Positions 1 to 64,000 of a stretch of 64,000 bases of DNA are shown here, in pieces (position 1 is the first letter of the stretch; each line of letters begins with the position of its first letter). The stretch comes from Sipunculus nudus (lineage: Eukaryota; Annelida; Sipuncula; Golfingiida; Sipunculidae). A program made the position numbers and the translations under genes. The stretch covers positions 40,900,456 to 40,964,455 of the forward strand of contig CM049318.1 in the NCBI GenBank assembly GCA_026874595.1, written 5' to 3'. Below the pieces are notes generated by a model that ran no database searches, had not been told where the DNA came from, and worked only from the letters and a program-made list of their open reading frames with translations.

Positions 1-1011
1 TCAAATTTACTGAATTTTTTATTTTATTTTGGTGAATAAAATTAAGCATGTACTGAAAACTCCAATGTGCAAAACTTTTTAATAGTGATTCAAGGAATAT
101 TCTCGTAGATGCCATGTTGTGGCATTATTTTCTTTTAAATTCAGTTTAAACATTTATGATTTAAAAATAATAAAATATATGTGTATCCATAATATGACCC
201 AATATGAGCTACACTCTGGATATATGATGATTTCAACTTTTGCAACAATTCTAATATTTTAACTTATAGTTTCAGTTTTTTACTCTGTATATATAATGAT
301 TGCAACTTTTGCAACAATTCTAATATTTTAACTTATATTTTCAGGTTTTTTATTAAAAATTTATAAAACCTGTAAATAAAAGAATAATTCAGATATAAAC
401 TTCTTAATGGAAAAAGTGGATATGCTTAAAAAATGTAAAAAAAGTTATGGGCTCAAACATAATGCATTTTGTAAAAAATCAGGAAAGATATTTGATCACT
501 TAACACAAAACATGTCAAAACTAAGGACTTTTTTCCAGTAATATAACTTTAATTAATTAAAATTAAATTGTATACCCAAAATTAGATCAAAATCTTTTAA
601 ATTGTTTAAAATATTAGAAAAAATAAAAAATTGGTACCTTAAATTTTGGCCACGGCATGTTTTTTTCTTGTAAGTACTGTGGATTTAATTTTCACAGCAT
701 GTACAAATAAGGATTTAATCTGTTAAAATCTGAAATTTGAAAAAAAAAACTGCAAAATTAGGCTAGTTATTGAATTTCTTTTTTTGAGGCTCTTGTTGTA
801 TTCCCTTACATTGTTAAGCAGTCCACTGTGGTCACTGTAGGTCATTCAGTGCAGCTCTCTATGCTCCCCAGGCTGTTGGCATTATGTTATGCAATCCCAT
901 CACTAGGGCAAGCCCTCTCTTCACTGAGTTGAGCTTGATCAGGCTGTCTGCAGTTAATACCATACCGCAGGGAGCCTTTTTCTTTTGAATTACTTTCTGC
1001 CATAAGTGACC
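1..1011. other. AT-rich intergenic sequence
   Basis: No ORF or RNA gene recognised; only the 69-bp duplication at 215-350. Confidence 0.6.
215..350. repeat. 69-bp direct duplication
   Basis: CAACTTTTGCAACAATTCTA and the following TATTTTAACTTAT recur with a 69-bp offset (234 and 303). Confidence 0.85.
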
Positions 1012-2930
1012 AAACAAGCGGTCCATGGGCCATGACGCTCACCTGAATTTCACACACAGGCGATGCATGTATTAATAATCAATGTTATGATCTGGTGAAA
1101 AAAAATGTGAAGAAACCTTGAACAATGAAAGGAATGACTACAGAGTTCTCAGAATCATGCTTTTTGTCCATTTACCTTAAAAATAGGATATCGCGACCTC
1201 TTTTTGGGTTTCCAAAAAGATTTACCAGAACTCCCTTTTTTTCTATGTCCAACTGCTACTATTTTCATCTAACCAAGCGGGTGCTAAATGCTCATAGAAT
1301 ATTGGTCACACTGACCTTATTTAGCGTTTCCAAGAACATTTTACGGGGCCTTCCTTATTTAAAATAGAAGTTTCTAGGTAAAGCTGCTGCGAATTGTGCA
1401 CGTCTAATAGAGTGCTATAAGCATGCTCTTTCACATAGTTCACAAAATAAAGTGACACTGACCTTGTATCAGGTGTCCAAGAATTTTTTACAGGGGTCTC
1501 CCCGGATCTTAATGAAATAGAAGCTTTCATATCCAACTGTAATAAAATGAGCAAATCTGATATATAGGATATTTCAAATCATGTTTTTTTACATATCCTG
1601 CAGAATATAGGTCACAGTAACCTTATTTTGGTTATCCGAGAAGAAATTATAACGATCTCCATATACAACTGTAAGACGTTTCTTATCATTAAGGCTTCTT
1701 CTGAGTTTCTTGGTGCTCAAATAAGGTTTTCCATAGCTAACAAAATATATTCCACGATGAGCTAATCTCAGGTGTTGAAAAACATTTGCCCAAGACCTGT
1801 TGAATTTTAAGTTGGAAGGTTCTAGGTCCACCCGTTATGACTTTCACAGTATTTGATGTTTTTTATAAAGCTATAAAAATTATATGTCACAGTGATTTAA
1901 ATTCAGGGTTCAAAGCAGACTGGAATACGACCTATTTTGTTTTACATTGAAATTTAAGTCTGGATGCTCAAAATAATGTTTTTTTTGGCCAGTCACCATA
2001 ACCCAAATTTAGGTTTCCAAGGAGACTTGCCCAAGACTTTCTGGGTGATAAATAAAAAGATTCCAAGGCTCATGGATATAATTTGTCTGTCTGGGTGTTC
2101 AAATTATTGTTTTGTTCATAGCTCACAGAATATCGGTCAGTATGACCTAATGTCAGATTTCCAAAGAGATGTGCTAAGGACCTCCCTGGATGTTATGCTA
2201 GAAGATTTTAGGGCGAATGAGTAAAATTTTAACCAGTCTGACTGCTCAAAATCATGCTTCTGATAAGTAACAGAATATAGGTCACCATGAACTTATTTAT
2301 ACTTAAAAGGAGATTCCCTAGGACTTCTCTTGATGCTGTCTTAGAAAATTGTCTATCTAATGCATACAATTTGCGCCCATCAAATCATCTTTTTGGCCTG
2401 TAGCTCGCAGTCTGTAGGTCACCATAAACTAATTTCAGGTTTCCATTGAGGTTTCCCAAGGATCTCTCTAGATATTCGTTAAAAAGATTCTAGAGCAAAC
2501 AGGTACAATTTCTGCCCATTCTGACTGCCTGGATGTTCAGATTCATGTTTTTGGCGCATAGCTCGCAGAATATGGAACACCATGACCTAGTCTCAGGTTT
2601 TCAACGGGATTTGTCCAGAGCCTACATGGATATTGTGCAAGAAGATTCTTGAGCTTATAACGGATACAAATTGTGCATTGCCTGAGTGCTCAAAATCATG
2701 CTTTTTGACTTGTAGCTCGCGGAATATAGGTCTCCTTGACCTAGTTTCAGGTTTCCTAGGAGATTTGCCCAGAACCACCCTGGGCGTTACAACAGAAGAT
2801 TTTAGGCCTAACGGATACAATTTGTGCCCATCTGACTGAATGGGAGCTTAAATTCATGTTTTCAGCCCATAGGTTGCAGAATGATAGGTCACCATGACCT
2901 AATTTTAGGTTTACCGGTACCATATTACCG
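1012..2930 (+). mobile_element. R2 family element, copy 1 (tandem core of about 150-bp units)
   Basis: 5' end AACAAGCGGTCCATGGGCCATGACGCTCACCTGAATT. The core is roughly a dozen degenerate units of about 140-160 bp, each with AATATAGGTCACCATGACC, TTTCAGGTTTCC and GATACAATTTGTGCCC. The 3' end is truncated near 2930. No coding capacity; all short ORFs here are incidental. Confidence 0.65.
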
Positions 2931-5088
2931 GTATGAATTACACAGAGTAATGTCCAAAGTAGATTAAGCTCGTTATCGTATGATGCTAGAATAAGATATC
3001 TCATTTCTGTTACCCTAGTCATTAATGTTACACTTAATCATTTGTGTTACAATTACGTTTTTCTTATATAATCCATGTTTCCATTTGTGTGTTACCTTAC
3101 ATTTGTCGAATAAATCTTTATATTACTTCTCTTGATTGATTATCAAATAATCTATCATATACTTTCATTTGCTTTAACGTTATTGAAATTGTAAAACTAT
3201 TGTTAGCGTCATACATGTTTCGTTTGCCTGTGAAAGTAAACCCTGAACAGTAAGTGTGAGACCGGTAATTATTATTTGAGTATGCGTTGTACCAGAGACA
3301 TGTTTTCTATCAGATGCAAGTATTTATTCACATACTAGGCAGATAAAATTGCTTTGCTGAAACGATGTTGTGTCTTGTTTTTATATCGACCCTCCATTAA
3401 ATAAACGTCAGTTAAAATATTTTGTGTGTGTGAACTGCGCTACTTTCATCTGTTACGGACGTCGAGACTTCCTTCCATACAAGAAAACCAAACTGGTCTC
3501 GGACCCATGCTGCTACCTTCGAAAAGTTACAGTTGCCACATTACTATGGGCCGCTTGTTCATAGAATCACCCATTTATACTTACTGATGAGGCAGTTTGA
3601 AGCGGATTAATATCGTATCTCAGCAGCCAGGCTTCAATGATGGCTATATCCGGCCACACGAACTAGAAGTGACCCTGGGCCATATCTCAATGAAGACTGG
3701 TCGTATATTTTTTACGCAGTTTAATAAGCTCTATCAGCTCCTCTTTCTTTCCAAAGACAAGGACACATACCTGCTACTGATATATACATGTAGCATCCGC
3801 ATTCGGGCCCCTGCTGAAAATCAAACACCGCTGGATCCGCATGCGGGACCCGCACGCACGTATGGAAAGGGGACAATGATATTACACTTGTTGGATTTCA
3901 ACCGTGCGGTACCCGCGCGGGGGCCCGCTTGTATGGAAAGGCACATTTACTATCATGCGGGCACGTAATTAATGCTGTTCGGTTTCAGATGGACCGTACT
4001 CAAACTCAGGCCTTCTGCTGTGCTGTCTTAGTCGTGCTCTGCCTAGACCACAGAAGCCGGTGAAATGCAAAGTTTGACATACGACTTAAACATATCAATT
4101 ATTTTATCACGAGAACTACATTTAAAAGATGACATATAAATGTTATAAACGTAGATGGCATTTTCACCTTTGATATCAACATGTTACAAACTGTTCAATG
4201 ATTGATTTTTTTTTTCAGTTTATAGCCTGCAACACGTTGACCCCAACCCCCGAAAGTGTGTATACATTATGCAAAAACATGTAGGAGAATTGTAGTTGAG
4301 GAACAGAAAATCCTGAATCTTTTGTAAAAGGTGCCTCAAAATGTCCTTTGTACATTACGTATTTAAATTTTTTTCCCATATAGGGGGACACAATACCCTC
4401 CCCCGTGTAAATATAATTAACTGTAATACAATCATGGCTCTAGATTTTATTCATATTTTCCATCCAGTGAAATATATTACATAATAATAATATATATAGA
4501 TTTCATAATACCAACCAACCACCAAATTTCTGGATCCGACACTTCTCTAACACTTTCAGATACCCCCATATATGTATTCAAGAACTTGAGGCAAAAGCCC
4601 ACATCTTGGCATTAATTGTATTAACCCTTCTGACTTATCACAGGTCACGTTTGGATGTCTTTTACAGGATAATCTGCCAATCCTGCTTGCTTGCGTGAAA
4701 GCAATTGGGGGTGGGGGGGGGGGGGGGGGTTGTACAGGGCATCCATACACCAGCTGAAGAAATGGAAACTGTTTCGAGTATCACCAGCACGGGCCACAAT
4801 CAGGGCTGGATATTAATTAAAAACTAGATGACCACGTGGAACATTCACGGTTCTATATGATAAATTGTTTTTCCATGAGCTTGTAGCGACTGAATGTCGC
4901 GCATTTTTTATCTTGTGCTTTTCATCTTTCTATATAATATTTGATGCACACCATAAAAAGGCCATCAGTTTATCACTGCTGCATGCAAAGTCGCCGTGTC
5001 GACACATGTAGTATGTATAATACCAGTCACAGTAGTGACGTCACTTCGCTGGTTCCAATGAAAACTTCCACAGAGGAAGTTGGGGATC
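2931..5088. other. Intergenic sequence, no gene recognised
   Basis: The longest open frame (3597-3968, plus) has no recognisable domain. A GC-rich patch at about 3800-3960 contains repeated GCGGGACCCGC-like palindromes. A poly-G run is at 4707. Confidence 0.5.
4707..4729. repeat. Poly-G run
   Basis: Twenty-two G with one T. Similar G/C homopolymers are at 8553-8572, 12660-12677 and 42861-42873. Confidence 0.95.
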
Positions 5089-5345
5089 CCTGTAAGCTCA
5101 GTGGTAGAGCAGACGACCGGCAATCGGAGGGTCATGGGTTCGATTCCCATACGGGGTGATCCGACTTTTTCTGTGTATTCTTGTTCTATATGTGTCCCTA
5201 TGTAGAAGCCATCTTTCGTATGCATTTGGTCTGCCACTCACCAGGTGAAATCGGGTCACTGAAGCGTGACAGTGTTTATATATGAAAAGTGTATCGTTAA
5301 ACACATGAATGATAAGGAGGTTTTAAGGCTCCGACTGTAGAATCT
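5089..5345 (+). mobile_element. tRNA-derived SINE head and adjoining repeat
   Basis: A-box-like TAAGCTCAGTGG (5093-5104) and exact B box GGTTCGATTCC (5137-5147) with pairing D arm (GCTC/GAGC) and near-complete acceptor pairing (CCCTGT/ACGGGG). The anticodon arm does not fold, so this is a tRNA-derived SINE promoter rather than a tRNA gene. The sequence that follows recurs at about 12130. Confidence 0.65.
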
Positions 5346-6055
5346 CGATTATTTTTAGAATTCCTGTCAGTTTAAAGATGTTTTGGTAGAATTTTTTCAT
5401 GTTTCAATTTCTGGAGGTTTGCGGATCTTAAAAAAATATATGTGCATCCATCCCTGCCCCCCGAATTGTGTTGAGTTGTCGGGCTTTGTAAAAAATGTTA
5501 GTTTTAAACAACCCATCAATTTAATGAGTTTATGAAACCATGGTTAAAATGGAAAGATATTTATGAATGTATAGAAATCATCAATCCGTAAACCAATGAA
5601 AGTTCAAATGGTGGTCGTGTAACTGGTCGTAGTGTTAACCGAACTGAAAAGCCCTCCCACTGAAAGCAGAGTCATGTGGTCTTTATTTTGAATTAAAACG
5701 TCCTGTTGTGGGAAGTATTGGGATCAATGATGAATTGCACAATGCGCTCTGTAGCCATGCAGTAAGCTAGAAATGTAGGAAAATCCCCAAGGGGCCTCAT
5801 GCATACAAACGTGACAGGCGTTGAGGAACTTAATGCACAGAAGAAATAGGAGCACCTATGGAGAAATATTAAAGTTAATTATTTTATAGCTAAGTAGGGC
5901 ATATTCCCGCAAAATAAAACAAACGTATCATAAAAGATTGCACCGCCGATACGTGTGCAGAATTTGGAGAGTCAAATAAGAGCGGAAGCAAGTAAACCAT
6001 TGTCTAGAAAAAAAAAACAACTGCATATTAATTATATGGACCAGACGCACCCGTG
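5162..6055 (+). repeat. 0.9-kb dispersed repeat, copy 1
   Basis: Matches 12110-13015 in the same orientation along its length: CACTCACCAGGTGAAA, GAAGCGTGACAGTGTTTATA, GCTCCGACTG, then CCTCCCACTGAAAGCAGAGTC, and at the end GATACGTGTGCAG and TGCATATTAATTATATGGA. No ORF; identity unknown. Confidence 0.65.
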
Positions 6056-6843
6056 GAAAATCCATGGTTTTGTAAGATGAATAGTTTTGCAGTAAGCTGG
6101 TTGGGACTGAATTTTGCATATTTGAATCCTGGTCTTTCGCAAAGACTTTTTTAACCATGTTCGTAAAGACGGCGATGTTTTTTCGTAGGAATTTGATGCC
6201 CAAATTGTGAAAATGACTTATTTAGCTTGAATATAATATGAATTAATGAAAAACGTTAGGTAACAAATTTTGGGACCCCTCTAACACCGAAAATCCAAGA
6301 TGGCCGCCATCACCCATTGGAATATTTTAGTATTGCGGATATAGCGTAGTTGCTCGTGTAACAGAACGATGTTCCCTTAGGAATCGAATAAGATAGTGCT
6401 TGCTTTTATTTTATTAGCATTTTAGCTAATGAGTGAAAGCAGGTTAGAGGTTTTTCTGAGCCTTGTCACCCAAAGAAATCCAAGATGGCCGCCTTTGCAG
6501 TCATAACATAGGAAAAATGCTATTATTCTGTATCTGTCGCATAAAGCTGAATGATGTTGGATCGATTGATACGTTTTGGATGTGTTCTGTGACATCGATT
6601 GATGAACGAACGTAATTCCAAATAGTATCATACTAATATACTGTTACATGACTTTCAAACAGACCTTATGAAATTTATGTCTGTGATATATTTTTTTTAT
6701 ATTGCTAATTCTTTCATAAGAAGTACCTGGTGCCTACCGTATTATTTCGAAACAGATAATAAGAATAAACGTATGTGGTTATATGGAAGATACAAAAAAA
6801 TTATTAGTGATCTTGATACAGAAATGTTCAAGGCATATTAATT

Positions 6844-8265
6844 GTATCCGCCAAAACAAAGTTTTGCGGATGCTATGTTTTTGGCCGGGTTCCGCCGCCG
6901 CCGCCGCCGTACTCGTTTCCGGAGAACTCCTCTGAGACTACTGGACTGATATTTCCGAACTTTACACCAATTATCGGGACACATGTGAACTGGTGCCTAA
7001 TCAATTGGCGTTGACCTCTGACCTTTCCTCTTTGCTCAGCGTCCATTTGTGCGTCTGTTTCCACACATAAACCCACATATTTCGGGAACCGTTTGACCGA
7101 TCAGGAAAAAAAATGTACAAATGTAGCACTTGGATAGCTTTAAAACATACACACAAAAAATGGTTGCGCCAGCTGCAACCATGTTTGCAGTGTCCATCTG
7201 TTCGTCTGCCTTGGGTTAAAATCACTCATATCTCTGCAATGGTTTGACTAATTCACCTGAAATTTGGCATGCGTATACATCCTAGATAGCTTTCTTGATT
7301 TTATGACAGGTGGCGCAACCTACATTCACGTTCACGCTGCAGACATCCATGCTTATATCTCCAGACTGGTTTGACTTATCTTCCTGAAAATTTGCTAGTG
7401 TATATATCTCACACAGCTCTTTATAATACGCAAAAGGGGGCCACCTGCGACCATTTTGGCACAGCGTCTGTCTGTTTGTCTGCCATGGGCTAAAACCACT
7501 AATATCTCTGAATTGGTTTTACATAACTGCCTAAAATTTTGCAGGTTTATACATCCTGGACAGCTTTCTTGATTTTATGACAAGTGGCGCCACCTACATT
7601 CTAGTTTACGCTGCATACATCCAAGCTCATATCTCGGGTACCTTTTGACCGATTGGGCCAATATTTTGCATGTGTATAGATCTCACATAGCTCTACCAAC
7701 CATTTTTTGGACAGCGTCCGTCTGTTTGTCTGCCGTGGGACTCATATCTCAGTAGTGGTTTCACTTATCTGCCTAAGATTTTGAATGTTTATACATCTTG
7801 GATAGCTTTCTCAATTTTTTTTGGCAGGTGGCGCCACCTACATTAATGTTAAAGCTGCAGACATTCAGGCTTATATCTCAGGACTGGTTGGACATATTCC
7901 CCTGAAATTTTGCATGTGTATAGATCTTACATAGCTCTTAATCATAAACAAAATTAATGGCGCCAACTGCCACAATTTTGCAGAAGTCCTTCTGTTTGTC
8001 TGCTGTGGGATAAAATTTCTCATATACATGTAGTGGTTTGACTTATCTGCCTAAAATTTTGCAAAAGTATACAACTTGGACAGCTTTCTTGATTTTGTGG
8101 TAGGTGGCGCAACCTACAGACACATTTCGGCTGCAGACATCCATGCTTATATGCAACACACCTCACTCTTTTTCCTCTTGTCACTCAATCCATGCCTCAC
8201 TTCACATGTCAATCTCTGATTTTGGCGGATACTCGTAGTCGCTTGTCGACTACCCGTATTCTAGT
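6844..8265 (-). mobile_element. R3 family element, copy 1 (best-preserved ends)
   Basis: Minus-strand copy. GTATCCGCCAAAAC at 6844-6857 and the exact complement TTTTGGCGGATAC at 8220-8232 form a 13-bp inverted repeat. Outside the latter is a hairpin GTAGTCG-N5-CGACTAC at 8235-8253 and then CCGTATTCTAGTT. The core has repeated units with GGTGGCGCCACC (7310, 7585, 7828, 8103) and CTGAAATTTTGCATGTGTAT. A CCG run sits near one end (6893-6910). Confidence 0.72.
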
Positions 8266-8269
8266 TTAT

Positions 8270-11200
8270 TAAACTATTTCAAGCATCTCGTAGAACAGGA
8301 CGGAGGGATTGGTAGTAACCGTTGTCTGGATATTTTTTTTTCTAATTTAACTAAATATGAGCTGAAACGGGTCAGATATTCTAATTGCTACAAGTTATAA
8401 ATAAGGTACTTCTAAAAGCTAAAAAGAAACAAATAATGCCCCGAAAAAAAACTAGTCAAACCTGCCCAGCAGAAAAGAAGTCATATAAGTATGGTTCCTA
8501 AAGGAAAGTGTGCTCATTTTCCCCGGCACAACAGGCAAAGGCGGATCCAGAGCCCCCCCCCCCCCCCCCCCCTATTAGCTCTATTTTTTATTTTTGCTGC
8601 CTTGCATAACGCCTCAGCCCCTTTCAGTCACTTAGTGTTTCATCTTTTAATGCTCTAAGAGATTAATTTTCTAACAAGTTTATTCCCTTCCTAACCATTT
8701 TTCCCCATAATATCCCCCTATTTTAGCCATTCTCTTGTTACGAGAACTCAAAGCAAACCAGTGGCTTGTAACGTAGGGTTACCTCTCGGTCAATGATATT
8801 TTACTACGATACATTTTGTTACAGTGAATATAACAGCATGTAATTGGTAATATTTCATGTATTTGTATTAAAGTATATTTTAACATTAATAAAGTTTCTT
8901 TCTAAATGACTCCTTAGACTAGAATATTTTTTTTTTATTTTTGAAAAATAACCATTATACCAAGGTCTGCACACCCTTATACGTCTTCAGAATGGAAGAG
9001 CCTCCTGCTATTGCATGCATGTACATAAAAATCTACATTTATAAAACTACCTTTGCAAAGACAGAATGGAAAATAATTATTTTATTTTTGTGAGTGAAAT
9101 TTTTATATAGCAATTGAAGTTATTGGCTATATTCTGGAACGACCCAAACTCCACTGGTATTAAACTGCTAGAGACTCTGTCCATTATGATCATTATATGA
9201 TTTCATTCTGCTGCGAATAAAGAGCTCATAACTTTTATTCTTGGCAAAAATCACTTGGTTTTGGCCTTTGGGTTGGTTTTATTTATTTTTTTTTTATTTC
9301 AACACATGAATTCATTCCATTGAATTTATTGTAAATATGATGATTTATGCAAATGTGGAGAGGAATGATTGCCTGAAAAAAGAAAATTTGTCTGCATTGA
9401 TGTTTTATTAACTCCACTGTCTACTGGGAATAAAAAGGGCCTTGCACCTCAGGGTATAAAGGCTAACACATGATAACATCAGGGAGATAATATCACTGCG
9501 AGTCTGCATCAACCAGGTGATGCAAATGCCCAGAAAAAAAGTGTCCCATCAGTTGTTTCCAGGATACGCTTAGTACGTGCCATAAAGACACCAAGGTGGC
9601 CAGTGCATATGGTACTCTTCCGATAGGGAGAGCTGTTTCAGATGTCCAGGTAGTTACTTACGATGTAACCTGCAGTAATGTAGTCCCCTATGTAAAGAGT
9701 ATGTCGGTACAAGTGCAATGCGAGCTGAACTCGCATGCGAGCATTATAGGTTCCCTGCCGACGATCCCTCAGTAACTTTGAAACACTACTGCCAAAAACT
9801 CAGTCCTACATATCTCAGTCAAGGAATTTATGGTGTTCATATTTGAGTCACACAGGCTCTTAAGGCTTCAGTATCCCTGTACCCTTCCGATATTACCAAC
9901 ACAAGTTCCGTGTAAGAGGTATGTAACAAAGAGTATGATGAGCAGTGTTTCCAAATCAAGGAGACAACCTTTACCAGAGATCTTCAGTTGTTTCTCGAAT
10001 TCAAGAAATGCGGCCCACATTGCCCGGCCTTTTAAACACTAAATCTCTTATTATACACAGCATCAGCAGCCTTCGTAATTGCATGATCGATGGTTTCACC
10101 AAATGATTTATATAATAAAACTCTTAAAGAATCTCTCATTTTTAAGTGGCTGAATGAATTTAATCTGGTCAAGTATTTCAGATGTTTTCTCTGGTGATCT
10201 CCTAGGTATTGTTGTTCTTATTCTTAAGGATAGACACATTATACATGTTAATTTCAAACATGTTCGAGATAAATTCGTGTTGACTTTACCTACATACATA
10301 TATATAGTCATCTGAAACAGTTATTCTCATATTATATTATATAATGCACTGCCCATCTCGATATTATTCGAATGCGTTCTAAGCGTATCCTATAAGCAAC
10401 TGCAGTTCTACTTCTTTTTCTTCGCACGTGCATCTTCCGGTTTGATGCAAACCCGACACTAAATCCCTGATATTAGCGTCCATGGTGGTGGTATTTAAAT
10501 CTCGAGGTGCTTGGTCCCGATTATCCGAAATTAAACTTGGGGTTCTTCAAGGTATTTGCAACAGCAAAATGTCATTAATATGTGCACTTATCATTTAGAG
10601 ACCGCACCAGTATGACTCTGTACACGTGCAGATGTGTCGTCCGCTTTTGTTGGCCGCCCTTCTTCGGTTTTCTGGTGAGATTTTGGTCAGGCTTTTTTAT
10701 CTTTTTTGTGACAATTACAATGACATCTGATCTGTTTCCGCCCATATTCAGGTAAACTTGAAGCATATTTAGACAAAGGTTTCTACCTAAGTTTCTCAAA
10801 ATGTAGCAGACGTCTGGAATAGTTAACATACCATACATTGTTCCTGTATTGGGATCAATCAGGCTTTCTATCTTGTCTTTTACTAACCACAGGAAATGAA
10901 TTCAAAATGTTTGTTTAATAGAAATACAGTTGGAGATTAATATATTTTATATTAGAGAATCAGCAATGTGTGAAATATGTAACACGTACATCAATTTCAT
11001 GTTTTAAGGTCCAATTGAAAACCATATAACAGTGTCTTAGTATAATACTGTAATGTATTAATTATCCTTCCTATGACATATTATTCTGCCGAGAAAATGT
11101 TAAATACTGCTGACCTTGACCTTGATTACTTCTGTGACCATCAGGTAATGAAGATATTATAAGGTCCATTTGAAAACCATAGTACATGATATATGACAGT

Positions 11201-12109
11201 GTAGTACCCTAAGATGTCTAATGTTATGCTTTAGATGGTTTGTAACTTAGTTTGACATTGACCTTGAATATCCTCTGTGACCTTCAGACAGCTCCTAGAG
11301 TATAGTTGCAATTGACAGAACTTATCAAAAATCTTATAAATCAAACCAGTATTATTCAGTTTGATGCAAAAGTTACAATATCGAAGCTATTTTTTCATTA
11401 CTGGGAAATACGTTTTGGGAAAAAGACGTGAGGCATATATATGGTCTACGAATTATAAGAGAGAATTTTATTTTTATGATTAACAACATGAGTACGACTC
11501 ATCATCATCGTTGGAGTTATGACATATATATATATATATATATATAACGATTGTAAATCTAAGCCATGTATGTGAAAATAATTTGAAGAATTGTGTTAAC
11601 ATGACTGTATATAGAATTTGAAAGTGAAAGTTTAAGAAAGATACTGTGTATAAATTGAAGCTCAGAGGCAATCACGGAAAATGTTTTTAGATGTCAGTTG
11701 AGGGTAATCTCAGGCATGATAACGGACACGTATTTCCGTGAAGGCTCTTGTACGTGAAAATACAACGTATAGTTGCCAAAGTGAAAAGACGGTTCCGGTA
11801 AATAGATTCCAACAGGATTAAATATTTCTCCTGGTCTATGCTGACTGACTTGGAATCAGCAGGTCTGGTCAAAACTTAACAATGCTCCAAGATAAAGACA
11901 GTTTACACGTATGCTGTCATTAGCAAAGAAATAAGCGAATGGTTCTTTGCTTTGTCTCTCAGCAAAATGACACAAATTTTATATACGAATTTTCCTGAAA
12001 ATTTGTAGAGGGTTAGGGAAAACCGTATGAAAACCTATGGAATTTGGCGGTAATCACAAATACCATAATATATTTTTATCATAATACCATTATGACAAAG
12101 ACGCTTTCT
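8270..12109. other. Intergenic sequence, no gene recognised
   Basis: AT-rich with a poly-C run (8553-8572) and scattered short ORFs without family features. The patch at 9420-10030 has somewhat higher GC but no supported exon chain. Confidence 0.5.
11523..11547. repeat. (TA)n microsatellite
   Basis: About 12 TA units in intergenic sequence. Confidence 0.95.
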
Positions 12110-13015
12110 TTGTCCCCTATTCGAATGTATTTTTTCTTCCACTCACCAGGTGAAACCGGTTACTGAAGCGTGACAGTGTTTATACGTGAAAGGTGTACAC
12201 ATGAACACATGACTGATATGGAGATTCTGACGGAGGTTTGTAAGCTCCGACTGCAGAACCTGTTTGTTAATAGAATACCCTCCACTTTTAAGATGTACTG
12301 GTATTTTGTTTACAACGTCCATCGATATTGCGATTCCTAAAAAAAAAGTGTGAAACACTCCCCCTCCCCCCCTTCCGAACTGTGTATAATTTTTTTATAT
12401 ATTTTTTTTTTCTTTCGAACATCTTTTTTTCAAACGACCCACGCATTTACCGAACTGTTGTTATCATGCAAAGATACATAATAATGTATACATAAACAAC
12501 ATACCTGTTAACAAAAAGAATATATCAAACTGTGGCCATACAACAGGTCTCGATTCTCAGTGATAACCCATCTGAAAAACCCTCGCATTGAAAGCGGAGT
12601 CATTTGGTCTCTACTTTCTTTTGAGAGTGTAACATTCTTTTAGAGGTGTTAAAATCGATGGGGGGGGGGGGGGGGGGAGGGGTTATTGGGTTTAAAGTAG
12701 AACCGCGAGATCGCGTATTGCACGAAAACAAATTTTTTCTGGCCATGGTCTTAACAGGTAAGTGAGCTCTAATGCCAGAAAATCCCCTGGGAGCCTTCTG
12801 AAAAAGCATGGCATGTGTGGATGACCTTAAAGTACACTATTAAAATTATTAATTATTCAGCTTAATAGGATATAATCCTGCAAAAGGAAACAAACTTGTG
12901 CTAGAAGAGCACACCAACGATACGTGTGCAGACTTTGGAGAGACAAATCAGAGTGGAAGAAAGCAAACCTTTGTCTAGAAAAAAAATCCAACTGCGTATT
13001 AATTATATGGATTTG
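12110..13015 (+). repeat. 0.9-kb dispersed repeat, copy 2
   Basis: Second copy of the repeat at 5162-6055, with the same order of matching blocks. Contains a poly-G run (12660-12677) absent from copy 1. Confidence 0.65.
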
Positions 13016-13159
13016 CCCAAGGTACTCTCCACTGTGTATAAAAATTGTCCTCACAGCAATGTATCCTTGACATGAATCAGACTGACAACTTAAGAGCTGT
13101 AATAAATAAGACAGTCAAGCATTCAATTTATTGGATATTATTTGTCCATTGAAACAAAA

Positions 13160-13300
13160 TAAAGTGCAACAACAATTTTAGCTCAGCCGACTAAAAGTTA
13201 ACCGAGGTATAGGAATGGCGCTTTGTCCGTCGGGCCGTCCGTTAGCAGGGCACAAATCATAACCGCTAACCCTAGAACATGATACTAATGTCCTGGTAGG
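13160..13300 (-). mobile_element. R2-like 3' end fragment, minus strand
   Basis: Reads on the minus strand as TTGTGCCCTGCTAACGGACG, then AGTCGGCTGAGCTAAAA, the R2-type 3' terminus. It abuts the 5' end of R1 copy 1. Confidence 0.5.
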
Positions 13301-13304
13301 TTAA

Positions 13305-16186
13305 TAAACAAGGCCTACAGGCCTAATGCGAACCTGTGCATTGGGATATACACCAGGTATAATGCTTCAATGCTGGACCATTACTTTTAATGTATATGAA
13401 CAATGCAAGTACTAAACATTTTGAATAAGAAACAATTACACAAACATCACTGCTTAAATTCTGGCATGGGTGCACACAACACAAAATGATTGAAGCTGGC
13501 ACCACCAGTCTTGTATACAACCAAGCTATCAGAGATATAAACATATGCCCAATTTCAGACTGATATATCAAACCCCTCCTGAGAAATAAGCCGGGATACA
13601 CACTATGCAAAGATGATTGTAGGTGGCGACACCTATCTTGTGAACGAGAAAGCCATCAAAGACACATAGACAGGTCAGAATATCAGGCCAAGACATCAAA
13701 CTTACCTTGAGTCTGATGCATGGGGCTGACCAGACTTAGGTGAGAAAGGCAGTTGCCTCGAGTGAATTGTGACAAATTGCTGGCTCAGGCTACTGCACTG
13801 AGTGAACTTCTTAACCTGTTGCATAATCTGACACAGTTGGCAGTCTGCCAAAGCTATAAACAAAATGCAGCTACTGCACTGAGTGAACTCCTGACCTATA
13901 CCTGGCTGCACTGAGTGAACTCTTGACCTGTTGCCTAATCTGATGCAGTTGGCAGTCTGCCAAAGCTATAAATAGATCCACATTGACCTTTGGCCTGTTG
14001 CCAAATCTGATATAATTGCCACATCATTGCATAAGCTCACAGATTGGCTTCACATGCAGCCTTGAGGGGCATGACACCCATGATGTGATCACATGATACT
14101 CATGAGGTGATCACATGCTACCCATGAGGTGATCATTTGCTGCCCATGAGGTGATCACATGACACCCATGCGGTGATCACATGCCTTGTGCTTAGCTGCA
14201 CTGATTGAACTCTTGACCTATATCTGGATGCACTGAATGAACTCTTGATCTATCGCCAAATCTGAAACAGTTGGCAGTTTCTTAACCTATTTAAATATAC
14301 AGACACAATCTTTGCCTGCTGGCAAATCTATTTACACATACTAAAAGACTTTGGCTAAAATGCATTTTTTCAAGCTGACATATTCATAAACTTTTATCAA
14401 AATATCTAGAATAATAAAAGATGCAGTTTTTTTCATAAATAAGCTGAATCCCACAACATTTGATATATGACAGATTATTGCATAAAATCTGGGGATGGTA
14501 GTTCCTGCTATTCTGAGAAATTGTGGGTTAATGTACAGATGACCAATGACCCCCATACAAAAACAGGTCCACCAATACCTGGATTTCATATATGGCCCAT
14601 GTGACCAACACTGGCAGAAAATTTGGTGATGATAGCTCCAGTCGTTTCTGAGATTGTCATTTAAGTATGCTTTTTCGGACAGATGACTAGGTTCAACTTC
14701 CTGTAATTCGGCAAAAATTCACTGAACTTGAACCATCTGAACAAACTTGAGAGAGATGATATAAAAGATTATTTCTGTTAAATATTGAACAAATTGGCTT
14801 GACCGTTTCGGAGGAGAAGATTTTTAAAGTTTTTTTTTAGCTTTTTCTCTATAAAATCTGAGAAAATGCAGATTTTTTTCAGATGGCTAACTTTTTGCAA
14901 TAAAATTTCATGATGCTAGCTCCAGTCAATCCAATAGTAATGGTTAATGTATACCTGTGATGTAAAAATTGCCTGGCATGAGGAATATCTAAAATCATAA
15001 ATCTACATTTTTTAAAAGTTTTTAAAAAACATTCTTGTCAATATTAACCAAAGATAACCTGAAATCTAAATGTCTGGAGGCATGATGTAACGGATGCTGA
15101 TAAACTGGTTCCAGGCTAGATGTATCTGCTTCACACAGCTAACATATAAAATGACTCAATTCAATCTTTATTATTCAGCCAAAATTCATTCTTTGGAACC
15201 ATAAAAGACAATTAATTATTATAAGAATTATTCAGGGGATTATTCTTGTAAAATATTGAACAAATTGGCCTCAGTGGCGTCAGTCAAAAAACGTTTTGCA
15301 GGTTTATAACTCATAGGGGAAAATAAAGCAAAATGGCTGTGTTAAGCTTCCCATAACTCAACCAAAAATCACTGAACCAAAACCATTTGAACAAACTTGA
15401 ATTATCAACATCTAAGGATAATTAATGTGTGAGATTTAAGAATTTGGCCCGGTGGTTTTTGAGAAGAAGATCTTTGTAGCCACTGAGCTAAAATGGGCTG
15501 TTATGGCATATGACTAAATTCAGCTTCCCATAACTCAGCAAAAAGTCACTGAACTGAGACCATTTGAACAAACTTCAGAAAGCATCACCCGAGGATCATT
15601 TCTGTGCGATATTAAACAATTTGGCCATATGGTTTCAGAGAAGAAGTTTTTTGTAGCTGTCAGTATGATATGGGCACTGATGACCCCTGTACAAAAAAAA
15701 GGCCGATGCAGGTGGCGCCACCAATATCTCAATTTCTTATATGACTCATGTGCATAAAATTTGGTGATGATAGCTCGAGTCGTTTCTAAGATTGTAATTT
15801 TAGTATGCTTTTTTTGACAGATGACTGAGTTCAACTATCTGAAACTCTGCCAAAAATCACCGAACTTAAACCATTCGAACAAACTTGAGAGAGATTGTTC
15901 CAGGGATCATTTCTGTAAAATATTGGACAATTTGGCTGAAGAGTTTCGGAGAAGAAGATTTTAAAAGCTTTTTTAGCTTTTTCCCTATAAAATCTAAGAA
16001 AATGCAGTTAGCCAAAAAATAAGCAAAATCCGATAGAGTTTTTTAGATGACTAATTTTTTTGCATAAAATTTCTTGATGCTAACACTTGCTGTTTTTAAA
16101 ATAGTATAGGTTAACGTACAGACGATGGACGACGGACGCCGGACGACGCCACACCATCGCATAAGCTCACAGGTTCGCTAAAAAAA
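13305..16186 (+). mobile_element. R1 family element, copy 1 (2.9 kb, intact ends)
   Basis: 5' end ACAAGGCCTACAGGCCT with inverted AGGCCT pair at 13311-13324, then GCGAACCTGTG at 13328-13338; 3' end has the exact complement CACAGGTTCGC at 16168-16178 followed by TAAAAA. Core order: GGTGGCGCCACC-type cassettes, repeats containing CACTGAGTGAACTCTTGACC, then cassettes containing AAATTTGGTGATGATAGCTC, then a GGACG-rich segment. No coding capacity. Confidence 0.75.
14075..14184. repeat. 22-bp tandem repeat with TGATCA palindrome, five copies
   Basis: Units of CACCCATGAGGTGATCACATG type inside R1 copy 1, between the TGAACTCTTGACC repeats. Confidence 0.85.
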
Positions 16187-16305
16187 AGGTGGCACCACAA
16201 GTGTACAGGAACTGATGAAACACATTTAGATCAATATGCATGCAAAGTATCATGGCCATCAGTGCATTAGTTATTCAGATACTGGAGTTTTTGTATCACG
16301 TTTTT

Positions 16306-17570
16306 AACTAGAAAACTGATAGTCGACAAGGGACCACGTGTGTCCGCCGAAGTGAGAGTGATACAGGTGAAGTGAGGGATGGATTGAGTGGTATTTTACA
16401 CCACTCCTAAATAAAGTCCACTAAAATTCTGAAAAAAAGGCATTAATTTAACCATCAAAAACACCTGGCGCCACCTGTCTGATTTACGAAGAAAACTCTT
16501 CAAGACGGACTGACATGCCAAATTTCAGACCAGTAATTTGAACCACTCCTAAGATATGAGCACTTTTCACCCAAAGCAAATGTACAGATGGACACCACGG
16601 GAAAACGATTGCAGATGGTGCCACCAGTCTTGAGTACAATATGGAGGAGTCCATGATACATAGACCAGCACAATTTCAGGCCGATACGGCACACCACTCC
16701 TAAAAAAAGAGCAATATTTTATTCTACAGAAACAGGAAGGTAGGTGGCGCCACCTGTCTGGTTTACGAGAAAATTTTCCAAGATGGAATGACATGCTAAA
16801 TTTCAGACCAATACCTTGAACCTTTCCTGAGATATGAGCATTTATCACCCAAGCCACATGTACAAATGGCCACCACAGGAAAACAATTGCAGATGGCGCC
16901 ACCAGTCTTGAATACAACAAGTAGGAGTCCAAGATCTAAGGGTAATCACCATTTCATGCCAGTAAGGTAAATCACTCTTGAGAAAAGGGCATTAAATTAT
17001 TCTACAAAAACGGGAAGGTAGGTGGAGCCACCTGACTAGTTTACGAGAAAACTTTTCAAGATGGATGGACATGCCAAATTTCAGACCAATACCTTGAACC
17101 ACTCCTTAGATATGAGCAATTTTCACCAAAAGCAAATATACGGATGTAAGCCACGCGAAAACAACTGCAGATGGCGACACCAGTCTTGTTTATAAGATGG
17201 TGGTGTCGAGGATCTCTGAACATGCACAATTTCAACCCAATACATTAAAGGACCTCTAAGAAGTACATATGGCAAAAAGCACAGATGGACGCTAGGCACA
17301 AAGTATTGTAGGTGGCGCCATCAGTCACGATTACAAGATGGAGAGATCCAAGATTTATGGATATGCAAACTTTCAGCTTAATACATTGAGCCACTCCTCA
17401 GATATGGGCTGTTTTCTAAAAAAAAATCCAGATTCATACTGCACGGAAAGGATTGCAGGTGGTGCCACCTGTCTTTGTTACACACAACTACATAGGTGAG
17501 GGAACAACTAAGTCGGGTTTTGGGAAGATCAGTCCAAGGGTCTCAGAGGAGTTCTTCAGAAACAAACGAG
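16306..17570 (+). mobile_element. R3 family element, copy 2, 3' truncated, inserted in R2
   Basis: Starts AACTAGAAAACTGATAGTCG at 16306 and contains at least eight GGTGGCGCCACC-type cassettes of about 135-150 bp with ATTTCAGACCAATACCTTGA. It lacks the 3' hairpin and ends within the GTCTCAGAGGAGTTCTTC block. The R2 sequence TTGTATCAC-TTTT is present on both sides. Confidence 0.62.
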
Positions 17571-17798
17571 TTATTGTATCACATTTTAAAATTATTTTTG
17601 GGGTACTTACGAGCCGCATACCTCGGAGGATATGGGTAACAGAGACCTAATTTCAGAATTCTATGAAGACTGTACATGGACCTCTGTAGGTGATAAGTAG
17701 GAAGATTCTAGGTCAAACATTGATGATTTGTACCCTGTTAACAGCTGAGGCTTTATTTGAAGGTCTAATAAATAGTGAAAATAATTCGTAAAAAGTAG

Positions 17799-20700
17799 AA
17801 CAAGGCCTACAGGCCTAATGCGAACCTGTGCAAAGTTTAGGAGTATGAATGGAGGTTTATTTTTAAAATTGAATATTGATCCTCTAAGTCCTGCATATCT
17901 ACCTGACTCATTATGATTTCAGCAAAATGGACGTTTCCGACTTGCAAGTTTCAGACTAGGACATTTTAAAACCAGAATATGGGTAGTTCACAAGCGACTA
18001 TGTGTATCCCCAGAGATCAGAGTGGGACGGGTGAAGAGAGACATGGATTAAGTGGCAAGGGGAATAGAGTGAGGTTGTTGCATATTAGCATGGATGTCTG
18101 CAGCTTAAATGTGAATGTAGGTGGTGCCACCTGTCATAAAATCAAGAAAATTGTCCAGGATGTATACACCTGCAAAATTTCAGGTGGATAAGTCAAACCA
18201 CTGCTGAGATATGAGTGATTTTATCCCAAGGCAGATGAACAGATGGACACTGTGCATAAGTGGTTGCAGATGGCGGTTCCCAAGAAAACGGTTCCCGAGA
18301 TCTGAGCTTGGATGTCTGCAGAGTAAACCTGAATGTAGGTGGCGCCACCTGTCATAAAATTGAGAAAGTTGTCCAGGATGTATAAACCTGCAAAATGTCA
18401 GGTGGATAGGTCAAACCACTTCTGAGATATCAGTGATTTTATCCCAGGGCAGATGAACAGATGGATGCTGTGCAAAAGTGGTTGCAGGTGGTGCCACCAG
18501 TTTTGCCTATGATGAAGGGCAATGTGAGATCAATACACATGCAAAATTTTAGCCCAATCGGTCAAACGGTTCCCGAGATATGAGCTTGGATGTCTGCAGA
18601 GTAAATGTAAATGTAGGTGGCGCCACCTGTCATAAAATCGAGAAAATTGTCCAGGATGTATACACCTGCAAAATTTCAGGTGGATAATTCAAACAACTGC
18701 TGAGATATGAGTGATTTTATCCCAAGGCAGATGAACAGATGGACACTGTGCATAAGTGGTTGCAGATGGCGGTTCCCGAGGAAACGGTTCCCGAGATCTG
18801 AGCTTGGATGTCTGCAGAGTAAACCTGAATGTAGGTGGCGCCACCTGTCATAAAATTGAGAAAGTTGTCCAGGATGTATAAACCTGCAAAATGTCAGGTG
18901 GATAGGTCAAACCACTTCTGAGATATCAGTGATTTTATCCCAGGGCAGATGAACAGATGGATGCTGTGCAAAAGTGGTTGCAGGTGGTGCCACCAGTTTT
19001 GCCTATGATGAAGGGCTATGTGAGATCTATACACATGCAAAATTTTAGCCCAATCGGTCAAACGGTTCCCGAGATATGAGCTTGGATGTCTGCAGAGTAA
19101 ATGTAAATGTAGGTGGCGCCACCTGTCATAAAATCGAGAAAATTGTCCAGGATGTATAAACCTGCAAAATTTCAGGTGGAAAAGTCAAACCACTGCTGAG
19201 ATATGAGTAAAATTATCCCAAGGCAGATATACAAACGGACGCTGTGCAAAAATTGTTGCAGGTGGCGCCACCATTTTTTGTGTATGTTATAAAGCTTTCT
19301 AAGGGCTCATTTGTGCAAAATCTTTAGCCTTATTGGTCAAACGGTTCCCGAGATATGTGGGTTTATATGTGAAAACAGACACACAAATGGACGCTGGGCA
19401 GAGAGGAAAGGTCAGAGGTCAACCTTAAAATGAAGGCGAGGCAGTTCACATGTGACCGATCGTAATTCCGAATTTTAACAAATTCTGCCCAGTGGTTATG
19501 GAGGAGTTCTCCGGAAACCTATGCAGCGATGGCGGCAGCTTTGGCATCCGATTGAAAACATAGTATCCACAAAACTCTGTTTTGGCTGATACAATGTTTG
19601 TAGCTGGCACCACCAGTCTTATATACAATGAAGAGATATATACATATGCCCAATGTCAGACTGATATGTCAAACCTCTCCTGTGAAATAAGCAGGGACAT
19701 ACACTGTGCAAAAATTATTGTAGCTGGCGCCACCAGTCTTGTACACTATAAAGCTACCCGATATGTAGAAACATGCCCAATTTTAAGCTGATGTATTTAA
19801 ATTCCGAGCTGTAGAAATAAGCAGGCGCATACACTGCAAAAGTAAATGTTGGTGGCACCACCTGTCTTGTAAATGAGAATACCATCAAAGACGCATATCA
19901 GTCCAATACATCAAACTGCCCCAGAGTTTTATGCACTGGGCTGACAAGGCTAAGGTGAGTAAGGCAGTTGCCCCGGAGTGACCTGTGACAAATTGCTGCC
20001 TCAAGCTACTGCACTGAGTGAACTCTTGACCTGCACCTGGCTAGACTGAGTGAACTTTTGACCTGTACCTGACTGCACTGAGTGAACTCGACCTGTTGCA
20101 TAATCTGACACTATGGCAGTCTGCCAAAGCTATAAATAGATTCAGGCTGAACTTTGGTGCCAAATATGATGCAGTGAGCAGTCTGCCAAAGCTATAAATA
20201 GAATGCAGCTACTGCACTGAGTGAACTCTTGACCTATACCTGGCTGCACTTCTTCCAATCCTGGCACTGTGCCAAAACTATGTATAGTGCTGACATCATC
20301 TTTTGCTAATGGCCCACATCAAGGCACTGGCAATGTGCCAATGGTAATCCAAGTGCTGCCATCTGTACACAAAAGTGGTCCCTACTTGAAATAACTTTGA
20401 AATTTATTTTCCCAATACAAAATGCTTTTCAGCTGACTTTTAATAAAAAAAGAAATCAGGAATATATGTAAAATTATTACGGATAAATACTGAATGCAAA
20501 ATTAAAATACAGATATATCTCATTGATCGCAAAAATACCAATAATTTTTAATCCACGTACAGTTGTCTTTATATAGCCACAAAGAGCTAAATATCCATGA
20601 TTGTTACATTGTCTGGTATGATGAATAACTTAAATCATAAATCTAAATTTTTTAAAAGCTTATAAAAAAACTTTCTTGTCAATATTAACCAAAGATAACC

Positions 20701-21829
20701 TGAAATCTAAATGTCTAGTGGCATGATGTAACAGATGCTGATAAACTGGTGCCAGGCTAGATGTAACAGCATTACACAGCTAACATATATGGTAAAATGA
20801 CTAATAATATGTAATAATTCAGCCATAAATCATTCATGTGGAACCATTTATGACAATTATAATAAGAATTATTGTAGGGATTATTCTTGTAAAATATTTA
20901 ACAAACTGGCTTCAGTGGCAACAGTCGAAAAACGTTTTGCAGGTTTATAACTCATATAAGAAGATACAGCAAACTGGCCAAGTTCAGCTTCCCGTAACTC
21001 AGCCAAAAAGCACTGATCCAAAGCCACTTGAACAAACTTAAATTATCAACATCTGAGGATAATTAATGTGTGAGATTTAAGAAATTGGCTCATTGGTTTT
21101 TGAGAAGAAGATCTTTGTAGTCACTGAACTAAAATGGGATGTTATGGCATATGACTAAATTCAGCTTCCTATAACTTAGCCAAAAGTCACTGAACAGAGA
21201 CTGTTTGAACAAACTTCAGAAAGCACTACCCTAGGATCATTTCTGTGCAATATTAATCATTTTGGCCATATGGTTTCAGAGAAGAAGTTTTTTTGTAGCC
21301 CTCAGTGTGATACAGGCAGAGATGACCCCGTACAAAAAAAGCTGATGCAGGTGGCGCCACCAATACCTCAATTTCAGATATGACCTATGTGACCAACATT
21401 GGCATAAAATTTGGTGATGATAGCTCCAGCCATTTCTGAGATTTAAATTTTAATATGCTTTTTTGGAAAGATGACAAAGTTCAACCTCCTGTCACTCAGC
21501 AAAAAATCTCTGAACTGGAACCATTCGAACAAACTTGAGAGAGATTGTTCCAGGGATCATTTCTGTGAAATATAGGACAATTTAGCTGGACAGTTTCAGA
21601 GAGGAATTTTTTTAAAGATTTTTTTTTAGCTTTTTCCCTATAAAATCAAAGAAAATGCAGTAAGAAAAAAAATAAACAAAATCCGATAGTTTTTTGGACG
21701 ACTGATTATTTGCAAAAACTTTGGTGATGCTAGCTCCTGCCGTTTTTGAGATAGCTTTGGTTAACGTACGACGCACGACACACGACGGACAACGCCGCAC
21801 CATCGCATAAGCTCACAGGTTCGCTAAAA
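17799..21829 (+). mobile_element. R1 family element, copy 2 (4.0 kb), nested in R2 and carrying an R3 insert
   Basis: Hairpin AGGCCTACAGGCCT at 17803-17816, GCGAACCTGTG at 17820-17830, and exact complement CACAGGTTCGC at 21814-21824, then TAAAAA. The flanks are R2 sequence that joins well across the element (compare the uninterrupted R2 unit near 22480-22520). Its 5' part is interrupted by an R3 copy at 17970-19595. Confidence 0.78.
17970..19595 (+). mobile_element. R3 family element, copy 3, inside R1 copy 2
   Basis: Starts CCAGAATATGGGTAGTTCAC at 17971 and ends in the R3 terminal hairpin GTATCCACAAAACTCTGTTTTGGCTGATAC (two arms of 13-14 nt, 19563-19592). The core holds dimeric cassettes and a 496-bp tandem duplication. 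The R1 sequence resumes immediately after. Confidence 0.68.
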
Positions 21830-22869
21830 ATACAAATGGCGCCACAGGTCTGCAGGAACTGATAAACCATTTAATGATCAACACGCATGCAAAAAATCAT
21901 GGCAATCAACGCATTATTTATTCACATACTGGAGCTTTTGTATCAAATTTTTAATTGTTCTGGGTGGTATATACGGGCCCCATAGCTTGGAGGATATGGG
22001 TAAAAGAGACCTAATTTCAGGTTTCCCAGGAGATTATTTACTGACTTCTGTGGGTGTGAAGGTAGATTCTAGATCGAACGGTTACGATTTGTGCCCTGTT
22101 AACGGACATCCACTTCATTCGAAGGTCTCAAAAATAGAGAAAAAATGCTTAACAATTCGAAAAAAGTACAGGTGGAACCACCAGTCTGCAAGACCTGATG
22201 AAACAATCCATGATCAATATTCATGCACAGAATCAAGGTGATCAATGTATTAGTTATTCAGATACTGGAGCTTTTGTATCACATTTTTAATTATTCTGAG
22301 GGGTACTTATGAGCCCCATAGCTTGGAGAATATGGGCAATTGAGACCTTAATACAGGTTTCCACAGAGACTTTTCATGGACCTCTTTTGATGTCAAGTAA
22401 GAAGATTCCAGGTCCAGAGGTTACGATTTGTGCCCTGTTACAGATGACGGCTTCTTTGAAAGTCTCAAAAATAGAGAAAAAAATTCATAAAAATTAGAAA
22501 AAAAATACAGGTGGTGCAACCAGTTTGCAGGAACTGATAGAACATTCCATGGTCAATACTCATGCAAAGGATCATGGTGATCAATGCAGTAGTTATTCAG
22601 GTACTTGAGCTTTTGTATCAAATTTTTTTTTATTCTGGGGGTGTACTTACGAGACCCATAGCTCAGAGAATATGGGTAACAGAGACCTAATTTCAGGTTT
22701 CCAAAGAGATTTTTCATGGACCTCCCTGGATGTCAAGTTAGAAGATTCCAGGTCCAGCGGTTAAGAATTGTGCCCTATTAACGGACGGACAGCCGGACGA
22801 TGGACGAAGAGTGATCGCTATAGCTCTGATGACTTTCAGTCAGCTGAGCTAAAAATATTAGGTCTCAAA

Positions 22870-25800
22870 AGAAAATGTCTGAAATATAATGTCTGAGAAA
22901 AAATTTTTATTCAACCATTAAAATCATTATCTGTGCACTCTGTGAACGCAAACCATCACAACATACACACACACTATGTAACAATTCAGCTTTGGTTTTG
23001 ATTTCTTTTATTTTAGCATAACATACCAACTTATATTTGATCTGATATACCCTTTACATATACAAATACACCTAACTCATCTTTCAGCATCACTTACATG
23101 TTTATTATTGCTGTACAATGCTGTCACGGTGTTGCATAATTTTCGTGTGACATGCAAATAAATTACAAAATATACATATATGCAGAACTTCATACATTTA
23201 CTTGACCATGTGGAGCATACAACTGCATGCATACATAGACAATCCTTACATATAAAATGGTTTAGTCTAGAAACTTTTAAATGATCCATTTAATTGGTAA
23301 AATTAAAGCTTAATCACTTCTAATCCTCCCTCCCCCAAAAGAACAACAAATGGAATTATGCATTCGTATGCAGTAGTTACACGCTGCTTTATGCTATCAC
23401 TTGACCACTGCTTGCTTTAGCACAGTATGCTGGGTTTCACCACCATGGCATAGATCCAAGAATGTAATTGGACCAATGAGAGTTGGGTATTGCAGATTTT
23501 AAACTTTGTTGCACAATGTGATACCCTGCACACATCAGTCTGATTATATTTTTGGAGCAGCCGGATGGTGAAACCCAGCAAACCCTGCTTGAGCAAGCAG
23601 TGGTTAAACAAAAAAGCTGAATGAAGTGTTAAACCATTACATAAGAAGTTTAATGAAATGAAAACATGAAAACTGAACAAATTATAGATCAGACACATTA
23701 TAATAACACAACATATATATAAGTGAAGCACAGCTGTGAAGAAAGACAAAACATTCATTCATAATTAAACCTGGCTGATTAATGGCACACCTTATCACTA
23801 CTGGTACTGTAATAATTATACACTTCAGCAGTCATACAGACTACTCCATGGAATGTTAACATCTCAACTTTTATTCCAATTTTCTAATGGATCTACAAAT
23901 GGCAGTTACAACAATGGATCCTGAATTTGGAATCCTCTAGGTTATAAACTTTCATTTCTAATCCCAAAACACAAGGTGGCTCTAAACTAAAGGAGATCAT
24001 GATTTGATTTATAATATCATCCTACAGTTAAGGTTAGCTGTTACCTAGTCTGACAATACAGGGACCAGTCTGTAAAAATATTATCATTAACAAATACCAG
24101 ATGGTTGATGAAGAGGAATTTCTCTCTGTATTATATAATATAAAGTCAAACAATACGCTTGTAATCACCTGCTAGTAACCAGATCTTTGATGCAGTATAA
24201 TGAAATTTTTTCATATTCAAATTTATCAGATCAACTTAAAGATTCACACACCTGATCAGCCTGGAGAACAAAGTGTTGAAAATAAATTATGCTACCACGA
24301 GTGGCCTGAGTTAACAATTACACTTTTCATGTATATCAGGTATATAAAATAACCCCAATCAATCTCAAAGTGTACAATATCATGGATTGAAGAATGAACA
24401 AACAAATTATAATTATTTAGCTGTACTTTTAACTCCGAGTTATAGTCTATGATAAAACATTTCAATTAATCCCTTAATATTTAACATATAATTCATTTCT
24501 TACAACACTTTCACACACAGCATTATTGTTACTAATAATACATATTTAAATCTTACCTCATAAAAAATAACATCTTAGATAAAATGATGTTGGATCACAA
24601 GCACCTTAAAGCACATCATTACATCTATATAACATGACTCCATATCAGTACAGGCTCAAGAATTTTATACAAGGATTAACTGTTGATTCAATGGGTAAAA
24701 CATATTTGTGCCTGCTTCACATAGCACCTTGAATATAGTGAGATCTGCATGTGGGTTATAATCATGACCTGCTGTGCATGGTGACAATTGTATACTTAAA
24801 GCAGAATGTTTGTTGCACAACCTTACATTTTATGACAAAAAAATGTGCAAATGACTGTGTATGTGGTAAGCCTTTTCAAGAAAGCATGACAACATTGGCG
24901 TTTCGGGTTTATTTACAATATACACATAATCTTAGATCTAATCGGTTTTAATAATCCTGTTCTGATAAAGCCCAACTGTAAAAACTGGGTCGTCTCTTAC
25001 AACAGATAAACAAAACAGCACATAAAGATAACAGTTTTGAAACATATTTAAACTGAAAGTAATATTATATAAAACATTCTCAACCAAAAATATCATTTAT
25101 ATATATACAAAACATTGATTAATATATATACAGTGCTATCATTAAATAAAACAACATTTATCTGATAACATTCATGTGCACCGGCTGAACACTGAGATGA
25201 CAATATCGATGACTTAACATTTACGGTACATCTACTATACATCCACAACATAAATAACAAAGTAAAGAATAACAACACATACTCAATGACTGTCATAACT
25301 AACTTAAAAAAGTATCCAAGTTATGTAGATATATACAAATGAATGAGAAAAGCTTTTCCTAAGGCACTTTTTTTAGTTCAACAGTTTTCCACTTTTCCAA
25401 TCAGCTGATTTGTGCTTCTTGTAATGTTGACTAGCAGATTAGTACGAGTTGTGCTTCATGTGGTGCTGACTAGCAGATTAGTATGTTTTACTGAATTCAT
25501 TCCCTGCACATTCACTCTTAAAATCATTCATCTCAAAACTTTGTGCAAATTATGAAAGATTTGAATCCCTGGGTATATGAGATGGTATTTCACTTCTTAA
25601 ACTAAACTAGAAGTTGCAAACTAAGTACACTTCACTGAGTTCTCCTGAGTGAAATTTGTTTATTGCCTGAAGCAAAATTGCCTGGACAAGTCACATATGG
25701 ATTGTGCATGTTGGCAAGACATGTATTCATAATTACCACATCTTTTGTTCTGTGCTAGATAAAGCTCTCATCAATATAAAGAGTTTAAATAATTGTCAAT

Positions 25801-26895
25801 TTTTATTTACCCTAATAATAGCAAATTTGATTGTTTTAAATTTTAATTTATGTAATTGTGGCAAAAATGACTTTCATTTCAGTTTCTGTGTACAGACAAA
25901 CAAATGCTAAGCCACTTAAAATACCGGCCAAGCCCAAGTTCAGAAATTCATTTTTAATGATTCTTTTATTCTGCTTGAGCTAGTTATGTAACTGACCACT
26001 AGATGGCTACAGCCACAACTGAAATGCCTTAAGTCCCACCTGGGACAACTGGTGCCCTTGGCAATGTATATTATTCAAAGTCGACTTAGTCTGATTAAGC
26101 ACAGCAAAACTAATTAACCTTTATGTATGGATAATATCAACCATCAAAATATATAAAGTATTTAAATATGAACAGCACTGAAAGACATACCACTGATCCC
26201 TGAAAGTATCAGTGGTCTCATTAAGAGATTACAAACTTTCAGATCAAGTTTAAATTAATGTTTTGTTATGGCAGTAACATTTACAGATTGACAAGATCAT
26301 GTTTCAGCACATCTTGAAATAAATTATCTGGTATTTGACCTTTCAGGGGTAAAAATGTTGTTAAATTTCATGTCACAGTGTGATGCCCATTGACATTTGG
26401 TGATTATTCTCTTAAACTTAAATATTGTCACAAAATATGACACCAAACTGATAAGGGACCAAAGTATAAGATGTTAAACTTCATTACAATAAATATTTAT
26501 ATTTTGCAACCTTATGGTTCATCTGAATCTTATGGCCAATAATATGGTATCTGTTAGCAGCCTCACTTTGACATTTTATTTTTTAAATATTTATAACTTA
26601 AGAGCAGCTTTTAAATTTAGTTTTTTAAGCATGTGTCTAGTTACCTCGACCTTCATCAATAGGGTTGACATGTTGTAAATAATAGACTTTTTATGTATTG
26701 ATTTGAATGAGTTACTAAAATTATTAAGCAAGGTTTGGTTTTAGTTTTGTTCTTATTAATTTGGCTAATGCCTCATTCCTCTTGCATTCCAGCTTACTTT
26801 TTGGAACCAATCTGTCAATTTTAAGAAATGATTCACAAATTTCAAAGGGCACCCAACTGTGGAATAGACCACCGTGAAAAGTTGAAACTTTGGTC
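22870..26895 (-). other. Possible long GPR155 3' UTR and downstream flank without large repeats
   Basis: Four kilobases of AT-rich sequence immediately after the stop codon with no convincing ORF and none of the R1/R2/R3 repeats that fill both sides. Several TTTATT/TTTTATT motifs (poly(A) signals on the minus strand) occur, for example near 26575, 25967 and 23004, but none is decisive. An inverted repeat lies at 23404-23604. I infer a long 3' UTR; the true cleavage site cannot be read from sequence alone. Confidence 0.4.
23404..23604. repeat. Inverted repeat, 39-bp arms (hairpin or short MITE)
   Basis: Arms at 23404-23442 and 23566-23604 begin ACCACTGCTTGCT and its complement and match at 34 of 39 positions, around a 123-bp loop. 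No clear target duplication was found, so it may be a degraded MITE or a genuine RNA hairpin. Confidence 0.6.
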
Positions 26896-27118
26896 TCATA
26901 TCAGCACATGTTCCAACAGTGTATTGCTTGTGAATCTATAGAAGTATGGAAGATCATGGAAGTGATGTTCCTTGGACACATGTTCAATCACCTGACCAAT
27001 CAAAAGCTGTTTTCCATAGTCCACAGCATCTTCTCTCTCATTTGCTAATCCCATCTCCATCAACCAATCAACAAAGTCTGTTCCACAGAAAACTGATCGG
27101 TAGGTTTTAAATCTGTAT
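26896..27118 (-). CDS. GPR155: GPR155 exon 15 (DEP domain and stop)
   Basis: Terminal coding exon. Contains the DEP core [20 protein letters not shown], then [20 protein letters not shown] and YFYRF. The stop lies shortly after the DEP domain, so the protein lacks the long Ser/Pro-rich tail I recall in vertebrate proteins. Acceptor TTGCAG. Confidence 0.92.
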
Positions 27119-30100
27119 CTGCAACACAATAAAAAAAACAATTAGTTTTCAGAATCCTGTAAAAAGATCAAGCTGTATACCTACATGAATGGTGCTAAAA
27201 TATAAATCAGAGCCATACTAATAGACGAGTAATTAGGAAGATTAAATTATACCTCACATATTTAATGTTAATTTATGCTACTAATAATTGTTACAATTCT
27301 TCAATGAACTAGCGATCTTATGTTGACTCTGTATGTTATACATAATTCAGAATTTTTTGAAAATTTAAATACTAATCATTTAGGATTTCTAAATTCACAG
27401 TATTCTGCCTACCTTTTAGTAGTTACAATATCATTGATACATGTTGTTTTGTGATGTGCTATAAATCGATGACAGATCTGTTTAGTTTCTGGTGTCAATT
27501 CATGCGGAGCTGGAATATGAATTGTCTCAGCACCGTAAATGAGCCTGCGCCACCTAAAATATACAACAAATCTCTTATTAAAATAATTATGTCATTTGAG
27601 CATTTTTAATATTATTACATAAATTTATCTATAAAAAATGTGTCTTGCTATGGAACACACTGATTTCCCTTTAAATTTTGCATAAGGAAGAAAAGAACAT
27701 ACCTGTTTTAAGATACCTGTTTTTGACAATGTCTGATTTACCTGTTAAATTTTACAATCAACAGATATATTTCATAAAATTTTTTATATGCACTGAAGAC
27801 ATATTCGGCAAACCTCCTTTACATATTAGCCCCATTTACACATGTTTTTCTAGAGCACTCAACATTCTTTAGTGCATGCCAAGTCCCCCAAATGTGCCAG
27901 ACTTTGAGGATTTTCGGTCTGTAGCACCCTACATTTTGACCACTGGTGAGTGTAGGTTCTACATTCTAGCACATGCCAGACGCTGTCTGGGGCGAGCATC
28001 TGGGGCGGCCTTCATTTGTGCTTAGAAGGTGTGTAACGGAAGTGGAGCGCGCTATCTGTATAGCGTGCTACAGCATAACTCAGCTGTCATGTGACTATGA
28101 TTTACCCATGCACGCAAGGGGGAATCCAATCTAGACCACACTTGATTGCAGTATTTATCTGCATGTAAACGCATTGCAGATTCTAGGCCAGGCCAAGTGC
28201 AATGCTGCCTAACTTGACAGGGTAGCATGCTCTAAATTGTCACTTGGTCCTGACGGTGTAAAGGCAAGTTAAAATGTAGCCCCCTCCACATTTTTCTGTT
28301 CAGGTCTAGTGCACGCCACATTTTGCTAGTGTAAATGGGGCTAATGTGTCTTCATACACTACTGTGGTGAAATGCTCGTTTCTCATTTTATCTTTCTTGA
28401 TTTATGTCAATAGAACGCTTGATCCAAAAATTGTCTTTCAACATCATTGTGCTGTTGATTCAATCAAATATGTAGCAAAGTTTGAAAAGATGATTCAAAT
28501 GTTATTAATCTTTATCATGTATCACAAGAAATTATGCATAGACAGAAATTTATTATAATTAAGTGTTATTATGAAAGTGTGATAAAAACAGGAATTTTTC
28601 ACAGGAATTTTTCACAATGATTTCAATCATGTGAATGTATCATGCTTGATTCATATTTGGAGAAGTATTTACATGTGTGGTTTTACCTTTTCATAAATGG
28701 ACTGATGACCATCTGCATATCCAAGCCGTAAACACCAAAGGTAAAAATACCCTGAAACAGGAAACTCCTTGCTTTAATTCCATATAAAGAATCACTGAAC
28801 ATTCTGTACATGAGACACTCTAAAATTTCAGCAAGGTATTTTGATGTTAAGGACCAGGATATCAGTGTTATCAATAGAACTTGCAGCCTCAAGCCACTTT
28901 ATTATCAAACAGAACTCGAGCCTCCAGCCACTTTCTTATCAAACAGAACTCGCAGCCTCAAGCCACTTTATTATCAAACAGAACTCTCAGCCTCAAGCCA
29001 CTTTATTATCAAACAGAACTGGCAGCCTCCAGCCACTTTATTATCAAACAGAACTCGCAGCCTCCAGCCACTTTATTATCAAACAGAACTCGCAGCCTCA
29101 AGCCACTTTATTATCAAACAGAACTCGCAGCCTAAAGCCACTTTATTATCAAACAGAACTCGCAGCCTCAAGCCACTTTATTATCAAACAGAACTCGCAG
29201 CCTCAAGCCACTTTATTATCAAACAGAACTCGCAGCCTCAAGCCACTTTATTTTTAAACAGAACTGGCAGCCTCAAGCCACTTTATTATCAAACAGAACT
29301 CGAGCCTGGAGCCATTTTATTATCAAACAGAACTCGCAGCCTCAAGCCACTTTATTTTTAAACAGAACTGGCAGCCTCCAGCCACTTTATTATCAAACAG
29401 AACTTGCAGCCTCAAGCCACTTTCTTATCAAACAGAACTCGCAGCCTCAAGCCACTTTATCATCAAAAAGAACTCGCAGCCTCAAGCCACTTTATTTTTA
29501 AACAGAACTGGCAGCCTCAAGCCACTTTATTTTCAAACAGAATTGAGCTTCCAGCCACTTTATCATCAAACAGAACTCACAGCCTCAAGCCACTTTATTA
29601 TCAAACAGAACTCGCAGCCTCAAGCCACTTTATTATCAAACAGAACTCGCAGCCTCAAGCCACTTTATTATCAAACAGAACTCGCAGCCTCAAGCCACTT
29701 TATTATCAAACAGAACTCGCAGCCTCAAGCCACTTTATTATCAAACAGAACTCGCAGCCTCAAGCCACTTTATTTTTAAACAGAACTGGCAGCCTCAAGC
29801 CACTTTATTATCTAACAGAACCCGCAGCCTCAAGCCAATTTATTATCAAACAGTACTCGCAGCCTCCAGCCACTTTATTATCAAACAGAACTCGCAGCCT
29901 CCAGCCACTTTATTATCAAACAGAACTCACAGCCTCCAGCCACTTTATTATCAAACAGAACTCGCAGCCTCAAGCCACTTTATTATCAAACAGAACTCGT
30001 AGCCTCAAGCCACTTTATTATCAAACAGAACTCGCAGCCTCAAGCCACTTTATTTTTAAACAGAACTGGCAGCCTCAAGCCACTTTATTATCAAACAGAA

Positions 30101-33100
30101 CTCGCAGCCTCAAGCCACTTTATTTTTAAACAGAACTCGCAGCCTCAAGCCACTTTATTATCAAACAGAACTCACAGCCTCCAGCCACTTTATTATCAAA
30201 CAGAACTCGCAGCGTCAAGCCATTTTATTATCAAACAGAACTCGCAGCCTCCAGCCACTTTATTATCAAACAGAACTCGCAGCCTCCAGCCACTTTATTA
30301 TCAAACAGAACTCGCAGCCTCAAGCCACTTTATTATCAAACAGAACTCGCAGCCTCAAGCCACTTTATTATCAAACAGAACTCGCAGCCTCAAGCAACTT
30401 TATTATCAAACAGAACTCGCAGCCTCAAGCCACTTTATTATCAAACAGAACTCGCAGCCTCAAGCCACTTTATTTTTAAACAGAAATGGCAGCCTCCAGC
30501 CACTTTATTATCAAACAGAACTGGAGCCTGGAGCCATTTTATTATCAAACAGAACTCGCAGCCTCAAGCCACTTTATTATCAAACAGAACTCGCAGCCTC
30601 AAGCCACTTTATTATCAAACAGAACTCGCAGCCTCAAGCCACTTTATTTTTAAACAGAACTGGCAGCCTCAAGCCACTTTATTTTCAAACAGAACTCGAG
30701 CTTCCAGCCACTTTATCATGAAACAGAACTCACAGCCTCAAGCCACTTTATTATCAAACAGAACTCGCAGCCTCAAGCCACTTTATTATCAAACAGAACT
30801 CGCAGCCTCAAGCCACTTTATTATCAAACAGAACTCGCAGCCTCAAGCCACTTTATTATCAAACAGAACTCGCAGCCTCAAGCCACTTTATTATCAAACA
30901 GAACTCGCAGTCCAAGCCACTTTATTATCAAACAGAACTCGCAGCCTCAAGCCACTTTATTATCAAACAGAACTGGCAGCCTCAAGCCACTTTATTTTTA
31001 AACAGAACTGGCAGCCTCAAGCCACTTTATTATCTAACAGAACACGCAGCCTCAAGCCACTTTATTATCAAACAGAACTCGCAGCCTCCAGCCATTTTAT
31101 TATCAAACAGAACTCGCAGCCTCCAGCCACTTTATTATCAAACAGAACTCGCAGCCTCCAGCCACTTTATTATCAAACAGAACTCGCAGCCTCAAGCCAC
31201 TTTATTATCAAACAGAACTCGCAGCCTCAAGCCACTTTATTATCAAACAGAACTCGCAGCCTCAAGCCACTTTATTTTTAAACAGAACTGGCAGCCTCCA
31301 GCCACTTTATTATCAAACAGAACTCGCAGCCTCAAGCCACTTTATTATCAAACAGAACTTGCAGCCTCAAGCCACTTTATTATCAAACAGAACTCGCAGC
31401 CTCCAGCCACTTTATTATCAAACAGAACTCGCAGCCTCAAGCCACTTTATTATCAAACAGAACTCCCAGCCTCAAGCCACTTTATTGTCAAACAGAACTC
31501 GCAGCCTCCAGCCACTTTATTATCAAACAGAACTCCCAGCCTCAAGCCACTTTATTATCAAACAGAACTCCCAGCCTCAAGCCACTTTATTATCAAACAG
31601 AACTCGCAGCCTCAAGCAACTTTATTATCAAACAGAACTCGCAGCCTCAAGCCACTTTATTATCAAACAGAACTCGCAGCCTCAAGCCACTTTATTTTTA
31701 AACAGAACTGGCAGCCTCCAGCCACTTTATTATCAAACAGAACTCGAGCCTGGAGCCATTTTATTATCAAACAGAACTCGCAGCCTCAAGCCACTTTATT
31801 ATCAAACAGAACTCGCAGCCTCAAGCCACTTTATTATCAAACAGAACTCGCAGCCTCAAGCCACTTTATTTTTAAACAGAACTGGCAGCCTCAAGCCACT
31901 TTATTATCAAACAGAACTCGCAGCCTCAAGCCACTTTATTATCAAACAGAACTCGCAGCCTCAAGCCACTTTCTGATCAAACAGAACTGGCAGCCTCCAG
32001 CCACTTTATTATCAAACAGAACTCGAGCCTCCAGCCACTTTATCATCAAACAGAACTCGCAGCCTCAAGCCACTTTATTATCAAACAGAACTCGCAGCCT
32101 CAAGCCACTTTATTATCAAACAGAACTCAAGCCTGGAGCCATTTTATTATCAAACAGAACTCGCAGCCTCAAGCCACTTTATTATCAAACAGAACTCGCA
32201 GCCTCAAGCCACTTTATTATCAAACAGAACTCGCAGCCTCAAGCCACTTTATTTTTAAACAGAACTGGCAGCCTCAAGCCACTTTATTATCAAACAGAAC
32301 TCGCAGCCTCCAGCCACTTTATTATCAAACAGAACTCGCAGCCTCAAGCCACTTTATTATCAAACAGAACTCGCAGCCTCAAGCCACTTTCTTATCAAAC
32401 AGAACTCGCAGCCTCCAGCCACTTTATTATCAAACAGAACTCGAGCCTGGAGCCATTTTATTATCAAACAGAACTCGCAGCCTCAAGCCACTTTATTTTT
32501 AAACAGAACTGGCAGCCTCCAGCCACTTTATTATCAAACAGAACTCGAGCCTGGAGTCATTTTATTATCAAACAGAACTCGCAGCCTCAAGCCACTTTAT
32601 TATCAAACAGAACTCGCAGCCTCAAGCCACTTTATTATCAAACAGAACTCGCAGCCTAAAGCCACTTTATTATCAAACAGAACTTGCAGCCTCAAGCCAC
32701 TTTATTATTAAACAGAACTCGCAGCCTCAAGCCACTTTATTTTTAAACAGAACTGGCAGCCTCCAGCCACTTTATTATCAAACAGAACTCGAGCCTGGAG
32801 CCATTTTATTATCAAACACAACTCGCAGCCTCAAGCCACTTTATTATCAAACAGAACTCGCAGCCTCAAGCCACTTTATTTTCAAACAGAACTGGCAGCC
32901 TCAAGCCACTTTATTATCAAACAGAACTCGCAGCCTCAAGCCACTTTATTATCAAACAGAACTGGCAGCCTCAAGCCACTTTATTATCAAACAGAACTCG
33001 AAGCCTCAAGCCTCTTTATTATCAAACAGAACTCGAGCCTGGAGCCATTTTATTATCAAACAGAACTCGCAGCCTACAGCCACTTTATTTTTAAACAGAA

Positions 33101-36100
33101 CTCGCAGCCTCCAGCCACTTTATTATCAAACAGAACTCGAGCCTGGAGCCATTTTATTATCAAACAGAACTCGCAGCCTCAAGCCACTTTATTTTTAAAC
33201 AGAACTGGCAGCCTCCAGCCACTTTATTATCAAACAGAACTCGAGCCTGGAGTCATTTTATTATCAAACAGAACTCGCAGCCTCAAGCCACTTTATTATC
33301 AAACAGAACTCGCAGCCTCAAGCCACTTTATTATCAAACAGAACTCGCAGCCTCAAGCCACTTTATTATCAAACAGAACTCGCAGCCTCCAGCCACTTTA
33401 TTATCAAACAGAACTCGCAGCCTCAAGCCACTTTATTTTTAAACAGAACTGGCAGCCTCCAGCCACTTTATTATCAAACAGAACTCGAGCCTGGAGCCAT
33501 TTTATTATCAAACACAACTCGCAGCCTCAAGCCACTTTATTATCAAACAGAACTCGCAGCCTCAAGCCACTTTATTTTTAAACAGAACTGGCAGCCTCAA
33601 GCCACTTTATTATCAAACAGAACTCACAGCCTCAAGCCACTTTATTATCAAACAGAACTGGCAGCCTCAAGCCACTTTATTATCAAACAGAACTCGCAGC
33701 CTCAAGCCTCTTTATTATCAAACAGAACTCGCAGCCTCAAGCCACTTTATTTTTAAACAGAACTCGCAGCCTCAAGCCACTTTATTATCAAACAGAACTC
33801 GCAGCCTCAAGCCACTTTATTATCAAACAGAACTCGCAGCCTCAAGCCACTTTATTTTTAAACAGAACTGGCAGCCTCAAGCCACTTTATTATCAAACAG
33901 AACTCGCAGCCTCCAGCCACTTTATTATCAAACAGAACTCGCAGCCTCAAGCCACTTTATTATCAAACAGAACTCGCAGCCTCAAGCCACTTTATTTTTA
34001 AACAGAACTGGCAGCCTCCAGCCACTTTATTATCAAACAGAACTCGCAGCCTCAAGCCACTTTATTTTTAAACAGAACTGGCAGCCTCCAGCCACTTTAT
34101 TATCAAACAGAACTCGAGCCTGGAGCCATTTTATTATCAAACACAACTCGCAGCCTCAAGCCACTTTATTATCAAACAGAACTCGCAGCATCAAGCCACT
34201 TTATTTTTAAACAGAACTGGCAGCCTCAAGCCACTTTATTATCAAACAGAACTCGCAGCCTCAAGCCACTTTATTATCAAACAGAACTGGCAGCCTCAAG
34301 CCACTTTATTATCAAACAGAACTCGCAGCCTCAAGCCTCTTTATTATCAAACAGAACTCGCAGCCTCAAGCCACTTTATTTTTAAACAGAACTCGCAGCC
34401 TCAAGCCACTTTATTATCAAACAGAACTCGCAGCCTCAAGCCACTTTATTATCAAACAGAACTCGCAGCCTCAAGCCACTTTATTTTTAAACAGAACTGG
34501 CAGCCTCAAGCCACTTTATTATCAAACAGAACTCGCAGCCTCCAGCCACTTTATTATCAAACAGAACTCGCAGCCTCAAGCCACTTTATTATCAAACAGA
34601 ACTCGCAGCCTCAAGCCACTTTATTTTTAAACAGAACTGGCAGCCTCAAGCCACTTTATTATCAAACAGAACTCGCAGCCTCAAGCCACTTTATTTTTAA
34701 ACAGAACTGGCAGCCTCAAGCCACTTTATTATCAAACAGAACTCGCAGCCTCCAGCCACTTTATTATCAAACAGAACTCGCAGCCTCAAGCCACTTTATT
34801 TTTAAACAGAACTGGCAGCCTCAAGCCACTTTATTTTCAAACAGAACTCGCAGCCTCAAGCCACTTTATTTTTAAACAGAACTGGCAGCCTCAAGCCACT
34901 TTATTATCAAACAGAACTCGCAGCCTCAAGCCACTTTATTATCAAACAGAACTGGCAGCCTCAAGCCACTTTATTTTTAAACAGAACTGGCAGCCTCAAG
35001 CCACTTTATTATCAAACAGAACTCGCAGCCTCAAGCCACTTTATTATCAAACAGAACTCGCAGCCTCAAGCCACTTTATTATCAAACAGAACTCGCAGCC
35101 TCAAGCCACTTTCTTATCAAACAGAACTCGCAGCCTCAAGCCACTTTATTATCAAACAGAACTCGCAGCCTCCAGCCACTTTATTATCAAACAGAACTCG
35201 AGCCTGGAGCCATTTTATTATCAAACAGAACTGGAGCCTGGAGCCACTTTATTATCAAACAGAACTCGCAGCCTCAAGCCACTTTATTTTTAAACAGAAC
35301 TGGCAGCTTCCAGCCACTTTATTATCAATTGAACTTGCAGCCTACTGCAACTTTATTTTCTGCTAACACTGTCAGAACAAGGATAAACATTTGTCAGTTT
35401 TAACTTTCAGAATTTGTACATGTATATAATCTGTATAGCCACCAATTAACATGCAGCAAACATACTACAAGGCTACTGGTGTCAAAAAAAGGTCATAGAT
35501 GAGGTTGATTTGATATAACAAGTGACCCTTGGGTCATGACGCTCAGCCCACTGACATGTTGACAATATGTCCTTGCACAGACAACTAATTAAGGTAATGT
35601 AGGTGGCATCATTGTTCATGTAAATTAGCGTAAGTTCATCAAGACCAATAAGCACAACAAATCTGATGACAAACCAACCAGCCTTTCATGAGGAATCTGG
35701 CAATTTGTGTGTATTTTGCATTATTTCTAGGGTGCTCAAACATACCCAAAACTCTGAGAATATAGTTCACTGTGACCCTATTTCAGGTTTCTGGGGAGAA
35801 CTTTTGAGGAACTCTCAGGATGTCGAGTTAGAAGATTCTGGTCCCAAAGGTTATGATTTGTGACCTACTTTGGTATCAAATTTTCAATTATTCTGAGGGG
35901 TGCTTATATTTAAAAGCCCCATAGCTCAGAAAATATGGTTACAGAGACCTAAATACAAGTTTCCAAGGAGATTTTTATAGACCTCCCTGGATTTTAGGTT
36001 AGAAGATTCCAGGTCAAATGTTTATGATTTGAGCCCTGCTTTGGTATCAAATTTTAAATTACGATGGGAGGTTCTTATAGGCCCAATAGCTCAGAGAATA

Positions 36101-37118
36101 TGGGTAACAGAGACCAAATTTCAGGTTTCCATGGAGACTTCTTATTAACCTCTCTGGATGTAAAGTGAGAAGATTCTATGTCTAGTTGTTACGATTTGAG
36201 CCCTGTTAACAGATGACAGCATCTTTAAGGTCTCAAAATAGAGAGAAAAAAGTTGTTAAAAAAAATCTAAAAAAATACAGGTAGTGCCACCAGTCTGCTG
36301 AAACTGATGTAACACCCCATGATCAATATCCATGCAAAGAATCATGGTGATCAATGCATTAGTTGTTCAGATATTTGACCTTTTTTACATTGTTTTATTA
36401 TTCGGGGGGTGGGTACTTTGGAGCCCCATAGCTTGAATAATATGGGTAACAGAAACTTAATTCAAGGTTTTTCAAGATTTTTTCATGGACCTCTCTGGAT
36501 CTAAAGTTAGAAGATTCCAGGTCCAGTGGTAACGATTTGTGCCTTGTTAACGGACAGAGGGCCGGACGGATGACAGACAAAGAGTGATCGCTATAGCTCA
36601 GATGACTGAGCACAACAGCACAGAATATAATAAAAAATCCCCTGTCTATTGTCGTGACAGATTACACCTAATGCCTGAAACTGTTCAGATTCTGCCTGTG
36701 GGATTTAGGCTTTTCAGCTTCTGGTCAAAACCACCAGACAGTAACCTACCTTAGAACTTCCCTGTTTGTCTGCTATCTAAATTACGTGTATTTATGACTT
36801 GACTGAATGAAATCAGCCATTACCTGTCCAAACATGAGTATGCTGTCCAGAAACTCGATGACCACGTAGATCCCAGAGGTCAGCTCATGAAACAGTCTCC
36901 AAACACACAGAAAGAAACCCTACAGGAAACAAAGTATTGTCTTGTAAATGTGAATTACTATGGGTACATTCCCTGCAAACAGAATAAATAGAGGAAAATG
37001 GGCATAATGTATTTTTCAACCAAAAAATTTAACCAATATGTTTTACAAGTATATGAAAGTATGTAATTAATACACAGATATAATCAATCATAACTCCCAT
37101 TAATATATATATATATGA

Positions 37119-37164
<46 letters not shown>

Positions 37165-40100
37165 GCTGACAGGATAGCATATCTTGATTAGTTGTTTTTG
37201 TATCTCCTGATTCACATTATCTAAACTGCCATTACAAAATATTGACTGACTGAAGGTGATAATCTGGAATGACCCAGCATTTTGTGTGCATGTGTGTCAG
37301 GTGGGGGGGGGGGGGAAGGCATCATATGCTCCCTTTACCTTTCTTATTGTATGGACCCATGCTTTCTGAACAGAATGTTTAGTTGGAACTGTAAACTTGT
37401 TGCATGATGTTTGTTCCATTGTGTCAGACTCACCATATTTCAAAAACTTCCAGGGGTATGACTAACATGGGCATCAGACGAAACATAACAAGCAGGAAAG
37501 TGATGCTTGGAAAGTCCATGGCAAATCACACGTAAACTCTGAAATTTGGCAACTAACCACCTTCATATACAACCAGGCTGTAAGCCTGCAGTTTTGAACT
37601 AAATTAGTGCAATACTCACTATGTAAACAGTTACTCATTACTGTACCAGAGGAACTACTCACTATACACATGGAGACGAGTAGCAGCAGGATGAGTACCA
37701 GGTGACGAGTAATTTGGAACTCATCTCGAGTCTGTTTCAGCACATCCCTGTCTATCCCCTCAGGTAGTTGTACATTCTCATAGTCACGAATCAGCTCGTT
37801 ACACTCCTGGCGTCGCCTGGTGTCACATTTTTCTTCAATGATACACTTCTGTTCATCAGATGAACCAGCACTTTCACTCACTGATGACTGGCCTTGAAAA
37901 GAATTACAACACAGTTATGCTCGGTACTAATACTAGTTTATGCTTTGTGCGTATCCGGGGGAGCATGTAAAAGACTGACTGTGGGCATTTATCAGTTTGT
38001 TTGTGACCACATTCCAGCTAGTTTCTGTTTTTTATTTGATACAATGTGTTATACTAGTGAATAATAACCCATCATATGTCATGAAGGGTTAAAATTGTGT
38101 AGTTAACATTTTAAAAGTGTTTCTAAACAGTTCCATTTTTGTGATCTCAACATACAAAAGACCAATACAGAGAATAATCATTTTTATATGAATTAATCAC
38201 ATCAAGTAATATGTGTGCAAAATTTTTACAATTGCCCAGCAACCCTAGGAACATTTACTGACTGGAATTATTGTTCTGTAAGGCAGATAATTTGAAAGAT
38301 CTGATATCATTTATTATACCAGCAGCAATCTTTTTAACATACAAGATTTATTATTATTCAAATTTACAATCTTTGACCCTTCAACTCTGATGAAAGGACA
38401 TCTTGTTTACAAAGGTTTTATTTTCATAATCATTCTCTTTTCACAACTAGAATACGGGTGGTTGACAAGCGACTTATTGTGTATATGCCAAAATCAGAGT
38501 AGGACAGGTGAAGTGAGGCAAGGATTGAGTGGCAAGGGGAAATAGAGTTAGATGTGTTACATATAAGCATGGATGTCTGCCACGTAAACATGATTGTAGG
38601 TGGCGCCACCTGTTATCTTAACAAGAAACTATCAAAGATGTATACACAGGCAACATTTCAGGTGGAAAAGACAAAGCTCCGCCGAGATATGAGTGACTTT
38701 ATCCCACAGCGGACAAACAGATGGACTCTGTGCAAAAATGGTTGCAGGTGGTGCCACCAGTTTCTTGTATGATAAAGAGCTATGTGAGATCAAAACACAT
38801 GCATCACTTCAGGTAGGTACATCAAACCAGTCCGGAGATATTAGCATGGACTTCTGCAGCGTGAACATGAATAAAAATGGCGCCACCTGTCATAAAAGCA
38901 AGAAAGCTATGCAGGATGTACATGCATTACAAATTTCAGATGAATAAGTCAAACCACTGCAGTGATATGAGTGATTTTAACCAAAGTCTAATGAACAGAT
39001 GGAAGCTGTGCAAAAATGGCTGCAGATGGCGCCACCATTTTTGTGTATGTTATAGAGCTATCCAAGGGCTACATTTGTGTAATTTTTTTTTCCCGATTGG
39101 TCAAACGTGTCTGAAGATATGTGGATTAATGTGTCAAAACAGACGCACAGATGGACGCACTGGAGAGAGGAAAGGTCAGAGGTCAACACCAAATGGTAGG
39201 CATCAGTTCACATGTGACCCGTTAATTGGTGTAAGTTTTGGAAAAATCAGTCCAGTAGTCTCAGAGGAGTTCTCAAGAAACGAATACAGCGGCAGCGGCA
39301 GAACCTGGTCAAAACAGTATCCGCAAAACTTTGCTTTGGTGGATACAAATATCACAAATTTGAAAGCCTCATTAAGAAAAAGGTAACTACAGTTGTTGGA
39401 GCTTGCATTTAGCAAACCATTGCATATACAATGTGGCACCAGTATCTATCTTATTCAATCATTTAAAATCTTATTCAATTTTTCATGAACATCCTCAATA
39501 CATGTAATGATATTCTGCCATGGATGGTCTAACAAGCCAGTATTACTGGATTTGTCTTGTGAAAACATCCAAACAAAACACTCGGTTATGAATTAAAGAC
39601 AGCTCTTTACTTTTTAAATTTGAGACATGAGAAGAAATGATCCTTCTAGTTTTGGGAAGATATGGGTTTTTGATATCATGATAATTATTCAAATTTTATC
39701 GCGATATACCTTGATATCGCGATATTTTTAATTACATATAATGGCATTAATAAGCCATCAATAATATTATTTATAACCAACACCTTTAAAGTCTTGACTT
39801 TAAACAAGGGGATAAATATTAATATCATTTATACCTATTGTGCCAGTACCACAGAACGACTCATTAATTGATGTAAGTTGCATGAAGGTCCTGCAGGTGT
39901 GCAAGCTTGAGTAGCGGGAAGTCCTGCCACCATCATCGAATCACGCTTGTCAGAACTTTCCATCAGTTTCCTATAGCTACATAAAAGCCGGAGAATCCCG
40001 CCGTATTTTCGGAGAGCGTGTTGCCAATCATGGCTGAATATACCATCCCAATTTTATATGGAAAAATATGCAACCTGTATGAAATGTTCTATTCAATTGT

Positions 40101-43100
40101 GACACTTTTATGTTGACATTTTCGTTCCATGCAATAAAAGCATAAATATGTGTATTTATTGCTCTTTCATTATAATGCAATTTTCTCCTGGAATTCTCAA
40201 GCTTTTGTCCTCTCTGATTCATTCTGCTACTTCCGAACATCTCCACCTAATCCCGAAGTCTGTAAGCACACGGTTCCACCCACACGCGTGAATTCAGATA
40301 CATGTGTTTTATAAAAATAAATGTGATTCTTTGAAATAAATTTATTTTGAACCTCAAGGGCTTGCTTGTGAACTAAAATCGTGAACAAAAAATGATATCG
40401 TGGTATCGCGATAATAGGAAAGTTGACAGTATGATAACCATAGCTGTCAGATATCGTGATAATACCGTATACCGGTAACCGTCCCAACCCTAGATCCTTC
40501 CTTGTCAATGTACAAGACCCAAGCACTCAGTGTGAGTCCTGGCTGATAGGTGTCACCATTTGTTTGCTGTGTATGATGATTTGTCTGTCCGCCTGTTTGT
40601 TTGCTGTTTATGATGTTTTGTCTCAGCCCGTTTGTTTGCTGTTTATGATGTTTTGTCTGTTGATCTGTTTGATTGCTGTGTGTGAATGTTTTGTCTGTCC
40701 ACCTGTTTGTTTGCTGTATATGATGATTTGTCTGTAAGCATGTTTGTATGCAGTGTAAGTTATTTTGTTGGCCTATTTGTTTGCTAGTACTGTGTATGAT
40801 GATTTGTCTGTTGGCTAGTTTGTTTACTGTGTATGATGTTTTGTCTGTTGGCACATTTGTTTGCAGTGCATGTTGTTTGTCTGTTGGCATGTTTGTTTGC
40901 TGTGAGTGATGTTTTGTCTGTTGGCCAGTTTGTTCACTGTGTATGATGTTTTGTCTGTTGGCCTGTTTGTTAACTGTGATTGTTGTTTTGTCTGTTGGCC
41001 TGTTTGTTTGCTGTGTGTGATGTTTTGTCTGTTGGCCTGTTTGTTCACTGTGTATGTTGTTTTGTCTGTTGGCCTGTTTGTTCACTGTGTATGTTGTTTT
41101 GTCTGTTGGCCAGTTTGTTCACTGTGTATGTTGTTTTGTCTGTTTGCCTGTTTGTTCACTGTGTATGTTGTTCTGTCTGTTGGCCTGTTTGTTCACTGTG
41201 TATGTTGTTCTGTCTGTTGGCCTGTTTGATTGCTGTGTGTGATGTTTTGTCTGTTGGCACATTTGTTTGCAATGTATGTTGTTTGTTTGTTTTGTCTGTT
41301 GGCCTGTTTGTTCACTGTGTATGATGTTTTGTCAATTGTGACACTTTTATGTTGACATTTTCGTTCCATGCAGTAAAAGCATGGCCTGTTCGTTTGCTGT
41401 GTGTGATGTTTTGTCTGTTGGCCTGTTTGTTTACTGAGTATGATGTTTGCCTTTTGGCCTGTTTGTTTGTTGTGTGTGATGTTTTGTCTGTTGGCCTGTT
41501 CATTTGCTGTTGGTGATGTTTTGTCTGTTTGCCTGTTCGTTTGCTGTGTATGAATCTAAAAGATGGTATGGATGCAGATCAGTGGAAATCTGTGGAGAGA
41601 TAAATCTTGTGGAATAGAAGACTTTCCCTACAGGTGCCATGCAGCCAGCACTACTGTACTTTGTCACCTCTTACCTGGGCCAGTATTGACGGCCTGGACC
41701 CTGACTCTTATTTCATCTGGCACAAGGTCTTCAATATTAACTGGTCCTGAGGAGGTGCCTGAAAAGGACACATATAAAATGAATAATGTCCTAAAGCACT
41801 CCTAATGAGCTTTTAAATGTTGCTAACCTAAGTCCTGCAACTGATGTAGCAGTTTTGTTGGATGTAATTTTCCTCATATTTATCTGGATATTCTGCCATT
41901 ATTTGAAGATATATGTTAAATACAAAACTAAAATGTATTAAGTTCAAATTCTGTGACTGACACTCAAATACAGTTTAAAATTCAAAATTGTAGATTCTAT
42001 GACTCAACAAGTGGCCCATGGGCCATGCTCTCAGCTAAATTCAAGGAACCTTGAACAATGGGTAAAATGACTTCCAGTCTCAAAATTATGCTTTTTGCCA
42101 AAAGTCCTTAGGAAAGGGTTACATTGACTTAACTGTGGTTTTCCAAGAAAATTTTACCAGGAAATCCCTAGATGCTAAGTTTCTTTGTCCAACTGCTACA
42201 TTTTGTGCCTATCTAACTTATTTGGAGAGCTAAAATCATATTCTTCCAAAAAGCTCGCAGAATATAAGGTCATAGTGACCTTATTGCAGGTTTCCAAGAA
42301 ATTTTACAGGAACCTCCCTGGATCTTAATAAAATTAAAAGTTTTTGGGTCCAAATGTTACCAATCATACAAATATGTCCTTTTGGATGCTCAAATCATGT
42401 TCTTTCACATATCTTTTAGAATATAGGTCCCATGACCTAATTTCAGGTTTTTACAGAGATTTACCAAGGACCTCCCTTAAGATATTAGGCCAAACAGATA
42501 CAATTTGTGCCCTGTCTGACCCACTGGATGCTCAAAATCATGTTTTCAGCCTGTATTTCATATAATATAGGTCACCATGACCTAATTTCAGGTTTCCAAG
42601 GAGATTTGCCTATTACCTTCCTGGATTTACAGTAAGAAGTTTCTGGGTCTATCAGTTACTATTAACAGCCAAACTGCTTCATTTGATGATCAAAAATAAA
42701 GAAAAATATGCATAAAATTAGATAATACATGGGTTGTGCCACCAGTCTTCAGTAACTGATGAAACACTCTATGATCAATATTCATGGAAAAAACTCATGG
42801 CAATCAATGCATAAGTTATTCAGATACTGGAGCTTTTGTTTCAAATTTCCATTTTTGGATGGGGGGGGGGGGGTGATAATTAAGAACCCCATAGCTCAGG
42901 GAATATAGGTCACAGTGACCTAATTTAAGATTTCCAAGGGATTTTTTAATAAGCATCCATTGGTATTAAGTTAGAAGTTTCTAAATCCTGTGGATACAAT
43001 TTGTGCCCTGTTAACAGACAACCAGACAGACGCTGAATGGCCATACAAAGGACAAAGAGTGATTGCTATAGCTAAGATGACTTTCAGCAAGTTGAGCTAA

Positions 43101-46100
43101 AAATGGAGGTGGTTACCTTCACCATAAAACAAATCATTAAAAAAAAATAACTACCTTGAACTGGAGAACAGCCCACACAGTCACTGCACTGCTTCTTCTT
43201 AACACTGGCCTTTACTTTCACTACTCGACCTTTCCTGCGAACTTGACTTTTCTTAAGACCATGACCTGGGTTATCACCCTGGCCTCTCTCAATAGCACCT
43301 GTTGTCTGCATGGCATCTATCAGTGGCTCTGTCTCTTTATCATCTGGCTCTGAGTTATCAGTAATCTTATCATGAAGCTCTTCTTTTTTGTCATCATCCT
43401 CAGGTGAGTCTGCATGTCTGTGTCCATCATACCTCTGCTGAAGCACCAGGGTTACTATGGTAACCAGGATGTTCAGGAGCAGAACAACCATAGATATAAT
43501 CATCTGAAATTGTGGACCAAGCATATGTAAGACTAAGTATGGCTTTAACAGTTAAGTAATTAGGAATTTAATCCACAATACTATAATTTTTAATGAATTT
43601 ACAGTCACATTAAATGAACTAAAACATTCTATTGTATAAAAAATCTTAAATATTTTCAAAGCATGAAAAACTCTTTATTTTGAAATGGAGCGTGTGCAAT
43701 TTTTTTTTTACTACATTGAGTTAAAAATTGGATCACCAACGTAACAGGAATTTGAGAAATCATCTGATGAACACCATTAACAAACTGATCAAAAGAACTT
43801 AAAAAAGCAAGGATGTTAAGTGGAAATTCTTTCCTTTAAACCTCAAACTAATGTTTCCCTTTCACTGATGTGTACTCTTTGTGTTTTACATGATCTGACC
43901 TCTTGAAAACCTTACCTGTGGCATCTCATACTGCTCAACAGGACTATCACGGTCATACGGCTTAAATCCACTGATGATCAACAGAATCGCCAACATTATC
44001 ACTGGCATCCTGAAAATTATACAATTATACAATTAAAAATATGTCAATATATGTATATTATAAATCTATATATTTATATATGAAATCTTTTAGCTTTAAT
44101 GTTCCATTCTGCCAACACAGGGGTCATCTTGCAGGGCTTTATTAAAGGTTACAAGACATGAACTGTAATGTGTCATTCACAGTTTTCTCTACTGAGGAAC
44201 CACAGCTAAGGAATAAACTTCCATCACTCATCACCCATTATCTGAAAAGGAAATCAATAATTTTATCTTGCAGTGAATCTGTTGGATCAAAATTATTCAG
44301 TTTATTAGGTATCTTCTGACATTTTCACACTACACTCATCACCTTTGCAAATGGTGAATGAGCTTGGTGGACAGCATTAAAACACTGGAGTCAGTTTGAC
44401 AAGATTGGTTCTACCAGTGTGATATGTTAACAAGGCATACATGTTTTGACTTTCCACAGTTTCCTGGGTATAATGGTTATACATTACATAACTCAGAAAG
44501 TATAGCTTCAAGTGAAGTTTATCTTCCTGGGTCTTACTGTTAATAAATGTCAGGATTGATATACTATTGACAAAGGGCCATCACTATAGCTCAGATGATT
44601 TACCATCAAACAAGACGAAAACCTCTGACAGTTGAAGGAGATTTGATGTGTCATAATATGATGGATGCCAAGAGAATACACCTAATAGTAACAGTTACGG
44701 TACTGTGTTGGCAGCTGTTGTGCATTGTGCTCTGATACTGTTCTATTTAAAACTCAACATATATATTGTGCAACTTTGTTCTTATTCATAATTCGTAAAT
44801 CAAATGCATAAGTTTACCACCCTTTACAATTATCCATTCAAGAAACAAGTAGCCCAGGGGCCATGACGCTCAGTTGAATTCAAGGAACCTTGAACAATGG
44901 GTAACATGACTCCCAGAGTGATAAAAATTATGCATTTTGCAAATAGACCTAGATATAGGTTAAAATGACCTTATTCTACATCTAGCTCCTACCATTTGTA
45001 ACCATCTGACTAATACTAATAGAATGTTAAAATCAAGTTGTGGAGCTTTTTATCAAATATTGTGGTCAGTACTTAAGAACCCCATAACACTGAGGATATG
45101 GGTAACAGAGACCTGATTTCAAGTTTCCATGAAGATTTTTTCATGGATCTCCCTGGATATATAGGGTTAGAAGTTTCTAGTTCTAACGGTTACAATTTGT
45201 GCCTTGTTAAGGGCCAGACAGCTGGATGGACATACAGACGGACCTACAACACACAAAAAGATGACTTTCAGTCAGCTGAGCAAAAAATACTTTCAATGAT
45301 GTATGGTCTGTCAACCTTGATATAACATGACACTGCTTTTTGACAAGACTGATGCCCTCTTGTTGACAATACAATCATATGTTTTGCTACTTGTCAGGAG
45401 TTGTTTCATTTGGACACTTACCCTATGCCATATATGTACATGAACGGTCGAGCTCTTAGGGCGAAGCACAAGCTCCAGCAGCGTAGGAAATATAAGCTGA
45501 GTGATATCACCGCCACCCAGCATCGTGCTCCAAATATACCCAAGATGAATATACAGAACTGCACATAGTGAACTCCTGGTATAGCAACATTTGTGTTTCT
45601 CCACAGTATCATACCTAGCGCTGTGAGCAACTGTAAATAAATCGTACATTTATATAAATATACAAAATCTATAATATCCCATGTCTAATTTTTATGACAT
45701 GTCTTCTACATTGTACACTCATGTAACAGCTTGCGAAAAAATATAGACATATAAAACTGTAAATGCCACAAGTAGAAATTTAGAGACCTAAAAGATTTCT
45801 GATCATTTTGCTGAAAAAAAGAGATATTTAAATACTTAAATTCTACAGTTTTGCATTCTTGGACTCCTATGGTTTCTAACACATTGCGGTAACCCAGTCT
45901 TTTAAAAAAATTAACAGTAAGTTAAAAATAAAGGTCAGAATGCATTCGACTTCATCTTCAATCATCAGTGAAATCAGTATATATTTGAAATTAGTCAACT
46001 GTGTAGGAGTATGAAATTTCTGATCATTATATAGACCTGTACAATATCAACTCAACTGACCATAGGCCTACATGTTTACTAATATATGTAATAATTCTAT

Positions 46101-49100
46101 AGCCTGTTCATGCATGTCATAACCTTAAAGATATGGAGTTATTAATAAACACAAGGCCTACAGGCCTTATGCGAACCTGGGCACTGGGATACATAACATG
46201 CTTGACCATTATTTGAAAAGTACTTGTACAATGCAAGTAATGAACATTTTTAACCCAAGTATAAGCACTAATTACACAAACGTCACTCCATGATATACTA
46301 GCATGGATGCACAACACAAAAATGACTGAAGTTGGTGCCACCAGCTTTGTGCATGAGAAAGCCAACAATGATGTAAGGACATGCAAAATTTCAGGCTGAT
46401 ACTTCAAACCACTGTTGTACTATGTGCACAGATGCATGAAACCCAAAAACAATTGTTGGTGGTACCACAAGTCTTGTAAAAAACTACTCTATTTGAGACG
46501 TATGGACATGTACAATTTCAGGCTGACATGTCATTTCATTCTCATTTTTATTTCAGAAATTAGCAGAGACATACAATGCAAAATTGACTGCAGATGGCAC
46601 TACTAGTTTTGTGTAGATGAAGCTATCCAATGTATAGACATGCACAATTTCAGGCTGATTCATCAAACTTCTCAGTCAGGTGCACTCGGACCAAATTCAA
46701 CAGAGACAGGCAGTTGCCCTCAAAACAGAAACTAATATGCAGGTGCAATTGCTGCACTGAATGAACTCTTGACCAGTATTTTGCTGCACTGTGTGAACTC
46801 TTGACCTGTTGCCTAATCTGATACAGTTGGTAGTCTGTCAAAGCTATAAATAGATGCAGACTAAAACTTGGCCTTTTGCCAAATCTGAAACAGATGGCAG
46901 TCTGCCAAGCTATTAAAGATACAGACAAAGTCTTGGCCTGTTGCCAAATCTTTTTACACAAACTGAAAGACGTTGGCTAAAATGCTTTTCCATACTGACA
47001 TATTCAGATGATTTTTTATCAAAAATGTTTAGAATAATAACAGATGTCTTTAAAAAACCAAATCAGAATACAGATATATTGTTTTCATGGATTTATCTTA
47101 CATAAGTGGGATATAAACACAAATTATTTACATTACCTGTACAGCTCTGCCTTTATATCCACAGAGCTACGTCTTTTACTACAATAAATCCAGAAGCTTT
47201 GTGTACCAAAGTATCCCACAGTTCTTCTAGTGTTAAATGTACAGTAACTCAGTCTAAAATCATTTCAGTAAAATAAGTAATTTTTAGGCAATGTTACAGA
47301 ATTTGAAACAACTGTTTTGCAGAAGAAGACTATAGTAGCCCTCAGTTTGATATAGGATTACCTGGCCACAGGACCAACCTTCATTTTTCTATGACTCTAC
47401 CAAAAATTAATGAACTTGATCTGTTCTTATACATTAGAGAGAACCCTACCCTAGGATAATTCTTGTTTAATCATGAAACATTTTTAATGTAGAAGCTGAA
47501 ATGGGCTTAAACTGTGAGTTTTTGCCCATAAAAATAGGTTGATGTAGGTGGCGCCACAAAAACCTCAGTTTCAATTATGAGTCATGTGACCAACATTTGC
47601 ACAAAACTTTGTGATGCTAGCTCCTGTCATTTCTGAGATTGTTATGTATGTATGCATACTTGGCCAAATGACTAAGTTCAAATTCCTGTACCTCAGCCAA
47701 AATTCAATGAACCCAAACCATTGAACAAACTTGAGAGAACTCATTCCTAGGATCATTTCTGTGAAGTATTGAAAAATATGACTGAATGATATCAGAGAAG
47801 AAGATTTTCAAAGTTGTTTTAGCTATTTACCCATAAAATGTTAGTTTGGTAAGGCTTAAAATTTAGTAATGCTAGCTCCTATGGTTCCTGAGAAATAACA
47901 AATTAATATACTGATGACTTAGGTCCCCTGTAGAAAAAAAGGTGATACATGTGGTGCCACCAGTACTTTAATTTCAAACATGACTTATATGACCAAAATT
48001 TGCAAAATTTGGTAATGATAGATGATGTGGCCAAGATTAAGTTCAGCTTCCTGTAACTCAACCAAAATTCACCGAACTGAAGCATTCAAACAAACTTGAG
48101 AGAGATTGTTTCAGGGATTTTTTCTGTGTATTATTGAACAATTTGGCTAGACAGATTTGGCTAAGGAGATTTTTAAAGTTTTTTAAGCTTTTCCCTTTAA
48201 AATCTAAGTTAACACAGCAAAAAAAGCAAATTCTTATAGTTTTTTTAAGATAACTGACTTTTTTCATAAAATTTGGTGATGCTAACTCCTGCAGTTTTTG
48301 AGATAGTATGGTTTAAAGTCCAGACAAAGGACAACCGAAATGCCACATCGTCAGCTAAGCTCACAGGTTTGTTATCAAAGGCTTTTACACAGATTGCTGA
48401 CATGAAATAAATGATAGCTTTCATTTCCTCATCACAAAGCCTAAATAATGTGCTAAACTTAGTAATCAATTAAGGCCCAGCAAGGATGATCAGATCAGTT
48501 TGCATCAGCCCATCAATCAATGATTATAATTGATCATTGGCCCATCATCAGCTATAAATCTATGGTTATTGTATGTTTGAATGTTGGGGGTTATTACTTA
48601 CCTGTGAGATAGTGAGACACAGTGTAAATTGGTGGGGCATTCCTCTGCATCTTCTGCTCAAAACAAAAGCTCCCATCACCCACACCTGAAGAACAATTAA
48701 TTGAATAAATTAACAACCATTACCTCAAATGTAGAGTATTTTTTTTTATCATATGGCTGATATCAGTTCTTTAAATCTATGTTCTCGAAAGTTGAGAGAA
48801 AATTGATAATGTTATATTTAAACTCCTGATTCAATTAAAAAAACAAATATACAAGATTTTCTAATACAGCATGTTAATGGCAGAGATTAATTTGATGTAT
48901 CACAACTTTAACTCAGTTAAAGCATATGACGAAGACAATGCTGACAAATAATGTTACCAGAAATATAAAAACTGAATGTAACAGAGATGATGCTCATGTA
49001 ATAAGTGTTATCTAAGAGGTACCGATACAGCATGTAACAGAGATGATGCCAACAGATAAAGTTACTGTTAATAACTGGCTTCTGTAGTCTAGGGGTAGAG

Positions 49101-52100
49101 CACAGGGCTAAAAGCCAGGCATCTTTAGTGAGAATATCAGCTGAGATGGGGTGAGACTTCATGGTCGGCCCCCACCTAGAGGAAGTGCTCTGCAGGTTTA
49201 ATGGGAAGACTGTACCTTACAGTTGCATTTCACTCAAAAATGAGTGTGCCTTTCAGGGGTCCCCTGGTGTGATCCAGTAATGTGGACAATTGACCTCACC
49301 ATGAATTTTATGTTACCTTAAAAGCATATTCATTTATTGAACAAGGCCTACAGGCCTAATGCGAACATGTGCAAAGTTTAGGAGTATTAATGGAGGTTTA
49401 TTTTTTAAATTTAATATTGATCCTCCTAAGTCCTGCATATCTACCTTTGTCATCATGATTTCAGCAAAATGGACGTTTCTGACCTGCAAGTTTCGGACTA
49501 GGACATTTTAAAACAAGAATATGTGTAGTCAACAAGCCACTATGTGTATCCGCAGAAATCAGAGTGGGACCGGTGAAGAGAGGCATGGATTAAGTGGCAA
49601 AGGTAATAGAGCGTGGTGTGTTGCATATTTGCATGGATGTCTGCAGCTTAAACGTGCATGTAGGTGGTGCCACCTGTCATAAAATCGAGAAAATTGTCCA
49701 GGATGTATAAACCTGCAAAATTTCAGGTGGATAAGTCAAACCACTGCCGAGATATGAGTGATTTTATCCCAAGGCAGATCAACAGATGGATGCTGTGCAT
49801 AAGTGGTTGCAGGTGGCGCCACCAGTTTTGCCTATAATGAAGAACTATGTGAGATCTATATACATGCAAAATTGTGGCCTAATCGGTCAAACGGTTCCCA
49901 AGATATGAGCTTGGATGTCTGCAGAGTAAATGTGAATGTAAGTGGCGCCATCTGTCATAAAATCGAGAAAGCTGTCCAGGATGTATAAACCTGCAAAATT
50001 TCAGGTGGATAAGTCAAACCACTGCTGAGATATGAGTAATATTATCCCATGGCAGATGAACAGATGGACGCTGTGCAAAAATGGTTGCAGGTGGCGCCAC
50101 CATTTTTAGTGTATGTTATAAAGCTATCAAAGGGCTACATTTGTGTGAAATTTTTAGCCTGATTGGTCAAACGGTTCCCGAAATATGAGGGTTTATGTGT
50201 GGAAACAGACGCACAAATGGACACTGGGCAGCAAGGAAAGGTCAGAGGTCAACCAAAAATGGTTGACCTGATGATAAACCTGATTCGCATAAAATGCAAA
50301 CCAAGTTTTTTCAAACAGTTGAAAGATATAGTTCCAATAATCTGGGAATTCTGCATCTAAACATTGTGTCCAGACGTCTAGACGCTGTGTCTAGATGTCT
50401 AGACATTGTCTAGACACCCCCCCCCCAGCCAGGTCAGTTGCCATGGTGATGTCTGGACCCCACCTGTTTGTACTGAGTGACCTCTTGACTTGGCTGCATG
50501 AAATCAAATCTGTTTTCAAATACAGAAAGCCTTTTTCAATTGGCTACAATGCTTTTTTAAAACTGTATTTACCCAATCTATTCTTATAAAACTGGCAGAA
50601 CCCTACCATAGAATAATTCTTGTAAAGTTTAAACCAATCAGCTGAACAGTTTCATCATAAATCAGTGTATAAGCTAGAAGAGTTAGGCCAAAAAAAATAA
50701 AAGGTATGGTTCTCAGGCACCGCCCGCGTCAATTTTAACCCCCCCCCATCAACACTTTTTTTTTTGCTTTTTATCTTTCAAGAAGATAAATAATACATTT
50801 TATGTAGTGCTTCTACCTGTTTAGCAAAAATATTTGTTATTTTCATGCATTTCCCTGATCATATGGCATTTTTATAGAAACACTCAAAAAAGGTCAAAAA
50901 TAAAATACCGCCCGCCCGCACTGATTTCTGAAAAAAAGTGCCTGAGAACCATATCTTTATTTTTTTTTGGCCTTAAATTACATTTTTGCTTGTAAAAAAC
51001 ACATCAATGTAGGTGGCGCCACCAATACCTCAAAATCAGATATGACATATGTGACAAACATTGGTATAAAATTTGGTCATATATATAGCTCTAGCCATTT
51101 CTGAGATTTTAATTTTAGTGTGCTTGTTTGGACAGATGACTTAGTTCAACCTCCTGTAACTCGGCCAAAAATCTCCGAACTGGTACCATTTGAACAAACT
51201 TGAGAGAGATTGTTCCAGGGATCATTTCTGTGAAATATTGGACAATTTGGCTGGACAGTTTCAGAGAAGAAGATTTTTAATGGTTTTTAAGCTTTTTCTC
51301 TATAAAATCTAAATTAATGCAGATATCCAATAATAAGCTCCAGGGCACCAAGTTTCACATGTGACAAATTCTTACATGTAATTTGGAGCTGCTAGCTCTG
51401 ACAGTTTCTGACTTACAACCATGGACGGCGGAAAGCCAGCCCTGGACGGCGGACGGCTGACGACGGACGGACGGACGACGCTGCGCCATCACATAAGCTC
51501 ACAGGTTCCCTAAAAATCATAAGCATAAATGTTCAGCGCAGCCAATCAGGTCGCCAATATTACTGTAAACTGTCAGTCGCCTTACAATAACACAATTTGC
51601 ATAATTTGTGAGACCTTTCCCAAACAGAACACGTTTGCCTGTACAAGTACTCTAGTCGGCATGTTTTCCGGGATATTTTTTAATACAAAGGAAACAATAT
51701 AAAAAGTTCTGGGCCAAAGGTTGCAGGAGCCATTCCTCCAACTACCAATAATGGGGTAATACTCAACACTTGAGAATAGATAGAGCATTTCTAGCTGATG
51801 ACACCATCAATGCGACATCATACATCATCAACCTTTGTGATGTCACTATTGTGTTGTAAAGAGCTCATGCAACTACCCGCATGGAAAGCCTTCCATGAAG
51901 GAGCTTTTCAGGGTCTCATTATCATAATTAAGTGAAAAGGGTGGCACATATGGGCTGTGGTGGTTAGGTCAATTACACTCCTAGGACATAAAGCCTTGTT
52001 GAGTCCATGATAACCGTGTGTAACCCCCTGCAGATTACATAGCACTTAAACTAAGCAAGCATTTAAAAATTTCAATTTAAAGTTTAACTCCACCAAAAAA

Positions 52101-55100
52101 AATATTTATACACAATTTACTTTTAATAAAAATACTAATGTATCATAAACAGAAATGATGCTAAGTCATAAATTGTTAAGATAATTACTTACACAGCATA
52201 TAACAGAGAAGATGCTGACATCATTTGAAGCGATGTCAATAACGTTCCTGTAAGCCTTTCTTGACGAGACAGGTAGAGTTACCATCTGAGCTGAGATAAA
52301 CATCAAGGGTGCTGAGAGAAATGTGCAGGCGACCATTCCAGTCGCAATCTGAAACAAATGAACAAATCATCAAGCATTTGGTTTGCCTTATACCCATTAA
52401 AAGTAAAAACTGCAGAACATTATTTTGCTAATTATAAATTGAAAATGCAAAAAGGAATAACAGAAAATGCAGCTCAGTTTGGTCAAGTTAAAGTAAGATT
52501 TATTAAACCTTTCAGGGTTCAACAGGATTTAACTTTAAACATTACTTTCAGAAGAGAAGCAGTTTTTGGGTAATCAGGGGCATGGTTTCATTCCATGTTC
52601 CTGTTTATACCTCTGTTCATGAACAAAGACCGTTTAAGCCCACAAACATGTTCCTGTTCAAGAAAATCATAACCAATTTTGCATTTTTGTTACATGTTCC
52701 TGTTTGCATCATTTTTGTGAACAGGAACAGGATCTTGTTTGGACAATAAAAACATGCCCCAGTTTTTAATCTGGTTGAAATAATCATGATATAGGATACT
52801 TTGGGACACTGCCATCTAATTACCACTGTGGAGCAAAATCTTCCATCTTAAATTCAGTGGACAAAATGTCAAATTAAAGGACTTAGACCAAGCACTCTAT
52901 GATGCAAGGCGTACTCAACCAGATACATCTGCTTAATGTGATGAAATATGGAAAACTGGATCAGCTTCCAGGAATAAAGTTACAGTGACTAGCTTTTTTT
53001 CATCAAAAAATTTGCAATAGGCTGACTGAACACAAAGTTACAAGTTTGAAAGTCTGGGAATTTTTTTTTTATCTTTTATCATGGAACCACAAAATTGGTG
53101 TTGAGATGGCAGACTGGATAAACCAAACGTTAAATGTTTAAAAAAAGTTAATCAACTTATCAAATAACTTCGTACAACAACTGCTGCATTGCAGATGTGA
53201 TGTCAGCATTAAAATTTAAACAGAGCTGCACATATGCAAAACAGTAAAGGAGTCATAAAGTCAAACTATCAGACCATAGCTCTAATGATTATCAGCCATG
53301 CTCTTATGAAGGATGTCTTAACCTGAAAGCAAACGATTTGTTACCTTTAAAATTGTTTACAGTCTGCAGAGATAATTCAGTCACCTGACCTGGTTAACTG
53401 TCAATAAACCTGGCTCAGTCACTGAAGCAAGTTTACTCTTTAGATGGTTTTTTTTCTATCAATCTAGCTGGTTTTATATTCAATTATACTGGTTAACAAT
53501 GAGTTTGGCTGGTTTACAGTAAGTTATAAAGGCTTACTTTAGGTTCAGCTAGTTAAAAGTTACCTAAAGCTTGCCAGCCACTGAACATTTTGCTGTGACC
53601 CGTTGCCATGCAACTAAAATCACAAGGGATCTGCGACTAATCTGCTAATTATAATCGCATGTGAATCGCAAGTGAGCAGGCCTTGTGACGCTACTTGATA
53701 CTGCCAGTCACAGACGATGGCAAGGTTTCTGGCATGTCAGAAAACTGATTCCTTGTGACTGTTGCAATCATCTGCTATTGCTTGTGATGCCATTTGCAAC
53801 TGAACATATTCCAGTTGGTTGTGGGAGTTTTGGTTAGGTGACTGGGTCAGCACTCTGCAACCAGTCTGAGACTAGCCACATACTGAGCTTGTAGGTGTGA
53901 AATATGACCTTACCCCTAGACAGCTTTTTTTGGTCCCCTAAAAAGGAAGAAAGCTTGATGACAATGTGGAATCAAGTACTGTGGCCATAGGCTCGAAAAC
54001 CAAAATAAGGTAAAATTCCCTGATCTCAAGTTTGTCACTTATAGCTGAACACCAGTCGCAAGCAGTCACAGACTGTTGGCCACTGGTCGCTTATTGTAAG
54101 TCACAAGCTGTCACAGACTGTTGGCCACTGGTTGCTTATTGTCAGTCACAAGCAGTCACAGACTGTTGGCCACTGGTCACTTATTGTCAGTCACAAGCAG
54201 TCACAGATGATAACTTACTGTCTGTGACTGGTTGCATATAAAAATCATAGGAAAATCAACAGTGGGGGCAGGCTTAAGTTGGTTTGTTATTGACTAAGCT
54301 GGTTTACAGTCAGACAAGATGGTTTCACAGTTAGTCAGTAAGTTGTGTTACTCTTAATTAATCTAGTTTACAGTCACTGACACTGGTTTTCAGTCAGTTA
54401 AGCTGGTTTATAGTCACTTAGATGGTTTACTTTCAATTAAGCTGGTTTCCAGTCAGTTACACTGGCTAACAGACAATAAAGTTAGTTTATAGTAAGTAAA
54501 GCTCATTCCCATTCAGTTATGTTGACCAGTTTACATTCAGCTGAACTTAACAGAATCTGACAGTACTTACCACAGCTGTTGCGACGTTGTAATGAGCTGA
54601 GTACAGGAAGACACTGGGGGCAGTAGGGAAGGTGCTGTACAAAAACCCAAAGTTAGCCAGGTCTCTGGTGGAGTTCCAGCTACCCCCAGCATCCAGGATG
54701 TTAACCATCTCCCTGGTGATGAAGGGCAGCAACAACCTGGAACAGGCACCATGGGCTTAACTTGTTATACATGTATATGAATTTAGCCACTGATAAGGGA
54801 AGCTGTTCACTTGTAAGATCACTCAGATAGTAAGATCCTGTACTGGTATGGATTTTTATACTTTATCTTGTCATCACATGAGCCCACATCATGTTTTCTA
54901 AGATCTTGTTTTTTGTTGGTTTTTTTTGCATGTATATTTTAATGCAGCAAAGGCATTATTGCCTGATTAACTCTGTAGAGAATTGATGAGTACAGATAAC
55001 TGATCTATGGATAAATGAGAAACGGATAACACTGATATAGAATACAGCAAAATATAGGAAATATATAGAAACATATCTGGTAAGATTTAAGAATATGTTA

Positions 55101-56330
55101 TTATGTATATGTGTACATACCAATATATGAGAACACAGCAATGTATGTGAGAGCCAACCAGTGTATATAAAAGCACACTAAGGTGGACCTGTTGGACTTT
55201 TAAATGGGTCTGATGGTGCACATTCTCTTATGGACATAAATATTCAGTAAAATCATCAGAAAATGCTTGAATGGTTCTTGAGTTAATGCTTGCAAAAGAA
55301 GTGAGACCCAATGGAATATACAACTGAACTGATTATTAGTCAGCCATCAATTAGTTTGTTCAAACCAGTTACCTCTGATAAAGTACCACTACCCACCGGG
55401 AGTCAGAGTCCTAATAATTAGTTTACAAAACTCATCTATAAATGAACATCTGGAAGTGCATCAAGCAAAAAGAAGGCCATGCACTGAGCTGAAATTGCAC
55501 TGTTATCTATTCACCCATTTTTTTCTGGAAAACACATAAATGTAAGCTTTCCAATGGTACCATCCCTCTATCTAAATTGATTAAAAGGATTTCAATTAAG
55601 TCTGAGGAGACTGCACAGTAAGCCACTTTTTATCTCTGTATGATTACTCACGTTTTGCACAGAATTATACAAGCTGGAGTCAGAAGCTGGGCCCCTCTCT
55701 GCTGTCGTAACTTACCAACCATACTCAAACCCAGATAGAACAAGGCTGAGGCACTGTAAGCCTGACCTGAAACAGTCAAGATCATAAGAAATAATCAAAT
55801 ATCAAGCAGAACAAGACACCCAGAATAATAACACTACCTTCTACAAAATCTTTGCTTAAATCTTTGACCTTCACTTAGTTTTCCATAGTCTTAGCTTTGA
55901 ATCTCCCTTAATATTACTTATACTATGCAAAATATTAACAGTTACTAGTATTTAATGTTGGGGTCCCTAATAATTTAACTGAATAAGGATATCCAGAATA
56001 AAATATCTTACTTTAAAATTAAAAGTAACAGAGACTAAAAACTAGCAAAAAGTACTTACTAATACTAGGGGAAAGAAAGTCTTGTTAATAAGAAAGAAGA
56101 AACTGCCACTAGAACGGACCTAGTCCCATATTATCCCTTTTACTGTTCAGATTAGACTACAGAAAATGACACTCCTACTGTTCAGGTTAATTAAGCATAT
56201 TTCCCTCATTTATACATTAATTTATGTGCTAGATATTATCTAAGAATCAGGTACCCGATGAAGATATATCTTTGTGATATTTTCAGAAATTAGTGACAGG
56301 TATGTATATATGTGTGTGTATAAATGTATG

Positions 56331-56406
<76 letters not shown>

Positions 56407-59192
56407 GCAGGCACAGATCAGGGGGGGGGGGGTTTGGGGGTCAACCCCCCCCCTCACAACCATCAATAAGCGCCTGATATGGACTTCATGATATTATAAT
56501 TATTATAATTATGTGACTGTAAATTTGTGCATGTGCTTAAACATGTGTGTAACACTTAGGAATTTTTGACAAGTCCATACTTACAATCTGGTCTCCCTAC
56601 ATAATAAGATGGCCATGTGAGTGAAACCCAATCCTTTTATTTTGGTTTACACAATGTTTGGCATCCATCAGTTTAAAAACTGATTCTGTGGCAGAACAAC
56701 TTTTGCAGTTAATGTTTTCATACAGATAAGAAGGGTGACAAATAATAAAACTTATGGCAAATGAGGGTATGTGAAATGACCTTTTGATTCATTTTAAAGG
56801 TGGCACTGAAAATTAGTTTATTTGCAATACTGCCTGCTAGAGGGCAGCACTGAACAGCAAGAAATTAAAACTTACTGATCCATATATAAGCAAGTATTCC
56901 TTCACTCACCTAATACAGTCAGAATATTGTCAACATAATTTGGCACTTTCTGGTGAAATATAAAATTTCCAATCACCCCCAGGGCAGTCATAAACACAAT
57001 AGGGTTAGTGATGACTCCCTTCGCTACAGTCAATGCCGCCCCAGCTTTGGATGTCCTTAGCTCTGGTGGACTAGTTTTCCATTTTTGTACTTCCAACAAT
57101 AAGAATCCAATTGGATTAAGAAAGATCAGTGAGATTGGAGCTATCAAATAAATGTAGTTGAGGAGTTCTGGGTGACTGTGTTGATAGACCGCTTTCACTG
57201 AAATTAATAAAACATAAAATTTATATGCAACGTGACACTTACCAAGAAACTCAAAAGTATGAGCTGTCATATATGATATAGAAATGTAGTCTATGGGTAG
57301 GACAAAAAAGACCTTGATGCCAAAACATTGTCAGAAGGTATGCAAAATATAGGTCCTTTGTTATTTCTTATCTACATCCTTCCTCTGCGTAGAGTTGTCG
57401 AGGCCTTCGGTGTACATAGACACGGATACGCTGATGACACCCAACTTTATGAATTCTTCAAACTCAGTGACCAGCACGGCCTTGCTCAATCCCTGAGGAA
57501 GATTGAACAATGTGCAGCTGGTGTTAGAGCGTGGATGATTAAGAACAAACTAAAGTTGAATGATTCCAAAACCGAACTCCTTATCATATCACCCAGGTAC
57601 CATCTTAATAAGATCCTTAGCGCTGAACCTAAGATCTGTATTGGTAGTGCAGAAATAAGACCAGTACACACTGTCAGAAATCTTGGGGCCAATTTCGATG
57701 CCAATATGAGTATGGAGTGTCAGACAAGATCAGTCGTGAAGAACATTTTTTACCATCTTCGCAGAATTGGTAAGATCCGGAACCATCTTGATGACCAGAC
57801 AGCTGCAAAGACCATCAACGCACTGATTACATCAAGATTGGACAACAACAACAGCCTGCTAACTGGAACTTCCAATGCTAACATCTATCGCCTCCAACTT
57901 GCACAAAACGCATCAGCCCGATTACTTACAAGGTCCAGGAAGTACGACAGCATCGGACCTGTTCTAAGACAGCTTCACTGGCTGCCTGTCGAAAAGAGAA
58001 TCACATTTAAAGTCCTCACACAGGTGTATAAAGCGCTGAATGATAGCCTGTATCCACTGTATTTGCGCCAACTGTTTGTGGAATATTCTCCCCGCAGGTC
58101 TCTTCGTTCTTCTGATGCTCACAGGATAGTCTGTGTACCTCGCTCCCATAATGTATATGGTGACAGACAATTTTCCAAGTACGCTGCCACCGCATGGAAT
58201 TCTTTACCAGACTCTGTTAGAGCGTGTACACATATTGAATCATTTAAGCGTGCTCTCAAGACATACTTATTTTCTTAACCCTTTGTATCAGCGCATAGAA
58301 ATGTATATTATATTTGCGCTTTATAAATGAACTCTATCATATCATATCTCTATCAAGGTATTAAAATTCATTTTTAAGATATGTCATAACAGGTATGATA
58401 TTAACTTGTCTAACATATCAAATAAAAGCAGTTTTCGTTTCAGAATTTTATCTTCAAAGTATGACAACCTTAAAAACAAAAGTATTACAGACTGAATTTA
58501 TTTAATGTGTCATAACTTTACAATATACCAATAATGTAATTATGCATTTTTGAAATACAAAATAAAAATAGGATCTAAATATCTGTCTGATGACTGCATT
58601 CACACAATCAATGTCTGATGAGCTATTCTATCATGAATTGTATTAATATTTGAGCACAGAACACAAAGATATATATATGTGCTTCTTATTCCTTTGAAAC
58701 ACTTTTACATTTAATTATTTTTAACTTAAATACTGACTTACCAATGGGATAGCCTAGGGCAAAATCATTACTTTGGGTGGTGAAGATGGCGTACAATCCT
58801 GCTTTGCCAGTATTAACTGGACGGATCACCAATAATGATATGACAGCAACAATTAAGAACATCATACTCTTGGAAATAAGAATGCTCGCCAGGAACTTCC
58901 AGTTTACGATTTGAAAGTTGAGCACACACATACTCCTGAACAGGAGAGCAGGCAGTGCAAACTTGGACACAAATATTCCAAGACCTTTTGCTTGAGATGA
59001 TGACAAGATATGGGCCCGACCAGCCAGATAACCTCCACATATTATTGCAAAACACTCCACAACTGCTGGAAATAAATTCTCAAACTCCTCCTTCTGTTCT
59101 GACCCAACGTGAGATTGATTGGTTAGGTTGTTAGGGGCATCCAATGTGATGCCCATATGGGGCACCGTCACCTTTGTAACTAAGGCTTCCAT
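26896..59192 (-). CDS. GPR155: GPR155/LYCHOS lysosomal cholesterol sensor, 15 coding exons
   Basis: Spliced minus-strand gene: join of 58742-59192, 56910-57197, 55652-55766, 54571-54736, 52193-52348, 48602-48685, 45422-45630, 43916-44009, 43155-43503, 41675-41758, 37663-37892, 36824-36919, 28687-28751, 27413-27553 and 26896-27118. All introns are GT-AG and all phases agree; the total is 2751 nt (916 aa), against about 870 aa for the human protein as I remember it. Order: luminal N-terminus with NxT/NxS sequons (residues 22-27); PIN/auxin-carrier-like transporter fold (about 40-390) with [13 protein letters not shown] and FPTAPSV motifs; GPCR-like helices (about 395-560); a charged Cys-containing linker (about 560-720); further helices; DEP domain (about 830-905). 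In the family, the protein sits in the lysosomal membrane, senses cholesterol and relieves GATOR1 inhibition of mTORC1. Start chosen at the ATG at 59192-59190 (A at -3, G at +4). Confidence 0.93.
27413..27553 (-). CDS. GPR155: GPR155 exon 14 (residues 796-842)
   Basis: Starts after TTTTAG with an Arg-rich stretch ([10 protein letters not shown]), then [20 protein letters not shown] and the first DEP residues. Donor GTAGGC. Phases 2 and 2 fit both neighbours. Confidence 0.88.
27825..28345. mobile_element. 521-bp element with 17-bp perfect terminal inverted repeats
   Basis: ATTAGCCCCATTTACAC at 27825-27841 is exactly complementary to 28329-28345. The interior is more GC-rich than its surroundings and non-coding. 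I found no clear target duplication, so the superfamily is unassigned. Located in GPR155 intron 13. Confidence 0.72.
28687..28751 (-). CDS. GPR155: GPR155 exon 13 (residues 775-795)
   Basis: A 65-nt exon, [20 protein letters not shown], matching the last helix of the family. Acceptor TTTCAG; donor GTAAAA is weak. In transcript direction, the 35-bp array ends only about 125 nt before this acceptor. Confidence 0.87.
28877..35360. repeat. 35-bp tandem repeat array, about 185 copies
   Basis: Head-to-tail units with a 35-bp period, recognisable by CAGCCTCAAGCCACTTTATT followed by ATCAAACAGAACTCG. Common variants are TTTTTAAACAG for TTATCAAACAG, CTGG for CTCG, CTCC for CTCA, and a 34-bp form containing GAGCCTGGAGCC. 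The array takes up about 80% of GPR155 intron 12. The plus strand lacks stops in all frames across long stretches, so spurious overlapping ORFs of 138-241 codons appear. On the minus (transcript) strand almost every unit contains AATAAA. Confidence 0.97.
35517..36612 (+). mobile_element. R2 family element, copy 3
   Basis: Begins AACAAGTGACCCTTGGGTCATGACGCTCAG and ends with the GGACGGATGACAGACAAAGAG segment and GATCGCTATAGCTCAGATGA. Two to three core units, one with GGTAGTGCCACCAGTCTGC (36281). Lies in GPR155 intron 12 directly next to the 35-bp array, antisense to the gene. Confidence 0.65.
36824..36919 (-). CDS. GPR155: GPR155 exon 12 (residues 743-774)
   Basis: A 32-codon phase 0-0 exon encoding [20 protein letters not shown] and [12 protein letters not shown]. 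It lies upstream of the 8.1-kb intron that holds the 35-bp repeat array. Acceptor CTGTAG, donor GTAATG. Confidence 0.9.
37102..37159. repeat. (TA)n microsatellite
   Basis: Two TA blocks separated by GAATG in GPR155 intron 11; a run of 13 G lies nearby at 37303-37315. Confidence 0.97.
37663..37892 (-). CDS. GPR155: GPR155 exon 11 (residues 666-742)
   Basis: Linker end and next helix. Contains [20 protein letters not shown], an acidic stretch, then [20 protein letters not shown]. Acceptor TTCAAG (one base off a typical pyrimidine tract), donor GTGAGT, phases 1 and 0. Confidence 0.88.
38445..39348 (+). mobile_element. R3 family element, copy 4
   Basis: Starts AACTAGAATACGGGTGGTTG and ends GTATCCGCAAAACTTTGCTT then TGGTGGATAC. 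Three GGTGGCGCCACC-type cassettes (38598, 38747, 39024). In GPR155 intron 10, antisense. Confidence 0.7.
39647..40492. mobile_element. hAT-like non-autonomous DNA transposon, 846 bp
   Basis: Perfect 8-bp target duplication GATCCTTC at 39639-39646 and 40493-40500. Termini are TAGTTTTGGGAAGATA on the left and, read inward from the right, TAGGGTTGGGACGGTTAC. Sub-terminal sequence is rich in ATATCGCGATA-type palindromes, common in hAT MITEs with TAGGG-type ends. No transposase ORF, so it depends on one supplied elsewhere. Inserted in GPR155 intron 10. Confidence 0.85.
40557..41552. repeat. 37-bp minisatellite, about 26 copies
   Basis: Tandem units around GTTGGCCTGTTTGTTCACTG with TGTATGTTGTTTTGTCT completing the 37-bp period. 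It lies in GPR155 intron 10, between the hAT-like element and exon 10. Period 37 (1 mod 3) gives frame-cycling spurious ORFs on both strands. A foreign 51-bp segment interrupts the array at 41332-41382. Confidence 0.95.
41675..41758 (-). CDS. GPR155: GPR155 exon 10 (residues 638-665)
   Basis: An 84-nt linker exon (phase 1-1) between TTTCAG and GTAAGA, encoding [20 protein letters not shown] and QAVNTGP. No membrane segment. Because its length is a multiple of three, skipping it would keep the frame, so it could be an alternative cassette. Confidence 0.75.
42006..43104 (+). mobile_element. R2 family element, copy 4
   Basis: 5' palindrome TGGCCCATGGGCCA at 42012-42025; 3' end GATTGCTATAGCTAAGATGA and AGCAAGTTGAGCTAAAAA near 43104. 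Carries both the 150-bp type unit and one 333-bp type unit (GGGTTGTGCCACCAGTCTTC, 42731), linking the two core types in a single element. It fills GPR155 intron 9, stopping about 50 bp from exon 9. Confidence 0.72.
43155..43503 (-). CDS. GPR155: GPR155 exon 9 (residues 522-637), start of the linker
   Basis: Begins with helix [20 protein letters not shown], then a hydrophilic segment rich in Asp, Glu and Lys. Near its end comes a Cys cluster (QCSDCVGC). In human LYCHOS this long cytosolic loop is the region reported to engage GATOR1; sequence here is poorly conserved, as expected for a linker. Donor GTAGTT is slightly weak. Confidence 0.87.
43916..44009 (-). CDS. GPR155: GPR155 exon 8 (residues 490-521)
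   Basis: Completes a Gly codon, then encodes [19 protein letters not shown] and [12 protein letters not shown]: one transmembrane helix and a luminal loop. Acceptor TTTCAG, donor GTAAGG; ends in phase 0. Confidence 0.88.
44843..45289 (+). mobile_element. R2 family element, copy 5, short internally deleted form
   Basis: Retains both ends: AACAAGTAGCCCAGGGGCCATGACGCTCAGTTGAATT and GATGACTTTCAGTCAGCTGAGC then AAAAAA. Only about 450 bp, with a reduced core. In GPR155 intron 7, antisense. Confidence 0.65.
45422..45630 (-). CDS. GPR155: GPR155 exon 7 (residues 421-489)
   Basis: Encodes [14 protein letters not shown], then a long helix pair including [20 protein letters not shown] and [11 protein letters not shown]. 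Two membrane segments of the GPCR-like domain. Acceptor TTACAG, donor GTAAGT; ends in phase 2. Confidence 0.9.
46148..48377 (+). mobile_element. R1 family element, copy 3, degenerate 3' end
   Basis: Begins ACAAGGCCTACAGGCCT followed by GCGAACCTGGG; ends AAGCTCACAGGTTTGTT near 48370, a decayed form of the 3' terminus. Contains GGTGGTACCAC/GGTGCCACC cassettes, the TGAACTCTTGACC repeats (46750-46960) and TTTGTGATGCTAGCTCC cassettes in the same order as the intact copies. Fills most of GPR155 intron 6, antisense to the gene. Confidence 0.7.
48602..48685 (-). CDS. GPR155: GPR155 exon 6 (residues 393-420)
   Basis: A 28-codon phase 0-0 exon between CTTCAG and GTAAGT. Encodes [20 protein letters not shown] and TLCLTISQ, matching the helix and intracellular loop that follow the PIN domain in the family. 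Confidence 0.87.
49077..49310 (+). mobile_element. Possible degenerate tRNA-derived SINE
   Basis: TAGTCTAGGGGTAGAGCA resembles a tRNA D arm and A box, followed by a GGGCTAAAAGCC anticodon-like arm. The B box has decayed. In GPR155 intron 5, just upstream of R1 copy 4. Confidence 0.4.
49511..50260 (+). mobile_element. R3 family element, copy 5, inside R1 copy 4, 3' truncated
   Basis: Starts AACAAGAATATGTGTAGTCA and holds three to four GGTGGCGCCACC cassettes (49662, 49813, 49943, 50091). It ends after GGAAAGGTCAGAGGTCAACC without the terminal hairpin. Confidence 0.62.
50686..50972. mobile_element. Harbinger-like MITE copy 1, 287 bp
   Basis: Inverted termini of about 38 bp starting GGCCAAAAAAAATAAAAGG and containing TATGGTTCTCAGGCAC, flanked by TTA at 50683-50685 and 50973-50975. 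A 3-bp TTA duplication is typical of PIF/Harbinger. Nested inside the R1 copy in GPR155 intron 5. No ORF. Confidence 0.82.
51529..51900 (+). repeat. Dispersed repeat, copy 1
   Basis: Shares with 63539-63970 the ordered blocks CAATCAGGT, TTTGCATAATTT, GCATGTTTTC, AAAGTTCTGGGCC/GGTTGCAGGAGC and TTGTGATGTCACTATTGT. Immediately 3' of R1 copy 4. No coding capacity. Confidence 0.6.
52193..52348 (-). CDS. GPR155: GPR155 exon 5 (residues 341-392)
   Basis: A phase 0-0 exon of 52 codons. Encodes [20 protein letters not shown], the last helix of the transporter domain, then a loop and [11 protein letters not shown] at the start of the GPCR-like part. Acceptor TTTCAG, donor GTAAGT. Confidence 0.92.
54046..54212. 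repeat. 45-bp tandem repeat, about 3.7 copies
   Basis: Units of CAGTCACAGACTGTTGGCCA followed by CTGGTCGCTTATTGT. The period is a multiple of three, giving a false repeat ORF. In GPR155 intron 4. Confidence 0.88.
54270..54545. repeat. Degenerate short tandem repeat (about 20-24 bp)
   Basis: Diverged units around AGCTGGTTTACAGTCAGTTA; similar units occur at 53395-53560. In GPR155 intron 4, ending about 25 bp from exon 4. Confidence 0.6.
54571..54736 (-). CDS. GPR155: GPR155 exon 4 (residues 285-340)
   Basis: Flanked by TTCCAG and GTAAGT. Encodes [15 protein letters not shown] and then [19 protein letters not shown], where the Pro-containing stretch matches the second crossover helix of PIN-like transporters. 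Ends in phase 0. Confidence 0.92.
55652..55766 (-). CDS. GPR155: GPR155 exon 3 (residues 247-284)
   Basis: Flanked by TTTCAG and GTGAGT. Encodes [19 protein letters not shown] followed by a basic loop and TPACIILCK. Phases 1 and 2 match the neighbouring exons. Confidence 0.9.
56333..56403. repeat. (TA)n microsatellite, about 70 bp
   Basis: Uninterrupted TA dinucleotides in GPR155 intron 2, followed closely by a run of G (56421-56432). Confidence 0.98.
56910..57197 (-). CDS. GPR155: GPR155 exon 2 (residues 151-246)
   Basis: Starts after TTTCAG by completing a Val codon and continues [20 protein letters not shown]. Contains [13 protein letters not shown] and [18 protein letters not shown], helices of the PIN-like fold. 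Ends in phase 1 before GTGAGT. Confidence 0.92.
57328..58345 (+). mobile_element. 5'-truncated L2/CR1-like LINE with open reverse-transcriptase C-terminus
   Basis: An uninterrupted 316-codon frame (57328-58278) antisense to GPR155 in intron 1. It begins within the reverse-transcriptase palm ([10 protein letters not shown]), carries the YADDTQLY catalytic motif, and continues through the C-terminal block [13 protein letters not shown] ... [10 protein letters not shown] ... [10 protein letters not shown] typical of L2/CR1-type LINEs. The tail includes GCGCTTTATAAATGAA and short TATCA repeats, as in L2-type 3' ends. The endonuclease and N-terminal part are missing. The open frame suggests a fairly recent insertion. 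Confidence 0.9.
58742..59192 (-). CDS. GPR155: GPR155 exon 1 (start codon, residues 1-150)
   Basis: Encodes the N-terminus and the first PIN-domain helices. TM1 contains [20 protein letters not shown]; later come [18 protein letters not shown] and [12 protein letters not shown], the most conserved signatures of the family. It ends in phase 1 (CCC ATT G) before GTAAGT. An in-frame GTG lies four codons upstream of the ATG; the ATG has the stronger context and is preferred. Confidence 0.92.
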
Positions 59193-59290
59193 TTTAAGCT
59201 TCACTGATACGTTGCAACGTAAAACGTAAATTCCTTCTCCTTTAATTCTGATGCAGTGGCAGCTTCATCCATCAAGGTTACATGGTCCTT
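59193..59290 (-). promoter_or_regulatory. Presumed GPR155 5' leader with two upstream ORFs
   Basis: Directly upstream of the start codon lies a start-stop element (ATGTAA, 59283 to 59278), then a 23-codon ORF (ATG at 59272-59270, TGA at 59203-59201). The latter stops 8 nt before the main ATG, in another frame. This assumes an unspliced leader; an upstream non-coding exon is possible. No TATA box is obvious. Confidence 0.5.
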
Positions 59291-59299
59291 CATATGGTC

Positions 59300-61200
59300 T
59301 CATTTTCTAAGAATGCTTGCACCATATGGACATTACTTAATTCACATATTTTCTTTTTTTTTTTTAAAGAATACTCTCAAGTCTTGAAATGCCTGGGTTT
59401 TTGCTCTTCACTGCTGTTCATGTCCTCACAAACCTTTGGTGTATTTTCTTTTTATGAACTTGACAACACATCCTGACCCATCAAGCAACTGTGATGACAA
59501 CAAACCCTCCACAGTAGAGTATGAGCAGCCCTGGAATAAAAACAATATCAATACATGTACCAAGATGTTTACACAAGTGTAAACTTTTGAAGATGTGAGA
59601 CTTTGGACAGTTGTTAACAAAAACAGCTCAGTTTGAATCTAACCATGTGTACTTCTATTCCACTTTAATTTAAATTCATTCTATTTTTTTTTTTAATCAA
59701 TAAAATTCCAATTCATACAATTTTCCTTACAATTTCAATTCAATACAAGTTCAGTTCAGCATTGATCCCAGGTCTGACAGTAGTGGGTTTACATGAGGCA
59801 AATTTGTGGTTTAAAGATTAAATAGTGGAAGATCACAATCTGTTGACAGAGCCACCTGTGTTCACAAAGTAGTGCCAACTGCCAAGTGTGCGGCATGAAT
59901 GAGTATAGATAGCTACCAGTAATTGCTGTTATCCTCTCTTTGCTTAAAAAAGAAACTTAAGTCCACCCTCACATAAGGAAAACATTTAAATGCTAATGAA
60001 TGGTCAAGTTAATAAATGTAATTCTTTAATATGTGTACACAACAGTATAAACAAGCTATGATATATTTTGCTATAAATTCTTAATCTAACAAAATTCATC
60101 TGTCATAATCATGATTAATGCCAAATATTATAAGTTAACTAATGCCAAAGGTTAAAGCCTTCCTGCCTTCATGTTTAAATTGAGTTAATATTTAAATTAT
60201 AACCATACTGGAAGTATTACACATTTTCATCCATCTGACCTATGTGTGCATAATTTTAAGAACTGCATACCCAGTGACTGAAGATCAGTGAAAGATCAAA
60301 ACCTCCACATATTGAGGACATTCAAGGAAACATGCTGTCATATCCTTGCCATCCAGGGCCCTAATAATACTTGATCTTGTGCCTGTACAAAGTACCGGTA
60401 ACTGTAACACAAAGTACTCAATCACCCTGGGCTCATGTGATATTTGATACATAAGCTGCCATATGATTTGCAACAGCAGACCTTGGCAAGCATTTAAGTT
60501 TTTTTTTTCTGCTCATAACAGTGTTACCAATTTTAAGTATGAAACCACTCATAAATGTAAAATGTAATGGGTAAGATGTGTCTAGCAGCAGTTATAAGTA
60601 TTCACCAGTATGGTATTTATCCATCCGGATCCAGTAGTGTCTCATAAAAGCCCAGGCAAAGAAATACAGCTGAAGGCAGCTAGCCATTCATGCCCACTGA
60701 GAAGACCACAGTTTGAAGACCACATATTAGACAACCTAGATTCAAACAACCCCAGTTAGACGACCTAATTCTAAAATATATCTTACCATATTCCATGATG
60801 CATTCACTTATTATATAATCAATTATTCATATTTCTGTTGAGTAAAAGAAGCACCCACTTATTTTTTTTACAAAAGGCAGTGGTTCCTGGGATCTCAAAT
60901 GAAATCAAAAGATAAAATATCTTGAATATATGTAATTTTCATGTTTAATACTGTAACTACCATGTTTGTAAATGCTATTATTGCTTACCAAGGCTCTCTA
61001 GTCCAAATCAAAGTTCTTAATTTTAAAGTGATGCATTCACTTCCATTGTTCCATAGGCTAATAAAAACAAAATGCGAGAATAAATTGAACAAGAAATAAT
61101 GTAGAATTGCTTTATAATTGAAATGGACTGAAAACCAAATTTTGGTGACTTTTTTTAAAAATAAACTTTATATATTTTACATGGATTGTACAACTAGTTA
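59300..61200. other. Sequence upstream of GPR155
   Basis: May hold the promoter and a non-coding first exon. A possible acceptor (TTTTATTCCAG on the minus strand, near 59533) precedes a short open segment, but no confident donor follows. Otherwise AT-rich and featureless. Confidence 0.4.
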
Positions 61201-61204
61201 TAAT

Positions 61205-61405
61205 AACTAATATGAGACACTTTCCATGGTTCGGATGTTGGTGCTTGGTAGTCGGTAAGGGTGGAGGAAACCGGAGAACCTGGAGAAAACCACTGACCTT
61301 GGACGGGCCACTACAACCCACTCTCATAGCCATGCTGGGAATCGAACCCAGGTCGCCAGTGGAGAGGGCCAAGCATTATACTACTCAGCTGTCCAGGCCT
61401 GACTT
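61205..61405 (-). mobile_element. tRNA-derived SINE, minus strand
   Basis: On the minus strand: A-box-like CAGCTGAGTAGTATAATGC, then B box GGTTCGATTCC (61348 to 61338), then a body containing CTCCAGGTTCTCCGGTTTCC, a core widely seen in invertebrate and fish SINEs. Explains the short ORFs here. Confidence 0.7.
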
Positions 61406-61409
61406 TTTT

Positions 61410-62845
61410 CTCCAGGGGAGGGGAATGGAAGTAAGGCTTATCATATGTTATCATAAATTAACAAAATTAAATCACAATGAATCAGCTGATCTCCATTCAG
61501 ATGAATACTTGGACTGCTGGAGTTTTATCATTTCTTTAGTTGCACTCATTGCATTCAAAACTATGGACCCGCCTCCTGATTACACTAAAGTACAGGGTGT
61601 CTGGTCCATTCAGGGCCTTAGCCTGAGCACAGTCTGAGTGGGGGCAGTACATGCTTTGTCAGAGCAAAGCATAATAAGGGGCTCCCCCTTGGGGGCAAGG
61701 TGTGGAAAGTGGAATCCCCCTCCAACTGTGTGGAAATTTTTTAAAATACATGCGAATGATGCGATATATTGGTATTTCTGTGAGTATTTTTCCTATTTAA
61801 AAATATAAGCTCTAATCACAGAACATAATTGCTTGCTTTTATTTAAGTAGCTTAAGGATAACTGAGTGAAAGTCACCAGTCAAATAAAACTTTCTTGCAA
61901 ATACTGCCAAAATTTTTTTGCCTAAGAATGCTAAGAATCTACTGGACACCTCTCCCGTCTTCCATGGAGTAGGACCGATTTGGCACACGCACCCATTGTG
62001 CAGGACCGAAATGGCAACCACAAGGGACCAAAATAGTGATTGACAGCACAGAGGAGTTAGCACCTCCTACCTTGGATGTGGTTGCTAGGTTGGACTAAGA
62101 AAGCATGCTGTTTACACACAGCTGTACATCCCATCAGATTTCCAAAAGTATTAATTTCATAAGGTTTAAAGGTGAAGGTGACAGAGATATTTTTAATTAT
62201 AAAATTGAGAAGTTTGATGAATTTGCGCTGGATACAGCCAGTGTCAGAGAACGAAGCAGCTGACCCCTCTCTTCAATTATGACACCTCAGTGGTTTGGTA
62301 AAACCTACAAATTGTTCAAGTCTAGCAGATTAAATTAAAAAAAGTTGTGACAGTTATAAAAATGTTTATTTGTTTTTTTTTATCACTGAGGGTAATGGTT
62401 CAAAAAAGAATTAAAATTGAAAACATAAAACATGTTTCCATGTCACATGCTGTCATCGGGAGAGGTGGTAGGGGAATAAGTAAATTTTGTTTTTATAAAA
62501 TAAACATTAAAAGAAGTCATGCTAAATATATATTGCTCAAGCAGAGTTTTTGTTACAAAGGAAAGTTGTTTTTATCAAATTATTTAATTAATTGAAATCT
62601 ATAATATTTAGTAACAATAATTAAACTACCAGAATTCAAACAATAAATTACTGAAGGGCACATAATAATGGTAAAATCACACATAATGTGTGAACATCAC
62701 AACATGGTTAATCATATATCATGTATGTTTAAATATTTAAAATATATGTAATATACAAGAAAAATATTCTCATGGCTACGATAAAATAGTCTTAATGTAT
62801 AAGAGGTCGATGGAGCAGGAACAAAAGGGAAGCAAAATTTGACCT
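61410..62845. other. Intergenic sequence, no gene recognised
   Basis: No ORF with recognisable features and no clear repeat between the SINE and the second Harbinger-like MITE. Confidence 0.5.
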
Positions 62846-62849
62846 ATTA

Positions 62850-63177
62850 GGCCAAAAAAAATTAAAGGTATGGTTCTCAGGCACCACCCTCATCAATTTT
62901 AAACCCCCGCATCAAAAATTTTTATTTTGATTTTCAATAAAAACTTTCCAATTTTGAGCTGCTGCCGCTCCGACATTTATTTCAAACCATACAATTTTCT
63001 TTGTTTTGTAGTGCTTTTACTTATTTAGCAAAATAAAACTGTTATTTTCATGCTTTTCCCTTATCATTTGACATTTTTATCGAAACATACAAAAAAAATT
63101 AAAATAAAAAAAGCGCCCGCCCGCATTGATTTCTGAAAAAAAGTGCCTGAGAACCATACCTTTTTTTTATTTTGGCC
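62850..63177. mobile_element. Harbinger-like MITE copy 2, 328 bp
   Basis: Same termini as the copy at 50686-50972 (GGCCAAAAAAAATTAAAGG, TATGGTTCTCAGGCAC), again flanked by TTA at 62847-62849 and 63178-63180. The interior is similar but about 40 bp longer. Confidence 0.82.
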
Positions 63178-63538
63178 TTATATAATTATATAATTAGGGT
63201 AATCTCATCCCTGCGTTTCTTCTCGTCTTGTGATTTTATTATGAAGAGAAGGAATAAAACATAAAAATTAATTTTTATTTAAATTCAAATCATTAACACA
63301 TGGCTTGGCTGTATTAAAAAATATACAATGACAAGTCCATTGAGCATATGGTTGAAAGTAAACACACGTGTAAGGAATGTCCAACCTGGTGTCCAACCTC
63401 CTCAAGTGTTTACATGGCCTAGCTCATTTCCAGTCCAGCAATCACATTCGCTGATTGGCCAATAGATTTGTGGATCATGCACTCACCGTCACGCAAACTA
63501 ATTTATCCATGAACTCTAGCATATTAATTCAATGAAAA

Positions 63539-64000
63539 ATCATAAGCACAGGACTAACAAGCAACCAATCAGGTGACCGTTGGCTTTGTAAACCGTCAAT
63601 CATCTGACAAACACAAAATTTGCATAATTTAGCAGAGCTCTGCCATACAGAACCCATGTATCTGTACCAGTACCCATGTCAGCATGTTTTCTGGGGTATT
63701 TTTTTTTTATACAAAGAAGAAAATAAAGAAAGTTCTAGGCCATGGGTTGCAGGAGCAATTCCTCCAACCTCTGAGTGAATAATAATGTCTTACCTGACAC
63801 ATAATTCATATTAGATAAGTAATCCCAAAAATGGCAAGAAAGTCAACAATGACTGCGATATATTCATCAATGGAGAACAATGATCCCAGTTGATGACGTC
63901 AGTCAATATGATGTCAAATGTCATCAACCATTGTGACATCACTATTGTCTAGTAAATAGTCACAACCATGGGCATAGGAGACCTTCTGTGTAGGAGTGTA
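63539..64000 (+). repeat. Dispersed repeat, copy 2 (runs to the window edge)
   Basis: Same orientation and block order as 51529-51900; the closing TGACATCACTATTGT block is at about 63940. Confidence 0.58.

Follow-up and report, generated by a model that had tools for sequence, protein, structure and literature searches.

In Sipunculus nudus, the intron between exons 12 and 13 of the GPR155/LYCHOS gene contains a 6.5-kb minisatellite that presents the core poly(A) hexamer AATAAA 177 times in the orientation of the host transcript. We consider it probable that this is a locus-private repeat in which one chance poly(A) stretch has been copied, that the resulting sites are rarely used and that full-length LYCHOS is still made.

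Minus-strand pieces of the window (the whole 64,000-nt stretch of DNA analysed) match LYCHOS/GPR155, with E values of 2.2e-41 and 3e-43 to LYCHOS chains, and the host protein contains the Pfam domains Mem_trans (PF03547) and DEP (PF00610, E 1.5e-18). LYCHOS similarity at both ends, comprising a PIN-like transporter part and the C-terminal DEP domain, supports the original prediction that the gene is the GPR155/LYCHOS ortholog. A repeat-like piece at 44833-44949, about residues 430-468 in the query, was left out of the exon count, with no effect on the exons that flank the array. The features that bear on the array are as follows.

36824-36919, minus strand: upstream coding exon (exon 12), ending in DSILMFGQ and encoding the first half of the last hydrophobic segment; from the LYCHOS alignment.
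28752-36823, minus strand: host intron of 8,072 nt, GTAATG...TTTCAG; splice sites read from the sequence.
36785-36823, minus strand: codons that would be read through if the transcript ended in the array, giving 13 residues and then a stop.
35358-36823, minus strand: part of the intron from donor to array; it has three words that match the 5′ splice-site consensus at 7/9, and one more sense AATAAA placed 424 nt past the donor.
28868-35357, minus strand: 35-bp minisatellite with sense unit TTTGATAATAAAGTGGCTTGAGGCTGCGAGTTCTG and 177 AATAAA in the GPR155 orientation; from TRF, word counts and unit alignment.
28687-28751, minus strand: downstream coding exon (exon 13); from the LYCHOS alignment and splice coordinates.
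27413-27553, minus strand: next coding exon, the linker towards DEP and the DEP start; from the LYCHOS alignment and coordinates.
26896-27118, minus strand: last coding exon found, with most of DEP (PF00610, E 1.5e-18) and the stop TGA at 26898-26896.

The array ends 116 nt before the acceptor (about 125 nt had been estimated), which leads to the DEP-coding exons. Cleavage within it had been expected to remove both the last helix and DEP. The loss of DEP stands and the expectation is broadly right, but the last membrane helix would be cut in the middle rather than removed whole because exon 12 already encodes its first half; on our reading of the helix the cut would fall near residue 703 of the LYCHOS chains. 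A DEP-less LYCHOS isoform is a possible, predicted product. The exons downstream of the array are open, which together with the DEP score suggests that the full-length protein may still be selected for.

TRF reports the array as a minisatellite with a period of 35 bp, 186.1 copies and 92% matches, its head-to-tail unit falling within the class of roughly 10-100 bp; that it is more than chance is beyond doubt. The 185 full units, known from one haplotype, fall into 47 types on unit alignment. The variant form that had been proposed, AAAATAAAG, is real, with A at unit position 4 in 33 of the 185 units and at position 6 in 36 of them. Blocks of units recur along the array (10 units at lag 18 and 7 units at lag 20) and show that multi-unit duplication took part in its growth. 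At the sensitivity used, the array is private to this locus. With up to 3 mismatches allowed, a unit-derived 30-mer gives at least 165 matches across the 1.43-Gb assembly, all on one strand, and the array alone holds 165. A 70-nt query gives 90 matches, a lower bound like all the genome-wide counts, and every one of them lies in the array. No second locus carrying the unit was found at this sensitivity, and a dispersed satellite was rejected on these counts.

All 177 exact AATAAA copies lie on the transcript-sense strand and none on the plus strand, in good agreement with the roughly 180 units originally predicted for the host orientation. The predicted recurrence every 35 nt also holds: successive hexamers are 35 nt apart in 152 of 176 pairs, 34 nt in 16 and 68-105 nt in 8. 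Nine of the 185 full units lack the hexamer, and the 177th copy sits in a partial edge unit. Downstream of 167 of the 177 hexamers is the tract GTTCTGTTT, which starts after 17 nt in 152 copies and after 16 nt in 15 (10 have no exact copy) and so fills about nucleotides 18-26, where a GU-rich tract had been placed at 18-27.

The downstream-element distance, UGUA, CstF-type words and the 5′ splice-site consensus were all taken as usually defined. We compared the array hexamers with 135 of the 138 other AATAAA in the window, on both strands, dropping three near the window ends. Downstream G+T content is high, being equalled or exceeded by only 8% of the comparison set. The downstream T fraction is ordinary (61% are at least as high), as is the content of CstF-type words (41% are at least as high). 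UGUA, the CFIm element, is helpful rather than essential to a poly(A) site; it occurs once in the whole sense array, with a mean of 0.01 copies within 60 nt upstream of array hexamers compared with 0.40 for the other 135. The near lack of UGUA and the ordinary T fraction and CstF-type words suggest that the array copies are weak, cryptic poly(A) sites.

The number of hexamers is a poor guide to their significance. Across 170 kb of sampled genome, in hand-placed and non-random stretches, AATAAA occurs 1.38 times per kb per strand, which would put it in 4.8% of 35-bp units per strand, making a sense-strand hexamer in the unit roughly a 1-in-20 event. Of 19 minisatellite-like arrays, 14 of them in the genome sample and 5 in the window (the present array among these), 3 carry AATAAA on one strand or the other; the two besides the present array are AT-rich and short. 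All 177 hexamers descend from a single event, and a count of about 180 signals misleads because every word of a single 35-bp unit is multiplied equally; GATA- and forkhead-type words are multiplied just as AATAAA is. The array would have grown by duplication of multi-unit blocks out of a single 35-bp stretch in which AATAAA, followed by a U/GU-rich tract, by chance lay in the host orientation, so that expansion copied a minimal poly(A) site some 177 times.

There is no sign that hexamer variants have been purged: of 40 distinct variants, 3 hit AATAAA, which is not significantly few (one-sided P = 0.07), and selection on the hexamer was set aside on this count. Nor does the rest of the gene body help, with 19 sense and 31 antisense AATAAA outside the array (P = 0.12), numbers too small to use; the fourth-exon end used for this count is off, which leaves the exons flanking the array unaffected.

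If the copied sites are mostly silent, the cleavage machinery would use each of them rarely, full-length LYCHOS with DEP would still be made, and at most a minor share of transcripts would end in the array. For half of the transcripts to cross, use per hexamer must stay below 0.4% if hexamers act independently. The original prediction invoked strong U1 protection or local structure, and neither is borne out. The array has no word matching CAGGTAAGT at 6/9 or better (the best is 5/9), and internal U1 words find no support as the protection; minus-strand sequence outside the host intron has 4.8 such words per kb, a density at which some 85% of 35-bp units would have none, and their absence is not surprising. 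The host donor is of ordinary strength (7/9), the first array hexamer is 1,466 nt from it, and 16 of the 178 sense AATAAA in the intron are within 2,000 nt. Excerpts of PMC5499120 give median ranges of U1 protection of about 500 nt in fly and about 1,000 nt in human and mouse. The first part of the array could be covered by words in the 1,465-nt 5′ flank, whose nearest 7/9 match lies about 200 nt ahead of the first unit; the bulk has no 5′ splice-site word within about 0.5-1 kb upstream. RNA structure finds no support either. One 281-nt piece folds with a z-score of -0.58, with 53 of 200 shuffles folding as well, and 40 sampled array hexamers have an opening energy of 1.16 kcal/mol compared with 1.33 for 60 other sense AATAAA.

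Several observations count against silence. The core geometry matches that of a genuine poly(A) site, downstream G+T is high, the hexamers are as accessible as others, and splicing of the intron cannot pre-empt them because all 177 precede the acceptor. Among the six-mers of the unit, the six best kept are AATAAA itself (95%) and five from the U/GU tract (96-97%), the pattern expected under selection for a poly(A) site, but distinct variants in the hexamer are not significantly few (P = 0.07). Sense AATAAA is disfavoured in introns across 17 eukaryotes, according to the consulted part of PMC5499120, so the presence of 177 tolerated copies calls for an explanation beyond what the sequence offers.

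A rival reading is that the array is an intronic terminator in working order. A substantial share of transcripts would be cleaved in the array, read-through would be (1-p)^N with N the copy number, and the product would be either a protein that breaks off within the last helix, gains 13 residues and lacks DEP, or something unstable that lowers gene dose. The tract behind 167 of 177 hexamers, the conservation of both words, the lack of splice-site-like words where other minus-strand sequence has 4.8 per kb, the distant donor of ordinary strength and hexamers that are not unusually buried all fit, and use of 1% per copy would already reduce read-through to 17%. We nevertheless judge such a terminator unlikely, given almost no UGUA, ordinary downstream T content and CstF-type words, and fully kept downstream exons. 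Truncation within a membrane helix would be an improbable product of selection, and the absence of the unit elsewhere in the assembly, hence of a retrocopy of any array-ending message, argues weakly in the same direction. Less likely again is a graded attenuator, in which about 177 feeble sites in series, with the same (1-p)^N, let copy number set LYCHOS dose or isoform between individuals.

We give little credence to a role at the DNA level, in which a cluster of GATA-type (TGATAA) and forkhead-type (TGTTTR) sites forms an intronic enhancer or antisense promoter and the poly(A) words are bystanders. With the motifs in their customary form, the sense strand of the array holds 147 WGATAR and 180 TGTTTR, compared with 9.4 and 8.2 per 6.49 kb and strand elsewhere in the window, but any unit word is enriched by the same artefact of multiplication as AATAAA. 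There is a precedent in the hTERT minisatellite MNS16A, with varying numbers of GATA1 sites in the part of PMC5438627 consulted. It is highly improbable that the plus strand codes for an antisense repetitive protein or is part of such a transcript: canonical units are stop-free there and the longest stop-to-stop stretch is 645 codons (30722-32656), but the make-up of a single unit accounts for this openness, the period of 35 is not a multiple of 3, and TTTTTAAAC variants introduce stops.

Most likely, then, the array is an ordinary repeat that multiplied a single signal arisen by chance and that the cell mostly ignores, which makes it a clean natural test of such ignoring. The way in which cells ignore intronic AATAAA is incompletely understood; U1 sites close by, the customary explanation, do not fit most of this array. 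Here about 177 minimal poly(A) sites, almost identical, stand in a natural row ahead of an acceptor, with no U1-like words between them. Mapping of 3′ ends over it would give the in vivo cleavage probability per site, even one as low as a fraction of a percent, and would show whether anything besides U1 silences minimal sites. Should the sites not be silent, a cholesterol-mTORC1 sensor would be tuned by repeat length.

The tandem poly(A) 'stop' cassettes of transgenes likewise place several poly(A) sites in series, but these are engineered and strong, whereas the GPR155 units are weak. No intronic array of poly(A) signals is described among the listed titles and abstract openings that pair tandem repeats or minisatellites with intronic, alternative or premature polyadenylation, a scope that covers no subscription papers; the broadest listing is weak, comprising the best 20 of 1,423, none with the words 'intronic polyadenylation', and the next broadest comprises the best 20 of 70. 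Premature termination in sheep SCF intron 5 is comparable in that poly(A) signals are predicted within an intron and, should the GPR155 array terminate transcripts, in its truncated message, but in the sections of PMC3376141 consulted there are a few signals in a 729-bp intron stretch and no array. The satellite-containing introns of the Drosophila Y-loop genes kl-3 and kl-5 similarly have a long tandem array transcribed before the acceptor (PMC6508621, in part); the GPR155 array, at 6.5 kb and with a private unit, is no gigantic intron, and the comparison with kl-3 and kl-5 is made without regard to poly(A) words. Cryptic intronic poly(A) sites under U1 telescripting share a sense AATAAA ahead of an acceptor (portions of PMC5499120 and PMC11489095), whereas the GPR155 array has about 177 regular copies in 6.5 kb, starts beyond the quoted U1 range and has no 5′ splice-site-like words inside. 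Intronic or gene-associated minisatellites and VNTRs such as MNS16A of hTERT likewise have a head-to-tail unit of 10-100 bp in or beside a gene, as far as the excerpted PMC5438627 describes them; what sets the GPR155 array apart from these is the presence, unit by unit, of a core poly(A) hexamer in the orientation of the host.

Minus-strand open pieces match LYCHOS (GPR155), a cholesterol sensor, at both ends of the protein (E = 2.2e-41 for an N-terminal piece, 3e-43 for the joined C-terminal pieces), and the Pfam domains Mem_trans (1e-16) and DEP (1.5e-18) are found in this gene. A minisatellite occupies much of one of its introns, which is 8,072 nt long.

Features of the window
36824-36919, minus strand: exon on the donor side of the array, GT at the intron end
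28868-35357, unit read on the minus strand: 35-bp tandem array, 186.1 copies, 92% matches
28687-28751, minus strand: exon on the acceptor side, AG at the intron end
5087-5158, plus strand: tRNA gene (Rfam RF00005, 44.9 bits)
7498-7938, 16466-17188, 18082-19357, 21826-22780 and ~36280 onward: tandem-duplicated or dispersed repeats sharing GGCGCCACC-like or CAGGTGGAGCCACC-like cores

One of these core-sharing repeats sits in the host intron, upstream of the array. A 39-residue minus-strand open piece (44833-44949), at first read as an exon, matches many places in the genome and is probably a dispersed repeat, because 45 of 57 matches to a query holding it lie outside the window and all 45 cover it. 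The gene also contains a second minisatellite (40559-41553; 37-bp period, 26.5 copies, 78% matches), whose consensus unit has AATAAA on neither strand.

The array begins 1,466 nt downstream of the donor and ends 116 nt before the acceptor, close to the 125 nt of the original prediction, which also described the repeat accurately. Its unit, read on the minus strand, is TTTGATAATAAAGTGGCTTGAGGCTGCGAGTTCTG, and exact AATAAA occurs 177 times on that strand and never on the other. Successive hexamers are 35 nt apart in 152 of 176 cases (34 nt in 16), and the downstream GTTCTGTTT tract starts at +17 nt in 152 of 177 copies and at +16 nt in 15, with no exact tract found in 10. Wrap-around alignment gives 185 full units of 47 types, nine lacking AATAAA. 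Blocks of unit types are repeated along the array (10 units at lag 18, 7 units at lag 20), the pattern expected if it grew by multi-unit exchange. The antisense strand is open stop-to-stop for 645 codons (30722-32656), as follows from a unit that contains no stops.

The U/GU-rich tract stands at the usual distance from the hexamer for a poly(A) site, and downstream G+T content is high: among 135 other window AATAAA, just 8% equal or exceed the array hexamers. Downstream T content and CstF-type words are ordinary by the same comparison, and the sense array has a single UGUA. The array hexamers are about as accessible as those elsewhere (opening energy 1.16 kcal/mol for 40 sampled of the 177 versus 1.33 kcal/mol for 60 others). 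Hexamer and tract are the best-kept six-mers of the unit, but judged by distinct variants the hexamer is not significantly conserved (3 of 40 hit it, P = 0.07). An AATAAA at 24913 on the minus strand, 1,985 nt beyond the GPR155 stop, is preceded by sequence containing TGTA and followed by TGTTGT; by eye it is a better candidate site than the array units, and is possibly the gene's real end.

All 177 hexamers come ahead of the acceptor in transcription, and the host intron therefore cannot be spliced out before they have been made. If hexamers are used independently, half of transcripts pass only with per-hexamer use below 0.39%, and 90% only below 0.06%. The open exons beyond the array and the well-preserved DEP domain lead us to infer that the gene yields full-length message and that any single copy is hardly ever used.

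The main alternative, that the array is a terminator yielding a sizeable truncated share, seems unlikely given those intact downstream exons. A transcript ending in the array is predicted to add 13 residues before a stop, and by the exon coordinates about 142 residues would be lost. The flanking exons join at about residue 703 of LYCHOS chains, which on our reading of the sequence lies inside the last hydrophobic segment; excerpts of PMC11574030 place DEP after TM11-17. Cleavage would thus remove DEP, as predicted, together with only the C-terminal half of the final helix rather than all of it. A DEP-less LYCHOS has been solved, since deposited chain 8wr3_A has 718 residues and its match stops at 717; its length suggests that it retains the entire last helix. 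Nine other chains in the same match table have at least 840 residues each and match through DEP.

Near-silence of the copies is not readily accounted for by the two proposed protections, U1 and local structure, which leave the bulk of the array unexplained. Excerpts of PMC5499120 put the median reach of U1 protection at ~500 nt for fly and ~1,000 nt for human and mouse; they also report sense AATAAA as disfavoured in introns of 17 eukaryotes. An excerpt of PMC11489095 suggests a possible role for extra cryptic 5' splice sites when introns are larger. U1 could cover the array start, because the closest 7/9 word lies ~200 nt ahead of it. Within the array no 5' splice-site word reaches 6/9 (five reach 5/9), an absence usual by chance for a 35-bp unit; the minus strand outside the host intron has 266 words at 6/9 or higher in 55.9 kb. 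No unusual fold was found for an array piece (z -0.58; 53 of 200 shuffles fold equally well or better).

A single chance event with odds of about 1 in 20, followed by copying, suffices to account for the pattern; the 177 hexamers are not 177 independent observations. In 17 hand-chosen 10-kb stretches from 17 contigs, AATAAA occurs at 1.38 per kb and strand (reversed control AAATAA, 1.36), and therefore with a chance of ~4.8% per 35-bp unit on a given strand. Three of 19 minisatellite-like arrays in these stretches and the window, this one included, have it within their unit on either strand. One stretch (C8:27000001-27010000) is entirely an 83-bp tandem array of 120.5 copies. Other words are multiplied as strongly as AATAAA: WGATAR occurs 147 times versus 9.4 per strand in an equal length of the remaining window, and TGTTTR 180 versus 8.2. 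That the array is instead a DNA-level site cluster is improbable.

At this search sensitivity the unit appears only at this locus. Genome-wide counts being lower bounds, and withheld sequence being masked as N, a 30-mer of it (up to 3 mismatches) has at least 165 matches in the 1.43-Gb assembly, all forward, and exactly 165 in the array alone; a 70-nt query finds at least 90 places, all inside the array. These searches found no second allele or retrocopy carrying array units.

Among the open-literature papers listed, no equal to this natural sense series of minimal poly(A) sites is described. As an object the array is an intronic minisatellite, and its value lies in being an in vivo measuring device for poly(A) site silence.
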